The position numbers and the translations under genes are program-made. This document shows positions 1-64,000 of a stretch of 64,000 nucleotides of DNA, in pieces (positions within the stretch are counted from its first letter, which is position 1; the number at the start of each line of letters is the position of its first letter). Source of the DNA: an uncultured Sphingomonadales bacterium (GTDB taxonomy: Bacteria > Pseudomonadota > Alphaproteobacteria > Sphingomonadales > Rhodothalassiaceae); NCBI GenBank assembly GCA_947499155.1, contig CANMND010000002.1:124001-188000 (forward strand), given 5' to 3'. A model generated the notes under the pieces. It made no database searches and was not told the origin of the DNA. It saw only the letters and a list, made by a program, of their open reading frames with translations.

Positions 1-1
1 T

Positions 2-151
2 CAGACGTCCTCTTTCTTGCAGGCCTTCTATAGCCCGAAAATCGATCTGATCGAAAGGGCAGTTGCCCAGGACATTGATAAATGGTTCATAGTTGCTGGG
101 AAGTATGCAGGAATTTATCGTCAATTAGCGGCGCTTAAAGTGTATAACTGA
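2..151 (+). CDS. C-terminal end of an unidentified gene (partial)
   Basis: Reading from base 2, 49 sense codons run to TGA at 149-151; the gene starts before the window. The piece looks helical and ends in RQLAALKVYN. It is too short to place in a family. Its stop shares one base with an ATG at 151 and lies only 14 bases before the preferred start of the next gene, so the two are probably one transcription unit. The call rests on the open frame and the tight junction only. Confidence 0.55.
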   Translation, partial: QTSSFLQAFYSPKIDLIERAVAQDIDKWFIVAGKYAGIYRQLAALKVYN

Positions 152-165
152 TGGAGCAGTATGCG

Positions 166-615
166 ATGAACCGAACAAGAAGACCTTTTGTTTTTGCCAT
201 GGCTTTTGCCCTATTTGCGGGTTCCTTGTCCGGGACGGGGTTGGCCCATGGTCCGGGCTCTCATGAAGATGCAAAACCAAATGTCTATTTCATTAATCTG
301 AAAGATGGTGAGACGGTAAAAAGCCCCGTTACAGTTCTGTTCGGGTTAGAAAATTATGCTATTGCACCGGCTGGAATTGATATTCCAGGGACCGGGCACC
401 ATCATCTGCTTATTGATGCGTCACTGTCAGACGAGGACCGTCTATATTCCATTCCTGCAGACGATAACCATATTCATTTCGGTAAGGGTCAAACTCAGAC
501 TACACTGGATCTTGCGCCGGGTACGTACAGTCTCCAACTTGTACTGGGAGATGCTAATCATGTTCCCTTTGATCCCTCGATAGAGTCCTCAACAATTACA
601 ATTACGGTTGAGTAA
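166..615 (+). CDS. DUF4399 domain periplasmic protein
   Basis: Small exported protein of unknown function. The N-terminus is a classic signal peptide (basic MNRTRR, hydrophobic run, cleavage probably near LAHG). The mature part has the DUF4399 pattern: YFINLKDGETVKSPVTV, then FGLENYAIAPAG, a GTGHHHLLID stretch, DDNHIHFGKGQT, and a C-terminal beta-rich part with PGTYSLQLV. The clustered histidines suggest metal or ligand binding, which is inference. I chose ATG 166 rather than the in-frame ATG 151 because GGAG at 153-156 lies nine bases before it and the signal peptide then begins normally. It overlaps or follows the preceding gene closely. Confidence 0.82.
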   Translation: MNRTRRPFVFAMAFALFAGSLSGTGLAHGPGSHEDAKPNVYFINLKDGETVKSPVTVLFGLENYAIAPAGIDIPGTGHHHLLIDASLSDEDRLYSIPADDNHIHFGKGQTQTTLDLAPGTYSLQLVLGDANHVPFDPSIESSTITITVE

Positions 616-723
616 GTCTGTCGCATTGCTTTTTTTTGCAACAGACAGGGTGACATGGGCCTTTCAATAGAGGTAGATCACCGCGACGTGCCTGATCACC
701 TCATAACAAAAAGTTCGCTTTAG

Positions 724-2340
724 ATGTCAGAAGCCATTCTATCGTCACCTGAAACCGATTTGTCAGATGAAGTCGCCCGCAGGCGGACTTTTGCCATTAT
801 CGCTCACCCTGATGCCGGTAAGACCACGCTGACAGAAAAGCTGTTGTTGTTTGGGGGGGCCATCCAACTGGCAGGTGAAGTGAAGGCGCGGGGCGAGCGT
901 CGGCGCGCACGGTCGGACTGGATGAAGGTGGAACAGGAGAGGGGTATTTCTGTCGCGTCATCAGTTATGACGTTTGAGTGGGATGATACCATCTTCAATC
1001 TTCTTGATACGCCAGGGCACGAGGACTTTTCCGAGGATACCTACCGCGTTCTGACAGCGGTGGACAGTGCGGTGATGGTGCTGGATGGAGCCAGGGGAAT
1101 TGAGACCCAGACGCGTAAACTGTTTGAGGTGTGCCGGCTTCGCGACATGCCCATTACAACATTCATTAATAAACTGGACCGGGAATCCCGTGATCCATTC
1201 GAGCTACTGGACGAAATAGAACAAAGCCTTGCCCTGGATGTGACACCCATGACCTGGCCCATTGGAATGGGGCGCAATTTTCGCGGATGTTATGATCTGG
1301 TGAATAACAGATTGATCATGGTGGCGGCAGCAGACAAGAATATCAATGCCAAGGGAATTCGTCTTTCGGGACTTGATGACCCGAAAATGGCTGAATATTT
1401 GCCTGAGGATGTCATTTCAGATTTGCGCGAACAGGTGGAAATGGTGCGCGGACTTTGCAAACCATATGACCAGAGGGCTTTTTTGGAAGGTCATTTAACT
1501 CCTGTTTATTTCGGAAGTGCGCTTAACAGCTTTGGAGTGCGCGACCTCCTTGATGGGTTACGGAGAGAAGCGCCAGCACCTACGGGCCAGAAGGCACTTG
1601 AACGCACCGTATCTGCAAAAGAACCCAAGCTCACAGGCTTTATATTCAAGATACAGGCCAATATGGATCCCAAACACCGGGATCGGATGGCATTCATGCG
1701 GCTGGTGTCGGGGCGTTTCAAACGAGGAATAAAGCTTCGTCATGTGAGGCCGGGCAAAACTTTGGCCATATATAATGCCCAGCTGTTTCTTGCCCGAGAG
1801 CGCGAGCTTGCAGAAGATGCTGTAGCGGGCGACATCATCGGCATTCCCAACCATGGGGGGTTCCGAATTGGCGATACTCTGACGGAGGGTGAGGAGATAC
1901 GCTTTACAGGCATTCCAAGCTTTGCGCCTGAGCTTATGCAGCGTGTACGCCCTGAAGATCCAATGCGTGCCAAGCACTTGTCGCGGGCCCTTGAGCAATT
2001 GGCTGAGGAAGGGGCCGCTTCCGTCTTTAAACCCACACTTGGAGCTGACTGGATTGTCGGCGTCGTCGGTAGCTTGCAATTCGATGTTCTGGCGGATCGT
2101 ATCCGTACGGAATTCAATATTCCTGTTCGTTTTGAACATACAGAGCTTTATACTGCACGCTGGGTTGAGGCTGATGATCCCAAATTGCTCAAGCAGTTTC
2201 TGGAAGCCAACCGCACGGCGCTTGCAGAAGACCATATGGGCCATCCGGTTTATCTTGCACGCAACGCATGGCATCTCAATAAAGGGGTTGAGGACTGGCC
2301 GGATATCCGCTTCCTCAGCACAAGACAAGGAATGGCTTGA
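724..2340 (+). CDS. prfC: Peptide chain release factor 3
   Basis: GTPase that recycles release factors 1 and 2 from the ribosome after peptide release; cytoplasmic. At 538 residues it has the usual RF3 length. The translation-factor G domain is intact: P-loop AHPDAGKTT from residue 27, DTPGHEDF from residue 95 and NKLD at 149-152, followed by the EF-Tu-like domain II (residues about 300-390) and the RF3-specific C-terminal domain ending in HLNKGVEDWPDIRFL. The stop TGA overlaps by one base the ATG of the following lipoprotein gene, so the two are translationally linked. Confidence 0.97.
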   Translation: MSEAILSSPETDLSDEVARRRTFAIIAHPDAGKTTLTEKLLLFGGAIQLAGEVKARGERRRARSDWMKVEQERGISVASSVMTFEWDDTIFNLLDTPGHEDFSEDTYRVLTAVDSAVMVLDGARGIETQTRKLFEVCRLRDMPITTFINKLDRESRDPFELLDEIEQSLALDVTPMTWPIGMGRNFRGCYDLVNNRLIMVAAADKNINAKGIRLSGLDDPKMAEYLPEDVISDLREQVEMVRGLCKPYDQRAFLEGHLTPVYFGSALNSFGVRDLLDGLRREAPAPTGQKALERTVSAKEPKLTGFIFKIQANMDPKHRDRMAFMRLVSGRFKRGIKLRHVRPGKTLAIYNAQLFLARERELAEDAVAGDIIGIPNHGGFRIGDTLTEGEEIRFTGIPSFAPELMQRVRPEDPMRAKHLSRALEQLAEEGAASVFKPTLGADWIVGVVGSLQFDVLADRIRTEFNIPVRFEHTELYTARWVEADDPKLLKQFLEANRTALAEDHMGHPVYLARNAWHLNKGVEDWPDIRFLSTRQGMA

Positions 2341-2993
2341 TGATCCGCATCCTGTTGTATTTTCTGGCTTTCATCATGCTCTTATCGCTTTTTGGCTGCG
2401 ATCTGGAGACCGAAACAGTACCCGGTGACGCAGACGTTGAGCAGGCCTTGCAGCGTCATTATGAGCGGGTGGCGAGTATGCCGGACAATAAAGTACGACG
2501 GCTGGAGCGCAAGATTATCCGCTTCAAGGATAATGGTAGCTCCTTGTCAGAGGAAGGTGAGCTGGAAGCCGAATCTGATGCAGACTCAAACTCAGATTTA
2601 GATACACATGAGCAATCTTCGGGGGAAGAGTGTCAGGACATACGCATCATTATCGATGTCGATAATGGGGATACAGACCGCGAAATATTCCGCCTTTCAT
2701 GTGATGCAATGAATCAGGCCAAATCAAGTATGCGTGAGGGAATCAAAAGTATGGGGGATATGCTGGAATCCCTTACAAGTGTGATCGAAAATGAACTGTC
2801 ATACATTACAGGCCTTGATCATGCCTCAGTTCTGGCCTGTGTCCCGGCGCTCGAACGGCCTGGATTTGTATGCGACGTGGACGTGGCCTTTACATATTCC
2901 AATGATCAGGTGCGCGAACAGCTTGTTACTGCCCGTTTTGTTAAAGGGCGTGACGGTTGGGTTGCGCTGGATGTTAAAAAAAGCATGAACTGA
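2340..2993 (+). CDS. Hypothetical lipoprotein
   Basis: Unrecognised 217-residue protein with a lipoprotein signal: hydrophobic residues 2-18 end in a lipobox SLFGC, and Asp follows the cysteine, which in enterobacteria favours inner-membrane retention. The mature part has an acidic, low-complexity segment (about residues 60-95, rich in E, D, S) and four further cysteines that could form disulfides. ATG at 2340 overlaps the prfC stop by one base (TGATG); a TTG one codon earlier is also possible. No family was recognised, so only location (membrane-anchored, periplasmic) is supported. Confidence 0.75.
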   Translation: MIRILLYFLAFIMLLSLFGCDLETETVPGDADVEQALQRHYERVASMPDNKVRRLERKIIRFKDNGSSLSEEGELEAESDADSNSDLDTHEQSSGEECQDIRIIIDVDNGDTDREIFRLSCDAMNQAKSSMREGIKSMGDMLESLTSVIENELSYITGLDHASVLACVPALERPGFVCDVDVAFTYSNDQVREQLVTARFVKGRDGWVALDVKKSMN

Positions 2994-3083
2994 ATTTATA
3001 GACATAATAAATTATACTCTTTCTATCTATAATTGTTGCGCTTTAAACTATTCCAACAAAAGTAAATTAATTCGCCTCTCCTG

Positions 3084-3308
3084 ATGATGGCGTCCAAGTT
3101 TTGGGGAAACAGTGTGTCATTCAGAAAATTAGACCTATCCTTGCTACGCATTCGGTATGCAATCGAATTCATGAGTGAAAACGAGCAGGAGGATGTCGTA
3201 AGGCTCGTAGAACTTCTTGCAGATAAAATATCGAATGCCAAAGGAGTTAATCTCTCTACTCTGGTCTCCTTGGATGATTATATTAAACCCCAGCGTTACG
3301 ACGCATGA
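3084..3308 (+). CDS. Small hypothetical protein
   Basis: Open frame of 74 codons in the otherwise gene-free stretch between the lipoprotein gene and the convergent NfrA-like gene. The C-terminal half (EDVVRLVELLADKISNAKG) looks like a natural helical protein and the composition is sensible. No good Shine-Dalgarno sequence precedes ATG 3084, 3087 or the internal ATG 3171. An overlapping minus-strand frame (3023-3241) has less natural composition. Treat as a possible gene only. Confidence 0.38.
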   Translation: MMASKFWGNSVSFRKLDLSLLRIRYAIEFMSENEQEDVVRLVELLADKISNAKGVNLSTLVSLDDYIKPQRYDA

Positions 3309-3323
3309 AGTGTGAGCGTTTTT

Positions 3324-4625
3324 CTAATAGCGCAAGCTGAGGAGAATGCTTAGGCCTCCTTTGTTGCGAGACGAGCCGATCATTTTCAGACGATAAGATA
3401 AGGTGAGATCAAGCTGGTAAAGGTCCGCCTTATGCTTGTTACCGCCAAGGGGCACGGCCAGAGTGAGGGCGGGGCCACCTTCGATGAGGCTTGATTGGCC
3501 CACAATATCATCTTGCCACAGACCCGATATAAAGCCATGTGGCGTTACAACTAGTCGTCCAAATGTCATGCCCGTACCAAGGCGGAATTCCCCACTTGCC
3601 TGAAGGTCAGGACGATCAAGCCCAATGGCAGCCATATCGCCATAAATTGACCAGTAAAGCCAGGAAGACGGCTGGTGTGTCGGCTGTTCAAAGCCACCTC
3701 CAAATGAAATTGAGGCCCGCCCCAGCCAGTCATTGCGGGCAAAGTCGCCTATTGCAATCAGCCGTTCTGCACCCAAAACCAGATTCCATCTGGCAAGCGG
3801 TTTTATCTTCAGGCCTACTCCACCTTGTAAGCTGTGGGATTGTGGAAGAGGGCTTGCCCCGTCAATAGACCAAAGTATTCGGGAAAAACCTGCAATCCAA
3901 CGATCAGGTGAGCCAAGAGATAAGGGCAAGCGCAGATTTCCTTCCCATATGCCCTGACTTTGGCTGAGAACCCGGTCCCCAAATCTTAGTGTTTCTGGTG
4001 GAATGTTCGCGTCGGTACGCCACAAAAGAGACACGCCACCCCAAAAATTATGACCAAGGGCACGTACCTCTTTGCGCAAATGGGATTTTTCCTGTTCATC
4101 AGATGAGAGGTCAATCGCATGCCGGAAGTGGATGATAGCCATGTTGCGATTTTCGAGCGCTCGATAAAGATAGCCCAATTGGCGATGAACAAGTGCATCA
4201 TCGGGATTAATGAGGGCAGCACGTGAGAACGCTGATGCGGCGGTGATTTTGTCGCCGATTGCAAGGGCTGTATAGCCTTCCGCTTTAAGACTGTCGGCCT
4301 TGGCGGACAGGGCATTTGCTGCCTGAAACATCGCCAATGCTTTTTTCGGAATTTGAAGAGCGTTGTAAAGGTGGCCAAGATCCAAAGCGTATTGTCGTCG
4401 GCGTTGGGTATTTCCTTCATGCTCCATCGCATAAAGCAGCCGCGCCACAGCATATTCTTTGTAACCTAGCGACAGAGCGTCATAGGCTTGTTGTGCTGCA
4501 CTTTGCGCACTCTCACTTGATTGGCTCTGTGCCAAAAGTCCACATGACCAATATATAAAGCAAAACCACCAGCATATGATAAGGCAGCAGGACTGGCGCG
4601 AGAATGACTTTGGACCTTTATTCAT
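3324..4625 (-). CDS. NfrA-like TPR / outer-membrane barrel protein (short form)
   Basis: Predicted outer-membrane partner of the upstream glycosyltransferase. After a cysteine-rich signal-like segment come TPR-like helices (about residues 45-185; for example YALDLGHLYNALQIPKKALAMF and ALVHRQLGYLYRALENRNMAI), then a beta-rich half of alternating residues ending in LSILLSLRY with a terminal aromatic, typical of outer-membrane barrels. Pairing of such a protein with an NfrB-type enzyme is the layout of nfrB-nfrA, which secretes a surface glycan in enterobacteria. It is less than half the length of E. coli NfrA (about 990 residues). ATG 4625 overlaps the nfrB-like stop (ATGAATAA); ATG 4637 is an alternative. 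Confidence 0.62.
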   Translation of the reverse strand: MNKGPKSFSRQSCCLIICWWFCFIYWSCGLLAQSQSSESAQSAAQQAYDALSLGYKEYAVARLLYAMEHEGNTQRRRQYALDLGHLYNALQIPKKALAMFQAANALSAKADSLKAEGYTALAIGDKITAASAFSRAALINPDDALVHRQLGYLYRALENRNMAIIHFRHAIDLSSDEQEKSHLRKEVRALGHNFWGGVSLLWRTDANIPPETLRFGDRVLSQSQGIWEGNLRLPLSLGSPDRWIAGFSRILWSIDGASPLPQSHSLQGGVGLKIKPLARWNLVLGAERLIAIGDFARNDWLGRASISFGGGFEQPTHQPSSWLYWSIYGDMAAIGLDRPDLQASGEFRLGTGMTFGRLVVTPHGFISGLWQDDIVGQSSLIEGGPALTLAVPLGGNKHKADLYQLDLTLSYRLKMIGSSRNKGGLSILLSLRY

Positions 4626-5994
4626 GCAGGCCCGCATCCGGGAATTTATGGTCAGTTTTGATCCAGTTCAGGGGCTTGCCCAGCAGACGATGTGCACCAT
4701 AAAGGCGAAGCGCGCGGACAGCAGCAGCACAATTGACAAAATTCCCAATAATAATTCGTGGTACCGAGAGCAACCCGTGTCGCCAGCCATAAAGGCGGGT
4801 CGTGTAGATCGCACGGTGAGCAGCCCTGTTTGTCAAAAGCGCCAGGTTAAGCCACAACAGCATGAGAAGTGGTCCATCGGGAATTCTGAGCTGAGGGGCG
4901 GCCACTATCCCATAAGCTTGCACCCAGAATAGGAGAACATAGCTGATGACAAGGCCGTAACCACAAATAGTCAGCAATGACGTTATCAGGGTTTTACGGT
5001 CACGAAACTGCATATAGCGTGTCGCCTTGTTGGCTGACCAGCCTTGGCTCGCCCATGACTGAAGGGCGATACCGACCATCCAGCGGGCTTTTTGACGTAC
5101 AGCAGCCATGAAATGGGTGGGAAAATATTCCCGTGTCGCAACAAGAGCTTGCCTGGTACTTGAATCCGGAATTCTCACGAAAATACTGCGTTTGCCAAGT
5201 CCCAACAGGGTCATGGCCAGTTCATAATCTTCTGTCAGACTGTGCTGGGGGAAAGGTCCTATATCCGGGTTCAAATGTGCAACATCTTGCAGTGCCTGTC
5301 TTGAAAAAGCACAACCCACACCAGCAGATGGGACGCCACCGGAAAACCATTCCCGTATCACCATATCTTTCTGATGGGATTCAGCAAATTCATCCAGATA
5401 ATGGCCCCCGACAAGGTTGCGATAGGCGCATGGCAATGGAATGACCGGAAGCTGAATCATGTCAGATCGATCAGCCAAAAAGTTGAACAGTTTTAATTCA
5501 TCAGGATGAATCAGGTCTTCTGCATCATGAAGGACGAACTGGTGAAACTCAGGGTAGTTTTCCCCAGTACTGATCCGATGCCATAACATATTAAGGCAGT
5601 CGCCCTTGCTGGTAGGTCCGGGATGATCAAGAGACAGGATATGAAGCCAGAGGCCATCGGGATCCTGAGAGCGTGCGACGATAGCTGTGTCAGGATCATT
5701 GGGGTAGACACCTAAAAAAACCTGATAGTTTTTATAACGCAGAGTTGAACGTAATCTCTGCAGCATTTGGCCGATTACAGCGCATTCCTGCCATGCAGGT
5801 ATGAGGATAGCAATTGGTCGTTCAGGGAACTCGGGCAAGGTATCAGACCGTGCACGAACAGCTGTTTTATATATAGTACGCGTCCGATAAATTATGCGGG
5901 CATGTGCACTGATATCAATAAAAAGGTCATCAAAGGATGAAAGCGCAACAAGCAGTCCGATCACCCATAGCCCGTACCAAATAAAAAGTGACAA
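4618..5994 (-). CDS. NfrB-like membrane glycosyltransferase (family 2)
   Basis: Processive-type inner-membrane glycosyltransferase, probably building or moving a surface glycan. N-terminal membrane helix (residues 4-22), then a GT2 domain with ILIPAWQE, GVYPNDPDT, the DDx-like pair around HDAEDLIHPDE, TEDYELAM and QKARWMVGIALQSW (the QxxRW motif), then C-terminal membrane helices. These blocks match NfrB of the N4-phage-receptor glycan system. At 458 residues it stops where E. coli NfrB (about 745) continues into a c-di-GMP-binding MshEN domain, so the regulatory part is absent. Start is TTG 5994, preceded by AAGGG; the next ORF overlaps its end. Confidence 0.75.
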   Translation of the reverse strand: MSLFIWYGLWVIGLLVALSSFDDLFIDISAHARIIYRTRTIYKTAVRARSDTLPEFPERPIAILIPAWQECAVIGQMLQRLRSTLRYKNYQVFLGVYPNDPDTAIVARSQDPDGLWLHILSLDHPGPTSKGDCLNMLWHRISTGENYPEFHQFVLHDAEDLIHPDELKLFNFLADRSDMIQLPVIPLPCAYRNLVGGHYLDEFAESHQKDMVIREWFSGGVPSAGVGCAFSRQALQDVAHLNPDIGPFPQHSLTEDYELAMTLLGLGKRSIFVRIPDSSTRQALVATREYFPTHFMAAVRQKARWMVGIALQSWASQGWSANKATRYMQFRDRKTLITSLLTICGYGLVISYVLLFWVQAYGIVAAPQLRIPDGPLLMLLWLNLALLTNRAAHRAIYTTRLYGWRHGLLSVPRIIIGNFVNCAAAVRALRLYGAHRLLGKPLNWIKTDHKFPDAGLHE

Positions 5995-6052
5995 ATACCC
6001 TTCTGCCCCCCATGAAGAATTATCTGTCCTTACGTTTATTGGACAGTCTATG

Positions 6053-6065
6053 AGCCTGTCAGGCT
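6053..6065. promoter_or_regulatory. Palindrome upstream of nfrB-like gene
   Basis: AGCCTG-T-CAGGCT is a perfect 6-bp inverted repeat, 59-71 bases before the TTG start of the nfrB-like gene. A second, wider repeat (GACAG...CTGTC) overlaps it. It is a candidate operator; no promoter boxes were firmly identified. A further AT-rich palindrome (TATTAT-gaga-ATAATA) is at 6123-6138. Confidence 0.35.
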
Positions 6066-6276
6066 GGTTCGATGATGCTGGTACACATCATTTCAGGCCG
6101 ACAGCAGCACTTCCGTGAGGCCTATTATGAGAATAATATTTTGAAACACAAGTTTTTAGTGTTTTCCTTTTGGATAGAAGGCAATTATTTAGTGTTATTT
6201 TAGGGTTAAATAATCCCCGCACTCGGCAGGGGCAAAAGGGAATTTTGAATTTTTTGTCAAATCTTCGGTAGCAAGT

Positions 6277-6618
6277 TCAATTGGCTCCAAGAGCCTTTAT
6301 GAGCAGTAAGAGATGCTTTCGAAGTCCTTCATCTTCGATACGACTGAAGGCACGAATAAGCTCCAGACCTTCTCGGCTCATGTCTTCTGGAAGGTCGGTC
6401 TCTCCTGCTCTGTCAAAGAAGTAGGTGATCGGTGCATCTAGAATTTTGGCAATGCGATATAATCGACTTGCCGATATGCGGTTTGCGCCTTTTTCATATT
6501 TTTGAATTTGCTGAAAAGTTACGCCAAGGTAGCCCGCAAAAGCATCCTGACTAAGACCGGCAAGAAGACGCCGCGTTCGTACGCGCTCTCCTACGTGGAT
6601 ATCAACGATGTTGGCCAT
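6277..6618 (-). CDS. XRE-family transcriptional regulator
   Basis: DNA-binding protein of 113 residues. The helix-turn-helix of Cro/CI type fills residues 10-65 (GERVRTRRLLAGLSQDAFA, then FQQIQKYEKGANRISASRLYRIAKIL), followed by a short helical tail ending in LLLIKALGAN, as in many alphaproteobacterial small XRE regulators. It stands alone between the nfrB-like and CbiB-like genes, all on the minus strand. A 7-bp inverted repeat 21 bases before its start may be its own operator. Target genes are unknown. Confidence 0.88.
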   Translation of the reverse strand: MANIVDIHVGERVRTRRLLAGLSQDAFAGYLGVTFQQIQKYEKGANRISASRLYRIAKILDAPITYFFDRAGETDLPEDMSREGLELIRAFSRIEDEGLRKHLLLLIKALGAN

Positions 6619-6638
6619 TCTTGGTCTCCGTACATATG

Positions 6639-6658
6639 AGATGTGTCAAAGCACATCT
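6639..6658. promoter_or_regulatory. Inverted repeat upstream of the XRE gene, likely operator
   Basis: AGATGTG-tcaaag-CACATCT: two perfect 7-bp arms with a 6-base spacer, placed 21-40 bases before the ATG of the XRE regulator. Position and symmetry fit an autoregulatory site for a dimeric repressor. The binding protein is inferred only from proximity. Confidence 0.5.
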
Positions 6659-6905
6659 TTTAGGATTCGTATCATCCGTATATTTGCCGATTTTGGACGT
6701 TAATAGAACAACCGGAGCAAATTACGAGAATGAAGATAGCCCTTATTAAGGGTGTTTTAATCAAAATTCAAGCGACGAAGATATAACTTCAACTTTATAC
6801 ATAGTTTTTGATATACATTAAAAGCATGTTTTATTAAAAGTGTGTTAAGAATTGAAAATACGCAAGACTCTCATTTTAGTTGTGTCCCTGATGGTGCGCG
6901 GGAGA

Positions 6906-7895
6906 TTATAGTGTCAAAATCCACGCTAAGATTCCAATAAAAGTAAAAAGTGTAATGACCCCAAGGGCCGCCAATTTGGAAGATTTGCGGAGGTGGGAGC
7001 TATCTGCAGGCTTATAATCATGCGTTGCAAATTTATACTTTTCGCCATCATTCTCATTGGTTCCGACCACAGTATCAACAGATACGCCCAGCATGCCTGA
7101 GATAAGAACACTTGGCAGACGGAGAACCGTGCCACCCCGACGAATGATTAGGATGAGCGCGGATGCTCCTCTTTTGACGGATACGTCTTTTAGTACCAGT
7201 CCACCCGGAAGTAGCAGCAAAAGCGATAGCAAGGTTGCCGGTAACATGAGTACACCAGCAAAAATACGGGATGCAAAGCCAAAATCCTTTGCTTCATCAG
7301 ACCGTTCATCAATCATGGTGCATGCGGTATCAATAAACTTAAAGACAAAAAGCGCAGGCAGGCCGCCCAAAGCGAACCAAAAAATAGGCGCAACAATCCA
7401 TTGCACCATCCAGTTTGCAATAACATCAATGCCGATCGCTGCCATGGCCTGTCGGTCCAGACCGAAAGTGATCCTTCCAGTCAATAAGGTAAGCGTGGCC
7501 CGAGCTTCCTCTACACTGTTTTGAAAACTCTTTGTCATGAGACGTGTCATTCTCATCAGCGGCCTAATTCCAAGGAAAGCCGCCAGGATAAGCACGTCTA
7601 TAATACGCCCATAAGGCAGCATATAAGTAAGGACGGACAGGCCCAACCCTGTAATAAGTCCAAAAATGATCAGAAATATCGCTATAGAGTAAGAATCCTT
7701 GCGCCGTGTTCGAATAGTTCCATGGGAGCGGTTGTAGCGTTGATTAAATACCAGGATGAGGTCACTGGTCAGAGACAAGGGGAAAGAGAAAATATGACGC
7801 AACCGGACCGAGCTGAATAACGCCAGATGAGCCAATATGGCAGCCAGTATCAAAGGGAACCTGTTCGTGTTGAACAATGCAAGAAACTCGCCCAT
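6906..7895 (-). CDS. Diverged CobD/CbiB-like membrane protein
   Basis: Polytopic membrane protein of 329 residues related to adenosylcobinamide-phosphate synthase. The supporting stretch is SVEEARATLTLLTGR followed by VAPIFWFALGGLPALFVFKFIDTACTMI, which parallels the CbiB pattern (VEEAR...GR, then APLFWFALGGLPG...NTLDSMIG). The downstream asparagine/asparagine-tryptophan-rich parts of CbiB are poorly kept: NTLDSM has become DTACTM and the terminal domain is different. No other cobalamin gene is in the window, so a changed role is possible. It lies three bases after the DUF1289 gene, in one operon. Confidence 0.6.
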   Translation of the reverse strand: MGEFLALFNTNRFPLILAAILAHLALFSSVRLRHIFSFPLSLTSDLILVFNQRYNRSHGTIRTRRKDSYSIAIFLIIFGLITGLGLSVLTYMLPYGRIIDVLILAAFLGIRPLMRMTRLMTKSFQNSVEEARATLTLLTGRITFGLDRQAMAAIGIDVIANWMVQWIVAPIFWFALGGLPALFVFKFIDTACTMIDERSDEAKDFGFASRIFAGVLMLPATLLSLLLLLPGGLVLKDVSVKRGASALILIIRRGGTVLRLPSVLISGMLGVSVDTVVGTNENDGEKYKFATHDYKPADSSHLRKSSKLAALGVITLFTFIGILAWILTL

Positions 7896-7898
7896 TGC

Positions 7899-8081
7899 CT
7901 ATGAACCCGCCAGGCCTGGATGACGAGCAAGACTGGCTTTGATAATGGTTTGCCGGTCTTTGTCATTAAGACCAGACCAGGCACTGATATCATCAAGACT
8001 ACGCCAGCACCCTCGACAAAGCGCAAGTAAGGGGTCGATATGACAAAGACCAACACAGGGAGATTTGGTCAGGATTGTCAT
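7899..8081 (-). CDS. DUF1289 small cysteine protein
   Basis: Sixty residues with the DUF1289 signature: SPCVGLCHIDPLLALCRGCWRS then WSGLNDKDRQTII. Four conserved cysteines in the N-terminal half suggest a metal or Fe-S site; function unknown. It is common in proteobacteria, often beside metabolic genes. ATG 8081; its stop precedes the CbiB-like start by three bases, so the two are co-transcribed. Confidence 0.85.
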   Translation of the reverse strand: MTILTKSPCVGLCHIDPLLALCRGCWRSLDDISAWSGLNDKDRQTIIKASLARHPGLAGS

Positions 8082-8214
8082 AAACTTATTCCTTAAGACG
8101 AGAGAGAGATCGACCTGTCTTCATCAACTATGGCGTGGCGCCAGGCCGGGTGCAAGGTCGAGTTCAGGGCAAAGTATTCATGGTATCAGAATATTAGATA
8201 CAATCTCTTGTGGT

Positions 8215-9198
8215 TCAGTCGGCAGAAAGAACATGCAGGCTGAATAACTTCATCTTATCGGTGAAAACGGTCAATGGACGCCATCCGGCAGATCGGGCAA
8301 GTGCCTGGAATTCTTGTGGAGCATATTTGCAACTGATTTCAGTATGAATTGTCTCACCTTTTGAAAACGTGAAAGAGTGTCCTGCGACGGTTACTATTTG
8401 ATTATCCAGGCTTTCCAGATGCATTTCGACCTGACCCAGATCCTCATTGTAAAATGCTTTATGGGCAAAGCTGTCCAAATCAAATTGCCCATCAAGTTCT
8501 GCGTTGATCCGATGGATAAGATTAAGGTTAAAAGCGGCCGTGACACCTGCCTTGTCATTGTAGGCTGCGTTGAGGATGGCCGGATCCTTTTTTAGATCAA
8601 CCCCGATTACCAGCAGGCCGTCTGCTCCGACCAGGGGCCGGATAGTCTCCAGAAACTGATGTGCCTCCTGCGATGAGAAATTACCAATGGTCGAGCCAGG
8701 AAAAAAGCCGACTGTTCTACCCCGACTTTTATCGATGAGGTCCTTGGGTAAAGTCAGGGAGCGGGTATAGTCGGCACAAATGGCGGTAATCGGCATATGT
8801 GGATAATCTTGGGCAAGACTATCGGCAGCAGCTTTCAGATGATCTCCTGAGATATCGAGGGCGATATAGCCCGCGGGGCGATCAAGCGCGTCAAGCAGAA
8901 TTCTGACCTTTTCAAGAGCCCCGGCACCAAACTCTATCAATGTGGAGTTGTCGCCAATCATGCTTGCCAGTTCGCAGGCATGATCCTGCAATAGTCGCAG
9001 TTCAGTGCGAGTTGGATAATATTCTGGTTGATTGCAGATGTCTTCAAACAGCCTTGAGCCGCGTTCATCGTAGAAAAACTTGGCGGAGATTGCCTTCGGG
9101 CTGGCGCGAAGGCCGGTCAAAACAGCTTGTTCAAAACTGTCAGTTTCAGGAGCGAGGTCGATAAAGGCTGCACGCGGGTATTTCGTTATTGTCATCAT
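8215..9198 (-). CDS. egtD: L-histidine N-alpha-methyltransferase (ergothioneine)
   Basis: SAM-dependent enzyme that trimethylates histidine to hercynine, the first step of ergothioneine synthesis. The family blocks are clear: SAKFFYDERGSRLFEDICNQPEYYPTRTE near the N-terminus, the SAM site EFGAGALEKVRILLDAL, DISGDHL, GRTVGFFPGSTIGNF, and the C-terminal IHTEISCKY. With ATG 9198 it is 327 residues, normal for EgtD. This start overlaps the egtB stop as ATGA, and the 33 upstream residues of the open frame read through egtB and are not part of EgtD. Cytoplasmic; antioxidant thiol pathway. Confidence 0.95.
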   Translation of the reverse strand: MMTITKYPRAAFIDLAPETDSFEQAVLTGLRASPKAISAKFFYDERGSRLFEDICNQPEYYPTRTELRLLQDHACELASMIGDNSTLIEFGAGALEKVRILLDALDRPAGYIALDISGDHLKAAADSLAQDYPHMPITAICADYTRSLTLPKDLIDKSRGRTVGFFPGSTIGNFSSQEAHQFLETIRPLVGADGLLVIGVDLKKDPAILNAAYNDKAGVTAAFNLNLIHRINAELDGQFDLDSFAHKAFYNEDLGQVEMHLESLDNQIVTVAGHSFTFSKGETIHTEISCKYAPQEFQALARSAGWRPLTVFTDKMKLFSLHVLSAD

Positions 9199-10502
9199 AT
9201 ATCCTTGGCGAGGCGGAGGCCACTGAATTGCCATTGGGCGGTTGCAGGAAAGAAATTTCGGTAGCTCACCCGCCAGTGTCCATGTGGTGTAACACATGAA
9301 CCACCACGCAGAACATATTGGTTACACATAAACTTTCCGTTGTATTCCCCAACGGCACCAGGTGGAATTTTATAGCCGGGATAGGCGCTGTACGCAGATT
9401 GTGTCCATTCCCATATGTCTCCGTTTATCTGGTGAACGGTCTGGCCTGGCGCAAGGTCGGTCGCTGGAGCAGGATGAAGGCGTCCGCTTGCAAGATCATT
9501 GGGTTGGCCAAAGCTTTTTTCTTGTCTGGCAGCACTTTCAAGTTCGTATTCTCGAGGCAGGCGCGCACCCGCCCATGTGGCGAAGGCGTCCGCCTCATAC
9601 AGATTAATATGGCTGACGGGCTCATCCCGGTTGATGGGTTGGCGGCCATAAAGCGTGAAGATGGTCCAGCTATCCTGGTTGTGTTCCCAGTACAAAGGTG
9701 CCCTTGCGCCCTTACTTTTCACCCAGGCCCAGCCATCAGACAACCACAGGCGGGGATTGTCATAACCGCCATCCTCGATGAATGAACACCATTCTGCATT
9801 GGTGACGGGACGGTTGGCGAGAGCAAAGGGGTCTAGCCAGTATTTATGCTGGGGCCCTTCGTTGTCATAGGCAAAGCCCTCACCGTTATGGCCAATATCC
9901 ACCAATCCTTCCCCGTAGGAATGCCAGACCATGTCTGGTGCAACGCGCAGCGCTTTGGGAAAAGGTGAGGCATAGCCAGGTTCGGTGGGGTTGGAAGACA
10001 AAACGTGCTTGATATCGGTCAGTAAAAGCTCTTGATGCTGTTCTTCATGATGGCACCCCAGTTCGATAAGCCCCGCAATGTGCGGCCAGTCGTCACGCTC
10101 TGCCCAATGGTCAAGCTGTGAGAGTATTTGAGTGGTTACGGTTTCCCGGTAATCAACGATTTTGGAGAGGCCAGGGCGGCTGATCATGCCTCTTTTGTCA
10201 CGAGGATGACGCGGCCCTTCTGCTTCGTAATATGAATTGAACAGATAATGAAAATCGGGGTCGAATGGGACTGAAGCCGGATCCAGCGTACTAAGGACAA
10301 ATGTCTCAAAAAACCAGCTTGTATGTGCCATATGCCACTTTGTCGGGCTTACATCTTCCATAGATTGAAGCTGGGCATCCTCAGCGGACAGTGGGGCTGC
10401 GAGTTGTTGAGTCTTGGTCCGAATATCCAGAAAACGCGCACTAAGTGTCTCTGCATTTAAAAGTGCAGGCGACAATGGCCTGGATAGGGGTAATTTTTGC
10501 AC
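9195..10502 (-). CDS. egtB: Ergothioneine biosynthesis sulfoxide synthase EgtB
   Basis: Non-haem iron enzyme that joins hercynine to cysteine or gamma-glutamylcysteine with oxygen. N-terminal DinB-like domain holds the iron motif HX3HXE in CHHEEQHQELLL; earlier blocks DVSPTKWHMAHTSWFFETF and RPGLSK agree. The C-terminal formylglycine-generating-enzyme-like domain has WEWTQSAY and VLRGGSCVTP. I place the start at GTG 10502, with AGGAAGAGG just before it, giving 435 residues; the longer open frame would run into the divergent gene. Neither EgtA, EgtC nor EgtE is in the window. Confidence 0.94.
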   Translation of the reverse strand: MQKLPLSRPLSPALLNAETLSARFLDIRTKTQQLAAPLSAEDAQLQSMEDVSPTKWHMAHTSWFFETFVLSTLDPASVPFDPDFHYLFNSYYEAEGPRHPRDKRGMISRPGLSKIVDYRETVTTQILSQLDHWAERDDWPHIAGLIELGCHHEEQHQELLLTDIKHVLSSNPTEPGYASPFPKALRVAPDMVWHSYGEGLVDIGHNGEGFAYDNEGPQHKYWLDPFALANRPVTNAEWCSFIEDGGYDNPRLWLSDGWAWVKSKGARAPLYWEHNQDSWTIFTLYGRQPINRDEPVSHINLYEADAFATWAGARLPREYELESAARQEKSFGQPNDLASGRLHPAPATDLAPGQTVHQINGDIWEWTQSAYSAYPGYKIPPGAVGEYNGKFMCNQYVLRGGSCVTPHGHWRVSYRNFFPATAQWQFSGLRLAKDI

Positions 10503-10572
10503 GTGCCTCTTCCTGAGTCCTATTTGGTAAGATACGAATATAAGCCAAACAAGCAGCCTATCGGAATTTCCT

Positions 10573-11220
10573 ATGCGATCAAACCATGTCAGTGAAGACA
10601 AACCTGAAAAGATCGCTGACCTGTTGCCCAAGATACGGGCGTGTCGTGCGTGTGAGGCATTCCTCCCACTGGGTGCGCGCCCAGTCATACAGGCAAGTGG
10701 TCGTGCTCGTCTGGTGGTCGCTGGGCAAGCGCCAGGGACAAGGGTTCACGCGAGCGGTATACCATTTGATGACCCATCGGGAGACCGCTTGCGTGACTGG
10801 ATGGGAGTTGGGCCGGAAACTTTTTATGATCCATGCATGATCAATATCATACCCATGGGCTTTTGTTATCCGGGACGGGCTCCACAAGGAGGTGACCTGC
10901 CGCCTCGGAAGGAATGCCAGCACCTATGGCATGGCAGATTGTTTGATGCTTTGCCGCAACAGTCTCTGATAATTGTGGTTGGTGCTTATGCTCACAAATA
11001 CCATCTTGGGCAGAGTGTGAAACGGTCAGTAACAGAGACTGTGATGAGCTGGCGAGAATATCTGCCCCGGTATTTGCCTATTCCTCACCCAAGTCCGCGT
11101 AATACATTGTGGTTGCGTCGTAACCCCTGGTTTGAAAAGAATGTGGTGCCTTATTTGCGTTTGAAGGTTGCGCAAATTCTTGGGGAACATCCAGCAACGT
11201 TAAAGCATCTTGGAGAATAA
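10573..11220 (+). CDS. Uracil-DNA glycosylase family protein
   Basis: Probable DNA-repair glycosylase or a relative of 215 residues. Motif A region is GQAPGTRVHASGIPFDDPSGDRLRDWMG and motif B region is HPSPRN, the UDG-superfamily His loop. Cysteines at CRACEAF near the N-terminus recall the Fe-S-binding UDG families, but only part of the usual set is present. Divergent from egtB with 70 bases between starts. Substrate not determinable from sequence. Confidence 0.85.
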   Translation: MRSNHVSEDKPEKIADLLPKIRACRACEAFLPLGARPVIQASGRARLVVAGQAPGTRVHASGIPFDDPSGDRLRDWMGVGPETFYDPCMINIIPMGFCYPGRAPQGGDLPPRKECQHLWHGRLFDALPQQSLIIVVGAYAHKYHLGQSVKRSVTETVMSWREYLPRYLPIPHPSPRNTLWLRRNPWFEKNVVPYLRLKVAQILGEHPATLKHLGE

Positions 11221-11277
11221 GGATATCATCTACCTGCGAAGCATAGATGCATGAGATTTACATTGTAAAAGGCGTAA

Positions 11278-11499
11278 TTAGCCTTGAGAAGTCCATTGTG
11301 TTAAGGGGGGGAGCCTGGACCACTTTGTGAAATGATTTAAAGCGGCCCATCCTGCCATGCTGCCAATCAGGGAGCCGAGGGTAAGGGCCGCCAATGAACT
11401 TACGATGGATCCGGTGAGCAAGCTGGCCACAAGGTACAATAGACTGGCGCCAATTACTGCGCTTAGAAAACCGACAATAAGAATTTTGAGCCGCGACAT
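11278..11499 (-). CDS. Small two-helix membrane protein
   Basis: Seventy-three residues starting MSRLKILIV; two hydrophobic segments (about residues 6-27 and 34-54) joined by a short polar turn, then a basic tail. GAGAGGC lies before ATG 11499; the longer frame upstream has no such site. Its layout (MSRLKI..., glycine-rich first helix, a second helix ending before W and basic residues) resembles the small protein at 11870-12046. Function unknown. Confidence 0.6.
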   Translation of the reverse strand: MSRLKILIVGFLSAVIGASLLYLVASLLTGSIVSSLAALTLGSLIGSMAGWAALNHFTKWSRLPPLTQWTSQG

Positions 11500-11635
11500 T
11501 ATATGCCTCTCATAAAAAAAAACGATGATAGACTTCGCTGATTTGAGCCGAAAAGTATAGATCACTTTTACGTGATATTCCATTTAAATCGCGTAAAAAA
11601 ATGCCAGATTCGAGAAAAATATGCTTTTAATATAA

Positions 11636-11666
11636 AGTGTTACTGGCATGAATAATGCATAACACT
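11636..11666. promoter_or_regulatory. Nested inverted repeat with a sigma-54-like core
   Basis: Outer arms AGTGTTA and TAACACT (7 bp) enclose inner arms GCAT and ATGC. The centre also reads TGGCAT-N6-TGC with GG and GC ten bases apart, the spacing of -24/-12 promoters (GG 11645-11646, GC 11657-11658). It is 65 bases before the 42-residue ORF. It may be a hairpin, an operator or a weak sigma-54 promoter; the sequence does not decide. Confidence 0.35.
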
Positions 11667-11730
11667 AGGTGAGCGGGGGATGCAGGTACAGTAATATGGA
11701 AAGCCTGCAGCGCGTATTGAGGTAGATCCT

Positions 11731-11859
11731 ATGGAAGAAAATCCGCCAGAATATGCAAAGCAAAGTCGGCTTAGTCACCGCAAGGCGCTTGTTTTGTGGG
11801 TTTTGGCCAGTGGGTTAGGCTGGATTGCTGTAATGATAACTTTGCTGTGTTTGCTCTGA
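11731..11859 (+). CDS. Very small single-helix membrane protein (42 aa)
   Basis: Forty-two codons from ATG 11731 to TGA 11857-11859. A polar N-terminus (MEENPPEYAKQSRLSHRK) leads into one hydrophobic helix of about 21 residues that runs to the C-terminus. GAGG lies about nine bases upstream. It is too short for routine gene calling but has the shape of a real inner-membrane microprotein. It sits between two other small membrane-protein genes on the opposite strand. Function unknown. Confidence 0.5.
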   Translation: MEENPPEYAKQSRLSHRKALVLWVLASGLGWIAVMITLLCLL

Positions 11860-11869
11860 TTCACATGGA

Positions 11870-12046
11870 TTAATCATGACTGGACAAAGCTCGCAAGGTG
11901 TACCAACCCACGCTAGAAATGGTAATTGTTCCTACAAGACTGAAATATATTTCAGACTGCGTTAGATTTAGAAACCTTGCAAGGGCAATGCCCATAAGGG
12001 CGCCCAATAGTCCGCATAAGAGCCCGGCAAGAATTAAACGTGTCAT
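11870..12046 (-). CDS. Small two-helix membrane protein (58 aa)
   Basis: From ATG 12046 to TAA at 11870: 58 residues beginning MTRLILAGLLCGLLGALMG, a hydrophobic first helix, then a short polar link and a second helix ending near VGWYTLRAL. GGGGAA lies a few bases before the start. It resembles the 11278-11499 protein in size, first residues and helix layout, so the two may be distant paralogues. Too short for most gene callers. Confidence 0.5.
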   Translation of the reverse strand: MTRLILAGLLCGLLGALMGIALARFLNLTQSEIYFSLVGTITISSVGWYTLRALSSHD

Positions 12047-12542
12047 AAAGTTATTCCCCGTTTCTCTTATTCACAGTATTCATCTCGCACCTGTGCCTGT
12101 CCTGATACGTAGTTTTCAGATGAACACATGCTTGGATTCATATTTACCAAAAGAATCTAAACGAAAGATGACTGAAATGGGGCAGTCAGACACATGGTGC
12201 GTCTGAAATTTTTACAGTTTTTTTACAAAAGATGAAAATATGTCATATTTTTTAACAGTTATATGTGATGTAGTATGAATAAATATAAATGATTTATCAG
12301 CTAGTGGTGGTTTGATGTTTATGCTCACTATTAAGGGGGCATTTTTAAAGTCCAGGTGCTTTGATAATGAGGATTGCAGGGTTTTCATCAAAAATTATTT
12401 CTGACCATCACATGACACGAACATGTGATATTCTGTGTGCAAGCCTGTACATATAAGCAAAAAATGCACGCTCATATCAGTAAGATACTGCCATGTGCGT
12501 GCAACAATTTTATAAGCTGACGGTAATTCAAATAAGCCAATG
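12047..12542. other. 496-base AT-rich intergenic stretch
   Basis: No supported gene. It separates two minus-strand genes. A weak inverted repeat (GCTGAC 12516-12521 with GTCAGC 12542-12547) spans the prsR stop and could end its transcript, though no clear T-run follows on the minus strand. TTTTACAGTTT at 12210-12220 matches the core of the element upstream of the PEP-CTERM genes, but no -24/-12 promoter follows at the matching distance. Confidence 0.4.
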
Positions 12543-13892
12543 TCAGCGCAGGCTATGTTCATCCAGAAGCTGATAGAGGGTAGGTCTGCTGATATCCAGA
12601 AGTCTGGCCGCTTCGGAGATATTTCCGGCTGCTTGTGCCATAGCCCTCTGTATGGCTTGGAATTCTGCCTTTTGTCGAGCCGCCTTAATGGAAGTGACAG
12701 CGTCTTCAGGCACCGCTTCTCCCAAATCCAGATCCTTGGCACCTATGCGTCCTGTCGCAGTAGCCACTGCACGCTTGATACGACTTTGGAGTTCACGGAC
12801 ATTACCTGGCCAGGGATATTGTGAGATGGCAGCCAGTGCATCGCTGCTAAAGCCATAATCACGCATTTTCTGTTCCCGACACCAGGTTCCCAGAAAGTTC
12901 TGTGCTATCAGTATGGCATCTTCCGGTCGATCCCTTAAAGGTGGAACATTCACAACCGCTTCACCGATCCGGTAATACAGGTCTTCTCGAAAACGTCCTT
13001 CGGCAATGGCGTCTTCCATATTGCAGTTGGTAGCACATACAAGCCGGAAGTTAACAGCAATGGTCTTGCGGCCTCCCACACGTTCGATAACGCGTTCTTG
13101 CAAAACACGAAGCAATTTTGCCTGTAAAGCCAAGGGCAGGTCGCCAATTTCATCCAGCATCAAGGTACCATTATGGGCCTGTTCTACTTTACCCATGGTG
13201 GTTTTATGGGCTCCGGTAAAGGCTCCGCGCTCATAACCGAACAATTCAGATTCCAGAAGGTTCTCTGGAATAGCGGCACAATTGATAGCGATGTAAGGAC
13301 CGTCAGTCCGTTTGCTGAGCAGGTGAACGCCGTGGGATAAAAGTTCTTTCCCGGTCCCGCTTTCACCGATGATCAAAACGGATACATCGGTTTTGGCAAG
13401 GCGACCGATCTGGTCACTGACATCACGCATCTTGGAATTGGCTGTGACAAGGCCCGGAATCACGCTCTGATTGGCTGATAGCAGAAGAGTCCTGTTTTCT
13501 TCCTCCAGATCATAGAGTTTACGTGCCCGTCTTACGATGAGATTTAATTGTTCGAGATCAAGTGGCTTTTCATAAAAGTCATAAGCACCAAGAGCGATGG
13601 ACTTAAGCGCATAACTGCGTTCTTTTTGCCCTGTCATGACAATGACCTTGGCATTGGGAGCAATCTGTAAAATCCCCTGTAATGCATTCAGTCCTTCACT
13701 GGGGCCATCAGCATCTGGTGGTAAGCCAAGATCCAGAAGCACAATTGTCGGTGCTTTTTTCCGCGCGGCTTTCAGGGCTGCCTGACGGTCAGGACACTCG
13801 ATAGTCTCAAAATCGTCGAAGGCCCATTTAAGCTGTCGTCTGATGCCGGCATCGTCATCGACAATGAGTAACTGATGATCGCTTTTGGTCAT
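12543..13892 (-). CDS. prsR: PEP-CTERM-box sigma-54 response regulator PrsR
   Basis: Enhancer-binding activator of sigma-54 promoters, partner of PrsK. Receiver domain at residues 1-120 with the phospho-acceptor Asp54 in LLDLGLP; central AAA+ domain with Walker A GESGTGKE, ELFGYERGAFTGA (sigma-54 contact motif) and FREDLYYRIG; C-terminal Fis-type helix-turn-helix NISEAARLLDISRPTLYQLL. At 449 residues it matches the exosortase-linked family. ATG 13892 overlaps the prsK stop by four bases (ATGA). The two PEP-CTERM genes in this window carry sigma-54 promoters and are its expected targets. Confidence 0.95.
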   Translation of the reverse strand: MTKSDHQLLIVDDDAGIRRQLKWAFDDFETIECPDRQAALKAARKKAPTIVLLDLGLPPDADGPSEGLNALQGILQIAPNAKVIVMTGQKERSYALKSIALGAYDFYEKPLDLEQLNLIVRRARKLYDLEEENRTLLLSANQSVIPGLVTANSKMRDVSDQIGRLAKTDVSVLIIGESGTGKELLSHGVHLLSKRTDGPYIAINCAAIPENLLESELFGYERGAFTGAHKTTMGKVEQAHNGTLMLDEIGDLPLALQAKLLRVLQERVIERVGGRKTIAVNFRLVCATNCNMEDAIAEGRFREDLYYRIGEAVVNVPPLRDRPEDAILIAQNFLGTWCREQKMRDYGFSSDALAAISQYPWPGNVRELQSRIKRAVATATGRIGAKDLDLGEAVPEDAVTSIKAARQKAEFQAIQRAMAQAAGNISEAARLLDISRPTLYQLLDEHSLR

Positions 13893-15916
13893 GGACTGGA
13901 CATCACCTTTGAATAGGATTGAGAAAGAACAGGGAAGAGCAGGCGCATAGTGGTACCTGAGCCGGGACTGCTAATCACTTCCAGGTCGCCGCCTTGTTCT
14001 CGTGCAAACTCCCTGCATTGAAAAGCACCAACACCAAATCCGGTGGTTTTTGTAGATTTAAAAGGCGCGAACAGTTTGTCACGGATAAAGTCTGCCGACA
14101 TACCTTCACCCTCATCAATAATATCTACAACCACATATGGCCCAATCTTGTCCAGATATACACTGACACTTCCATCTGCACCGCTGGCTTCAAAGGCGTT
14201 GGACAAAAGATGGCCGACAGTTTCGGTGAAGCGCTCCGTAGGTACGCGTATACGGCAGTCACGGGCATCAGGACTGCTGCTGAGAAGTGGTTTTTTTCCA
14301 TCCGCTCTGCCTTTGGTGCTCAGGTCTTCGACCAGAACGGCGTAGGGATCAATTTCTTGTGGTTCATCGGCACTGCCGCCCCCTTCGCCGAGCCGCGACA
14401 GGCGGTCAATAAGCTTTTGCATGCGTTCTACAGTGTTGCGTATGGTCTCATGCATGTCGCGCTGGAACTCAGGATTTGCGGCATGCCGGTCATAATTGCT
14501 CAGCATGACGGATAATTGGCTGATGATGTTTTTGATATCATGGGCAACGAAAGCATATTGACGGTTAAAACGCGCAAACTGCCGATTTTGCTCAAGTGCT
14601 GCTACGGCCTTGGATTCAGCAAGAAAGCTTGTGCACTGACGGGCGACCAGCAAAATCAGCTCTTCATCCTCTCGATCAATATGGTGCCTGGCTCGGGGTT
14701 TAGAAAGCGAGATGAAGCCGAATAGGTCATGTCCATGAACCAGAGGAATGACAACCCATGCAGAGGCGTCCGCGCTGAATGTACTTTGGGCCAATGTATC
14801 GTCATAGAGGCAGCGTGGTTGTTTGTGCGTGTCAAAAAAGACCTGAGACTGGAAGTTCTCAGTCATTTGTCGTTGAACACGGTAGTTCCACGTGGCCTGG
14901 ATCTGGGGGCGGCCTTGGTCGATAATCCATAGGGCGCCACCTGGCACTTCCAGTACTTCGGCACAGGCACGAATAATACGATTTTCCAGGGGACTTGCCC
15001 GTTCTTCTTCGGATAGCGTGGCCATCAAGCGCCGCCATTCATGGGCATAGTCATATTTTCGGGCATAAAAGTGCCGCGCCATGAATAGCTTTATTTTTGC
15101 CCGTGCACTGCCTGATGTCAGTAAAAACAGAAGAACAAGGGCCGCACCAAACATTAATCCCACCTGCAAGGGCAGGGCAGATTCCTTTGTAATTTTGGGT
15201 ATCAGAATGGTGGCAAAGGTCACCATCAGAAGATAAAGACCTGCACCGATCAGGGTAACGGAATAAAGAACAGCCTGACGAGATATCATAAATTTCTCGC
15301 GCCAGAATTTGTGGCGAGAGGCGGCAATGAACAGAAATGGTACCGTCGCCAGATTCAACAGACCGCGAATTTGGAAATATTCCATGCGGGGCGTTGGTAT
15401 GGCCAGAAGTTGCGCATAAAGAAACAGATCATACGCATAAAGAGCGCCAAGTGGGATGCAGATAAATTTAAGTGCCCAGCGCTCATATTCACTGGCGGCC
15501 TGAAACACGCTGACCACGGCAGCAAGGGCGAGCACGATGGTCAGTATGTCAGTGATAAATATAAACTGTCCTGCAAGTGCCGGGTTCAGGGCATGAGAAA
15601 AAATCAGGACAGTTTTTGCAAGAATGAGAATGGGTGCTGCACTATAAACGATATAAGGAAACCCGCCTCGATCCTGTGGTAAAAGGCTAACGAGAAAGAC
15701 CGGCCAACCTAAAATATGGACCGTATGCAGAATCAGGGAGATTTTGGGCGCAATCATCCCAAGGCCTAAAGATTCCCCTAGGGCCCAAAGAGCGTGTAAG
15801 CTGACTGCAACAGCAAAGAGTCGCGTTTGCCAATTCCGCCAGCCACGCACCAAAAGCAACGTAGCTAGTACTACAAAGCTCATTCCCGTTATGAGAAATG
15901 CCAAGGAATAGACCAT
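13889..15916 (-). CDS. prsK: XrtA/PEP-CTERM system histidine kinase PrsK
   Basis: Membrane sensor kinase for PrsR. Eight or so hydrophobic helices fill roughly residues 1-290, a GAF-like domain follows (about 310-450), then the phospho-acceptor box FVAHDIKNIISQ with His459 and an ATP-binding domain with DEGEGM and GFGVGAFQ. Start chosen at ATG 15916 because AAGGA lies five bases before it; the longer frame lacks such a site. This gives 675 residues, usual for PrsK. Overlaps prsR by four bases. The signal sensed is unknown. Confidence 0.94.
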   Translation of the reverse strand: MVYSLAFLITGMSFVVLATLLLVRGWRNWQTRLFAVAVSLHALWALGESLGLGMIAPKISLILHTVHILGWPVFLVSLLPQDRGGFPYIVYSAAPILILAKTVLIFSHALNPALAGQFIFITDILTIVLALAAVVSVFQAASEYERWALKFICIPLGALYAYDLFLYAQLLAIPTPRMEYFQIRGLLNLATVPFLFIAASRHKFWREKFMISRQAVLYSVTLIGAGLYLLMVTFATILIPKITKESALPLQVGLMFGAALVLLFLLTSGSARAKIKLFMARHFYARKYDYAHEWRRLMATLSEEERASPLENRIIRACAEVLEVPGGALWIIDQGRPQIQATWNYRVQRQMTENFQSQVFFDTHKQPRCLYDDTLAQSTFSADASAWVVIPLVHGHDLFGFISLSKPRARHHIDREDEELILLVARQCTSFLAESKAVAALEQNRQFARFNRQYAFVAHDIKNIISQLSVMLSNYDRHAANPEFQRDMHETIRNTVERMQKLIDRLSRLGEGGGSADEPQEIDPYAVLVEDLSTKGRADGKKPLLSSSPDARDCRIRVPTERFTETVGHLLSNAFEASGADGSVSVYLDKIGPYVVVDIIDEGEGMSADFIRDKLFAPFKSTKTTGFGVGAFQCREFAREQGGDLEVISSPGSGTTMRLLFPVLSQSYSKVMSSP

Positions 15917-15946
15917 CAGATTCCTTTGTCCAAAACATATGATCGC

Positions 15947-15960
15947 TGGCAAGATTGCCA
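15947..15960. promoter_or_regulatory. Palindrome upstream of prsK
   Basis: TGGCAA-ga-TTGCCA, a perfect 6-bp inverted repeat 31-44 bases before the prsK ATG and about 155 bases before the divergent prsT. Candidate operator for the regulatory operon; binding protein unknown. Confidence 0.35.
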
Positions 15961-16114
15961 AACTTGACCAGACTTAGCAAAATAACAATCCAGAATTGCT
16001 TAAAATGCTTAAGGTTTTGATATAGTAGGGTCTGTTATAAACTGATTGGGCCTGTCCGGGGAATATGCATGACCTGAAAATGGCCTTTGAAACAAGATTG
16101 AAAGGGTGGGGCTA

Positions 16115-18889
16115 ATGGGCGGACCGTATCACGCTACAGGATTATTTCGGGCATCAATTTTAACAATGGCGATAGTTCTTGTGTCCGCCTGTTCGGCCGG
16201 GAACCCCGAAGAAAGAGCGGAAAAGTTCTACCAGTCAGCAGAGAAATCTTATGCGGCACAGGATTATTCCGCATCCGTCATTCAGCTTAAAAACTCCCTT
16301 CAGGAGTCAAACAGTTATTTGCCGTCCCGCTTGTTCCTTGGCCGTGTTTATCTGGAAACCTACCGACTCGCTGCAGCGGAAAAAGAGCTTGTTCGTGCCC
16401 GTGATCTGGGTGCAGGGCCTGAGGATTATCTGCCCTATCTTATGCGGACTTATAATCTTTCCGGCCAGTTTGCAAAGACACTGGGCCTGATGGAAACGGC
16501 CCCACAGTCTCTACGAAGCCGCTCCGATGTGCGAGGTTATCACGCCGATGCCCTGGCAGGGCAGGGGCGATACAAGGATGCCAAGTCTTTGCTTCAGGCA
16601 GATCCAGAGCAAAGCAGCACGATCTTGACGAGGCTTGGCCAAATTGCCTGGCTTGAAAATGACATGGACATGGTGCGCATCTATGCTCATCGGGCTCTTG
16701 AAAAAGGTCCAGACCTTGCAGAGAGCAATATTTTGATGGGTCGGCTCTATTTGGCTGACCAAGATTACGACAATGCAAGGCGGGTCTTCAAGAAAGCTCT
16801 TGAGGCCGACCCTCTCTCCCCCCCTGCCGCCCTGAGCTATGCGTCTGTATTGGTTGAACAGCAAGACACTGATGAAGCTGTGACCGTACTGGATCAGATG
16901 CGTAAAAATGGTCATGAGGGAACCCAGGCTATATATTTGCGAGCGTTGATAGCATTGCAAAAGCAGGATTTTGCTGGAGCAAAGCTCGAAAGTGAGCGGG
17001 TTTTGTCGATGGATCCCGGAAACCGGGCCGCCATGTTGGTGGCAGGTGTTGCCAACAGTGCTCTGGGCAATGATGAAGCTGCGATCAATAACCTGCGCCG
17101 CTTTTCCTCAGAAGCAGGGGCACCAGCCGTTGCGGGACGGGCGCTGGCCTGGTCCAATCTGCGTTTGAACAGAGCTGATGAGGCCTTGTCCGCAATTGAG
17201 GGAGCTCTTTCCCGGACAGGCCCTGATTTTGGCAGCCTCCGTCTTGCGACAGCCGCGGCTGTAAGGGCTGGACAGTTTGAGAAGGCTGAAGGGTTTCTGC
17301 GGGAAATGGTTAAACAAGAGCCTGATGACATATCTCTTTCTATTGGGCTTGCATCTCTTTCACTTGCAGCAGGCAACAAAGAAGAGGCCGAAAGAATTCT
17401 GGCCGCCTTGCCACAGGACACTGGTCAGGAAACGCTTGAAGAGCGCGTACGTCTGGCCCTTGTCTATATGGGTGCGGAAAACTACCGGCAGGCGACAAAC
17501 TTTGCCACTGATCTGCGCCGCGATTTTCCGGATCGTGAAGAAGGCTACAGTCTTGCAGGATTGGCGCTTGCAGCGCAGCATCAGTTTGATGAAGCGATTG
17601 GTTACTTTGAACAGGCCTTGGCTATAGATCCGGGAGCAGTCAATGCTGCATCCGCTTTGGTCTCCATTTATCGCGAACAAAATCGACAGGATGATGCCCT
17701 AAGGGTTTTGAAAAGGGCTCATGAGACTGATCTTGATAATCGGCCCCTCACTCTTGCACTTGCACAGATGCAGATGGAGCAGGGTCAGTTTGCCGACAGT
17801 GAAAAACTTCTACTCAAGCTTGCAAGCGACGCGCCTGAAGCTATGGAGCCACGCCTGCTTTTGGCTCGTGTTTATTTAAATACTGGTGAGAGAGAGAAAG
17901 CATTGAATGCTGCCCAAAGAGCCCATGTGCTGGCGCCAGACAATGATGCAGTATTAGAGACCCTTGGCTTGGCGTACAGGAGTTCGGGTGATTTCAAAAA
18001 TGCCGTAAGCAGTTTTGAACGTCTGGTGCAGGTACGTCCCGAGAATAGCGAAGCTCACTTTCTTCTTGGTCGAAGCCTTGCAGAAATCGGTCAGATTGAT
18101 GAAGCCATCTCTGCCATTCGTGAAACATTGAAGCGCGATAGCGAAAAGCTTTTGGCGCAAGCAGCTCTGATCCGGCTGTTAAGCGTGCGGGGCGATCTGG
18201 AAGATGCAAAGTCTGAACTTATACGTCTTAAAGCTATGGCTCCTGTCAGTGCCGATCTTTATGACCTGGAAGGCTTTCTCAATTTCAGGGCAGGGGATAT
18301 GGTCAAGGCAGCCGCCCAGTATAGGTTGGCCTATGAGATGGACCAGTCGCCAAGGCGCGCTATAGTCCTTGCACAAGCCATGTGGCTGGCAGGCGATGAA
18401 GTTTCATCAGAGGCCTTGCTTAAATCTCTGGATACTGACGGTGCCAACATCCAACTCGCCCAGCTTTATATACAGCATGGACGGACGGTAGATGCACTGG
18501 CTGTTTACAGGGCTTTAGTTCGCAAAGAGCCAGACAATCCGATTTTTCTCAATGATTTTGCATGGACTTTGTGGGAAAATGGTCAAGTGGACGAAGCGTA
18601 CAAGCATGCCAAAAAGGCCGTGACGCTGGCCCCAAGGTCTGCAGCCATTCAGGACACTTACGGTATGATCCTGGTGGACAGGGGCGACACTGAAGCTGCG
18701 GTTGCAGCCTTGCGGCTTGCTGTTGAACAAGGGGCGGGAAACCCGGAATTCCAGCTTCATCTGGCCATGGCCTTGCTGGCGGATAAACAAGCAGAATTAG
18801 CGCAGCCTTTGTTAAGGGCCCTTGCCGGACATGAAGGCTTTAACAGACGATCCGAGGCTCAAGAGCTGCTGGAACTACATTTTAAATAA
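16115..18889 (+). CDS. prsT: XrtA/PEP-CTERM system TPR lipoprotein PrsT (copy 1)
   Basis: Long TPR-repeat lipoprotein (924 residues) of the family linked to PrsK/PrsR and exosortase loci. Lipobox LVSAC near residue 26 anchors it; the rest is an uninterrupted array of TPR units such as AESNILMGRLYLADQDYDNA and YSLAGLALAAQHQFDEAIGY. I chose ATG 16115, with GGGTGGGG in front, over GTG 16106. Likely a periplasmic scaffold for PEP-CTERM processing or polymer export; this role is inferred from context. Divergent from prsK-prsR and followed after 100 bases by a second copy. Confidence 0.9.
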   Translation: MGGPYHATGLFRASILTMAIVLVSACSAGNPEERAEKFYQSAEKSYAAQDYSASVIQLKNSLQESNSYLPSRLFLGRVYLETYRLAAAEKELVRARDLGAGPEDYLPYLMRTYNLSGQFAKTLGLMETAPQSLRSRSDVRGYHADALAGQGRYKDAKSLLQADPEQSSTILTRLGQIAWLENDMDMVRIYAHRALEKGPDLAESNILMGRLYLADQDYDNARRVFKKALEADPLSPPAALSYASVLVEQQDTDEAVTVLDQMRKNGHEGTQAIYLRALIALQKQDFAGAKLESERVLSMDPGNRAAMLVAGVANSALGNDEAAINNLRRFSSEAGAPAVAGRALAWSNLRLNRADEALSAIEGALSRTGPDFGSLRLATAAAVRAGQFEKAEGFLREMVKQEPDDISLSIGLASLSLAAGNKEEAERILAALPQDTGQETLEERVRLALVYMGAENYRQATNFATDLRRDFPDREEGYSLAGLALAAQHQFDEAIGYFEQALAIDPGAVNAASALVSIYREQNRQDDALRVLKRAHETDLDNRPLTLALAQMQMEQGQFADSEKLLLKLASDAPEAMEPRLLLARVYLNTGEREKALNAAQRAHVLAPDNDAVLETLGLAYRSSGDFKNAVSSFERLVQVRPENSEAHFLLGRSLAEIGQIDEAISAIRETLKRDSEKLLAQAALIRLLSVRGDLEDAKSELIRLKAMAPVSADLYDLEGFLNFRAGDMVKAAAQYRLAYEMDQSPRRAIVLAQAMWLAGDEVSSEALLKSLDTDGANIQLAQLYIQHGRTVDALAVYRALVRKEPDNPIFLNDFAWTLWENGQVDEAYKHAKKAVTLAPRSAAIQDTYGMILVDRGDTEAAVAALRLAVEQGAGNPEFQLHLAMALLADKQAELAQPLLRALAGHEGFNRRSEAQELLELHFK

Positions 18890-18989
18890 GGCATATGTTG
18901 AATGGTGGACAGCAAAGTGACTGCGAAGGTTTCGTCGAAATTTTAGACGCACGGGGAGCGTCAATTTATCATGCAAGGTGGGTCAAGAA

Positions 18990-21785
18990 ATGAAAATCAT
19001 TGGGTTTAGAGCGGTTCTTATGACGTCCGTACTGGCATTGCTTACCGTCGGATGCGACATGGGCAGTCCAGCCGAGCAGGCACAAAAACATATTGCACGT
19101 GCAGAGACTCAGGTTGAAAACGGTCAGATCAGTGCAGCTATCATTGAATTGCGTAACGCGGTTCAGGCACAGCCAGATAATGGCGAAGCCCGCATTCAAC
19201 TGGGAATTCTTTATCTGAATCAGCACCGGCTAGAAGAGGCGAATAAGGAACTTATACGTGCCTTTGATTATGGAGTTGCCCATAGCCGGGTTCTTTTGCC
19301 CCTGATACAAACTTATCTGCGGCTGGGCTTACCTCAGGAAGTCCTGCGTCTCCTGGATGAGGAAACTGATGAGGCCCTGCGGAACAGCCCTGAAATGATG
19401 TATGTCGCTACAGATGCATATCTGATGCTGGGACGTGTGGAAGATGCCTTTTCGGCACTACAAAAAGTGGATCAAAATAATCCGCAAACACTAATAAGGC
19501 TGGCAGGTATTGAGGCACTTAAGGGGCAGCGTGATGCTGCCTATGACTTAGCCGGCAGAGCTGCTGCTTCTGAAGATGCCAGCGGAGAGACGCTTTTATC
19601 ATATGCCCTCATGCTGTTACGCAAAGGTGAAAGCGCCACTGACGACGTTATTGCAGTTTTGACGCGGGCGCAAAAGCTTGATCCTGTATCGCCTCAAATT
19701 CGTATTACACTGGCTCAGGCCCTGATGCAGAATGGCGATATGGCCGGGGCTGCCACAATCATTGATGCATTGAAGGCAGATCGTTTTGAGACTGGACCGC
19801 TGGTACATCTTGAATCAGTGATTGCATTGCAAAATGGCAGATATGAGGAGGCCAAATTACTTGCAGACAGGATATTGGGGGTTAATCCCCAGTACGTGCC
19901 GTCGCAGATCGTATCCGGTGTTGCCAGTGCGGCACTTGGCAATGACGAGACGGCAGTGCGCCACCTTCAGCGCTTTGCATCGAACCCAAGAGTTCCAGCA
20001 GCAGCGATCAAGGCATTGGCTTTGTCAAATCTTAAGTTGGGCAGGACTGATCTTGCCATTGCGGCGCTTCAAAATCCGGTGTTGGACAGAACAGACCGTC
20101 AGCGGATTGGCATGCTTGTATCAGCAGCAATTTCCAAGGGAGATATGGAGCAGGCCAGATCTCTTTTGGCAGAAAGCCTGAAGGCTGAACCTGAAAATTT
20201 TGGCGCAGCTACAGGCCTTGCTTCCCTGGCACTCCAGGCCGGGGATGAGGAAGAGGCTGAAAGACTGTTGTCTTCTTTGTCTGAACGCCTTGACTCAGCC
20301 AGCATCGCCCAGAAAGTCAGGTTGGCCATGGTCCATTTTCGCGCAGGAAACTCAGAAGAGATGCTGCGTATCGGTGATAGAATTAAGGAAGAGGCTGATG
20401 ATTCCAGTGCAGGGTATCTGGTGTCTGCCCTTGCTTATCTTCGTGCCAATGAACAGGACTTGGCGTTTTCCGAACTGGATAATGCAACAAAACTTGATCC
20501 ATCAGACAAGACCGTAGCCTTGATGTATGGCGGACTCCTTAATCGCGCTGAACAGTGGGACAAAGCTGAGGCGGTTCTTGCGCGCACGCTTGAATTCCTT
20601 CCCACCGACATGCAGGTACTCGGCGCTTATGTTCGAACACAGGTCGCAGCCAGAAAATCAAAGGAAGTGACTGCGTATTTAAAACAGGTCAGCGCAAAAC
20701 ATCCAAATGCAGTGTCTCCTTATTTTCATTTGGCGCGGCTTTATCTGGTTGAGAGCCGACCTGACCTTGCACTGGCGACGGCCATCAAAGCGAAAGACAT
20801 GGCGTCAAGCGATCCTGAAGTATTGCTGCTATTGGCGCAGATTCAGCAGGCAGACGATAAATACGAAGAATCAGTCGGAACGTTCCGCTCCTTGCTGGCC
20901 GTTAATCCCCAATCTGTTGAGGGGCGTTATCAGATGGCATTCAGTTTGGTCAATTTGGGCCGCACTAAAGAAGCTATCACCACATTACGTAATCTGCTGG
21001 AGATAAAGCCGACTTTTATTCCAGCTCAGATTGTAATAAGCCGTTTGCTGCAAAAGGAGGGGGAGGCAAAAGAGGCGGCCCCTTATGTGGCGTCACTTGT
21101 GAAAAAGACAGGAAACAACACCGCTGTCCAACTCCTTGCAGCTCAGCAAGCTGACATGGAAGGGCGACCTGCTGATGCTGTGAAACACTACAAGCAAGCC
21201 TATGAGGCCAATAAGACAAGTACGGACACTAAAATGGCCTATGCGCGGGCTTTATGGGCAGTAAATGATCAGGCTGAAGCTATAGCCCTTCTCGAAGAGG
21301 GCGTTGACGATATGGCCAAAATCCCCGCATCCTTGCGTCATTTGCTGGCCCAGTTCCAGATGGTGGCTGGCCATAATGACAAGGCGCGCTCGCTTTATCA
21401 GTCTCTGATAAGTGAATACCCTGAAAACCCGATAATCTTAAATGATTATGCCTGGTTTTTGGCCGAAACTGGTTCTCTGGATGTCGCCATGCCACATGCG
21501 GAAAAAGCCGTGAAACTTGCCCCAGAGGTTCCTGAGATTATTGACACGCTCGCTGTCATTTATAATCGGCAGAACACTCCTGAAAAGGCCATTCCACTGT
21601 TCCGACAGGCTCTAAAGATCATGCCGGACAATGCGAGGATCAAGCTTCATCTGGCTCAGGCTCTTATAAAACAGGGCGGTCACGACGAAAATCTTAAGCG
21701 TTTGTTGACGGACGTTGCCGCAAGCTCCGACAAGGCGTCATCCGATGAGGCCCGCCAACTGCTAAAGCAGCTAAGCGATATCTGA
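18990..21785 (+). CDS. prsT: XrtA/PEP-CTERM system TPR lipoprotein PrsT (copy 2)
   Basis: Second TPR lipoprotein, 931 residues, same layout as copy 1: lipobox LLTVGC with Asp after the cysteine, then TPR units along the whole length. Shared blocks with copy 1 include VASAALGNDE/VANSALGNDE and the C-terminal ILNDYAW / FLNDFAW followed by HAEKAVKLAP / HAKKAVTLAP, so the two are tandem paralogues. Start ATG 18990 preceded by AAGGTGGG; GTG 18978 is possible. A perfect hairpin overlaps the stop codon (21784-21800). Confidence 0.9.
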   Translation: MKIIGFRAVLMTSVLALLTVGCDMGSPAEQAQKHIARAETQVENGQISAAIIELRNAVQAQPDNGEARIQLGILYLNQHRLEEANKELIRAFDYGVAHSRVLLPLIQTYLRLGLPQEVLRLLDEETDEALRNSPEMMYVATDAYLMLGRVEDAFSALQKVDQNNPQTLIRLAGIEALKGQRDAAYDLAGRAAASEDASGETLLSYALMLLRKGESATDDVIAVLTRAQKLDPVSPQIRITLAQALMQNGDMAGAATIIDALKADRFETGPLVHLESVIALQNGRYEEAKLLADRILGVNPQYVPSQIVSGVASAALGNDETAVRHLQRFASNPRVPAAAIKALALSNLKLGRTDLAIAALQNPVLDRTDRQRIGMLVSAAISKGDMEQARSLLAESLKAEPENFGAATGLASLALQAGDEEEAERLLSSLSERLDSASIAQKVRLAMVHFRAGNSEEMLRIGDRIKEEADDSSAGYLVSALAYLRANEQDLAFSELDNATKLDPSDKTVALMYGGLLNRAEQWDKAEAVLARTLEFLPTDMQVLGAYVRTQVAARKSKEVTAYLKQVSAKHPNAVSPYFHLARLYLVESRPDLALATAIKAKDMASSDPEVLLLLAQIQQADDKYEESVGTFRSLLAVNPQSVEGRYQMAFSLVNLGRTKEAITTLRNLLEIKPTFIPAQIVISRLLQKEGEAKEAAPYVASLVKKTGNNTAVQLLAAQQADMEGRPADAVKHYKQAYEANKTSTDTKMAYARALWAVNDQAEAIALLEEGVDDMAKIPASLRHLLAQFQMVAGHNDKARSLYQSLISEYPENPIILNDYAWFLAETGSLDVAMPHAEKAVKLAPEVPEIIDTLAVIYNRQNTPEKAIPLFRQALKIMPDNARIKLHLAQALIKQGGHDENLKRLLTDVAASSDKASSDEARQLLKQLSDI

Positions 21786-21800
21786 CCTCTCGCAGAGGTC
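21784..21800 (+). terminator. Hairpin at the end of prsT copy 2
   Basis: GACCTCT-cgc-AGAGGTC, perfect 7-bp stem with a 3-base loop, beginning inside the stop codon. No T-run follows, so it may stabilise the mRNA 3' end or be a weak terminator. A larger repeat (AGTCCGGGA 21829-21837 with TCCCGGACT 21874-21882, 36-base loop) follows and is trailed by a T-rich TTATTCTTATT. Confidence 0.45.
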
Positions 21801-21933
21801 GTGTCAAGATATCTGACAGATAGATCTGAGTCCGGGATATTTCGATAACGCATTGATTCATATATGCTTATTGTCCCGGACTTATTCTTATTGCATAGAT
21901 TATGTGTGCTATGTGAGCGGCGTGACAGCGCTA

Positions 21934-21956
21934 TTGGAAAATAATTTTACAGTTTA
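21934..21956 (+). promoter_or_regulatory. Conserved upstream element 1 (candidate PrsR enhancer site)
   Basis: Blocks TTGG, AAATA, TTTTACA and TTTA, each followed by one variable base. The same 23-base element with only three differing bases stands upstream of the second PEP-CTERM gene (23301-23323). Its first base is 90 bases before the -24 box here and 91 there, so the spacing is kept. Position suits a bacterial enhancer-binding protein; PrsR is the obvious candidate. Assignment to PrsR is inference. Confidence 0.6.
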
Positions 21957-22023
21957 CTAATTATGATTATTCATCAACCAACATAATTCGCATAACCATC
22001 TGATATATATAGATATATTTAAC

Positions 22024-22040
22024 TGGCACGCTATGTGCAT
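22024..22040 (+). promoter_or_regulatory. Sigma-54 (-24/-12) promoter of PEP-CTERM gene 1
   Basis: TGGCACG-N5-TGCAT with GG at 22025-22026 and GC at 22037-22038, ten bases apart, matches the RpoN consensus except for G in place of the first T of TTGC. Start of transcription is expected near 22050, giving a leader of about 65 bases. Known PrsK/PrsR biology says PEP-CTERM genes are RpoN dependent. Confidence 0.85.
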
Positions 22041-22079
22041 ACTTAGTGGCGAAGCTCCAGTAGGGGGTGGAAGTGAACA

Positions 22080-22092
22080 GGTCGACGAGACC
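22080..22092 (+). promoter_or_regulatory. Leader hairpin GGTC-N5-GACC, copy 1
   Basis: A 4-bp inverted repeat in the 5' leader. In the second copy (23447-23459) the loop differs at two of five bases while both arms are unchanged. Flanks (GTGAACA before, CGAA after) and the AAGGAGAGCCAC ribosome site are shared too. Could be an mRNA stem or a protein site. Confidence 0.4.
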
Positions 22093-22114
22093 GAAGACTT
22101 TTAAGGAGAGCCAC

Positions 22115-23017
22115 ATGTTTTCTATTGGCAATACGACCAGAACACTCGCGGCGAGCGCCGTTCTGGCTTTTGGTTTGGGTGGTGCCGCCGTGGCCGCTCC
22201 GCTCGTATTCACAGTTAATCCTGGTGCTGTTGGATCATCTTCTGCATCGTTTGAAGCAGATGAGATGGTTGGCGGTTACAGCGCCGAAATTGATCAATTT
22301 GCTGACGGAACCTTTATTGAGCATGGTTACGCTGACATCAGCGCATTCCATCTTGATGGTGACCTCCTTCCGGCATTTGTGACTGGGCTTGGCAGTAACT
22401 ACTTGATGTATGCCATGTTCCGCATCGAAGGGACGGTTGTTGAACTTGCTCCCGATGAAATTCAGGTTACCTTTTCCTCATTCCTTGCGGAAATCTGGGT
22501 GGATCCTCTGTCGACATTGACCACCAAAACCATAGATGTTGTTAATGGCGACGCCACCAATCAGACAGGCTTTTCGGGTCAGAATGCAGGTTCATCATTT
22601 ACTGATTCTGGAGCGACTTCAGCTTTCACTCTGAACGGTACAGATGATGACATTCTGGTTCTTGAAGTTGCGGCCGGTGACTTCCTCAATGGTTCCGCCA
22701 ACATTGAAGATAATGGTCCTGCCGGAATCGAAGGAAATTTCCAGGTTCGTAGCGGTTTCAATACAGAATTCCTGGGCTTTCTTGCTGATGATTTCTTTGA
22801 GTTCCTGAAGCCTCTGCTTGCTATTACACTTCAGGCCAACGGTAACACCGGCAATGAAGACGGAATTCCTTTTCCGCCATCGGCTGCTACGGATATTGTA
22901 TTCCGGAACGCTTCGCTGAACATCACCTTTATCCCTGAGCCAGGTACACTCGGCCTTCTGGGTCTGGGGCTGTTCGGTGCTGGAGCTCTTGCACGCCGCC
23001 GCAGGATTGCAGCCTAA
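22115..23017 (+). CDS. PepA-like PEP-CTERM sorted protein (copy 1)
   Basis: Exported protein destined for exosortase processing. Signal peptide MFSIGNTTRTLAASAVLAF ending near VAAP; mature beta-rich body; C-terminal sorting signal IPEP (residues 273-276), a glycine/leucine membrane helix and RRRR. The body (VFTVNPG, ADEMVGGYSAEIDQ, YLMYAMFRIEGTVVE) resembles the flocculation-associated PepA family. ATG 22115 is preceded by AAGGAG and is used because the longer GTG-started frame would prefix the signal peptide with leader sequence. Driven by a sigma-54 promoter at 22024 and closed by a strong terminator. Paralogue of the next gene. Confidence 0.93.
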   Translation: MFSIGNTTRTLAASAVLAFGLGGAAVAAPLVFTVNPGAVGSSSASFEADEMVGGYSAEIDQFADGTFIEHGYADISAFHLDGDLLPAFVTGLGSNYLMYAMFRIEGTVVELAPDEIQVTFSSFLAEIWVDPLSTLTTKTIDVVNGDATNQTGFSGQNAGSSFTDSGATSAFTLNGTDDDILVLEVAAGDFLNGSANIEDNGPAGIEGNFQVRSGFNTEFLGFLADDFFEFLKPLLAITLQANGNTGNEDGIPFPPSAATDIVFRNASLNITFIPEPGTLGLLGLGLFGAGALARRRRIAA

Positions 23018-23064
23018 GGCCGATTGAGCTCACCGGATAACATCCGGCATCAGTTAAAAATCCA

Positions 23065-23099
23065 GAACCCCCGGCATCATGGCCGGGGGTTCTTTTTTT
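23065..23099 (+). terminator. Rho-independent terminator after PEP-CTERM gene 1
   Basis: Stem GAACCCCCGGC (23065-23075) with GCCGGGGGTTC (23082-23092), short loop, then seven T (23093-23099). Strong classical terminator 48 bases after the stop codon. Confidence 0.95.
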
Positions 23100-23300
23100 A
23101 TGACGGAAGAACTGTAACCCTTTTGTATCAGTGGATTTGAGACATGATAATGGTGAAATGGGCAGTGCTTTATGAACAAATCATCAATCTAAGGCGCTGA
23201 GTAACGCAGTAACGTATTGATTTAAATGAATTCATTACTCCAAATGCATTATTATTATTTCTCTTCTAATGTTTAATACGTGACTGAAACGTTAACAATC

Positions 23301-23323
23301 TTGGTAAATAGTTTTACAATTTA
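23301..23323 (+). promoter_or_regulatory. Conserved upstream element 2 (candidate PrsR enhancer site)
   Basis: Second copy of the TTGG/AAATA/TTTTACA/TTTA element, 91 bases before the -24 box of PEP-CTERM gene 2. The sequence between element and promoter is not conserved, which makes the kept element stand out. Candidate PrsR-binding site by position. Confidence 0.6.
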
Positions 23324-23391
23324 TTTTTGTTCTATATTATTTCTGCGTTCATATTTTATGTAGTTCATTGATAATAAAAGGTTTATTAATC

Positions 23392-23408
23392 TGGCACGCT
23401 TGATGCTT
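23392..23408 (+). promoter_or_regulatory. Sigma-54 (-24/-12) promoter of PEP-CTERM gene 2
   Basis: TGGCACG-N5-TGCTT with GG 23393-23394 and GC 23405-23406, ten bases apart. Start of transcription expected near 23418, leader about 63 bases. Same -24 heptamer as the promoter at 22024. Confidence 0.85.
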
Positions 23409-23446
23409 TAATAGTTGCGAAACTCCAAATGGGTTGGAAGTGAACA

Positions 23447-23459
23447 GGTCAACGCGACC
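23447..23459 (+). promoter_or_regulatory. Leader hairpin GGTC-N5-GACC, copy 2
   Basis: Second copy of the leader inverted repeat, 22 bases before the start codon, followed by CGAA and the AAGGAGAGCCAC ribosome site as in copy 1. Confidence 0.4.
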
Positions 23460-23480
23460 GAATACTTTAAGGAGAGCCAC

Positions 23481-24374
23481 ATGTTTTCACTTGGAGAAAT
23501 AACCAGAACCCTGGCGGCCAGTGCCGTTCTGGCTGTTGGATTGGGGGGTGTGGCTGTTGCTGCCCCTATCGTATTTACAGTTAATCCTGGCGTTGTTGGA
23601 TCTGCTGCTGGCTCGTTTGCGGCTGACGAAATGGTTGGCGGCTACAGCGCCGAAATAGATCAGCTTGGAGATGGCAGCTTTGTCGAGCACGGTTTTGCAG
23701 ACATCAGCTCATTCTTTCTTGATGGCGATCTGCTTCCGGCTTTTGCGACTGGACTTGGCGGTGACTATTTGATGTATGCCTTGTTCCGTCTGGAAGGCAC
23801 GGTTGTTGAAGTTGCCCCTGATGAGGTTGAGGTGGTCTTTACATCGTTCCTTGCGGAAATCTGGGCGGATCCATTGGGTCCAGTCACTACCAAAACCATA
23901 GATGTTGTTAATGGCGACGCCATCGATCAGACAGGTTTTGCGGGTCAGAATGGCGGGTCTTCATTTGGAACTGCTTTAACTCCAGCTTTTACTCTGAGTG
24001 GCGCAGGAGATGATATTCTTGTTCTCGACGTCATGGCAGGCGATTTCCTCAATGGTTCTGCCAATATCGAAGACAATGGCCCCGCCGGGATCGAAGGAGA
24101 TTTCCAGGTTCGCAGCGGTTTCAATACGGACTTCTTCGTATTAACTGATTTCTTTGAGTTCCTGAAGCCCTTGCTTCTTCTTACGCTTCAGGCCAATGGC
24201 AATACCGGCAATGAAACAGGCATTCCCTTTCCTCCGGTCGCTGCCACGGATATTGTGTTCCGTAACGCATCGCTGAATATCACCTTCATCCCTGAGCCAG
24301 GCACACTTGCTCTTCTGGGTCTGGGTCTCTTTGGCGCCGGGGCACTTGCTCGTCGCCGTCGGCTCGCAGCCTGA
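23481..24374 (+). CDS. PepA-like PEP-CTERM sorted protein (copy 2)
   Basis: Paralogue of the preceding PEP-CTERM protein, 297 residues, with the same signal peptide plan (MFSLGEITRTLAASAVLAV), body blocks (VFTVNPG, AADEMVGGYSAEIDQ, NGSANIEDNGPAGIEG) and C-terminal signal IPEP (270-273), hydrophobic helix and RRRR. Likely cut by XrtA and passed to the surface with the exopolysaccharide. ATG 23481 follows AAGGAG. Own sigma-54 promoter and terminator, so it is expressed separately from copy 1 but probably under the same control. Confidence 0.93.
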   Translation: MFSLGEITRTLAASAVLAVGLGGVAVAAPIVFTVNPGVVGSAAGSFAADEMVGGYSAEIDQLGDGSFVEHGFADISSFFLDGDLLPAFATGLGGDYLMYALFRLEGTVVEVAPDEVEVVFTSFLAEIWADPLGPVTTKTIDVVNGDAIDQTGFAGQNGGSSFGTALTPAFTLSGAGDDILVLDVMAGDFLNGSANIEDNGPAGIEGDFQVRSGFNTDFFVLTDFFEFLKPLLLLTLQANGNTGNETGIPFPPVAATDIVFRNASLNITFIPEPGTLALLGLGLFGAGALARRRRLAA

Positions 24375-24420
24375 AGCATGCACTGACAGGACCGAATAAT
24401 ACCGGTTCCAGACAAAAGAC

Positions 24421-24452
24421 AAAAACCCCCGGCATAGCCGCCGGGGGTTTTT
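24421..24452. terminator. Bidirectional terminator between convergent genes
   Basis: AAAAACCCCCGGC (24421-24433) pairs with GCCGGGGGTTTTT (24440-24452). A-run on one side and T-run on the other let it serve both PEP-CTERM gene 2 and the convergent ThiF-nitroreductase gene that ends at 24474. Confidence 0.93.
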
Positions 24453-24473
24453 CTATGGGTGGATCGAAATATG

Positions 24474-26492
24474 TCAGCCTTTTAAAATCATCTCATCAAG
24501 AGGAAGTCTGGTTGAGCGTGATTGCGGCAGGGCGCGCGCCCGGCCTATGCGTCCAGGAAAGACAACGGCATCAGCAGAGCAGCCAAACAGGCTTTCAAGT
24601 CGTTCACCTATGCGTTTTGCCTTTTCCGCAGTCCGTCTTTCGCGCCAGATGCGCTGTTGCCCGGCGCCATGTGCAAAGATCACAGGCGCAAAGCTGGGTT
24701 GCAAGCTAAGCCCAAGGGATTCAGCGGTTAGCCAAAAACGCTGCATCTGGCGACCGACTCTTATCCAATCTTCCAGCGGGCGGTCAGGTTTATCGTCACG
24801 CCAGCGTAAAATGAAATGTGCGCCTGCTTTCATACCAGGCGTGATGTCCAATTGCAGGCTGGCGGCTATGGCACCGCCCAGATAACGATTAAGCAGTTTC
24901 GTTCGCCACCACTCAGCATTTGCCCAGCGCATGATCCGTACGGTCAGGGGATCGAGTCCTATTGCAGAGGCAGGCAGGCCAAACTGGGCATGCTGGCTCT
25001 TGAAATTGACCGCATTCTTATGAATGCCGTGGCATTCAACAATGCCAAGACGCAATCGTGTCGCCATCATATTGAGCCGTGTTATGGCCCAGCGTTCAGC
25101 ATGTGTTTCAAACCATTGAATCGTCAGCTCTTTGCCAGCAGCCTGTTCGAGCAGCGCCTTTTCTTTAGCGTCGAGGGGTTGTTGTCTGTATGGCCAACGA
25201 TTGACGGACCTCGTTTTGACAAAATGCACGAGTGGATCGGTTGGGCGCGTGTTCTGGAAAAACGATACCAATATGGACGGCGTGCCTCCATCTTCGGGAG
25301 TTTCCATGCTATAATGGCAAGTGAATCCATACTGGCTTGCGGCAATATCCATAGTTTCCAGGAGACCGCCGGCTGCCAGCCAGATCGGGCGACCGTCGGC
25401 ATATTCGTATACGTTGCGCCCTGGCTGATAGTTGAGATGAATCCGCAACTTGTCTTTGCCCAGAATCTCAAAGCGCCATGGTTGCTCATTATCTCCTGAT
25501 GGCGCCCAGCGGGCCAAATCCAGAATGGATAGTAATACTGGCGCATTTTCACTAACGCTGTCCGCTGTAGGAGCAGTCTTTGGCGCAATTTTTTCAAGCC
25601 ACCTGGCGGCCAGCAAGGATTTAATCCGCCGTACGGGATGTGCGTTGCCGCCAAAAGTACGGCCGGTGGTAAAGCGTCCTCTATATGGGGAGAACTGGTG
25701 GTAATAAGGGGCGGCTTTCACTGTACCGCGCTTGAGCAGTATCTTTACAGCTTCAGTGCCCACCACCGCACTGGCCATCTGACAGGCCATATTGGTGGAT
25801 GGTCCGGCCTTGGCGGCAAAGTCCACACGTGATGGGTCAACAAGCGCCGCTTTATGAAGAGCCTTAGGCGCAAGACCAATCATGAAGTTTACATATTGTC
25901 GGTTGAGGGGCAGGCTTTCGAGCCGGAAATACTGTTCAAAGCTCATTTTCCCCGGCATGAAAGTTATCCATGCGACACCAAGGCCAAGAGGGGCTGCTGT
26001 GATGGCCGGTATGCCCATCTCATAAGCACGTGCAAATAGCTTTCTGCGTATGTCCAAAACGAAGAAATCAAGGCCGTCTACGAACAGGTCCACATCCTTC
26101 AGAAATGCTTCAATGCTCCCATCGGTAACACCTTTCGGGAAATCGGTGATTTGAGCTTCTGGATTAATGTCTGAGACCATTGAGGAAATCACCGCACATT
26201 TGCGTGCATCAATGGTACTGACAAACGCACCCGCCTGCCTGTTCATATTGGCAAGGTCAAACCGGTCAAAGTCGGCCAGATGGAAATGACCCAGACCAAG
26301 TCGTGCAAGGGTGAGGGCATGCGAACCCCCTACACCGCCCAGACCGGCAACTGCCACTTTCTTTAATCTGAGGATTTGCTGCTCAGCTTCCGTGACCCAA
26401 CCTATATTGCGACTGAAAGCAGTCATATAGTCAAATTGGGGAGCGTAAGTGTCCATAGCTTGGGTACGACCAGGAAGTAATTTTTCCGGCAT
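24474..26492 (-). CDS. ThiF/E1-like adenylyltransferase fused to nitroreductase
   Basis: 672-residue fusion. The N-terminal part is an E1/ThiF Rossmann domain with the nucleotide loop VAVAGLGGVGGSHALTLARLG, then FHLADFDRFDLANMNRQ and DGLDFF; this domain adenylates carboxyl ends. The C-terminal part (from about residue 320) is nitroreductase-like: ILDLARWAPSGDNEQPWRFEI and later helices, a flavin fold. Such fusions occur near N-acyltransferases and exosortase loci. Next to the acyltransferase at 26564, with 71 bases between them, it probably acts with it on an unknown acyl-amino compound (inference). ATG 26492 has AAAGG upstream. Confidence 0.85.
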   Translation of the reverse strand: MPEKLLPGRTQAMDTYAPQFDYMTAFSRNIGWVTEAEQQILRLKKVAVAGLGGVGGSHALTLARLGLGHFHLADFDRFDLANMNRQAGAFVSTIDARKCAVISSMVSDINPEAQITDFPKGVTDGSIEAFLKDVDLFVDGLDFFVLDIRRKLFARAYEMGIPAITAAPLGLGVAWITFMPGKMSFEQYFRLESLPLNRQYVNFMIGLAPKALHKAALVDPSRVDFAAKAGPSTNMACQMASAVVGTEAVKILLKRGTVKAAPYYHQFSPYRGRFTTGRTFGGNAHPVRRIKSLLAARWLEKIAPKTAPTADSVSENAPVLLSILDLARWAPSGDNEQPWRFEILGKDKLRIHLNYQPGRNVYEYADGRPIWLAAGGLLETMDIAASQYGFTCHYSMETPEDGGTPSILVSFFQNTRPTDPLVHFVKTRSVNRWPYRQQPLDAKEKALLEQAAGKELTIQWFETHAERWAITRLNMMATRLRLGIVECHGIHKNAVNFKSQHAQFGLPASAIGLDPLTVRIMRWANAEWWRTKLLNRYLGGAIAASLQLDITPGMKAGAHFILRWRDDKPDRPLEDWIRVGRQMQRFWLTAESLGLSLQPSFAPVIFAHGAGQQRIWRERRTAEKAKRIGERLESLFGCSADAVVFPGRIGRARALPQSRSTRLPLDEMILKG

Positions 26493-26563
26493 ATCTTTTT
26501 TGACCTTTCAGATCAGTCCGGATGATAAAGACATGGCCCCCCCCTGATATTGCAGATAAAATA

Positions 26564-27367
26564 TCAGGCCATAAGCTTTTGGCGGTGGCCTTCTAAAGGC
26601 CAGATGCGCCCACTATCGGTAATAACATGCCATATTTCCGGGCGCTGATTGTAAATTTCTGCCAGCAGCTCAGTCATGTCCCGATAAACAGGGTAGCGAA
26701 CGCCGTGATAGCTCACACGCTCACCCGTTCGGCAAAAGCGAATACCAAGACGCTGAAGCAGTCGGACCAGAGCCGGTTCGACCACAGCTGTGACATGGGT
26801 CATATTGGCGTCTCTTGTCATTTCTACAATGGCACGCATTAGACCCAGTGTAATACTGGGCAAGGCTCGGCGGCCAAGCGCATTAGGGTCATCGGTGTCC
26901 GGTGCATTGGCAGGGTAAAGACTGTCTTCAATGCGCTTTCGGAACTCTTTGGATACAGAGAACCGCGAGATTTCTGCAGTTTTATGAGGTGGAAGTTCAG
27001 ATGCCGGAAAGCTTCCCAGTATTTTGGAAATCTGCTTCGAAGGCAAACCTTCACTGGGGGAATTTGCATCAGGAACAATGAGACGCACTGTTCCAGCAAT
27101 GATAGAAGATGGTCGGTGTATAAGGATGCTGTGCAGGGCATGTGTGTCCGCGGTGTCCGTTTCAAGGCCGCCGGGATTTCTGTCCGGGTCTTCAAAATTC
27201 GTTTCAATACAATAGACCTGATAGCGAAGCTTTTGTGACAGCCGTATCAGTTCCGGTGTATCGCACCGAATTACTTCAAAGCATCTGTTGTATATCTCCG
27301 TCAAGTTGAACTCCGTCACTGCTTTCTGGTGTGACGAGTCCATGTCGTGCATTGCCTGAGAATTCAT
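26564..27367 (-). CDS. PEP-CTERM/exosortase system-associated N-acyltransferase
   Basis: Acyltransferase of the FeeM/autoinducer-synthase-like GNAT group, 267 residues. Recognised by LRYQVYCIETNFEDP, the block AGTVRLIVPD, AEISRFSVSKEFRKR, and the C-terminal VEPALVRLLQRLGIRF. Relatives join a fatty acyl group from acyl-ACP to an amino acid. It heads a minus-strand pair with the ThiF-nitroreductase gene and is divergent from the polymer operon. The product is not known. Confidence 0.88.
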   Translation of the reverse strand: MNSQAMHDMDSSHQKAVTEFNLTEIYNRCFEVIRCDTPELIRLSQKLRYQVYCIETNFEDPDRNPGGLETDTADTHALHSILIHRPSSIIAGTVRLIVPDANSPSEGLPSKQISKILGSFPASELPPHKTAEISRFSVSKEFRKRIEDSLYPANAPDTDDPNALGRRALPSITLGLMRAIVEMTRDANMTHVTAVVEPALVRLLQRLGIRFCRTGERVSYHGVRYPVYRDMTELLAEIYNQRPEIWHVITDSGRIWPLEGHRQKLMA

Positions 27368-27786
27368 TGGGCCACCATTTCGTTGACATCAGTTCAGCCC
27401 CATTTCGGGTTTATTACCCGTGTTATTATTGGTGAGTCTAATGCTGTGGTCTTAATGTTTCCTAAAAGACTGCTTGGATTCGCCAGTACGTCTTTCTGCT
27501 TATCAAATTGGGCGATTTTGTGCATTAATTGTTATGCATATAAAATATATTGGTATTGCCGGTTTTCTAAAAGATTTTCCGGTGGAGGCAGACACCCCCT
27601 TATCTGTTCTGAATGAGCGCTTATCGCCAAAATACCGCGATTCGCTGGAAAATAATCTGACCATGTTTCCAATACTTTAAGGATTTGGCCATAAAAATTA
27701 TGAAAATAAGTTTGTTATCCCAAAGCTTGTGGATGAAGCACGTAAAGTGTAGTGTTTTTGCTCTTGGTCGGGGAATTTTCGGGTAT
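27368..27786. other. Divergent intergenic region before the polymer operon
   Basis: About 420 bases between the acyltransferase gene and the lipoprotein start of the export gene. Contains the small perfect repeat CGGGT-ttatt-ACCCG at 27406-27420 and a TTGACA at 27383 without a convincing -10. Small open frames here have no ribosome sites. The operon promoter probably lies here but I cannot place it. Confidence 0.35.
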
Positions 27787-28404
27787 ATGACTATGGCAAA
27801 GTTTTTTTTCGCACTCGGCGCGTGTCTGTTTTTCCTTGCAGCTTGTACTGGCAGCCCGTCGCTTCCGCCGGCAAATACAAGTGTAGGTACGATTGATGCG
27901 CCACTCTATCGGATCGGGCCGGGCGATTCGCTCAATATTTTTGTCTGGCGCAATGAGGATCTTGGAAGTACCACCAGTGTGCGCCCGGATGGTCGCATTA
28001 CTATCCCGCTGATTGATGACCTTCAGGCGGCGGACAAAACACCTACAGAACTGGCTCGGGATATAGAAAAAGCCTTGAGCACTTACGTGCAGGATCCTCT
28101 TGTCACGGTAATGGTAACCGGGTTCGTAGGAACCTTCGGACAGCAGGTGCGTGTTGTAGGCGCCGCGACTAATCCCTCAGCTATTCCCTATCGTGCTGAT
28201 ATGACGCTTCTTGATGTCATGATTTCGGTGGGTGGATTGACGGAATTTGCTTCAGGAAATCGGGCAACATTGGTGCGGGTGATTGATGGTCGCCAGCATG
28301 AATACAGGGTAAAGCTCGATAGTCTTCTGAAGCAGGGCGACATCTCAGCCAATGTGAAGGTGCTCCCGGGTGATATTCTGATCATACCGGAAAGCCTGCT
28401 ATAG
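27787..28404 (+). CDS. XrtA system exopolysaccharide export lipoprotein (Wza-like)
   Basis: Outer-membrane polysaccharide export protein. Lipoprotein signal with lipobox FLAAC about 20 residues from ATG 27787, then the Poly_export domain (YRIGPGDSLNIFVWRNEDL, VRPDGRITIPLIDD) and an SLBB domain (VRVVGAATNPSAIPYRADMTLLDVM, VKVLPGDILIIPESLL). About 205 residues, the compact form seen with exosortase A. The open frame extends up to 27685, but a lipoprotein signal begins only at 27787 or 27793. First gene of the plus-strand operon. Confidence 0.9.
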   Translation: MTMAKFFFALGACLFFLAACTGSPSLPPANTSVGTIDAPLYRIGPGDSLNIFVWRNEDLGSTTSVRPDGRITIPLIDDLQAADKTPTELARDIEKALSTYVQDPLVTVMVTGFVGTFGQQVRVVGAATNPSAIPYRADMTLLDVMISVGGLTEFASGNRATLVRVIDGRQHEYRVKLDSLLKQGDISANVKVLPGDILIIPESLL

Positions 28405-28483
28405 GGCCGCTAACTTTAATGGCCCGCAAATCAAGTTAACTGGCTGACGATTTCCCTTGCGTTAGGGAGAATGGAAAAATTCG

Positions 28484-30166
28484 ATGAAAGATCTATACCA
28501 GCAAGTACTATTTTACACGGGTGCACTATGGCGGCGACGCTGGCTGGTGTTTGGCATTGCTTGTCTTGTAATGGCAGTTGGTTGGGTCGGCGTTGCCTCG
28601 ATGCCCGATATTTATAAATCATCCGCACGCATTTATGTGGATACGGGCAACGTGCTGCGTCCTTTGCTGGCGGGTGTGGCTGTGGAGGATGATGTTAATC
28701 GCCAGGTCGAGATTATGCGCCGCACGCTTCTCAGCCGACCTAACATGACCCAACTCGCACGCATGACAGATCAGGATATAACAGTAGAATCTCCGGAACA
28801 GATGGAAGCGCTGATCGAAGACCTGCAAAATCGGATTGCGATTGACGCTGGTCAGGATAATTTGTTCATGATCAGCTTTAGCAACAGGTCGCCACGCCTT
28901 GCCCGCGATGTGGTGCAGTCACTGACAACCTTGTTTGTTGAAAATAATCTGGGACAAAATCGCGCCGATATTGATAATGCACAGGAATTTCTGAATCGGC
29001 AGATTAGCGATTATGAAGCAAAATTAAATAACGCTGAAAGCGCGCTTGCCCGTTTCCAACAGGAAAATGCTGAGTTTTTGCCTGGCCAGTCCGGGCTTCA
29101 GAAAAGTCTGGCAGATGCCCGTAAAGTCCTGCTTGATGTAAAGGGTGCCTGGTCTGACGCACAGGCCAAGCAGCGACTTCTGGAAGAAGAACTGGCCAAT
29201 ACGCCCCGGATGTTAGGGCAGGCCGGGTATGGTGCCGGACCACCAACTGATGTTGATGCCAGAATCGTCGCCTTGCAGGCCTCTTTGGAGGACTTGCGCG
29301 CACGATATACAGATCAACATCCAGATGTGGCAACTCTTAAGCGTCGCCTTGATAACATGCTCAAAGAGAAAGAGGCGCAACAGGCGGCTTTTGGCGGAGA
29401 CGGACCGGGAGCAACAGAAAACATGTCCGGGATACCTAATCCGGTTTATTCGGACCTGCGGCTTTCGCTAGTGACGGAACGTACGAATGTGGAGATTCTG
29501 AAAGAACAGGTCCAAAGAGCGCAAAGCGTCGTTACTAATCTGGAACAAAGAATTTTTTTGGTTCCTGAGGTGGAGGCGCAATTAAAGGCCCTTACCCGGG
29601 ATTATGAAGTAATAAAAAGTAATTACGAGACATTGCTTGGCCGTCGTGAATCCGCACGGATCTCAGCAGATCGAGAGCAGGAAGGAAACCGCGTTAATTT
29701 TCGTATCATTGAAGCCGCGTCCATCCCGCTTCGACCAGATGGGCCGAACAGGGGCCTATTCATGATTCTGGTGACAATTGTGAGTGTGGGCGCAGGTGGT
29801 GGCATGGCCTGGCTTATGGCAGTGACCCGTGTCACTTATGGCAGTGTGGATCATTTGCGTCGCGACTTTAACATACCGGTAATCGGTGCCTTGTCTGTGG
29901 TGGGAGGAGATATTGATGATAAACGCCGTCGCCATGACAATGTAAGGCTGATGGCTGCGTGCGGTGTCGTGCTGGCGGTATTCGTTTCACTTTTGTTTCT
30001 GGAAAGCCGCTATGGCCTGCAATCTGTAAAATTCATGTCTTATGGCTTGTCTATGATCGTTTTTGCGCTTGGGGCAGCTACTCTTGCACTCGAACATTTC
30101 GCTGTCAGTCTATTTGGAAAAAAACGGTCATTAACAATGTTTAATCGCGCGTTAGAAGGAGCCTGA
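28484..30166 (+). CDS. XrtA system polysaccharide chain-length determinant (Wzz-like)
   Basis: Inner-membrane co-polymerase of 560 residues that sets polymer length and couples to export. First membrane helix near residues 20-40 (WLVFGIACLVMAVGWVGV), the Wzz motif YKSSARIYVDTGNVLRPLL, long coiled coils (about 165-260 and 320-390), then further helices near residues 420-440 and 490-540. Its tyrosine kinase is the separate downstream gene, as usual for XrtA loci. Confidence 0.92.
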   Translation: MKDLYQQVLFYTGALWRRRWLVFGIACLVMAVGWVGVASMPDIYKSSARIYVDTGNVLRPLLAGVAVEDDVNRQVEIMRRTLLSRPNMTQLARMTDQDITVESPEQMEALIEDLQNRIAIDAGQDNLFMISFSNRSPRLARDVVQSLTTLFVENNLGQNRADIDNAQEFLNRQISDYEAKLNNAESALARFQQENAEFLPGQSGLQKSLADARKVLLDVKGAWSDAQAKQRLLEEELANTPRMLGQAGYGAGPPTDVDARIVALQASLEDLRARYTDQHPDVATLKRRLDNMLKEKEAQQAAFGGDGPGATENMSGIPNPVYSDLRLSLVTERTNVEILKEQVQRAQSVVTNLEQRIFLVPEVEAQLKALTRDYEVIKSNYETLLGRRESARISADREQEGNRVNFRIIEAASIPLRPDGPNRGLFMILVTIVSVGAGGGMAWLMAVTRVTYGSVDHLRRDFNIPVIGALSVVGGDIDDKRRRHDNVRLMAACGVVLAVFVSLLFLESRYGLQSVKFMSYGLSMIVFALGAATLALEHFAVSLFGKKRSLTMFNRALEGA

Positions 30167-30220
30167 GCAGTATGGCCAGGAGACAGGGAAGAGACATGAT
30201 GAACGGCAGTGGGACAAAAC

Positions 30221-31105
30221 ATGCACGATGATGAAGCCAGATTGGGAAAGGAAGGCGATAGCCCCTCATTAATTGAGAGAGCTGCGGCCCGCTTGCGACA
30301 AAAAGAGGTAAAAGGCAAGCATGCTCCATCAGGTGTTATGCCGATACAAGATTCATCCCCTGCATTGGAAAACAGCCCTTCCGTCCATATTGCGCTCGAT
30401 ATGCTGCAAGAGCACGGCTATCTGACACCGGATTCCATGCGCTCTCGCCTTGCAGAAGAGATGCGCATGATCAAGCGTACTGTGGTGCAGACCTTCTGGT
30501 TCCAGGATGTGGAGCGCGCCAATCTCATTATGGTGACAAGCGCTTATCCGGGTGAAGGAAAAAGCTTCGTTGCGCTTAATCTTGCGATCAGCCTTGCATG
30601 TGAGGTGGATTTTCACGTTCTTTTGGTGGATGCGGATTTCGAGCGGCCTGTGATATTTGATCGACTGGGCATTGGCTCCCATCCCGGCCTGATGGATATT
30701 CTCAAGGATCCATCGATCGATATGAGTGACATAATTCTACGCACCAATATCGAGCGATTGTCTCTTATCGGGCCAGGCAGTCACGATGATATGTCCACGG
30801 AATTGCTGGCCAGCAAGCGCATGCAGCAATTGGCACAGGAAATGGCCGACCGCTACCCGGACCGTTTGATTATCTTTGATACGCCCCCTCTTTTGGCCTG
30901 TTCTGAGCCTGCCGTTCTGGCTGAGTTGATGGGGCAGGGGATCTTTGTGGTCGAGGCCGATAGCACTCAAAAAGAGGCGGTGGAAAGAGCCATTGAACTG
31001 GTGCCGGAGACATGCAGGCTCGGGCTCGTTCTTAACAAGAATGCTCCAGCCCTTGGTAGCTCGGACTATAGCTACTACACCTATAAGGGTTATCGAAACC
31101 AATAA
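30221..31105 (+). CDS. XrtA system tyrosine autokinase
   Basis: Cytoplasmic bacterial tyrosine kinase that works with the Wzz-like protein. Walker A SAYPGEGKS, Walker A' LLVDADFERP and Walker B LIIFDTPPLL are present, and the C-terminus is a tyrosine cluster (SDYSYYTYKGYRNQ) for autophosphorylation. N-terminal SLIERAAARLRQ is the family opening. ATG 30221 is preferred; GTG 30209 adds four residues. 294 residues. A 146-base gap without a convincing gene separates it from the ATPase gene. Confidence 0.92.
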   Translation: MHDDEARLGKEGDSPSLIERAAARLRQKEVKGKHAPSGVMPIQDSSPALENSPSVHIALDMLQEHGYLTPDSMRSRLAEEMRMIKRTVVQTFWFQDVERANLIMVTSAYPGEGKSFVALNLAISLACEVDFHVLLVDADFERPVIFDRLGIGSHPGLMDILKDPSIDMSDIILRTNIERLSLIGPGSHDDMSTELLASKRMQQLAQEMADRYPDRLIIFDTPPLLACSEPAVLAELMGQGIFVVEADSTQKEAVERAIELVPETCRLGLVLNKNAPALGSSDYSYYTYKGYRNQ

Positions 31106-31251
31106 GGGGTATCGCTCCGACCGGCGCTCTCTTTGGATGCTAGACAAGGGGTACGGGATGATCGTGGGCTTAAGGCATAACCCTCGACACGTGGAACAGG
31201 TGGCAGTCATGCCAAAAGTCAGCAGGGGTGTAAGCCCCGCCGGTACGTATC

Positions 31252-32493
31252 ATGTATCTTGAACATTATGGGCTGACCTATCATCCATTTCAGATCACAC
31301 CGGATGTCAATTTCTTCTTTGACAGCCGAGTGCACAAGCGCGCTCTTGCGACCATTACCTATGGGTTGAGCAAGCAGGAAGGTTTTGTCGTTGTCACCGG
31401 CGATGTAGGTGCAGGGAAAACCACACTGATAGAATATCTTCTGGCCAGTGGTGATTTGAAGAAAGTGGTTGTGGCGCGGATCAGCACGACGCAACTGGAA
31501 GCCGATAATCTGCTTGAGCTTATTTCCAGTGAATTGGAAATTCGCAAAAGTGGTGCGACCAAGGCTGCCATGCTGCGTGACCTTAAAAGCTTCTTTTTGC
31601 GCATTGCTCAAGCCGGGAAATATGTGCTGCTGATTGTGGATGAAGTGCAAAACCTGTCTTCTGGGGCATTGGAAGAACTGCGAATGCTGTCTAACTTTCA
31701 GGCCAAGGAGAGACCACTGGTACAGCAGCTTCTGGTAGGCCAGCCCGAATTTCGCGAGCGACTGGGCAGCCCGGATTGTGAGCAGATTAGACAGCGTGTC
31801 ATTGCGTCTTATCATCTCTTGCCGCTTACGGTTGTGGAAGTTCCGGTTTATATTGACCATCGTCTGCACCAGGCGGGTTATCGTGGTGATGCGGTTTTTA
31901 CGGCTGAAGCTTGTCGGCGTATATTCATGGAAACGGGGGGTGTTCCACGCAAGATAAACCGCTTGTGTGATCGTTTGCTGCTTTTTGGATTTCTTGAAGA
32001 AATTGACCAAATTGGTGCCGCTTCTGTTGAAAGTGTGACAGCAGAAATGCGGTTGGAAAACCTGGTTGATTCACCTGCCATCGCCGATGCTCCAGTGGAG
32101 ACAATGCCGCCGAAACCTGCACCAAAGTCACTTTCACCCGTAATAGAGCCAGAACCAGAACCAAAATCTGTGCAAACAGTGAGGTCTGCTGACGGGGCCA
32201 TGGCTGGTGAGGCCAGTTCGTCCGCATATGATCCGGCACAGCCTATAGACGATGATGTAATTCTAGAATTGGGTGAAGCACATCGTATTGACGGGCATAG
32301 ATTATTGGCACCGGATGAGGATGCTCTCATCAAAGCGACACGGTTGGCCAATTCTTATCTTAAGCAAGAGCACGAGGTCTTATTGGAGACAGTTCGTCAT
32401 TTGCAGACTGAATTACGGGCACACAAAAAACGAGTAGAACAATTACAGGCAATTGTCTGTGAAGATTCAGTCTCCACCAGGAAAAAAACATGA
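31252..32493 (+). CDS. XrtA system-associated AAA ATPase (ExeA-like)
   Basis: 413-residue ATPase. It opens MYLEHYGLTYHPFQITPD like ExeA relatives, with Walker A GDVGAGKTT, Walker B VLLIVDE and sensor region GQPEF. After residue 270 comes a proline/glutamate-rich linker and a C-terminal coiled coil (about 355-405). ExeA-type ATPases move or assemble envelope complexes; its exact role here is unknown. Its stop overlaps the next start as ATGA. Confidence 0.9.
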   Translation: MYLEHYGLTYHPFQITPDVNFFFDSRVHKRALATITYGLSKQEGFVVVTGDVGAGKTTLIEYLLASGDLKKVVVARISTTQLEADNLLELISSELEIRKSGATKAAMLRDLKSFFLRIAQAGKYVLLIVDEVQNLSSGALEELRMLSNFQAKERPLVQQLLVGQPEFRERLGSPDCEQIRQRVIASYHLLPLTVVEVPVYIDHRLHQAGYRGDAVFTAEACRRIFMETGGVPRKINRLCDRLLLFGFLEEIDQIGAASVESVTAEMRLENLVDSPAIADAPVETMPPKPAPKSLSPVIEPEPEPKSVQTVRSADGAMAGEASSSAYDPAQPIDDDVILELGEAHRIDGHRLLAPDEDALIKATRLANSYLKQEHEVLLETVRHLQTELRAHKKRVEQLQAIVCEDSVSTRKKT

Positions 32494-33341
32494 CCGAAAA
32501 AATCATTAATGCCATGTCTGTGGATGTGGAAGATTATTTTCAGGTGTCAGCTATGGAAAGTGTGATTTCCCGTAGTGACTGGGACAGCTATGCCTGTCGG
32601 GTAGAACAAAACACCAGAGTCGTATTGGACCTGTTTGCAAAAAACGGGGCTCTTGGCACATTTTTTACTTTGGGCTGGGTCGCGAAGCGCTTCCCTGCAT
32701 TGATCAAGGCAATTGTTGATGAGGGGCATGAAATTGCCAGCCACGGTATGGCTCATGTCCGTGTGTCCTCCCAGACACCAGAGGTTTTTCGGCAAGATAT
32801 TAGGGATGCAAAGGCGCTGCTTGAGGATACATCCGGTCAATCGGTCCGTGGTTATCGCGCAGCCAGCTTCTCCATGACTGATAAAACGAATTGGGCACAC
32901 CAGATTCTGCTTGAAGAAGGCTACAGCTACAGTTCCAGCATCTACCCGATTAAACATGATCATTATGGCATGCCGGACGCACCGCGATCTGCCTATCAAC
33001 CGATTGCTGACAGTGCATTTCTTGAAATCCCCATTACCACTGTTGAAGTGGCGGGGCGCCGCCTGCCTTGTGGTGGCGGTGGATATTTCCGCCTGCTGCC
33101 CTATGCGGTTTCGCGCTGGTGCATTAATCGAGTGAATACGGAAGACAAGATGCCGTCCATATTCTATTTCCATCCTTGGGAAGTAGATCCGGGCCAGCCG
33201 CGTGTTCCGGGCCTCAATGCACGCACGCGCTTTCGCCATTATGTCGGTTTATCCCGCATGCAGTCACGATTGGATCGTTTGTTAAAGCAGGGGCAATGGA
33301 GTCGAATGGACAAAATCTTTCTGGATGTGGAGAGTGCCTGA
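32490..33341 (+). CDS. XrtA system polysaccharide deacetylase
   Basis: NodB-fold deacetylase of 283 residues that removes N- or O-acetyl groups from the polymer. Metal and catalytic motifs: SVDVEDYF (the Asp pair), EIASHGMAH (HxxxH), RGYRAASFS, and FYFHPWEVDPGQPR with the C-terminal DUF3473-like end. No signal peptide, as in this family. Translationally coupled on both sides: overlaps the ATPase by four bases and the FemAB-like gene by one. Confidence 0.92.
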   Translation: MTEKIINAMSVDVEDYFQVSAMESVISRSDWDSYACRVEQNTRVVLDLFAKNGALGTFFTLGWVAKRFPALIKAIVDEGHEIASHGMAHVRVSSQTPEVFRQDIRDAKALLEDTSGQSVRGYRAASFSMTDKTNWAHQILLEEGYSYSSSIYPIKHDHYGMPDAPRSAYQPIADSAFLEIPITTVEVAGRRLPCGGGGYFRLLPYAVSRWCINRVNTEDKMPSIFYFHPWEVDPGQPRVPGLNARTRFRHYVGLSRMQSRLDRLLKQGQWSRMDKIFLDVESA

Positions 33342-34390
33342 TGCACGGCACAGATGATATCCATGTGGGACATTTGTCCGATGATTTGTGTTCGGCATGG
33401 GATGATTTTGTTCATTCTCGTGAAGAGGGGAGCTTTTTCCATCTGTCAGGCTGGCGGACGGTTATGGAGCAAGCCTTTGGTCATAAGACCCATTTTTTGA
33501 TTGCATGGCGTAAGACACGGATCGTTGGTGTACTGCCGCTGGTACTGTTATCAAGCAGGTTGTTTGGCAAAAGTCTGATATCCAATGCCTTTTGCGTTTA
33601 TGGCGGTCCACTTGCCGAAGACAGCGAAGTGCTTGCGGCTCTGGACGCTCAGGCTGTGGCATTGGCTGAGACATACAAGGTCGGTCATGTGGAATACCGT
33701 ATGCGCCAATCTTTGGGTGCGCGAGAAGGCTGGGTGGTCAATGACAGCCTCTATGCCACATTCCGGAAGCCAATTACCGCAGATCATGAGATTAATTTAA
33801 AGGAAATCCCAAGAAAACAGCGGGCGATGGTGCGTAAAGGCATCAAGGCGGGACTGGCAGGATCGGTGACCGAAGATGCGGACGCACTTCATGCCATTTA
33901 TGCTGAAAGTGTCCGTAATCTGGGGACGCCGGTCTTTTCCCGGCGTTATTTTCGCACCCTGAAAGAAGTCTTTGGTGACAAATGCGAGATGGTCCTGATC
34001 CGCAAGGATAATCAGACAGTTGCTGGCGTAATGTCCTTCCTTTTCCGGGACGAGGTTTTGCCTTATTACGGCGGCGGAAATATGAATGCCCGCGCCCTTG
34101 CTGCCAATGATTTTATGTATTGGGATGTCATGTGCAGAGCAGCGGATCAGGGGGTGCGCATGTTTGATTTTGGACGCAGCAAGGTGGATACTGGCGCTTA
34201 TCATTTCAAAAAGCACTGGGGCTTTGTACCTGAGCCCCTGCATTATGCCTATCGTCTGGTCACTGCTGAGGATGTGCCTGATATCAATCCACTTAATCCG
34301 AAATACCGGATGGCAATCAAGACATGGCAGAGCTTGCCCTTATGGATCACCAACAGATTGGGGCCTTATATTTCGCGATCTTTGGGTTAG
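33341..34390 (+). CDS. FemAB-like XrtA/PEP-CTERM system protein
   Basis: GNAT-fold protein of 349 residues related to FemAB peptidyltransferases, which use aminoacyl-tRNA or similar donors. Blocks: LCSAWDDFVHSREEGSFFHLSGW, KQRAMVRKGIKAGL, VFSRRYFRTLKEVFGD, and MFDFGRSKVDTGAYHFKKHWGF. ATG 33341 shares a base with the deacetylase stop; an open frame reaching to 33176 overlaps the deacetylase and is not used. Substrate unknown; it may add an amino-acyl group to the polymer. Confidence 0.9.
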   Translation: MHGTDDIHVGHLSDDLCSAWDDFVHSREEGSFFHLSGWRTVMEQAFGHKTHFLIAWRKTRIVGVLPLVLLSSRLFGKSLISNAFCVYGGPLAEDSEVLAALDAQAVALAETYKVGHVEYRMRQSLGAREGWVVNDSLYATFRKPITADHEINLKEIPRKQRAMVRKGIKAGLAGSVTEDADALHAIYAESVRNLGTPVFSRRYFRTLKEVFGDKCEMVLIRKDNQTVAGVMSFLFRDEVLPYYGGGNMNARALAANDFMYWDVMCRAADQGVRMFDFGRSKVDTGAYHFKKHWGFVPEPLHYAYRLVTAEDVPDINPLNPKYRMAIKTWQSLPLWITNRLGPYISRSLG

Positions 34391-34399
34391 GGGGAAGAC

Positions 34400-36022
34400 A
34401 TGTCACATACATCGACTGACAGAGTGCGGCCTCGTCCAGATGGGGGTGGGGCCCTTGATCATGAGTCCCGTATAGATATCAGACTGGCCTGGGCGCTTGT
34501 TGGCGTGTTGAGCGTTATCATGCTGGGTATCTTTTATGAAGCCACATGGTCGCTTATCCAGGTCTGGCTTAACTCACGTACCTATGGCCACGGCTTCCTG
34601 ATCATTCCTATTGCCATTTGGCTTGCCTGGCAGAACCGCGATATTTTGGTCAAACAGCACGTACGCCCGTCTCCATTTGGAGTGGTGTGGGTATTTGCGG
34701 CATGTATCGTTTGGCTTCTGGGTGAGGTAGCACAAGCCAATGTCTTGCAGCATCTGGCAATCGTCGGCACGATCCAGGGGCTGGTGATTGCGGTAATGGG
34801 GGTGCGGATTGCCCGTATTCTGATTTTCCCGCTGGGTTATCTTTTGTTTATGGTGCCCTTTGGCGACTTTGCCATTGCACCCTTGCAAGATCTGACTGCG
34901 CGTTACACAACGCACTTGCTCCGTTTCAGTGGCATCCCGGTTTATTTGGAAAACTGGTCTCTGGTCATCCCCGGGGGTGCGTTTCTGGTGGCGGAAGCTT
35001 GTGCCGGCGTGCGTTTTCTGATCGCCAGCATTGCCCTGGGCGTTCTGATCGCGGGGGTCATGTTCGATGGCTGGGTGAAACGTATTGTTTTTGTCGCTCT
35101 CTCGATCGTGGTGCCGATCGGAGCGAATGTCGTGCGGGCCTATGGCATTGTAGTGATTGCCCATCTCAGTGATTTCGAAATGGCTGTAGGTGTTGATCAT
35201 CTGGTTTATGGCTTTATCTTTTTAAGCTTCGTGATGTTCCTTCTGATCGGTCTTGCCTGGTTGATGCGTGACCGGATGACAGCTCCTTCAGTGCTTCAGT
35301 CTGAAAGCGTACAGTCGTCTGCCACTCCTGTTCATGAGCAGACATCTGCCCGTCCGATTACGATCATGCGCGCCCTCATGCTTGGTGGTGTGGCCATTTT
35401 TCTTGGATTTGGCATTCGGCTTTATGGTGGCGAAGTCATGGGAGCCGCCGATAGCGTTGCGGTATATTTAAACGCACCTGAGGCGCCATCCGATTGGCTG
35501 GCTGTGGGGCCTGCGGGGGCTGATGACTGGCAGGGAGCATTTTATGGGGCCGATGCTCAAGGCACATGGGTCTATGAAAAAGACGATCGAATTTTGTCGG
35601 TATTTCTTGCTTTTTATGGCGATGAAGGGCCAGGCAAGGAATTAGTGTCGATGAGGAATTCCCTTATAGGCTCAAAGGACGGCAAAGTCTTTGAGTCTGG
35701 TCGTACATCCGGTGTCGGATTTGGCCACGGCATCCCGGCAGCCAATTATATTATCCTTAATGAGCAGGGCAGACAGCGGGTGGTCTGGTACTGGTACGTT
35801 TTGGAAGATGGTGCAACCGCCCGTGAGCCGGACGTGAAGCTTGCAGGACTTGCTGCCAAGCTCTCAGGGCGGCGTTCACGAGGTATGGTGGTGGCTTTAT
35901 CCAGTCTCATAGAGCCGGATAGACAAGATTTCGTGGGAGACTTTATAAAAGAATCTGCGTTACACACCAGTTTGGTGCGTGGCGGATTCGACGGCATTGT
36001 TGTGCCGGACGTCGAGCAGTAA
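34400..36022 (+). CDS. xrtA: Exosortase A fused to EpsI
   Basis: Membrane transpeptidase that recognises and cuts PEP-CTERM signals. About eight helices in residues 30-300 hold the catalytic set: Cys201 in EACAGVR, Arg246 in GANVVRAYG and His267 in VDHLVYG. From about residue 330 a periplasmic EpsI (DUF3485) domain follows, with WQGAFYGA, LAFYGDEGPGKELVS and VWYWYVL. Fusion with EpsI is common for XrtA. 540 residues. Its substrates in this window are the proteins at 22115 and 23481. Confidence 0.96.
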   Translation: MSHTSTDRVRPRPDGGGALDHESRIDIRLAWALVGVLSVIMLGIFYEATWSLIQVWLNSRTYGHGFLIIPIAIWLAWQNRDILVKQHVRPSPFGVVWVFAACIVWLLGEVAQANVLQHLAIVGTIQGLVIAVMGVRIARILIFPLGYLLFMVPFGDFAIAPLQDLTARYTTHLLRFSGIPVYLENWSLVIPGGAFLVAEACAGVRFLIASIALGVLIAGVMFDGWVKRIVFVALSIVVPIGANVVRAYGIVVIAHLSDFEMAVGVDHLVYGFIFLSFVMFLLIGLAWLMRDRMTAPSVLQSESVQSSATPVHEQTSARPITIMRALMLGGVAIFLGFGIRLYGGEVMGAADSVAVYLNAPEAPSDWLAVGPAGADDWQGAFYGADAQGTWVYEKDDRILSVFLAFYGDEGPGKELVSMRNSLIGSKDGKVFESGRTSGVGFGHGIPAANYIILNEQGRQRVVWYWYVLEDGATAREPDVKLAGLAAKLSGRRSRGMVVALSSLIEPDRQDFVGDFIKESALHTSLVRGGFDGIVVPDVEQ

Positions 36023-36040
36023 TCAAACAGGACACGTGTT

Positions 36041-37969
36041 ATGTGCGGTATCTCAGGCATTTTCGATGTCCGCGACCAAAGGCCAGTCAATCAGGATATA
36101 TTGAAGACGATGAGCAATGCCATTCGTCATCGTGGTCCTGATGATAATGGATTTCATTTTGCGCCGGGTGTGGGGCTTGCACACCGCCGCTTGTCAATCA
36201 TTGATCTGGCAGGCGGTCACCAGCCTTTGTTTAATGAAGATGAAACTGTCTGCGTGATTTTTAATGGCGAGATTTATAATTTCGTTGAGCTGACAGAAGA
36301 ACTGACCAGACTTGGCCACCATTTTCAGACCCGGAGCGACACGGAAGTTATTGTTCATGCCTGGGAAGAATGGGGAGAGCGTTGCGTTGAGCGCTTTCGT
36401 GGCATGTTCGCCTTCGCCCTTTATGACAGCACAAACAAGACACTTTTTCTCGCTCGTGACCGGTTGGGTATCAAACCCTTGTACTATGGCTTGTCCTCTG
36501 ATGGCTTTTTGATCTTTGGGTCAGAGTTGAAGGCATTGATGCAGTATCCGGGCCTTGATACCACCCTTGATCCTATTGCAGTCGAAGAGTTTTTCGCGCT
36601 GGGCTATGTGCCCGATCCTCGCTCTATCTACAGTGCGATAAAAAAGCTTGGTCCAGGCCACATGCTTACTGTTCAGTCAGGGGCAAACGAGTTGCCCTCG
36701 ACCAAAGAATATTGGGATATGCGCTTTGATGTACAAAGTGGCGCATCAGATCAGGACTTACAGGAAAGCTTACGAGAAAAACTGGATGAAGCCGTCCGAA
36801 TCCGTATGGTGGCAGAAGTGCCGCTTGGGGCGTTCCTATCCGGCGGTGTCGATTCAAGTGCTGTGGTTGCCCTGATGGCCAAGGCCGATGCATCACCAGT
36901 GAATACCTGTTCGATTTCCTTTGGTGACAAGGAGTACGATGAATCCTCATATGCGCGGAAAGTGGCAGAAAAATTTGGTACCAACCATCATCAAAAACAG
37001 GTCGATCCTGAAGATTTTGATCTTCTGAAACGTCTGGCCAAAGTTTATGATGAGCCTTTCGCTGACAGTTCTGCCCTGCCAACTTACAGGGTTTGTGAAG
37101 AGGCACGTCGACATGTAACGGTCGCCTTGTCCGGTGATGGTGGTGACGAGATTTTTGCAGGTTATCGCCGTTATCGCTGGCATGATTTGGAAGAACGGGT
37201 TCGCCGTGTTGTGCCTCAGGGTATAAGGCGGCCTTTGTTTGGCCTGGCGGGCAGTGTCTATCCAAAAATGGATTGGGCACCACGGGTACTGCGTGCCAAG
37301 TCCACCCTTCAGGCGGTAGCACGCTCTTCAGCCGAGGGGTATTTCCATAGTGTATCTATCTTGCCGGATCATCTGCGCGAACAGCTTTATTCCGACGGCT
37401 TCAAGAAAAGCCTGCAGGGCTATCGTGCCGTTGACCTGATCCGCCATCACATGGATAGGGCGCCAACAGATCATTATCTATCCAAAGCGCAATATGTGGA
37501 CCTGAAAACCTATTTGCCGGGGGATATTCTGACCAAGGTGGACAGGGCCAGCATGGCACATTCACTGGAAGTGCGTGTCCCGCTTCTGGATCACCATTTT
37601 GTTGAATGGTCAGGCCGGATCCCACCGGATCGCAAGCTGCATGGACGGGAAGGTAAATATATTTTCAAGAAAGCCATGGAGCCTGACCTGCCATCCGATA
37701 TTTTATATCGCCCCAAGATGGGTTTTGCGATCCCGTTGGCAAAATGGTTTCGCGGGCCCTTGGAAAGTCATGCTCGACAGTTGATTCTAGGTAACACTTT
37801 GGAAGAGACTGGTTTTTTTAACATGAAAACATTGGAAAAATTAGTCAATCAGCATATGAGTGGGATGAGCGATCATTCGCAGGTCTTGTGGGCGCTGATG
37901 ATGTTTTCTGGTTTTCTGGATCAGGTCCATGATGAACGCGCGGATTCCGCCGCAGCACTTGCAGGCTAG
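36041..37969 (+). CDS. XrtA system amidotransferase (asparagine synthase-like)
   Basis: 642-residue AsnB relative. Cys2 after Met (MCGISGIFD) is the glutaminase nucleophile, with RHRGPDDNG and NGEIYN; the synthetase domain has the PP-loop FLSGGVDSSAV. It probably amidates a carboxyl group, perhaps a uronic acid or an amino-acyl unit of the polymer. Nineteen bases after xrtA, same operon. One of three asparagine-synthase-like proteins in the locus and the only one with a canonical N-terminal cysteine. Confidence 0.93.
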   Translation: MCGISGIFDVRDQRPVNQDILKTMSNAIRHRGPDDNGFHFAPGVGLAHRRLSIIDLAGGHQPLFNEDETVCVIFNGEIYNFVELTEELTRLGHHFQTRSDTEVIVHAWEEWGERCVERFRGMFAFALYDSTNKTLFLARDRLGIKPLYYGLSSDGFLIFGSELKALMQYPGLDTTLDPIAVEEFFALGYVPDPRSIYSAIKKLGPGHMLTVQSGANELPSTKEYWDMRFDVQSGASDQDLQESLREKLDEAVRIRMVAEVPLGAFLSGGVDSSAVVALMAKADASPVNTCSISFGDKEYDESSYARKVAEKFGTNHHQKQVDPEDFDLLKRLAKVYDEPFADSSALPTYRVCEEARRHVTVALSGDGGDEIFAGYRRYRWHDLEERVRRVVPQGIRRPLFGLAGSVYPKMDWAPRVLRAKSTLQAVARSSAEGYFHSVSILPDHLREQLYSDGFKKSLQGYRAVDLIRHHMDRAPTDHYLSKAQYVDLKTYLPGDILTKVDRASMAHSLEVRVPLLDHHFVEWSGRIPPDRKLHGREGKYIFKKAMEPDLPSDILYRPKMGFAIPLAKWFRGPLESHARQLILGNTLEETGFFNMKTLEKLVNQHMSGMSDHSQVLWALMMFSGFLDQVHDERADSAAALAG

Positions 37970-38094
37970 GTCTCTTTTGGGAAACTTTTGCGAATACAGC
38001 TATAGTAAATCATCATTAATTCTAAGGAGGATATTAACGATCTTCTGTAACAAATGATGAGAACGAATTTAAAAGGCAAACTTTTCAGGTCAAT

Positions 38095-39468
38095 ATGGCA
38101 GTCTCGAAGAATTCAAGACCATTTATTGCGCTGGCATTGATAGAATGTCTCGTGTTATGCGCCGCGTTTATCGGGAGCTTTCTAATTCTCGATGGCGAGC
38201 TTCCCGTTGATTATGCGTGGCAGACGATCATCAGCGTATTGAGTGTTTGTGTAGTTGTGGAAACGATGATGCTCGCTGTGGGCCTTTTCAGTTGGCACAC
38301 CACAATCGGCTTTTCGGATCTGTTTGTTCGTATGTTTGCCGCCATGATCATTGCTTATGCGGCGTACGCTATTCTGGTTTATTTATTTGATTTCCTGCGC
38401 TTGCCTCCAGATATTCTGTCCGTAGCACTGATCTTGGCGCTACCGGCAAGCTTGCTGGTGTGGATGGCCTTTATTCGCTTGTCCAGTCTTGCGCAGTTGA
38501 AAAATCGTGTTCTGGTTTTAGGCACGGGCAAGCAGGCAGCACGCATCAGTGAGCTTGAGAATAATGACATTAGCGGGCGTTTTGTCACGGTTGGCTTTAT
38601 CTCACTGGAAAAAAACAAGCCTTATGTCGATGACAAGCGGATTATCTGCATGCCTGATGATCTTGCAGCTTACGCACATGAACAAGCTGTTGATGAAATC
38701 GTCGTAGCACTCGAAGAGCGTCGCGGTCAGGTGCCACTTGCTCCCTTGATAGACAGTCGTTTGAGCGGCCTTGCAGTTACGGAATATCAGACATTTTGTG
38801 AACGTGCCCAAGGCCGTATTGACCTTGACGCTTTGCGGCCGAGCTGGTTTTTCCAATCTGGGGGATTTCGTTCCAGCCAGTTTCACCGCGTCATAAAGCG
38901 TGCTTTTGACCTTGTTTTAAGTCTTTTCTTGCTGATTTTCTCAATGCCACTTTTGTTGCTGACGGCACTTCTTGTGAAACTGGAAAGTCCAGGCCCTGTA
39001 TTTTACAAGCAAGAGCGTGTCGGGTTGGGAGGCAAGTCCTTCATGGTAATTAAGTTCCGGTCAATGCGTAATGACGCTGAAAAAGACGGGAAAGCACAAT
39101 GGGCCAAGAAGTCTGATCCCCGTGTTACCCGGGTGGGTGCGGTTATCCGTAAAGCGCGAATTGATGAGATTCCCCAGGCTTTCAATGTTCTCAAAGGGGA
39201 TATGAGCTTCGTAGGCCCCCGTCCTGAAAGGCCTGTATTTGTTACAATGCTGGCTGAAGAACTGCCTTTTTATCAGGAGCGACACAGTGTCAGGCCAGGA
39301 ATTACCGGCTGGGCACAGCTGAATTACCCTTATGGTGCATCAGCGGAAGACGCAAAGCAGAAGCTTCAATATGATCTGTTTTACATCAAATATTTCAGCA
39401 TCATCTTTGACCTCTCCATAGTTCTGCAGACCTTGCGTGTTGTGATCTGGTCTGACGGTGCACGCTAG
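38095..39468 (+). CDS. XrtA system initiating sugar transferase
   Basis: Polyprenyl-phosphate sugar-1-phosphate transferase of 457 residues; starts the repeat unit on the lipid carrier. Several N-terminal helices (residues 10-125), a CoA-binding-like Rossmann part (RVLVLGTGKQAARI), then the catalytic sugar-transferase domain: KRAFDLVLSLFLL, SPGPVFYKQERVG, FMVIKFRSMR, DEIPQAFNVLKGDMSFVGPRPE. Family linked with exosortase A. First sugar not predictable. Confidence 0.93.
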   Translation: MAVSKNSRPFIALALIECLVLCAAFIGSFLILDGELPVDYAWQTIISVLSVCVVVETMMLAVGLFSWHTTIGFSDLFVRMFAAMIIAYAAYAILVYLFDFLRLPPDILSVALILALPASLLVWMAFIRLSSLAQLKNRVLVLGTGKQAARISELENNDISGRFVTVGFISLEKNKPYVDDKRIICMPDDLAAYAHEQAVDEIVVALEERRGQVPLAPLIDSRLSGLAVTEYQTFCERAQGRIDLDALRPSWFFQSGGFRSSQFHRVIKRAFDLVLSLFLLIFSMPLLLLTALLVKLESPGPVFYKQERVGLGGKSFMVIKFRSMRNDAEKDGKAQWAKKSDPRVTRVGAVIRKARIDEIPQAFNVLKGDMSFVGPRPERPVFVTMLAEELPFYQERHSVRPGITGWAQLNYPYGASAEDAKQKLQYDLFYIKYFSIIFDLSIVLQTLRVVIWSDGAR

Positions 39469-39502
39469 TGCATTGATGCATCCAAAGAAGTGATCGGATT
39501 CC

Positions 39503-40609
39503 ATGACCAGGCCTTTGTTGCTGCATATCTTTCCTACGCTTGCGACAGGCGGCGTTCAGGTGCGTATGGCAACAGTCATGACGCATTTGAAGGATCGATA
39601 CAGGCACAAAATCCTGTCTCTTGATGGCGATGTGTCAGCGGCTCAACGCTTGCCGCAAGATGGCTCTGTTACTGTGTTGAGTGGCCTTGATCATCTGAAG
39701 GGTTTGGCGGCTGTACCGCACATGCGACGGGCGCTTAAAAACTTGTCACCCGATCTTGTCAGTACCTATAATTGGGGCAGTATGGACTGGGCGCTGGCTG
39801 CGTCTTTCACGTCTATCCCACACCTTCATTTTGAAAGCGGATTTGGCCCTGAAGAGGCGCTAAAACCGTTAAAGCGACGCAGCATGGTCCGCAGATTGGC
39901 TTTGCGTCACGTTGTGCGCTTGGTGGTACCGTCTAAAACATTAGAGGAACTGGCAGTAGCAGAAAAGTGGGTCAATCGCACAAGGCTGATGGTTATCCCG
40001 AACGGAGTTGACACTGATTTTTTTTCACCCGCTGATAAATCAGTCGCCAATTCATCTGTCAAAGCGCCTGTTATTCTGGCCCTTGCCCCCTTGCGAGCTG
40101 AAAAGCGACTGGATCGTTTGATTGTTATTTTCCGTGATGTCCTTGACGCGATACCTGATGCGCGTCTGGTATTTGTGGGGGAAGGGCCATGCCGTCAATC
40201 CCTTGAAGACCAATGTAAGCATCTGGGATTGCAGACGCATGTGGAATTCAAAGGCCACCTGACGGATGTCAGGCCCATGCTCGCGGACGCCGATGTCTTT
40301 GCCATGACCTCTGAAACTGAACAGATGCCAAATGCCTTGTTGCAGGCTATGGCTGCGGGCCTTGCAGTTGTTGCCTATTCTGCAGGTGATATTGCGCATA
40401 TGATGCCAGAACGACAAAAGCCCTGCGTTTTGAACCAGAATGATCATGAAGGTTATGTAGAGACTCTTGCTCGCTTGCTGTCGAATGAGGCCTTGCGTCA
40501 TCGCTTGGGGCAGGAGAACCGCCTGCATGTAGAAAAGACCTACGCCATGACGGACATGCTTGACGCATATGGCGGGCTTTACCGTGATAGTTTGGGGGAC
40601 ATATCGTGA
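39503..40609 (+). CDS. XrtA system glycosyltransferase, family 4 (a)
   Basis: GT-B glycosyltransferase of 368 residues. Opens LLHIFPTLATGGVQVRM, donor-site region VIPNGVDTDFF and FVGEGPCRQSLE, and EX7E-type segment around MTSETEQMPNALLQAMAAGLAVV. Matches the exosortase-linked GT group. Four-base overlap (GTGA) with the next glycosyltransferase gene. Adds a sugar to the lipid-linked repeat unit; donor unknown. Confidence 0.9.
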   Translation: MTRPLLLHIFPTLATGGVQVRMATVMTHLKDRYRHKILSLDGDVSAAQRLPQDGSVTVLSGLDHLKGLAAVPHMRRALKNLSPDLVSTYNWGSMDWALAASFTSIPHLHFESGFGPEEALKPLKRRSMVRRLALRHVVRLVVPSKTLEELAVAEKWVNRTRLMVIPNGVDTDFFSPADKSVANSSVKAPVILALAPLRAEKRLDRLIVIFRDVLDAIPDARLVFVGEGPCRQSLEDQCKHLGLQTHVEFKGHLTDVRPMLADADVFAMTSETEQMPNALLQAMAAGLAVVAYSAGDIAHMMPERQKPCVLNQNDHEGYVETLARLLSNEALRHRLGQENRLHVEKTYAMTDMLDAYGGLYRDSLGDIS

Positions 40610-41799
40610 ATATACTGGTCTTTACCACCTTGTTTCCCAATGCGCGCCAGCCACATCACGGAATTTTTGTGGAGAACCGCTTGCGTCATTTGCGAGAGAT
40701 GAGCGGATATAAGGCGACTGTCGTGGCACCGGTTCCGTGGTTTCCGTCTCAAAATCAGCGCTTTGGTGTCTATGCCGATTATGCATCCGTACCCCGTCAT
40801 GAAAGTCGTCATAGACTGGATATATACCACCCCCGCTATCCCGCCATTCCCAAGGTTGGGATGATCTGGGCGCCGTTCGGGCTTTACCTGTCTGCCCGGC
40901 GTGTGGTGAAGCAGCTTTTGAAAGACGGGCACCGGTTTGATCTTCTGGATGCCCATTTCTTTTATCCAGATGGTGTGGCAGCGGCCTTGCTGGCGCGGGA
41001 GTTTGGCCTGCCATTTTGTATTACCGGTCGAGGCACCGACCTTAATCTGGTGCCGGACTATCCGATCCCACGTCGTTTGATCCGTAAGGCTGCTGAACGG
41101 GCGTCCGGCCTTATTACAGTCTGCGCGGCCCTTGCAGATGATCTGGCCGACATTGGAATCCCGCGAGAGCGTGTAACCGTTTTACGAAACGGGGTCGATC
41201 TTGACCTGTTCAACAGGCAAGAGGCGAACGCACGTGCATTGCGGGAAAAGCTGGGGATAGGGCAAGGTCCGGTTCTTGCTTCTGTTGGACATTTAATAGA
41301 ACGCAAGGCCCATCATCTGGTGATCGAAGCGCTGGCAGATATGGGCGAAGGCCATTTACTGATCGCGGGAAAAGGGCCGGAAGAGCACAATCTGCGCAGC
41401 CTTGCAAATCGGCTTGGCGTTGCTGACCGTGTCCATTTTTTGGGACTGATACCCCACGAAAAGCTCTCTACTATTTATAGTGCAGCCGACGTGTTCGTAC
41501 TGGCATCCAGTCGTGAAGGGTGGCCCAATGTGCTGTTAGAGTCTATGGCGTGCGGTACGCCAGTTGTTGCAACTAATGTTAATGGTTCACCCGAGGTGGT
41601 GCAAAAGCCTGAAGCTGGTCGCATAGTGGATGAACGACAGGGACCGGCGCTGGCTGCAGCTATACGTGATATTCTGGCTGACAGGCCAGCGGCTGCCATG
41701 GTGCGCGCTTATGCTGAAGGCTTTTCCTGGGATGCAACCAGTCGCGGTCAGATGGATCTGTTCACATCAATCCTAGAAACGCATTGTCGCGTTTACTGA
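40606..41799 (+). CDS. Glycosyltransferase, family 4 (b)
   Basis: GT-B enzyme of 397 residues. Opens NILVFTTLFPNARQPHHGIFVENR, with VLRNGVDLDLF, LIAGKGPEEHNLR and SSREGWPNVLLESMACGTPVV as donor-site blocks. GTG start overlaps the previous stop. Its last 27 bases overlap the end of the convergent outer-membrane export gene, an unusual tail-to-tail overlap. Role: sugar addition in polymer assembly. Confidence 0.9.
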   Translation: MNILVFTTLFPNARQPHHGIFVENRLRHLREMSGYKATVVAPVPWFPSQNQRFGVYADYASVPRHESRHRLDIYHPRYPAIPKVGMIWAPFGLYLSARRVVKQLLKDGHRFDLLDAHFFYPDGVAAALLAREFGLPFCITGRGTDLNLVPDYPIPRRLIRKAAERASGLITVCAALADDLADIGIPRERVTVLRNGVDLDLFNRQEANARALREKLGIGQGPVLASVGHLIERKAHHLVIEALADMGEGHLLIAGKGPEEHNLRSLANRLGVADRVHFLGLIPHEKLSTIYSAADVFVLASSREGWPNVLLESMACGTPVVATNVNGSPEVVQKPEAGRIVDERQGPALAAAIRDILADRPAAAMVRAYAEGFSWDATSRGQMDLFTSILETHCRVY

Positions 41800-43854
41800 T
41801 ATGGAATTCTCGGTAAAGTTCTGGAATGAGACATTGGAAACCCGTTTGCTGATGCCATAATTGAGAGACAATACAAGTTGCCTGAATCCCAGATAATTCA
41901 GACCTGCATTGCCGCGATAATCCTTGTCGGTTCGTGATTCACCACTAAATATCTGAGCAGAAAATTCACGCTCCGTATAACTAGCAAAAGAATTGAACGA
42001 GACTTGACGACTGATGGGGCGTGAGAAGTTCACCCGCGCGGTAATGACCTTTTCCTTGTTGTCGTCGTCATCAGCGCCAAGTTTGTTGGACTGCCAGCTT
42101 CCATGCAATGTGAGGGAGTTGGCGCCGAATGTGCCGTACAAATTGGCTTGGGCGGTTTTAGTGCGAGTGGGATCGCTCCGTAAGGGAAATGGCAGTCCTG
42201 GAGGAAGTGTTGGGTCCAACTCGTCTGGGGTGTCTGGCAAGCCATCGATCAGCCGCTCCTGATCCAGACGAATTCGCTCTTCATAGGATGCATCAAATAC
42301 GAGAGACTGGCCGATCATTTTGGTGAAATATCCACGAACGGACTTTCTTCCATCAATTTGCCCGCCGGTCACTTCAAGAGAGGTTCTGACAGAAGGAGAC
42401 CAGCGAAATCCGCCCATATAAAGTGGATCGTCTACTTCACGGCCAGCCCCTTGACCGGTAAAGTCCTGATAGCCGCCACGAACCAGCAGGGTAAGGCTGT
42501 CGGTCAGGGCATAATCTATATCGGCAATGACTTCCTTGCGCTCGCGATTTGGTCGATTGCTTTGGTCAAAATGAGAGTATTGCCCGGTAATCCGCCAATC
42601 AAGGTTACTGCCGCGGTTTTGTGATTTAAGGGTTATAAGTCCGGTATTTTCAAAGGAGTCTGTTGCTGGTCTGCCGCCTGGAAAATCAGGGTTCAGTGGA
42701 TCAGGCTTTGCTTCTGATATCAGGACAAGACCGCCACGATAGCGGGTCTCAAGTATCGCCGACTGTCCAATTCGGTTCAATAAATAGGGGCTGATCTTAT
42801 AAGTCTGCACGGACTGCGTATTGGCAATATTGCTGACGGTTGAAGATTGTCCGCGGCGCGTATCTGTATTTTGCCGGGATACGGATGCGGCGAGATCAGT
42901 GAAAAACATAGATTCAACAATCTCGATATTTGATGAGGCAGTGACGTCCGGCGCAAATGAAAACTCGTCGTCGGTATTGGTGCGATATTGAAAGCGTAGA
43001 GACGCGTCCACAGCAGCCCGGACTCGCGCCGTGTCATAATCAAGCCGTACTGCAGGCACAATTTCCGTGATGAATGAGCCTTGTTTGTCCGTTCGTCTCA
43101 GATTGAGATTGTCGGTGTAGCTTTGCACAACCGAGATCGAGGGCGAGATAGTGCGCTCACCTGCCAGAAAGCTTTCCGGAATTACGATGACATCACCGGG
43201 GTTAAGCGCCTGGTTCGCGGCTAAATTTCGGCCGCTTTGGATATCCCCAAGATTAAGGGGGATCCGCTTTTGCTCGCCATCCACGTCGCGAAGGATGTAA
43301 GCCTTGTTGGCTGCGGCAGATTTTGGCGCACCACCAATTTCAGTCAGAACAGACATGGCCGTATGGTCGCTACGATAAGGCACACTTAAGGGGGGCGACA
43401 TCGCAGACCCGATTATCCTGATGCGATCATGATAAGTGCCTGCTGTCTGAATGGCGCGGATGGTGACATTAGGATCTTTGATAAAGCGGGAATAGGCCTC
43501 CACAATTTTAACGCCCAGTTCATCAACTCTTAAGCCCACAGCTTCGATATCGCCTATGAGAGCCATGGTGATATAGCCATCCGGCCGAACAATTACTTCA
43601 CCACTGAGCAATTCTTCACCACGGACCGTTATTTCAAAAATATCTTCCGGACCAATTTTGTACATAAAGTCGATTGCCTGGCTGCCATTGTCTTGTTGAT
43701 CTGTGACGCTGCTTCCCACGACTTGTGCAGTGATTATCGGTAAAACCGGCAATATAGGCGGAGAGGTTTCCATGGCAGTCACCGATGGTGAAAAAGCCGG
43801 GAGAGCAAGGCACATAGCCATTGCAACTGATGTGCGCAGATAAAAACAGTTCAT
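41773..43854 (-). CDS. Polysaccharide export (SLBB) domain fused to outer-membrane barrel
   Basis: 693-residue two-part envelope protein. After a signal peptide (MNCFYLRTSVAMAMCLALP) comes a Poly_export domain (MYKIGPEDIFEITVRGEELL, VRPDGYITMALIGD) and an SLBB-like repeat (IRIIGSAMSPPLSVPYRSD, LNPGDVIVIPESF). From about residue 240 the rest is alternating beta-strand sequence ending in NSISVNATMRF, like the exosortase-linked outer-membrane barrels (TIGR03016 type). Start ATG 43854 follows AGGGGG. No lipobox was seen. Likely an outer-membrane conduit for the polymer. Confidence 0.82.
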   Translation of the reverse strand: MNCFYLRTSVAMAMCLALPAFSPSVTAMETSPPILPVLPIITAQVVGSSVTDQQDNGSQAIDFMYKIGPEDIFEITVRGEELLSGEVIVRPDGYITMALIGDIEAVGLRVDELGVKIVEAYSRFIKDPNVTIRAIQTAGTYHDRIRIIGSAMSPPLSVPYRSDHTAMSVLTEIGGAPKSAAANKAYILRDVDGEQKRIPLNLGDIQSGRNLAANQALNPGDVIVIPESFLAGERTISPSISVVQSYTDNLNLRRTDKQGSFITEIVPAVRLDYDTARVRAAVDASLRFQYRTNTDDEFSFAPDVTASSNIEIVESMFFTDLAASVSRQNTDTRRGQSSTVSNIANTQSVQTYKISPYLLNRIGQSAILETRYRGGLVLISEAKPDPLNPDFPGGRPATDSFENTGLITLKSQNRGSNLDWRITGQYSHFDQSNRPNRERKEVIADIDYALTDSLTLLVRGGYQDFTGQGAGREVDDPLYMGGFRWSPSVRTSLEVTGGQIDGRKSVRGYFTKMIGQSLVFDASYEERIRLDQERLIDGLPDTPDELDPTLPPGLPFPLRSDPTRTKTAQANLYGTFGANSLTLHGSWQSNKLGADDDDNKEKVITARVNFSRPISRQVSFNSFASYTEREFSAQIFSGESRTDKDYRGNAGLNYLGFRQLVLSLNYGISKRVSNVSFQNFTENSISVNATMRF

Positions 43855-44049
43855 ATGGGGCCCCCTGAGATGTGCCTTGTCATATAGATTTAAACCCGAG
43901 TTTAACTCGGATAGTCGCACCATACTAAGCTATCATAATATAAACATAACCCATACGTCCCGTGAAAATCATGTAAATACGGGGCCTTGCCCTTAATTTC
44001 ACTCTTCTTTACAGATAAACAGGAACTCTGGAAAGGCGTCGGCCCAAAT

Positions 44050-45201
44050 ATGCGTATTTTGTATCATCATCGAATCCTGGCGGCTGATGGCATGCAGGTT
44101 CATATTAAGGAACTGACAGCAGCTCTTGAGCGCTGCGGCCATGAGATTGCCATGGTTGGTCCGGACACGGTCTCATCAGCTGGTAAACCGACACTAACCG
44201 GTCGTTTGGGTGCCCTGCGTTCCCATCTGCCCGCAGCCTTCGGCGAATTGCTTGAAGCAGGATACAATCTTAAGGCTTATAGGCAGCTAAAAGAAGAAGC
44301 ACAGACGTTTCGACCCGATATTATCTATGAACGCTATAATTCATTTCTTCTGGCCGGGTTATGGCTCAAGCGGGCACTGGGCATACCTCTTTTGGTTGAG
44401 GCAAATTCTCCGCTCTGCCACGAGCGAAAACTTTTGGGAAATTTAAAACTTGAACGCCTTGCCCGCTCAATGGAAAGGCAAGTATGGCGCGAAGCAGATG
44501 CTGTATTACCGGTCAGTCATGCTATTGCAGACTTTGTGCGCAAGGAAAATGTGCCTGATGAGCGCATTCACGTCATCCCCAATGGGGTCCGTCCTGAAGT
44601 CTATAAGGGCATTCGGGACGGCGTGATGAGAAAGGCGCTCCAACTGGAAGACAAGATCGTCTTTGGCTTTGTTGGCTATATTCGGCCGTGGCACGGGCTT
44701 GACCGTGTTCTTCATGCCTTTAAAAATCTGGAAAATCCATCACTCCATTTATTGATTGTGGGGGAGGGGCCTGCTAGTGACGGCTTGAAGAGTACGGCTT
44801 CAGATTTGGGACTCTCCGGGCAACTGACCTTTACTGGTCGGCAGCCACATCACAAAATTCCCGCATTTCTTGGGGCGATGGATGTGGCTTTGCAGCCGGA
44901 TGTAAATGCTTACGCATCACCTTTGAAGCTGTTTGAATATCTGGCAGCAGGATGCGCCATCATTGCGCCTGACAGGCCCAATATCCGTGAATTGGTGACG
45001 AGCGGTGAGACTGCACTTCTGATCAATCCGGAACAGGATGGCGAACTGGAAACTGCGATCAGAACACTAGCTAACGATCATGATTTGCGGTCCCGCCTTG
45101 GTCATGCTGCCATACAGCATATAAATGACCGTGAATTTACCTGGGATGCAAATGCCCGAAGGGTTGCAGCCATAGCCGATGCAGCTCTGGGGGCGGCCTG
45201 A
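44050..45201 (+). CDS. Glycosyltransferase, family 4 (c)
   Basis: GT-B enzyme of 383 residues. Opens RILYHHRILAADGMQVHIKEL, with VIPNGVRPEVY, LLIVGEGPASDGL and a donor-site region SPLKLFEYLAAGCAII. ATG 44050 begins a normal GT N-terminus; the open frame reaches 43987 without a ribosome site. It stands alone on the plus strand between two minus-strand groups, so it has its own promoter, possibly in the 195 bases before it, shared divergently with the barrel protein. Confidence 0.9.
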   Translation: MRILYHHRILAADGMQVHIKELTAALERCGHEIAMVGPDTVSSAGKPTLTGRLGALRSHLPAAFGELLEAGYNLKAYRQLKEEAQTFRPDIIYERYNSFLLAGLWLKRALGIPLLVEANSPLCHERKLLGNLKLERLARSMERQVWREADAVLPVSHAIADFVRKENVPDERIHVIPNGVRPEVYKGIRDGVMRKALQLEDKIVFGFVGYIRPWHGLDRVLHAFKNLENPSLHLLIVGEGPASDGLKSTASDLGLSGQLTFTGRQPHHKIPAFLGAMDVALQPDVNAYASPLKLFEYLAAGCAIIAPDRPNIRELVTSGETALLINPEQDGELETAIRTLANDHDLRSRLGHAAIQHINDREFTWDANARRVAAIADAALGAA

Positions 45202-45241
45202 TCTTTTCAGCGGCTTTTCCGACCAGTACTTGGGGAGCAGT

Positions 45242-46606
45242 TCAGGATTTTGGTGTTTCAGTTCGCGCTGAGACTGGCCGCACAATTCTGCGAGGAGGTG
45301 TGGTACGGCCAGCGGTCGCCATGAGGCTACTTCTACCTGAAATTTTAGCTGTGGGTTCTGCCGAGGTCTCTAATTCCGTCTGAATCACAAGCAAGGTGAC
45401 GGCGGCAAGACTCACAAACAGAAAATAAAAGTCGAAGAATGCCAGATTCTGGAATGCGCCACCCACCATATAGGCAATGAGGCTTACCTGACACAGCGCG
45501 CTTAAGTCTTTGGCCCAGGCCAATTGCGGATGTGATTTTGTCAGCTTGATTATTTTTGAAAAGCATCGCCATGTGGCGACCAACAGCCCCATGAACAACA
45601 CAAAGCCTATAAATCCGTGCTGGCCAATGATCTCAAAGTATATCGAATGGGCGTTGTGAGTAGTCTTTGCTTCAGGAATGATGGAAAAATAGAGGTCCTT
45701 GTCATAATAAACGCCAAAACCACCACCTGTAAGCGGGCGTTTTTTGGCTATTTCATAGGAGAAACGCCACGCCATGATCCTTTCCATGGCAGAGCTGTCT
45801 TCTTCATAGGTCTGGATCGTCTCCATACGATCAACCCAGCTATCGGGTACAAACCAGATCGCAATACTGGCAACGACAATTGCGGCAAGGCCCAGACTAA
45901 AGCGGTTGCGTGACTTCAGGATCATGAAACTTGCCATGGAGACGACTGCAAGAAATGCCCCGCGCGACTGGCTGCCAATGATGGAAAACACAATGAGAAC
46001 CATGCCGATTATCAGGCAGATGCGCAGAAGACGGCTTTCAGTCTGCAATTGAAGGTAACGTAATAGGGGGAGCAGCATGGTCAGCGCCATGGCAAGAGCA
46101 TTATTGTCGCCAATAAAGCTGCGTGGTGGCCCCCAGACATGGGCCTCGCCTCCTGTTACTAAAGTGAAAAGCCCCCCCTTAAAACCATAATATCCCAAGG
46201 AAAGTACAGTCACCCAGATTAAAATGTGAATACGTTCACGTTTGGCCATTAGTGGAATAGTAACAGCCGTCATCAGTAAAATTTTTAAGGTTTGTTCCCA
46301 TTTAGGCCAGGCAAAGTCCGGCATGCTGGCATTATAGGTCGTCCAGGTGATCCATATGGCGATTAAAAGCAAAAGCAGAGTTATGGGTGTGGCAGGAATG
46401 CGTTTTTTTTCTTTGCCGGCCAGCCAGGCGATCAGGGTTGCTCCACCAATGATCGCAGCAAAAGGCATGACATTGAGTGCGCCATAAACCAATCTGTGCG
46501 GGTTCATGAGGCCTATCCAAAACCAGGCCAGAATTCCAGTCATCGGCCAGCGAAAAATCACAGGCAGAAGGCAGAGAACAGCTAAAGCGATGACAAGTGC
46601 ACCCAC
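45242..46606 (-). CDS. Putative O-ligase/polymerase, exosortase A system-associated
   Basis: Polytopic membrane protein of 454 residues with about 10-12 helices of the Wzy/WaaL type. The Wzy_C block is IIGSQSRGAFLAVVSMASF; a periplasmic loop has GGGFGVYYDKDLYF and HNAHSIYFEIIGQHG, as in O-antigen ligases. It matches the exosortase-linked ligase family. GTG 46606 follows AAGGA. It either polymerises the repeat unit or links polymer to a protein. Last gene of a minus-strand run of glycan genes. Confidence 0.87.
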   Translation of the reverse strand: MGALVIALAVLCLLPVIFRWPMTGILAWFWIGLMNPHRLVYGALNVMPFAAIIGGATLIAWLAGKEKKRIPATPITLLLLLIAIWITWTTYNASMPDFAWPKWEQTLKILLMTAVTIPLMAKRERIHILIWVTVLSLGYYGFKGGLFTLVTGGEAHVWGPPRSFIGDNNALAMALTMLLPLLRYLQLQTESRLLRICLIIGMVLIVFSIIGSQSRGAFLAVVSMASFMILKSRNRFSLGLAAIVVASIAIWFVPDSWVDRMETIQTYEEDSSAMERIMAWRFSYEIAKKRPLTGGGFGVYYDKDLYFSIIPEAKTTHNAHSIYFEIIGQHGFIGFVLFMGLLVATWRCFSKIIKLTKSHPQLAWAKDLSALCQVSLIAYMVGGAFQNLAFFDFYFLFVSLAAVTLLVIQTELETSAEPTAKISGRSSLMATAGRTTPPRRIVRPVSARTETPKS

Positions 46607-46623
46607 AATCTTGATCCTTTGCC

Positions 46624-47520
46624 TTACGGAACCGTGTTGTCGCTAATTGAAAATGGCCCAGCCTTGCCTTGACTGGCCAACTGCTCTCCGGATTTGAAGC
46701 GATTATACAGATCGAGGCACAGTTTTGCGATGGCAGGCTCTATGCCTGGCGGGTCGTGTCGACCGACAGAGCGTGCATTTACTTTTTTCAAAATCATCGG
46801 ATCGGCTTTTAATTGAAGCCAATGCAAGAGCGCTGTCCCGTTTGCATGCGGATCTGAGACAAAATCCTCATAGGTGACGGTTACAACCCGTGGATCTTTA
46901 TCCAGTTCCAGCTCGAAGAACAGCCGGTTTCTTATGAGCCAGAATAAAGCGACGGCTGATTCATGAGTGATATCCGGGTGTATATGCTTTTGGAGCAATA
47001 AATTTGTCTCTTCGCTCATGCCAAGGCCGCGCCAGCCCTCTGACAAGGGGTCGCGGCTGATATTGACCATTCTTGGACCACAGCCCCGTGTCTGGCTGGA
47101 AACAAACACTGAACGGGTGTGGGAATTGACCATATCTTCCATGCGGCGGATCATCCAAATGGCACGGGCATGGGGAAAATCGTCCAGCAGTTTTTTCAGA
47201 TCCTGCAATTCACACAAAGCCTTGAATACCACTGTGCGGGCACGTGACGATGAAACAAGATTTTGCAGATGGGAGTGGGGGAGTAATTCGTAATTATTAT
47301 AGGCGTTTGGATCACTTTCCCGGTAAACGTCTGTTTCAAGGGAGCGTTCCAGAATTTGCGTCATCATATTCGTGCCGGACCGTTGAACACCTGCAATCCA
47401 GACCACCTGCTTTTCATTATATATTTTGTGTGGTGCCATAAACTGACGCAGTTTTTTGTACTCTTGGAAGAGTCTGCCGTCAAAGCGGTTGCGCAGTTGA
47501 GCAGTGTTGGCTTTTGTCAT
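46624..47520 (-). CDS. Sulfotransferase-family protein (1)
   Basis: 298-residue PAPS-dependent sulfotransferase-like protein. The 5'-phosphosulfate loop is IAGVQRSGTNMMTQIL near residue 42; a later segment RRMEDMVNSHTRSVF has the 3'-phosphate-site pattern (R...S). The start ATG 47520 lies 19 bases after the flippase stop and has AAGGA upstream. It differs from the two other sulfotransferases here, having a GVQRSGT rather than a GAxKCATT loop. Likely substrate: the exopolysaccharide. Confidence 0.8.
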   Translation of the reverse strand: MTKANTAQLRNRFDGRLFQEYKKLRQFMAPHKIYNEKQVVWIAGVQRSGTNMMTQILERSLETDVYRESDPNAYNNYELLPHSHLQNLVSSSRARTVVFKALCELQDLKKLLDDFPHARAIWMIRRMEDMVNSHTRSVFVSSQTRGCGPRMVNISRDPLSEGWRGLGMSEETNLLLQKHIHPDITHESAVALFWLIRNRLFFELELDKDPRVVTVTYEDFVSDPHANGTALLHWLQLKADPMILKKVNARSVGRHDPPGIEPAIAKLCLDLYNRFKSGEQLASQGKAGPFSISDNTVP

Positions 47521-47539
47521 GTCCGATCCTTCTTCATGC

Positions 47540-49045
47540 TCAGTCCTCCCGCTTTTTGGCTTTAGAACGTCCAAGCAGGTGTATCAACTTTGCTTTCACA
47601 TGAATAACAAGGCCACGCTCAAAATCAGCTGGTCGGCCACGCAAGAGCCAGAGAAGATAAACGAAAACAATATAACTCAGGACTCCGGTTAAAACATCGA
47701 CGGGCAGGGATAAAAAGGGTGACCAGCTTTCTGAATGTAGCCATTTGACGATGGCGGCCATTGCAAAGCCTGCTGCAAAACGCGGCCATAAGGTAAGAAA
47801 AACCCCGCGTAAGGTTAAAGGTGTTACCTGGCCGACCAGTAAAAAAGAAAAGGGCAGAACAGCAAGGGCGATCCCGGCTCTTGCTAGGGCGATATAATCA
47901 ACCGAGACATAGCGGGCCACCAGATAAAGAACGACACTTAGCGTAATCATCTGGGAAATACCCAGAAGTGCGAGAAGACGCACTCGCCCGATAGCCGTCA
48001 ACAAGGCCTCAATTGTCGCTCCCAGCGCATAAAAGATGCCGAAAATTGCCAGCGTTTCGATCAAGGGAATGACATCAAGCCACTTGCTGCCGAGAAGAAC
48101 AGGAACCATGACGGGAGCTGTGGCCCAAAGCCCAAGTCCTATAGGAATAATGAAAAGTGCGACTGTGCTGAGCGCTTTTAGAAAGCTTTCCACCAGTTTT
48201 TCCGGCTCGTGTTGAAGCCGGGCGTACACAGGATAAAGACCACGAGCCATGGGCGTTACCAGTTCATTTGTGGGCGATGTCGCAAGGTCATAAGCGACAT
48301 AGTACCGTCCCATGAACAATGTGCCGGCAAAACTCCCCACAATAAACTGGTCCATTCTGCGAGCCGCGTAACGGGTAACTCTTTGAACCACAAGCCAGGA
48401 TGAAAAAGACACGAGTTGACGGACATTTTTCAGGGTCAGACGCGGCCGATATGCGTGAACACGGTAACTATAGGCGACATTTACGCATTGCGAAGCCACA
48501 GCGCCATAAACAAGTGCCCAATAGTTGCGCAAAACAATGGCGAGGGCGATTGTGACGACCAGGCCGAAGATACGTTTTATCACATTGAATCGAAATTCGC
48601 GGCTGTAGTCGAATGTTCGTCTAAAATCGATAGTCCCTATATTCTCAAGGCCCATAAGAACAGAGCGAATGGAATAGGCACGGATAACGGCTGTAAGCTT
48701 ATCCTCTGCAAAAAAATCCGCAACATAAGGGGCAATGACAAACAGGATCATACCCATAAACAAGGATATAAGCAGTTGCAGAGTCCAAGCTGAATCATAA
48801 TCGGTGCGGTCCGGCTTGTCGTGGCGGATCAAGGCAAGGTCAACGCCACTTTGTGCAAGGACATCCAGCAAGCCGACGATTATCATTGCCATTGCAATGA
48901 CACCGAAATCTTCTGGGGCAAGAAGTCGGACCAGGATTAAAGTGCTTAGGATGCCAAGGCCCCTGATGGCCCAGCGCATGCCAACCATCCAGACACCACC
49001 GCGGGTCATCTGCCGATCAACTTCGATCTGGTCCCTATTGGTCAT
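47540..49045 (-). CDS. Lipopolysaccharide/oligosaccharide flippase (Wzx-like)
   Basis: 501-residue membrane protein with about 12-14 helices of the polysaccharide transporter/MATE-like group. Opening block GVWMVGMRWAIRGLGIL then LVRLLAPEDFGVIAMAMII is typical of Wzx/TuaB relatives. Moves lipid-linked repeat units across the inner membrane. I chose ATG 49045, which begins MTNRDQ, with GGGGA upstream, rather than the longer frame. Flanked by sulfotransferase genes on the same strand. Confidence 0.9.
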   Translation of the reverse strand: MTNRDQIEVDRQMTRGGVWMVGMRWAIRGLGILSTLILVRLLAPEDFGVIAMAMIIVGLLDVLAQSGVDLALIRHDKPDRTDYDSAWTLQLLISLFMGMILFVIAPYVADFFAEDKLTAVIRAYSIRSVLMGLENIGTIDFRRTFDYSREFRFNVIKRIFGLVVTIALAIVLRNYWALVYGAVASQCVNVAYSYRVHAYRPRLTLKNVRQLVSFSSWLVVQRVTRYAARRMDQFIVGSFAGTLFMGRYYVAYDLATSPTNELVTPMARGLYPVYARLQHEPEKLVESFLKALSTVALFIIPIGLGLWATAPVMVPVLLGSKWLDVIPLIETLAIFGIFYALGATIEALLTAIGRVRLLALLGISQMITLSVVLYLVARYVSVDYIALARAGIALAVLPFSFLLVGQVTPLTLRGVFLTLWPRFAAGFAMAAIVKWLHSESWSPFLSLPVDVLTGVLSYIVFVYLLWLLRGRPADFERGLVIHVKAKLIHLLGRSKAKKRED

Positions 49046-49145
49046 GGAATAGGCTTCCCCATTGGTGCGGCAAAGCAGATGAATGCGCACATCCGCTCTT
49101 TAGACGAACATTTCATATATGCCATGACAAGCGGCGGGCACCTGT

Positions 49146-50114
49146 TCACAGCTTTTCGCTGGTGCACCAATGAGACAAATCACGATCAAGCAGCTTGGAT
49201 AGCCTGGTGACTTCAGGCTGTAACTCCTGCATCAACGAATATCTTAAATCAACTGGCAGGGGCGGGCGGGGCTTGAAGCTGGTGTTTATGCGCTTGAGTT
49301 TCATGCGTGCTTTATATCGAAGCCCTTCCGTTGGAAGAATGACACGACTAAGAGCAGTCACCCAGTCTGGCGTCTCACGAAGGAAGGCACCAAAGCGCTT
49401 GCTGCGCAATTCCTTATTGGCGTTTTTAACCGTAAATTCTGGTTGAAAACTGTCATCAACTCCCAAAAACCGCAAGATTCCGGCATAGGTTCCAGGGAGA
49501 TCTTCCCGGACATCATCATAGAAAACAAAGTGAAGTTGATTAGGTGGGAAGACTGCCATAAACCGTTCGATCTGTTCTGAAAAACGAACGATATCACGAT
49601 AATGAAGAACTCGTTCACGATAAGTGATGTGTTTATTGTCGTGGGTTGCACGGCGTTCATGTTCCAGAGCCAGAGCTTTTGAAAAGTCCTTTTCTGTTTC
49701 AAGGCCTTCAAAGACAATCTGCGAATGATGAGAGACGATCACCTCCATAGGGTCTCTCAACATAAACAGGATTTTGGAGTCCGGCTGATGGGCGTGAATT
49801 CTCTTTGCTGCGGTTTGGGATAACATATAGAAGACCGAGCTTTCTCCTACGATCTTTTCCGTTGTAACAGATTCGAAAAAGCCGAAATAACGACTTCTTG
49901 GACATCTGATATCGGGTGGATAGAGATCGTCGGCGAAATAGTGACTCTCTTTAGATTTAGCCATAAAAATCTCAGGGTGAGCGGCCAGATAAGAATCCAT
50001 GGCTGTCGTTGCACATTTCGGAGCACCTGCAATGAAGAAATTGGGTGTTGCGTCAGCTCTGGCTGATCTTTTGTGCTTTCGTTCGTCTAAACGTGCACTT
50101 TCCATTATGCTCAC
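49146..50114 (-). CDS. Sulfotransferase (2)
   Basis: 322-residue PAPS-dependent sulfotransferase. Phosphosulfate loop FIAGAPKCATTAMDSYL near residue 27, 3'-phosphate motif FMLRDPMEVIVSHHSQ, and a C-terminal LRYSLMQELQPEVTRLSKLLDRDL typical of carbohydrate sulfotransferases. Start GTG 50114 follows AGGGGG; ATG 50105 is an alternative. Probably sulfates the polymer in the cytoplasm before export. Confidence 0.9.
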   Translation of the reverse strand: MSIMESARLDERKHKRSARADATPNFFIAGAPKCATTAMDSYLAAHPEIFMAKSKESHYFADDLYPPDIRCPRSRYFGFFESVTTEKIVGESSVFYMLSQTAAKRIHAHQPDSKILFMLRDPMEVIVSHHSQIVFEGLETEKDFSKALALEHERRATHDNKHITYRERVLHYRDIVRFSEQIERFMAVFPPNQLHFVFYDDVREDLPGTYAGILRFLGVDDSFQPEFTVKNANKELRSKRFGAFLRETPDWVTALSRVILPTEGLRYKARMKLKRINTSFKPRPPLPVDLRYSLMQELQPEVTRLSKLLDRDLSHWCTSEKL

Positions 50115-50238
50115 GTTTTATGTCCCCCTGTTCCACTTTTATATGCCTGTGCCCACATTGATCCATAGGGATCGCATCATCCGGGATAGTTGCAAAGAAT
50201 TCGTTGCATATGAAGATATTACATTATTAATTCGCTAT

Positions 50239-51102
50239 TTAGCGATTAAAGGCAAGGCCTGTGCACTTTGTGAAGGCTTCCATATCGTCTGCCAGCAGTG
50301 CAGTGACAAGTGCTCGATCCTTATCTGACATAGGCGGTATATCTTTAGTAAATGCGCGCCGAAGGTTTTCTATTGTGCGCGCAGGCAGAAGACTGCGTGC
50401 GACCTTTGTTGCGGAGCGGAGAACGCTTCTCCCGGATTTTGTGGACCCCAACAGTTTGCCAATACCGTTATAGCGATAGCTGGCATTGCGTCTGTCTGTA
50501 CTGATGGCTTCCGGCTGATATGCAGGCAAGCCGATGAAGTCCCAAACTTTTTGCGCCTCTTGCAGCGGCGCACGGGTTGCCGGCCCCGCATCAAGGACCA
50601 TGATCTGATCTTTAGGGAACAGTGCAAGATATTGCATTATCTGAAAATGATATCGGCTCAGATCAAGGTACCAACTGTTGTACTTTATAGCTTCGTGAAA
50701 TGGGCGTTTCTCCTCGCCCAGTCGCACATGATGCCAATATGAGGAGTAGGTGCGCGCAACCGGATCTCGTACAAGGTATATGATCCGGGCATCGGGGGCA
50801 CGTGCATGGATGCGTGCTGCTACTCCACTTCTTGCCTTGTGGGATTGCCGCTCGGATCGGTCAAATGGTTCGGCAGAATAGCTGGTAGAGGCATCAAAAA
50901 GAATCTTTCCATCCGAATTCGGGAAAAAGCTTTGGAACCATTCATCACCGCGGCTGAGGTGCTCGGAAAAAAAGTCTACTTCTTTGGTACGAGCCAGAAC
51001 AATATCGGGATGAAGTGCGATTATATCAGCAAAATAGGTGGTGGCACATTTCTGAGCCCCTATTAGATATAGTTTCGGCGGAAAGCCGGAGCAGACAGTC
51101 AC
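50239..51102 (-). CDS. Sulfotransferase (3)
   Basis: 287-residue PAPS-dependent sulfotransferase. Loop LIGAQKCATTYFADIIALHPD near the N-terminus, 3'-phosphate motif YLVRDPVARTYSSYWH. I place the start at GTG 51102 with AGGAG eight bases before it; the longer frame to 51297 overlaps the small gene upstream. Same family as sulfotransferase 2 but clearly different in the rest, so they may act at different positions of the sugar chain. Confidence 0.9.
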   Translation of the reverse strand: MTVCSGFPPKLYLIGAQKCATTYFADIIALHPDIVLARTKEVDFFSEHLSRGDEWFQSFFPNSDGKILFDASTSYSAEPFDRSERQSHKARSGVAARIHARAPDARIIYLVRDPVARTYSSYWHHVRLGEEKRPFHEAIKYNSWYLDLSRYHFQIMQYLALFPKDQIMVLDAGPATRAPLQEAQKVWDFIGLPAYQPEAISTDRRNASYRYNGIGKLLGSTKSGRSVLRSATKVARSLLPARTIENLRRAFTKDIPPMSDKDRALVTALLADDMEAFTKCTGLAFNR

Positions 51103-51139
51103 AAAAAGCTCTCCTGTCAGGGTCAAAATATAACGGGGA

Positions 51140-51367
51140 TTAGCGCCAGGTGCGTCTTGATCTGAAACGGCTGTTGGATGGCGATGGTCTGCGTATAGGT
51201 GGGGCTTTGGGATCATCTTCAGGCGCGTCATTATCGGCACTGACACGCCGCATGGCAAATATGCCGCGCTGATCATTGATGGTATTGGCTCCATCATTCT
51301 TCAAGAGCCAGACAATCATATAAAATAAGCCAATGATCACTACGACCACGCCTATGCTGTTAAGCAT
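51140..51367 (-). CDS. Small single-helix membrane protein
   Basis: Seventy-five residues: an N-terminal membrane helix (residues 4-22, IGVVVVIIGLFYMIVWLL), then a polar tail rich in Asp, Pro, Ser and Arg. It sits 12 bases after the lectin-like gene and 37 bases before sulfotransferase 3, all on the minus strand, so it is probably part of that operon. No family recognised. Confidence 0.6.
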   Translation of the reverse strand: MLNSIGVVVVIIGLFYMIVWLLKNDGANTINDQRGIFAMRRVSADNDAPEDDPKAPPIRRPSPSNSRFRSRRTWR

Positions 51368-51379
51368 GCATCACCCGTC

Positions 51380-52000
51380 CTAGTCGTTTGTAGATTGAGC
51401 AGTATCGGATGTTGGAGCCGGATATTCCACCAGGAAATTTGGATATCGCTTCAGAAATCCTGCAGCACGCCATCGACTGGCTGTTCCTTGTATATAAACG
51501 CCCATATAAGGAAGTTTCTGATTGATTTCGCAGCGGGTGCCACCATCCCGATACCAAGGCGTGTCCCATGCGCTGAATGATTGAAAGGAATATGTAGCGC
51601 CATCTATATCTGTTAGCTTGCGAAAGCTGCACCAGTAGCGAATACCGATCCAGGTGTTGCCATTATAGCCCCGCTCGGGCAGATCGAAGGTGCCAAGCAC
51701 CCAATTCTGAAGTTCAGCGCTGTCTAGCATGGCAAGTCGGCCATGGCGTCCCTTGTACGTGCGTTCCGCCGCTAAAGAGCGAGCATCTTCCCATGTGGCA
51801 CCGCTGTTATCGCGCGTAAAGTCGCTGATCAGCTGATAATAACTTCCATTGCCTTCAAACAGGACAACCTCAGACTCCCAGAGCTTGCTTCCTCGTTCGC
51901 CCAGTTCTTTTGGTGCTCGCTGGGCATTTGATTCAAGGCTAAGGAGCAGGGCTATGGCCAGAGTCACAGTCACTACAAAACTATGCATGAATTTGTTCAT
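51380..52000 (-). CDS. Secreted C-type-lectin-like domain protein
   Basis: 206 residues: signal peptide (MNKFMHSFVVTVTLAIALLL, cut near SNAQ), then one domain with C-type lectin features. The start of the domain is YYQLISDFTRDNSGATWEDARSLA, followed by GRLAMLDSAELQNWVLG, the core NTWIGIRYW, and a closing YPNFLVEYP strand. Two cysteines in the second half could pair. Sugar binding is suggested by the fold and by neighbours (sulfotransferases), not proven. Divergent from the first ligase gene. Confidence 0.6.
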   Translation of the reverse strand: MNKFMHSFVVTVTLAIALLLSLESNAQRAPKELGERGSKLWESEVVLFEGNGSYYQLISDFTRDNSGATWEDARSLAAERTYKGRHGRLAMLDSAELQNWVLGTFDLPERGYNGNTWIGIRYWCSFRKLTDIDGATYSFQSFSAWDTPWYRDGGTRCEINQKLPYMGVYIQGTASRWRAAGFLKRYPNFLVEYPAPTSDTAQSTND

Positions 52001-52035
52001 GGTTGGCTTGGTCCCGTCTTGCCAAATGATATATT

Positions 52036-52050
52036 ACATGTGATTCATGT
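52036..52050. promoter_or_regulatory. Inverted repeat ACATG-N5-CATGT
   Basis: Perfect 5-bp arms with a 5-base spacer, 36-50 bases upstream of the lectin-like protein ATG. Candidate operator half of a two-site control region. Confidence 0.35.
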
Positions 52051-52081
52051 GTATACTTTTTTGCGGGGCGCGTCCATGTAT

Positions 52082-52098
52082 TACATCAAGGTGATGTA
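52082..52098. promoter_or_regulatory. 17-base palindrome TACATCA-agg-TGATGTA
   Basis: Two perfect 7-bp arms around a 3-base centre, 82-98 bases before the lectin-like start and about 240 before the ligase start. Size and symmetry fit a dimeric repressor or activator site. No regulator gene adjoins it. Confidence 0.5.
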
Positions 52099-52338
52099 TA
52101 TTATGATGACTTAACAATGGGATGGCGCGCTGTCGTCTGCACCCGTGAAACAATTCAATATTGGCGGAGTGTTCTTTGATCAGTACGCAATAAGACGGTT
52201 GTGCAGAAATTGGAGATCGCTTGTTTCTTCACACTTTTAAAAGCATTCAAATTTACATTAAATCTTGCTGATATCTCACTGTGCTGATAGGTTTACCCTT
52301 TGTGTAGGTCTTAATTTTCAACAACTTGAGACGTTCTT

Positions 52339-53919
52339 ATGGTCCTTGGTGACATGGTCTTGCGCATGGCGGGGACTACCCCTGCGGCGCCTGCTTTACA
52401 AGACAAGCACAAGTCTCTCACTTATGCGGAACTGGCCGAGGAGATTTCTCGCGTTTCAGGCCATTTCAAGGCGTGTGGTCTTAGGCGCAATGATCGGGTT
52501 GCCATATTCCTTGATAGTCGTATCGAGACGGTAATTGCCAGTTTTGCGGTGTCTGCAGCGGGTGGCATTTTTGTCTTGTGCAATCCAATCTTGAAGGGGC
52601 ATCAGGTTGCGCATATCCTGAATGATACAAAAGCACGATTCTTCATCACGGGGACCGGGCGGTATGAAGCCGTTTATGATGATGTGCTGAAAAGTGCCTG
52701 CCAAACACTTATTCTTACAGATGATGAACCCTTATATGCGAATACTGGTTCCTGCACAGTTATACGCTGGTCGTCTTTTACAGAGGAGGTGCCGAATAGT
52801 CCTTCTGGCCTTGGCCAACTGGTTGAGAGTGACATAGCGACGATCTTTTATACATCAGGCAGCACAGGCCTGCCCAAAGGCGTTATCATCTCTCACCGGA
52901 ATCTGGTAGCGGGCGCCATAAGTGTCAGCAGTTACTTGAAAAATACGCCTGATGACCGCATTTTAGCCTTGTTGCCTCTGGGCTTTGATGCAGGGTTCAG
53001 TCAACTGACAACTGGCTTTTATTCCGGTGCAGAAGTCATCTTGCACAATTATCTGACGCCATCGGATGTGTCGCGTGTCTGTGATCGCCACAAAGTAACC
53101 GGGATTACAGCGGTGCCTCCCACTTTCATACAGCTTTTGAAAGCAGACTGGACTGACAGCGCGTGCCATTCTTTACGGTATTTCGCCAATACTGGTGGCC
53201 ACATGCCAGAGCAGTTGCTAGGCCGATTGCGGGCACAGTTTCCCAAAGCAGAACCTTATTTGATGTACGGTCTGACTGAAGCATTCAGGTCCACCTATCT
53301 CAATCCTAAAGAGGTGGATAAGCGGCCCAACTCCATCGGCAAGGCGATCCCCAATGCGGAAATTCTGGTGGTGAAGCCTGATGGTAGTCTAGCAGGCCCG
53401 GATGAAGAGGGGGAACTGGTGCATCGGGGGCCGTTGGTTGCGCAAGGTTATTGGAATGACAAGGATCTCACCGATAAAAAATTCCGTGCCGCCCCAGACC
53501 AGCCGGAAGGACGCCCTTACGCTGAACGTGCTGTATGGTCCGGCGACATGGTTCGTATGGATAAGGACGGGTTCCTCTATTTTGTTGGCCGCAATGACGA
53601 CATGATCAAGGTTGGCGGTGCAAGAGTAAGCCCTGGTGAGGTGGAAGAGATCCTTTATGGGGTTGAAAGCGTCCGCGAGGCGGCGGTATTTGGAATTCCT
53701 GATGAAGACCTTGGCGCACGGATAATCGCTGTGATTGCCTTCGATGACAAGGATGCCAGCAGGGTCGAGGCGACATTGTCCCACTGTCGCCGCACCTTAC
53801 CGGTATTTATGGTACCTTCAGAAATTGTAGTTTTAGACACGCTTCCTCGTTCGCCCAATGGAAAGATTGATCGTAAAGCCCTGAAAAGTACTCTGGTCTC
53901 AGATAGCGTAGGGGGCTGA
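52339..53919 (+). CDS. AMP-forming acyl-CoA ligase, exosortase A system-associated (1)
   Basis: 526-residue adenylation enzyme (ANL family). Core motifs: YTSGSTGLPKGV (P-loop), YGLTEAFRSTY, GELVHRGP, WSGDMVRMDKDGFLYFVGR and the catalytic lysine in RSPNGKIDRKAL. Activates an acid, perhaps an amino acid, for loading on the acyl carrier protein of this cluster. It is a paralogue of the enzyme at 58717, sharing long blocks such as PNAEILVV and LPL-FDAGFSQLTT. Followed after 91 bases by an asparagine-synthase-like gene. Confidence 0.92.
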   Translation: MVLGDMVLRMAGTTPAAPALQDKHKSLTYAELAEEISRVSGHFKACGLRRNDRVAIFLDSRIETVIASFAVSAAGGIFVLCNPILKGHQVAHILNDTKARFFITGTGRYEAVYDDVLKSACQTLILTDDEPLYANTGSCTVIRWSSFTEEVPNSPSGLGQLVESDIATIFYTSGSTGLPKGVIISHRNLVAGAISVSSYLKNTPDDRILALLPLGFDAGFSQLTTGFYSGAEVILHNYLTPSDVSRVCDRHKVTGITAVPPTFIQLLKADWTDSACHSLRYFANTGGHMPEQLLGRLRAQFPKAEPYLMYGLTEAFRSTYLNPKEVDKRPNSIGKAIPNAEILVVKPDGSLAGPDEEGELVHRGPLVAQGYWNDKDLTDKKFRAAPDQPEGRPYAERAVWSGDMVRMDKDGFLYFVGRNDDMIKVGGARVSPGEVEEILYGVESVREAAVFGIPDEDLGARIIAVIAFDDKDASRVEATLSHCRRTLPVFMVPSEIVVLDTLPRSPNGKIDRKALKSTLVSDSVGG

Positions 53920-54010
53920 TATCGCATCTTCAGGCAGAGTGAGGACAGAAGCGTGCGGGCTGAACAAATATCAGCGAGCAGTAAATATATAAAGTGGAGA
54001 GCGAACGAAC

Positions 54011-55870
54011 GTGCCTGGAATTTGCGGTTGGATAGCGAAATCTGTGGGAGAAAATCCCCGGAAGGTGATTACGGACATGGCCAATGGCCTGGTACGCCGG
54101 CCAGGCGAAGACGTGCGTATCTGGCAGGAAGGGGGCATGGCACTTGCGGTCCTCGACAAGGACGGCCATGGCCTGAGCGTTGATGATCATCATGCCGTGG
54201 CGATTGGCGGCCGTCCATATTGGACTGACAGGTCTCTTGCTGAAGAAGCAAAAGCCAGAGGATTTGCCCGCAGTCTAAAATCCGCCTGGGAAAGCCGGGG
54301 AGTTCAAGCACTTGATCTCCTGCGTGGGTCCTTTTCCCTTGCCGTGATCGACCGTGTTAATAACCGCCTCACTATCGCAATCGACAGAGTTGGTATTGAA
54401 AGTCTGTGTCATAGCGACCTGACAGATGGTCTGGTCTTCGGTAGCCGGACAGATGCACTTCTCGCCCACAGGGATGTGGATCGTCCTGTTGGACCGCGAG
54501 GCATATATCGATATGCCATGAACTATGTATCACCGGCGCCCTACACAATTTATGATGGTGTTGACAAGCTTTTGACAGCTCATGCCCTGCATTGGGATGC
54601 GCAAGCAGGGGCCAGACTGGAGCGGTATTGGGTAACGCCTTATGATGGGGCAGCGTCCGGCGATATTTCTTCTCTTGGCAAGGAACTTTTGCTCCATCTT
54701 GAACAGGGTGTGGAACGCAGTGTTGCTTCGCATCTGGAGTCTGGCGGCACTGTCGGTGCCTTTTTAAGTGGTGGACTGGACAGCTCCACAGTCAGTGGCA
54801 TGTTGGCACGAGTCTTGGACAGGCCGGCTCCAGTTTTTACCATTGTATTTGAAGAAGAGCGTTATAATGAAGGGCCGTTTGCGCGGATAGCGGCCAAACA
54901 ATTTGGTCTGAAACACCGGGAGTACTGTCTTAAACCCGCAGATGTTGTTGATCTGTTGCCGGACCTTGTTCGGGTCTTTGACGAGCCGTTTGGAAATTCA
55001 TCAGCTATTCCGGCAACTTATTGCGCGCGCATGGCTAAAGAGGATGTGTCCTTACTGTTGGCGGGTGATGGCGGCGATGAGCTCTTTGCTGGTAACAAGC
55101 GCTATGCTGAACAAAAAATCCTGGACTATTATCATCGTATTCCTGGGGTTTTTCGGGCTTTGGGCGCGCCTGTTTTTGGTGCAATTCCCGATGCTCTGGC
55201 CGTTGGCCCTCTCGGCAAAATAAAGCGTTATATCCGCCGTGCCAGCCTGCCCATGCCAGAGCGCATGCATAATCCAGATGTCTACACCCGTGCAGCTTTG
55301 AGTCATATTTTTACCCCGGACACCTTGGCCGGGATCGCCGTGGAAGAGCCCTATACCCTGTGGTCGCGTCACTACAAGGATTCAGGCACAGACGACATGC
55401 TGGCGTCCATGTTGCACATGGATATGCGCATTACTCTTGCTGATAACGATATTCGCAAGGTCAATGGTGCCTGCCTTCTGGCAGATATCGATGTCGCCTA
55501 TCCCATGCTGGATGATGAGCTGGTGGACTTTGCCGCACACCTGCCTTCTGAGATGCTTATGAAAGGCACGCGCCTGCGTCATTTTTATAAAGAATCGATG
55601 GTTGGTTTTTTGCCAGAACAGATTATTAATAAGGAAAAACAAGGATTTGGTATGCCTTTCTCAGAGTGGACGCGAAGCTATGCTCCCTTGAGAGAGATCG
55701 CTGTTGATTGCCTTGAAGGATTGGGTCAACGGGGATTTTTCCGATCCGAGTTTCTGGATCAGGTTCTGGCAGACCATCTGTCCGATGAACCTTCGCCTAC
55801 GGACAGTATCGTCTGGGACATGATCATGCTGGAGATGTGGCTGCGTGACCGTAATCCCCGCATAGAGTAA
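54011..55870 (+). CDS. Asparagine-synthase-like amidotransferase (2)
   Basis: 619 residues. The N-terminal glutaminase-like domain begins MPGICGWIA, so the cysteine is residue 5, not residue 2; a canonical N-terminal nucleophile would need removal of four residues. The synthetase domain has an intact PP-loop FLSGGLDSSTVSG and LLAGDGGDELFAG. Start is GTG 54011 with GGAGAG upstream. Probably adenylates and amidates a carboxyl group made or carried by the neighbouring ligase system. Convergent with the hydrolase genes, 16 bases away. Confidence 0.87.
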   Translation: MPGICGWIAKSVGENPRKVITDMANGLVRRPGEDVRIWQEGGMALAVLDKDGHGLSVDDHHAVAIGGRPYWTDRSLAEEAKARGFARSLKSAWESRGVQALDLLRGSFSLAVIDRVNNRLTIAIDRVGIESLCHSDLTDGLVFGSRTDALLAHRDVDRPVGPRGIYRYAMNYVSPAPYTIYDGVDKLLTAHALHWDAQAGARLERYWVTPYDGAASGDISSLGKELLLHLEQGVERSVASHLESGGTVGAFLSGGLDSSTVSGMLARVLDRPAPVFTIVFEEERYNEGPFARIAAKQFGLKHREYCLKPADVVDLLPDLVRVFDEPFGNSSAIPATYCARMAKEDVSLLLAGDGGDELFAGNKRYAEQKILDYYHRIPGVFRALGAPVFGAIPDALAVGPLGKIKRYIRRASLPMPERMHNPDVYTRAALSHIFTPDTLAGIAVEEPYTLWSRHYKDSGTDDMLASMLHMDMRITLADNDIRKVNGACLLADIDVAYPMLDDELVDFAAHLPSEMLMKGTRLRHFYKESMVGFLPEQIINKEKQGFGMPFSEWTRSYAPLREIAVDCLEGLGQRGFFRSEFLDQVLADHLSDEPSPTDSIVWDMIMLEMWLRDRNPRIE

Positions 55871-55886
55871 TGTGATATCTTTGGGA

Positions 55887-56756
55887 TTAGTTCCGTTCGA
55901 GCCATTCCAATGTGGCTTGGGTGACTGCGTTCGACCAGCGCGGGTCAGAAAACGTATGATCCGCATCATCCAGGCGTAGACAGGAAAAGGTGGGGCGTGC
56001 TGCAATGACGTCCCAGTCCTTTAAGGAACTGACTTCCTGTTCAAATTCTTTCGCCGTTAAGTCATTTCCGCTCAGTACCAGTTGGATGGGCCCCTGAAAT
56101 TTAGATGTGGAGTCGACAATCCGTTCAGCAAGGGCAGACGCTTTTGGATTGCCGTCGGCTGAATGGGTGTTAGGGGTCCGACGCAGCTTGCGTTTGCTTA
56201 TTTTCCACACAAGTCTTGGAAAATCCAGTAGCCTGACACGGCCCTTTATCAGGCTTTTCCAGAATCCCTTATCGAAGAGGCGGCGCGCATAATAGTGACG
56301 CAGCAATACCTTGTCATAGGCGCTTTCATCATGTGCCCAAGGGTTTAGCATCATGATATGTGAGACGCGCGGGTCTTCATGGCCATAAAATGCACTGGCG
56401 GACGCGGCATTGCACAGTCCCCAAAGAGCCACCTTTTCAATGAGAGGGCATGTCTCAAACATGGCATCAATTGCGGTTTTAATGTCGTCAGTCAGATTTT
56501 CAAAGCCGGGGTAGGTGCCGTCGCTGTCACCCATGCCGCGATAATCAAACCGCATGACCGGATAACCGTTTTCTGCCAGTGCTCGGGCGAGCGTAACGAA
56601 ATAGCGATGACCACCAGCACGATATTGCGGGCCTCCCACGATGATGAGGACAGCACGCTTCTTGTACTTCACTGGCTGGTGCAGGATGGAAATCAGTTGT
56701 TCCTGGCCACATTGCAAGACCAGTGCCTGTTCTGACATATGCGAGGCTTTGTTCAT
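55887..56756 (-). CDS. Alpha/beta hydrolase 1, exosortase A system-associated
   Basis: 289-residue alpha/beta hydrolase. The nucleophile elbow is WGLCNAASAS, with cysteine in place of serine; oxyanion region VGGPQYRAGGHRYFV; acid and histidine in LSGNDLT and DDADHTFSD. This matches the exosortase-linked hydrolase 1 family, whose Cys nucleophile is usual. ATG 56756 overlaps the hydrolase 2 stop as ATGA; the longer frame reads through hydrolase 2. May release or edit groups on the carrier protein. Confidence 0.9.
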   Translation of the reverse strand: MNKASHMSEQALVLQCGQEQLISILHQPVKYKKRAVLIIVGGPQYRAGGHRYFVTLARALAENGYPVMRFDYRGMGDSDGTYPGFENLTDDIKTAIDAMFETCPLIEKVALWGLCNAASASAFYGHEDPRVSHIMMLNPWAHDESAYDKVLLRHYYARRLFDKGFWKSLIKGRVRLLDFPRLVWKISKRKLRRTPNTHSADGNPKASALAERIVDSTSKFQGPIQLVLSGNDLTAKEFEQEVSSLKDWDVIAARPTFSCLRLDDADHTFSDPRWSNAVTQATLEWLERN

Positions 56757-57586
56757 GGCAAGTGGCTTTCCATGCGCCGGGCAATAAGGTCGAGCAGGCC
56801 CTGAGGTGCAACAGGTTCGGGCATGGCCCAAAAGGCTTCATCCTGCAGATAATGGGCCTTTAAGGCGCTGCTAGCATGACGCCAACTTTCCGGGGTGCTG
56901 GCGAGCAGCTCTTCCGGCTCACGGGCGACAGGCCCGGTTTCAATCCATTCAACCGGCAAGTCAGGAGGCGGGGCCAGTTGTTGCAGGCTGCGTTTCGCCA
57001 TGGGCAGTGCCAATGAGGGGGGCAGGGAGTAACCGGATACGTTGACGTTTTCGCCGTTCTCAAGCAGTTTTTTCAGGGCACCGGCACTTTCGCGCTCACC
57101 CCGGCTCATGGCGGCGGCGACACGCAGGCGGAGAAACTGAGTGAGAAAGCGTTCGCCACTTATAACCGGCTGGATCATAAGGGCACCGGCCACGCCTTCT
57201 GGAGCTAGATGTAGTTGATCTGCCAGAAGCAGGGCGCCTGTGCGGATACCCCCAAGCCAAAGGGGAAGGTCTTGATTGTTGGCGCGGGCATGACGACGCA
57301 GGCGTGCAACGTCGTCCACCCAACCGTCCCAGCTAGCCTGATCAAAAGATCCGCCACTGTCACCGGTGCCGTATGTGTCGGCGATCAGAACGCAAAAACC
57401 CTTAAGTGCCAGTGTCCTGCCAATTGCCGCCATCATCTTTCTGGAGCGGTTCATCTCTTCAGCAAAAGGAGAGAGCAACAAGAGGCTCGCTTTAGGAGTG
57501 CAATGCCCTGGTGCTACGCCCAGTACGAAAAGCGGACCCGTGGACCCATTAATGAATTGGGCTGACAGAACCGGGCGCTTGGTCAC
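56753..57586 (-). CDS. Alpha/beta hydrolase-like 2, exosortase A system-associated
   Basis: 277 residues with the alpha/beta hydrolase outline (LLLLSPFAEEMNRSRKMM, VLIADTYGTGDSGG). The elbow position reads LWLGGIRTGALLL, with arginine where Ser or Cys should be, so it is probably not a normal hydrolase and may be a partner of hydrolase 1. It matches the exosortase-linked hydrolase 2 family. ATG overlaps the carrier-protein stop by four bases, and its own stop overlaps hydrolase 1. Confidence 0.88.
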   Translation of the reverse strand: MTKRPVLSAQFINGSTGPLFVLGVAPGHCTPKASLLLLSPFAEEMNRSRKMMAAIGRTLALKGFCVLIADTYGTGDSGGSFDQASWDGWVDDVARLRRHARANNQDLPLWLGGIRTGALLLADQLHLAPEGVAGALMIQPVISGERFLTQFLRLRVAAAMSRGERESAGALKKLLENGENVNVSGYSLPPSLALPMAKRSLQQLAPPPDLPVEWIETGPVAREPEELLASTPESWRHASSALKAHYLQDEAFWAMPEPVAPQGLLDLIARRMESHLP

Positions 57587-57834
57587 GCTGACAATTTCGC
57601 TTCGACAAAAGCACTCAGGCTTCCAACTGTTTCAAAGACGTCGCCATTGATTTCATCGTCTTCAAACATGATGTCGAATTGCTCTTCCAGAGCAGACACC
57701 ACATTGATAACAGCCATGGAATCAAATTCAGGAATTTCTCCCAGTAACGCAGTTGAAGGCTGAAGACGCGGTCCTCTCTCACCCAGACCAAGTGATTTGG
57801 TCAAAATATCTCGGACCCGTTCAAATGTGGCCAT
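57583..57834 (-). CDS. Acyl carrier protein
   Basis: 83-residue carrier protein with the phosphopantetheine serine at residue 39 in EFDSMAV, a four-helix acidic sequence (EEQFDIMFEDDEI). ATG 57834 is chosen, with AGGGA before it; the longer open frame has no ribosome site. First gene of the minus-strand operon carrier-hydrolase 2-hydrolase 1, each joined by ATGA. It is the only carrier in the window and so the natural partner of both AMP-forming ligases. Confidence 0.92.
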   Translation of the reverse strand: MATFERVRDILTKSLGLGERGPRLQPSTALLGEIPEFDSMAVINVVSALEEQFDIMFEDDEINGDVFETVGSLSAFVEAKLSA

Positions 57835-57953
57835 GTCAGTTCCCTTATCACATGATAGCCAAGGACTTAATGTGGTCCTATCTTGGTGCATCACTTTTGT
57901 CCAGACAACATACGAGATGAATGAGACCGTGACACAATGCCTTTTTTAATTGA

Positions 57954-58643
57954 ATGCTGATGCTGATGCGTTTGAAAAGCCTGGTTGACGACTTGGGTGC
58001 GCCAACTGCAGCCCTTTATATTTTGCATCGCTTATGCGTTGCCTCTCGCCTGCCGCTTTCGCTTTATACCTATCGACTCGTTGCCCAACCTGTCGCCAAG
58101 ACACCGCAACTGCCTGATGCTCGTCGTGCAGCCTTTCTGTGTCGAAGACTGAAGGCAGGTGATCCGGCTTTGTCCAGCATGCCCTTTGATTCTGATGTAT
58201 GTGCCAGACGTTTTGCGCAAGGAGCGCTTTGTTATGGCCTTTTTCGCAACGACCACATCTGTGCCTGGCTTTGGGTGGTTCCTGACGCCTATGAAGAAGA
58301 TGAGGTACGATGTCGGTTTGTGATGGCAAAAAATATGGTGTGGGATTTTGATGTCACTGTTATTCCACAATACCGTTTGGGTTTTGCCTTTGCGGCCTTG
58401 TGGGATTGTGTGAATACAGATCTTAACAATCAGGGCGTAGACTGGTGTATAAGCCGTATTTCGGCATTCAACCTGCCATCTCGCCGTTCACATCAGCGGT
58501 TGGGTGCGGTAGACAAGGGATGGATGATATTTTTCACGGTCGGTCCTGTACAAATGATGCTGCAACGGGGCACGCCGTTCTTCCATCTCGGCTTAACGAG
58601 AGCGGCGCGGCCAACTGTCAGGCTAAAGGCGCCTCAGGAATAG
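57954..58643 (+). CDS. GNAT-like acyltransferase
   Basis: 229 residues that look like a GNAT-fold acyltransferase: a domain with LCYGLFRNDHICAWLWVVPD and FVMAKNMVWDFDVTVIPQYRLGFAFAALWD, then ISRISAFNLPSRRSHQRLGAV, where the N-x-x-S-x-x-x-H-x-R-L-G pattern is GNAT-like. Residues 5-onward (MRLKSL) may be the true start. Divergent from the carrier gene and upstream of the second ligase. Family call is moderate; substrate unknown. Confidence 0.65.
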   Translation: MLMLMRLKSLVDDLGAPTAALYILHRLCVASRLPLSLYTYRLVAQPVAKTPQLPDARRAAFLCRRLKAGDPALSSMPFDSDVCARRFAQGALCYGLFRNDHICAWLWVVPDAYEEDEVRCRFVMAKNMVWDFDVTVIPQYRLGFAFAALWDCVNTDLNNQGVDWCISRISAFNLPSRRSHQRLGAVDKGWMIFFTVGPVQMMLQRGTPFFHLGLTRAARPTVRLKAPQE

Positions 58644-58716
58644 CTAAGTGCGATGGCCTTGATCTGGTTGATCGGATAAGGTCCGCATCCTGTTTAGTAC
58701 ACAAGCCAGGGGGCAT

Positions 58717-60321
58717 GTGACGATGACTCGATTTTTTCACGATACAGTACTGGGCAAGACTGGCATGGCGGGCGCCCGGACAGCCCTGATCGCCGGGGAC
58801 CAGGCACTGAGCTATGCGGCTCTTGCTGAGCGCACCAACTCTTTGGCCATGGGACTTGCAGCAAACGGTATCGGACGCCATGACCGGGTTGCTGTCTTCC
58901 TTGATAAACGATTCGACACGATCGTTGCATTTTACGGCACCAGCCGTGCTGGCGGAATTTTCGTCCCATGCAATCCGGTTTTGAAGCCACAGCAAGTGGC
59001 CCATATCGTAAATGACTGTGAAGCGCGGGTTCTTGTATCTTCGCGCAGCCGGATTGAAGGTTTGGGCGACAGTCTCAAAGCTTCGTCAGTCCGGCTTGTG
59101 ATCAGTGTGGATGGCTTGCCCGACGACCTGGATAAAAAATTGCCTTATGGTGCGCGCGCCTGTCTGTGGTCGGATATGCTGTTGTCAACCGGGGTCATGC
59201 CATCCGGCCCTCTATGCGAGACAGATGTAGCGGCTATTTTTTACACCTCCGGCAGCACGGGTATGCCAAAGGGAGTCGTGCTTTCACACCGCAATCTGGT
59301 GGTGGGTGGTGAAAGTGTGTCTGAGTATCTGGAAAATGGTCCCGATGACCGTATCCTGTCACTGCTGCCCTTGAGTTTTGATGCAGGGTTCAGTCAGCTT
59401 ACTACCGCTTTTCATGTGGGGGCTGTGGTGGTGCTTCATAACTATCTGTTGCCTCGGGATGTTCCTCGCCTTTGTCAGCGGCACAAGATTACGGGACTTA
59501 CATGCGTTCCGCCCTTGTGGATGCAGCTTATGCAGGTTGAATGGCCAGATGGCGCCCGTTTTGGTTTACGCTATTTTGCCAATACCGGCGGACGTATGCC
59601 CCGTGAGGTTCTGACACGCTTGCGTGCACTTTTCCCCGAAGCGGCGCCCTATCTGATGTACGGACTGACGGAGGCTTTCAGATCCACATATCTGGACCCT
59701 AAAGAGGTGGACAATCGGCCCGATTCCATTGGCAAGGCGATCCCTAATGCAGAAATTCTGGTCGTGAAGTCCGATGGCACTCTTGCCGGGCCGGGTGAGG
59801 AAGGTGAACTGGTGCACCGGGGGCCATTGGTTGCCTTGGGCTATTGGAATGACGAACAGCGTACGGCTGAGCGATATAAACCCGCACCGGGAAGTTTGCC
59901 TGGCGTTATCCTGCCTGAACCTGCCGTTTGGTCTGGCGACAAGGTGCGGATGGATGAGGATGGCTTTTTATATTTCATAGGCCGCACTGACGACATGATA
60001 AAGACATCGGGATACCGGGTAAGCCCTGTTGAAGTAGAAGAAGCCCTGTTTGACACAGGGCTGGTCAGAGAAGCGGCTGCCTTTGGCCTTCCACATGAAG
60101 TATTGGGTCATGAGATTGTGGTGGCTGTGGTCCCGGCCGATAAAAGCAGCTTCAGTGAAGAGGCACTTTTTACGGCCTGCCGAAAGGTGCTGCCTGGCTA
60201 TATGGTCCCGGCGCGAGTGGTCCTTCATGACAATGAATTGCCACGTTCCCCCAATGGCAAAATTGATCGCAAGCAGATGGCGTCTGAGTTGTTGGCTGAA
60301 GGTATGGAGAAGACGGCATGA
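58717..60321 (+). CDS. AMP-forming acyl-CoA ligase, exosortase A system-associated (2)
   Basis: 534-residue ANL-family adenylation enzyme, paralogue of the enzyme at 52339. Motifs: FYTSGSTGMPKGV, YGLTEAFRSTY, GELVHRGP, WSGDKVRMDEDGFLYFIGR and RSPNGKIDRKQM with the catalytic lysine. Start GTG 58717 or ATG 58723. Its stop overlaps the decarboxylase start as ATGA, so its substrate is probably a product or substrate of the decarboxylase step. Resembles DltA-type enzymes in layout. Confidence 0.92.
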   Translation: MTMTRFFHDTVLGKTGMAGARTALIAGDQALSYAALAERTNSLAMGLAANGIGRHDRVAVFLDKRFDTIVAFYGTSRAGGIFVPCNPVLKPQQVAHIVNDCEARVLVSSRSRIEGLGDSLKASSVRLVISVDGLPDDLDKKLPYGARACLWSDMLLSTGVMPSGPLCETDVAAIFYTSGSTGMPKGVVLSHRNLVVGGESVSEYLENGPDDRILSLLPLSFDAGFSQLTTAFHVGAVVVLHNYLLPRDVPRLCQRHKITGLTCVPPLWMQLMQVEWPDGARFGLRYFANTGGRMPREVLTRLRALFPEAAPYLMYGLTEAFRSTYLDPKEVDNRPDSIGKAIPNAEILVVKSDGTLAGPGEEGELVHRGPLVALGYWNDEQRTAERYKPAPGSLPGVILPEPAVWSGDKVRMDEDGFLYFIGRTDDMIKTSGYRVSPVEVEEALFDTGLVREAAAFGLPHEVLGHEIVVAVVPADKSSFSEEALFTACRKVLPGYMVPARVVLHDNELPRSPNGKIDRKQMASELLAEGMEKTA

Positions 60322-61583
60322 GCACGAACGCGAAAATGGCTGGTTCTGATAAGGCCGGAAAGTCTGCCCATCCGTCTTTTGCCCCATGGCAGTCGGAAAA
60401 TGGTGAGCTACTGATTGGCAAAGTTCCAGTCCGACAGCTTGCTGCACGACTTGGTCAGACGCCGTTTTATGCCTATGACCGCGAAAAGATCACCCGGCGC
60501 ATCAAGGAGTTGCGGGCGGCACTCCCGTCATCGGTCCGGCTTCATTATGCAATCAAGGCAAACCCTATGCCGGCCATTGTCGGGCATCTGCGTGATCTGG
60601 TGGACGGGTTTGATGTGGCCTCGGCTGATGAATTTGATGTGGCGCTCGATAGCGGCATGTCGGCGGATAATATCGGTTTTGCAGGGCCGGGCAAAAGCGA
60701 TACAGAACTGGCGCGCGCCATTGCCGGCGGGGCGCTGGTTGAGCTTGAGTCCCCTAATGAAATGGAGCGCACGGCGCGCATTGGTGATGATCTTGGTGTT
60801 ACCCCGCGGGTTGCCGTTCGCGTCAATCCTGATTTCAAATTACGTGGGTCGGGTATGCATATGGGGGGTGGCCCCAGCCAGTTTGGCATAGATGCAGAAC
60901 ACGTGCCTGCTGTGTTGCGGCAATTGGGTGACCTGTCCCTTGATTTTCACGGCTTTCATATTTTCGGTGGATCGCAAAATCTGAATGCAGATGCCATTGC
61001 AACGGCTGAAGACCAGATTGCAGATCTGGCCATCAGGCTAGCAGATGATGCCCCGCGACCCGTGCGGTATCTCAATATCGGCGGTGGTTTTGGCATACCA
61101 TATTTTCCCAAGGACACACCTTTTGATCTCGCCCATGTGGGGGCACGGCTTCACGACACTGTGGCCCGTCTGGCTGACGCCTTGCCAAAAGCAGCGGTTA
61201 TTATCGAACTGGGGCGCTATATCGTGGGTGAGGCCGGGGTTTATGTTTGCCGTGTTATTGACCGCAAACAATCGCGAGACCAGACCTATCTGGTAACCGA
61301 TGGCGGCTTGCACCATCACTTGTCTGCAACTGGAAATTTTGGGCAGGGCATCAGGCGAAATTACCCTGTCGCTATTGCTACCCGCTTTGGGATGGAAGAA
61401 GAAGAGACCGTTAATGTGGTGGGATGCCTGTGCACCCCCATTGATCTTCTGGCCGACAAGATAGCCGTACCAGCCGCAGAAGTCGGTGATCTGGTGGCCA
61501 TTTTCCAGTCTGGAGCCTATGGCAAAAGCGCAAGTCCTGAGGGATTTTTGAGCCATCCCGGCGTAAAGGAGGCCTTGGTTTAG
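60318..61583 (+). CDS. PLP-dependent decarboxylase, exosortase A system-associated
   Basis: 421-residue fold-III enzyme related to diaminopimelate/ornithine decarboxylases. The PLP lysine is in LHYAIKANPMP near residue 78; phosphate-binding GGGFGIPYFP; and the substrate-side cysteine in VNVVGCLCTPIDLLADK. Probably decarboxylates an amino acid, free or on the carrier protein, to give an amine unit. Translationally coupled to ligase 2. Convergent with the third asparagine-synthase-like gene, 14 bases apart. Confidence 0.93.
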   Translation: MSTNAKMAGSDKAGKSAHPSFAPWQSENGELLIGKVPVRQLAARLGQTPFYAYDREKITRRIKELRAALPSSVRLHYAIKANPMPAIVGHLRDLVDGFDVASADEFDVALDSGMSADNIGFAGPGKSDTELARAIAGGALVELESPNEMERTARIGDDLGVTPRVAVRVNPDFKLRGSGMHMGGGPSQFGIDAEHVPAVLRQLGDLSLDFHGFHIFGGSQNLNADAIATAEDQIADLAIRLADDAPRPVRYLNIGGGFGIPYFPKDTPFDLAHVGARLHDTVARLADALPKAAVIIELGRYIVGEAGVYVCRVIDRKQSRDQTYLVTDGGLHHHLSATGNFGQGIRRNYPVAIATRFGMEEEETVNVVGCLCTPIDLLADKIAVPAAEVGDLVAIFQSGAYGKSASPEGFLSHPGVKEALV

Positions 61584-61597
61584 ATCAGGGCTGAGCC

Positions 61598-63331
61598 TTA
61601 TCGCTGGTGGGCTGTAATGCCAAAACGCTGGCCGAGATATTCCAGGGTTGCAACACGATTAAAGCAGTCTGCATCGTCAATGGCGTCAATATTGAAATAG
61701 TGCTTCATAAGCGGCATTGCAGGATCAATGACTGCCTTAAGATGACGATGGCCTAGCTCCGTTGCAAAGGGCCTTTGGTCTTTATGTGCCAGATTCCATA
61801 GCTTATGGCGAAGTCCGGTGGGCCTCAGTCTGGACTTTAAACTGTCTATGCGACTGGAAAGACTGGGCGGCTGGTTGAAGGGAAAACCGTAGCTTGTTGG
61901 AAGGCTGCCAAGGCTAGGTGAGATAGCGCAGATCATGGCGGCTTGCAAGCGCCCATTATTCTTGAGACCAAGGGGAATGCCAGCGGCAGTCCTGATCAGG
62001 CTGTGTTCCAGATAGGGAAAGGCCATAGGCCCAAACCTCTGGTTAATTTCGGCTTCCCGTGCAGTCCAGAACCGGCCTCGGAACAAGGGATAAAGCATCT
62101 GTGTCTGGCGCGAGCTTAACATGCCCGAACCATCGTCAATCTGTCTGTTCATGGCCTGAGCCATGTCGGCCATATAAGCGTAGCTGTCAAAAACATCGCT
62201 TACCCAGCGAGGGCTGTACATGCGGTAAAAAGCGTTTACCACATCAAGACTGCGATAAGATTTGTCATGCAGATTAAAGAAGTTTCGATAAATCTCACCC
62301 AGTCCGCCATTGAGGGGCAGATATCCGCTTTCATGACGGGTGCGTCTGTCGGGCACATCACTGCCATTGTCGAACAGTCCAGTATTTTTCCAGCCATCAA
62401 AGGCAACCAGTGATTGCTCCAGAATATGGGGCATGTCATCAGGTTCGGGCTTCTTTACTGCGCGCTTGTCAACCTGCCTGATCGTCAAGCCTTCGGCTTT
62501 GGCAACTTTATGGGCGATTTGCACATCCAGATCATGGTCTGGGCCATAGACATATAGTTCAGGTTTTGCACCTGCCTCCTTCAGCAAAGCCAGTAGCATG
62601 CGCGAGTCGTAGCCACCTGAAAATGAAACGCGCAATTGCCCTTCAGTGCCTCTTGCGAGATGACCTATGGAGTCTCGCAAAGGGGAAAGACAATATGCGA
62701 CAGCCTCATCTAGAGAGATGTCGTCAGGAATATCTTCAGGTGTTGTGGGGGCCGGCAATTCTGTAAGTGAGACGGTGTCGCCAAGTTCAAGCAGGTGATT
62801 GGCCGGGAAAAAGCCCAAATCCTCAATGAAGCTGCGGCCGCCATATTGAGCGCCAGCAAATACATATTCATAGACCCCAAGCGGATCAAAGTGCGGACTG
62901 CGCATGCCTGTAAGGATGGCAAGGAAAGAATTTGAATAGCAGCGATTCAATGGATCGTGGTATATTTTGTGAGATCCCAGCCCATCACATAACAGGCTGA
63001 TGGTTTCTTTTTCGATCAGAATAAGGGTGAAATGTCCCTGTGTATCGCGCCAGTCTGGGCCGTTCTTTATCCAGTAATTATAATAAAGGCGCAAGGCGGA
63101 TAACCCGGTGTGGCCCTGATAAAAAAACGTACCTATCGCAATCAGGACTGTATCCGGGTCAGGATCGATACGCACAAGTGTTGCCGGATCAAGGCCATGG
63201 CATAAAGTGAGCCGCCAAGAGCCGATATAATCTACACTGGAAGGAGTAAAGCCATGTTGTTGTGCAAGAGATATGACTGGCGCTGCGGGTGACTGAGCCG
63301 ATGCATCTCGCTCAAGAAGATAAAAGCTCAT
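61598..63331 (-). CDS. Asparagine-synthase-like protein (3), glutaminase domain degenerate
   Basis: 577 residues. The synthetase domain is recognisable by the PP-loop VSFSGGYDSRMLLALL and nearby ELYVYGPDHDLDVQ. The N-terminal domain keeps the Ntn outline (GTFFYQGHTGLSALRLYYNYW, HFTLILIEKE) but begins MSFYLLERD, with no N-terminal cysteine, so it cannot use glutamine in the usual way. Start ATG 63331 has GGGG five bases upstream; ATG 63382 is less likely. It may use ammonia or an amine as acceptor. Confidence 0.82.
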   Translation of the reverse strand: MSFYLLERDASAQSPAAPVISLAQQHGFTPSSVDYIGSWRLTLCHGLDPATLVRIDPDPDTVLIAIGTFFYQGHTGLSALRLYYNYWIKNGPDWRDTQGHFTLILIEKETISLLCDGLGSHKIYHDPLNRCYSNSFLAILTGMRSPHFDPLGVYEYVFAGAQYGGRSFIEDLGFFPANHLLELGDTVSLTELPAPTTPEDIPDDISLDEAVAYCLSPLRDSIGHLARGTEGQLRVSFSGGYDSRMLLALLKEAGAKPELYVYGPDHDLDVQIAHKVAKAEGLTIRQVDKRAVKKPEPDDMPHILEQSLVAFDGWKNTGLFDNGSDVPDRRTRHESGYLPLNGGLGEIYRNFFNLHDKSYRSLDVVNAFYRMYSPRWVSDVFDSYAYMADMAQAMNRQIDDGSGMLSSRQTQMLYPLFRGRFWTAREAEINQRFGPMAFPYLEHSLIRTAAGIPLGLKNNGRLQAAMICAISPSLGSLPTSYGFPFNQPPSLSSRIDSLKSRLRPTGLRHKLWNLAHKDQRPFATELGHRHLKAVIDPAMPLMKHYFNIDAIDDADCFNRVATLEYLGQRFGITAHQR

Positions 63332-63431
63332 ATATCCCCGTTCAATTCTCTGGCGGTTCACGCGGCCTTGTGAATATGGCATTCTATATAAGGGGATTAC
63401 GTCAAATTAAGCTTTGGAGCAATATCTGACA

Positions 63432-64000
63432 ATGATACGCATGATTTTTCTGGTCGCGTCAGCTTTCCTCTTCTTTGGGGCAGTAGCCTTCGGGTTGCAG
63501 TCAGACGGTGAAAAAGCTGAAAGTGCCAATCAGAAAAAAGCTGGTATTGAAGATCGTTTGCATCATGCAAGGGCCAACGGGTTCCGCATCGATGAAGACT
63601 CATGGAATACTGCAATTTTACGTGCAGAAAGACGGTCTTCTCTCCTCACTCCTTCCAATGAAAATGATATTGTCAAAAACACGCCCGCTATAAAAACTGT
63701 CGAAAAAGTGCCCGCGCTTTCTTCTGAACAGTCCAAAAAGGTCGTGACGGCAAAAGCTGATTCTGCAAAAAAATCAGGCAGAAACAAAGTTGAGTTGCCC
63801 CGTTATCCGCTTTTGAAATTTGGACAATTTGTAAAGAATATGGAACCGGGCCGCTGGACGCCCCTTCCTGGACACCCCTCTGATGTTGCGATTACCAAAC
63901 AGGATGCCTTGCGCATTTCAGGTGGTGACAAAGATGCCGCTGATCGCTTGTGGGGCTGGGGCGGTCCATTGCAGACCTATAATTCATATAGTGGCGCAGC
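63432..64000 (+). CDS. Secreted protein, N-terminal part (runs off the window)
   Basis: Open from ATG 63432 to the window end, at least 189 codons. Signal peptide or membrane anchor MIRMIFLVASAFLFFGAVAF, then a Lys/Ala/Ser-rich linker, then a folded part starting RYPLLKFGQFV with GRWTPLPG, DRLWGWGGPL and YSGAA. The last segments recall the first blade of Kelch-type propellers (W.P.P...SGAAWD), but the decisive part lies outside. Divergent from the asparagine-synthase-like gene by about 100 bases. Confidence 0.7.
   Translation, partial: MIRMIFLVASAFLFFGAVAFGLQSDGEKAESANQKKAGIEDRLHHARANGFRIDEDSWNTAILRAERRSSLLTPSNENDIVKNTPAIKTVEKVPALSSEQSKKVVTAKADSAKKSGRNKVELPRYPLLKFGQFVKNMEPGRWTPLPGHPSDVAITKQDALRISGGDKDAADRLWGWGGPLQTYNSYSGA

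Follow-up and report, generated by a model that had tools for sequence, protein, structure and literature searches.

The window analysed here, a DNA stretch of 64,000 nucleotides, carries an exosortase A (XrtA) glycan locus in which three sulfotransferase-like genes lie with a flippase gene and an O-ligase gene. To our knowledge, sulfated polysaccharides have rarely been documented in bacteria beyond cyanobacteria and some marine Gammaproteobacteria. The locus raises the question of what these three proteins would sulfate, and at which step. We consider it likely that they are cytoplasmic carbohydrate sulfotransferases of the XrtA Wzx/Wzy-type pathway, that the lipid-linked unit is sulfated before flipping, and that the sulfation pattern varies by cassette exchange.

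Gene content of the locus

The features of the locus are as follows.

22067-23017 and 23415-24374: two PepA-type PEP-CTERM proteins
27685-34390, plus strand: XrtA export/assembly backbone, i.e. OPX, chain-length determinant, tyrosine kinase, ATPase, polysaccharide deacetylase, and FemAB
34400-36022, plus strand: exosortase A (TIGR03109, 302.8 bits, cut-off 208)
36041-45201: amidotransferase, priming transferase EpsB2 (38095-39468), three GT4 glycosyltransferases, and OPX/outer-membrane fusion
45242-46606, minus strand: PEP_O_lig_1, XrtA-associated O-ligase/polymerase (TIGR03097, 478.5 bits, cut-off 188.1)
46624-47520, minus strand: ST1, predicted sulfotransferase (PF13469/PF00685), PSB loop GVQRSGTN, with a same-order homologue in genome G013
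47540-49090, minus strand: Wzx-type flippase (Polysacc_synt_3, 266.5 bits)
49146-50114, minus strand: ST2, related to heparan-sulfate 3-O-sulfotransferases/NDST and to structure 3rnl
50239-51297, minus strand: ST3, same broad class as ST2, start possibly at 51102
51380-52000, minus strand: putative secreted protein with a C-type-lectin-like domain
52339-61583: remaining XrtA locus, i.e. two TIGR03098 acyl-CoA ligases, a second amidotransferase, two hydrolases, and a PLP decarboxylase

The XrtA/PEP-CTERM exopolysaccharide system of the window is complete: the XrtA-specific export, chain-length, kinase, ATPase, deacetylase, FemAB, amidotransferase, and ligase families all scored above their cut-offs, and PrsK, PrsR, and two PrsT proteins are also encoded. 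No Rfam family was matched in the window. The sulfotransferase genes belong to a minus-strand operon of six tightly packed genes (45242-52000), which are transcribed in the order lectin-like gene, ST3, ST2, Wzx, ST1, and PEP_O_lig_1. At the end of the operon, where ST1 sits between Wzx and the ligase, the gaps are only approximately 20 bases. The reading frame of ST1 is open to 47574, but the ATG at 47520 is the likelier start because its homologues begin there. The start at 51102 that the original prediction had assigned to ST3 is plausible, as the homologue in genome G020 begins just before the same GFPP segment; the lectin-like first gene was absent from that prediction.

One minus-strand protein (41773-43923) joins an OPX domain to a TIGR03016 outer-membrane protein, and a separate OPX gene is present at 27685. 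A ThiF/E1-like adenylyltransferase fused to an Acg/nitroreductase-like domain (24474-26492) adjoins the exosortase-associated acyltransferase; when the family loci were compared, a counterpart (65%) was found only beside that of G020. The 594-amino-acid protein encoded at 61598-63382 has no NCBIfam family, and its homologues adjoin hydrolase genes in the XrtA loci of other families and adjoin ST2-Wzx-ST1 in G013 (L129).

Sulfotransferase classes and PAPS supply

The presence of three sulfotransferases with the flippase and O-ligase in an exosortase A glycan locus, as originally predicted, was confirmed by Pfam, PAPS motifs, and XrtA families. ST1, ST2, and ST3 matched PF13469 with 46.1, 60.7, and 48.6 bits, respectively (cut-off 27), and ST3 also matched PF00685 (48.2 bits, cut-off 22). 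The two GAxKCATT loops and one GVQRSGT loop read earlier correspond to the 5'-PSB loops GAPKCATT (ST2), GAQKCATT (ST3), and GVQRSGTN (ST1), and each protein also contains a 3'-PB R-x7-S motif (RRMEDMVNS in ST1, RDPMEVIVS in ST2, and RDPVARTYS in ST3). With the domain and both PAPS motifs present, all three are predicted PAPS-dependent sulfotransferases. No signal peptide or membrane segment was evident by eye in the three sequences.

Among solved structures, ST2 and ST3 match heparan-sulfate 3-OST and NDST (E-values down to approximately 2e-13 for ST3), as well as the bacterial sulfotransferase structure 3rnl. The TKEVDFF segment of ST3 aligns with the catalytic Glu segment of 3-OST-1, whose catalytic base in the mouse enzyme we take to be Glu90, within ENEVHFF, and the Lys-Glu pair at this position is invariant in all nine aligned ST2/ST3 relatives. 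On the basis of this homology and the catalytic Glu, ST2 and ST3 are predicted to be heparan-sulfate 3-OST/NDST-like carbohydrate sulfotransferases. ST1 showed no homology to the heparan-sulfate 3-OST/NDST enzymes in phmmer or profile searches; as a single sequence it matched no solved structure by phmmer, and its family profile gave weak matches to tyrosylprotein sulfotransferases (the best), CurM, and SULTs. AlphaFold predictions from single sequences had pLDDT values of 34.6 for ST1 and 32.1 for the lectin-like protein.

A tandem-duplication origin of the three genes was rejected, as ST2 and ST3 are only 26% identical to each other and ST1 matches neither; recent duplicates they are not. 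Approximately six sulfotransferase genes are present in the genome, with three Sulfotransfer_3 matches (one below the cut-off) outside the locus, and the chance that at least three of about six would fall within the 36-kb locus by random placement is approximately 4e-5. A scan of genome contigs with ST2 detected six distant loci (27-41% identity), and a scan of viral contigs with ST1 detected no relatives.

In the genome (2.8 Mb, 25 contigs), contig C6 carries the genes for CysD and a CysNC fusion and contig C3 that for CysH, and no PAPS synthesis gene lies inside the locus. This agrees with the earlier proposal that the supply comes from elsewhere: PAPS is available although it is not locally encoded. 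PAPS is cytoplasmic, so sulfation before flipping would be the natural order.

Linkage to Wzx and the predicted acceptor

In the pathway that we propose, the priming transferase (38095-39468) and the three glycosyltransferases would assemble roughly four sugars on undecaprenyl, and ST1, ST2, and ST3, belonging to different subfamilies, would sulfate this lipid-linked unit at different positions in the cytoplasm, using PAPS from the housekeeping enzymes CysD/CysNC. Once sulfated, the unit would be flipped by the Wzx encoded among the sulfotransferases, and the ligase/polymerase, the chain-length determinant, and the OPX proteins would then assemble and export the sulfated polymer. Gene counts thus predict a unit of approximately four sugars with up to three sulfates. 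The locus probably makes a sulfated polymer, and multiple sulfation of this polymer is plausible.

The sulfated glycan may instead decorate PEP-CTERM proteins through PEP_O_lig_1 by O-glycosylation, a possibility that we rate below export as a free exopolysaccharide. The ligase family is named as the putative O-glycosylation ligase of exosortase A systems, and PepA PEP-CTERM proteins are encoded nearby, at 22067-24374. However, this ligase activity is itself putative, and the OPX protein, chain-length determinant, and tyrosine kinase point to the export of a long polymer. The two fates are compatible, and both can be true.

Evidence on the acceptor comes from the family of the host, in which seven genomes were compared and relatives of the window's Wzx were sought in all. 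Such relatives were found in six genomes (G000, which is that of the window, G013, G020, G026, G006, and G031), and each of the six has a sulfotransferase gene as the immediate neighbour of Wzx, with differing flippases and sulfotransferases, although these counts are not independent because only seven genomes of the family were compared. In G013 (contig C5), which represents another genus, the order ST2-Wzx-ST1 is kept (identities of 60, 50, and 49%, respectively), and other XrtA-type genes are close by. In both G020 and G026, Wzx lies between a PF03567 enzyme and a PF13469 enzyme, and a sulfotransferase adjoins Wzx in G006 and G031. In the fragmented seventh genome, G036, one sulfotransferase adjoins the ligase and three more are located on one contig. 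In G056 and G038, genomes from two other families, a homologue of ST2 is likewise located next to a Wzx. This recurring linkage favours a glycan acceptor over small metabolites and is the strongest evidence that the acceptor would be the Wzx substrate, i.e. the lipid-linked repeat unit.

It is unlikely, in our judgement, that at least one of the enzymes, for which ST1 would be the best candidate, acts on a protein tyrosine or a small molecule and owes its place in the locus to something else. The best solved relatives of the ST1 profile are the tyrosylprotein sulfotransferases, by weak matches (approximately 1e-5) that rest on the PSB loop, and the ST1 homologues in G056, G081, and G029 adjoin no recognised Wzx; against this, ST1 is tightly packed between Wzx and the ligase in the window and lies beside Wzx and ST2 in another genus.

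In G006 (L168:10526-11584) and G031 (L169:3894-5018), the sulfotransferase-Wzx pair is located away from the O-ligase locus, indicating that the XrtA glycan genes are split in these two genomes.

Cassette variation and distribution among XrtA loci

The same-genus genomes G020 and G026 share 48-80% identity with the window over the stretch of genes between OPX and the second GT4, both included, whereas the operon is far more variable. The Wzx of the window shares 24 and 22% identity with those of G020 and G026, respectively, versus 50% with that on C5 of G013, and the ligase identities are 44 and 46%. ST1 is absent from both same-genus genomes, and ST2 (61%) and ST3 (41%) are present in G020 but absent from G026. 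The closest Wzx and ST1 come from another genus. The loci of G020 and G026 contain four and two sulfotransferases, respectively, of partly other types. The best reading of these comparisons is that the lectin-like, sulfotransferase, flippase, and ligase genes act as a cassette that changes quickly while the XrtA backbone around it is conserved, which looks like the repeat-unit gene exchange of O-antigen loci. If so, the sulfation of the polymer would differ between related bacteria, in the way that serotype is set by O-antigen loci. Recent import, considered as a source of the cassette, has no sign in a foreign GC content: the cassette genes range from 0.46 to 0.51 (window mean 0.50), and only ST2 is slightly low. 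That the sulfotransferase genes are passengers, newly acquired or in decay, and the polymer unsulfated is very unlikely, since, although cassette content differs even within the genus, the frames are open, the motifs intact, the operon tightly packed, and the GC content near that of the rest of the locus, and Wzx-linked sulfotransferases have been independently retained across the family.

A multiply sulfated polymer, as implied by three PAPS-dependent enzymes, had been described at the outset as non-standard for XrtA systems, and sulfotransferases are indeed not standard in the 29 non-family XrtA loci surveyed (exosortase above the cut-off, with approximately 20 kb to either side as far as the contig reached). 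A candidate sulfotransferase was found within 20 kb in three loci (G599, G619, and, weakly, G310), none was found in the other 26, and no locus contained more than one; in the regions used for checking, the profile employed for detection picked up the Pfam-positive enzymes. In G599 and G310, the candidate adjoins Wzx near the ligase. At least one sulfotransferase is present in the ligase locus of 5 of the 7 family genomes versus 3 of the 29 outside loci (Fisher p of approximately 0.003, relatedness ignored). In G599, the sulfotransferase beside Wzx is itself fused to a hexapeptide-repeat (acetyltransferase-like) domain (L084:10441-11874).

Like other XrtA/PEP-CTERM loci (PMC1569441; floc formation in Aquincola, PMC9850573), the locus of the window encodes exosortase A, OPX, chain-length determinant, kinase, deacetylase, FemAB, amidotransferase, EpsB2, ligase, PrsK/PrsR/PrsT, and PepA, but it differs in its sulfotransferases, which are unmentioned in the founding PEP-CTERM paper of 2006 (Haft et al., PMC1569441). 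No description of sulfotransferases in XrtA loci was found in the open-access papers searched, and those that contain both exosortase and sulfotransferase mention exosortase only in passing, once or twice.

The locus also contains the gene set of the synechan (xss) cluster of Synechocystis, i.e. sulfotransferases with Wzx, glycosyltransferases, a chain-length protein, and OPX. The xss cluster, which has eight glycosyltransferases and two sulfotransferases and yields a sugar : sulfate ratio of 8:2, is likewise of the Wzx/Wzy type, and its sulfotransferases come from distinct subfamilies (PMC8205485). Deletion of xssE, one of its two sulfotransferase genes, had no substantial effect on bloom formation or EPS accumulation (PMC8205485). 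Unlike the locus described here, it is plasmid-borne in a cyanobacterium, has two rather than three sulfotransferases, and has no exosortase/PEP-CTERM system described in the cluster (PMC8205485). In the capsule clusters of Vibrio sp. KMM 8419, which has three sulfotransferase genes and local PAPS genes (PMC11641403), and Cobetia marina KMM 1449, which is similar (PMC11766843), sulfotransferase genes are also found inside the polysaccharide locus; sulfation of those polymers was shown chemically. Those are ABC-transporter capsules with in-cluster PAPS genes, whereas the window has a Wzx pathway, an XrtA system, and remote PAPS genes, and so lacks what has been termed a hallmark of a sulfated-polysaccharide cluster, namely in-cluster PAPS synthesis genes (PMC11641403). 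The locus differs from the known clusters in its XrtA setting, Wzx-centred order, and lack of local PAPS genes; because multi-sulfotransferase polysaccharide clusters have precedents (PMC8205485, PMC11641403), only the XrtA setting is new. Cyanobacteria and marine bacteria are known to make sulfated polymers of this kind, but for XrtA loci such a polymer has apparently not been described.

The first protein of the operon scored 14.1 bits against PF00059 (cut-off 22.6). All nine members of its family match PF00059, weakly, with one homologue (36.7 bits) above the cut-off, and the family profile finds C-type lectin structures. Homologues lie in the ligase locus across several families of the order (L048, L050, L051, L056-L059, and L064), and most of those from outside the host's family carry no sulfotransferase there; the lectin-like protein may therefore be a general, undescribed part of XrtA systems.

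A more far-reaching idea, which we consider quite unlikely to be correct, is that heparin-like polymers are the product of the family's XrtA systems: amines exposed by the XrtA deacetylase, together with hydroxyls, would be sulfated by the 3-OST/NDST-like enzymes before flipping, the sulfation serotype would be swapped between strains, and the secreted C-type-lectin-like protein would read the sulfated glycan and hold the matrix together.

A whole family with flippase-tied sulfotransferases in diverging cassettes would offer a genetic system in which to learn whether sulfation or flipping comes first, would allow the sulfate content of a repeat unit to be predicted from genes, and would supply sulfotransferases for the production of heparin-like polymers; surface charge would be an added variable property of exosortase-dependent biofilm matrices.

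Control of the sulfotransferase operon by a sigma-54 PEP-CTERM box was considered and is unsupported, with no box upstream of 52000. Sigma-54-like boxes (TGGCACN5(G/A)TGC), whose total in the window is not above chance, are found at 22024-22039 and 23392-23407, just upstream of the two PepA PEP-CTERM genes, a position that agrees with RpoN/PrsR control, by which pepA is known to be regulated.
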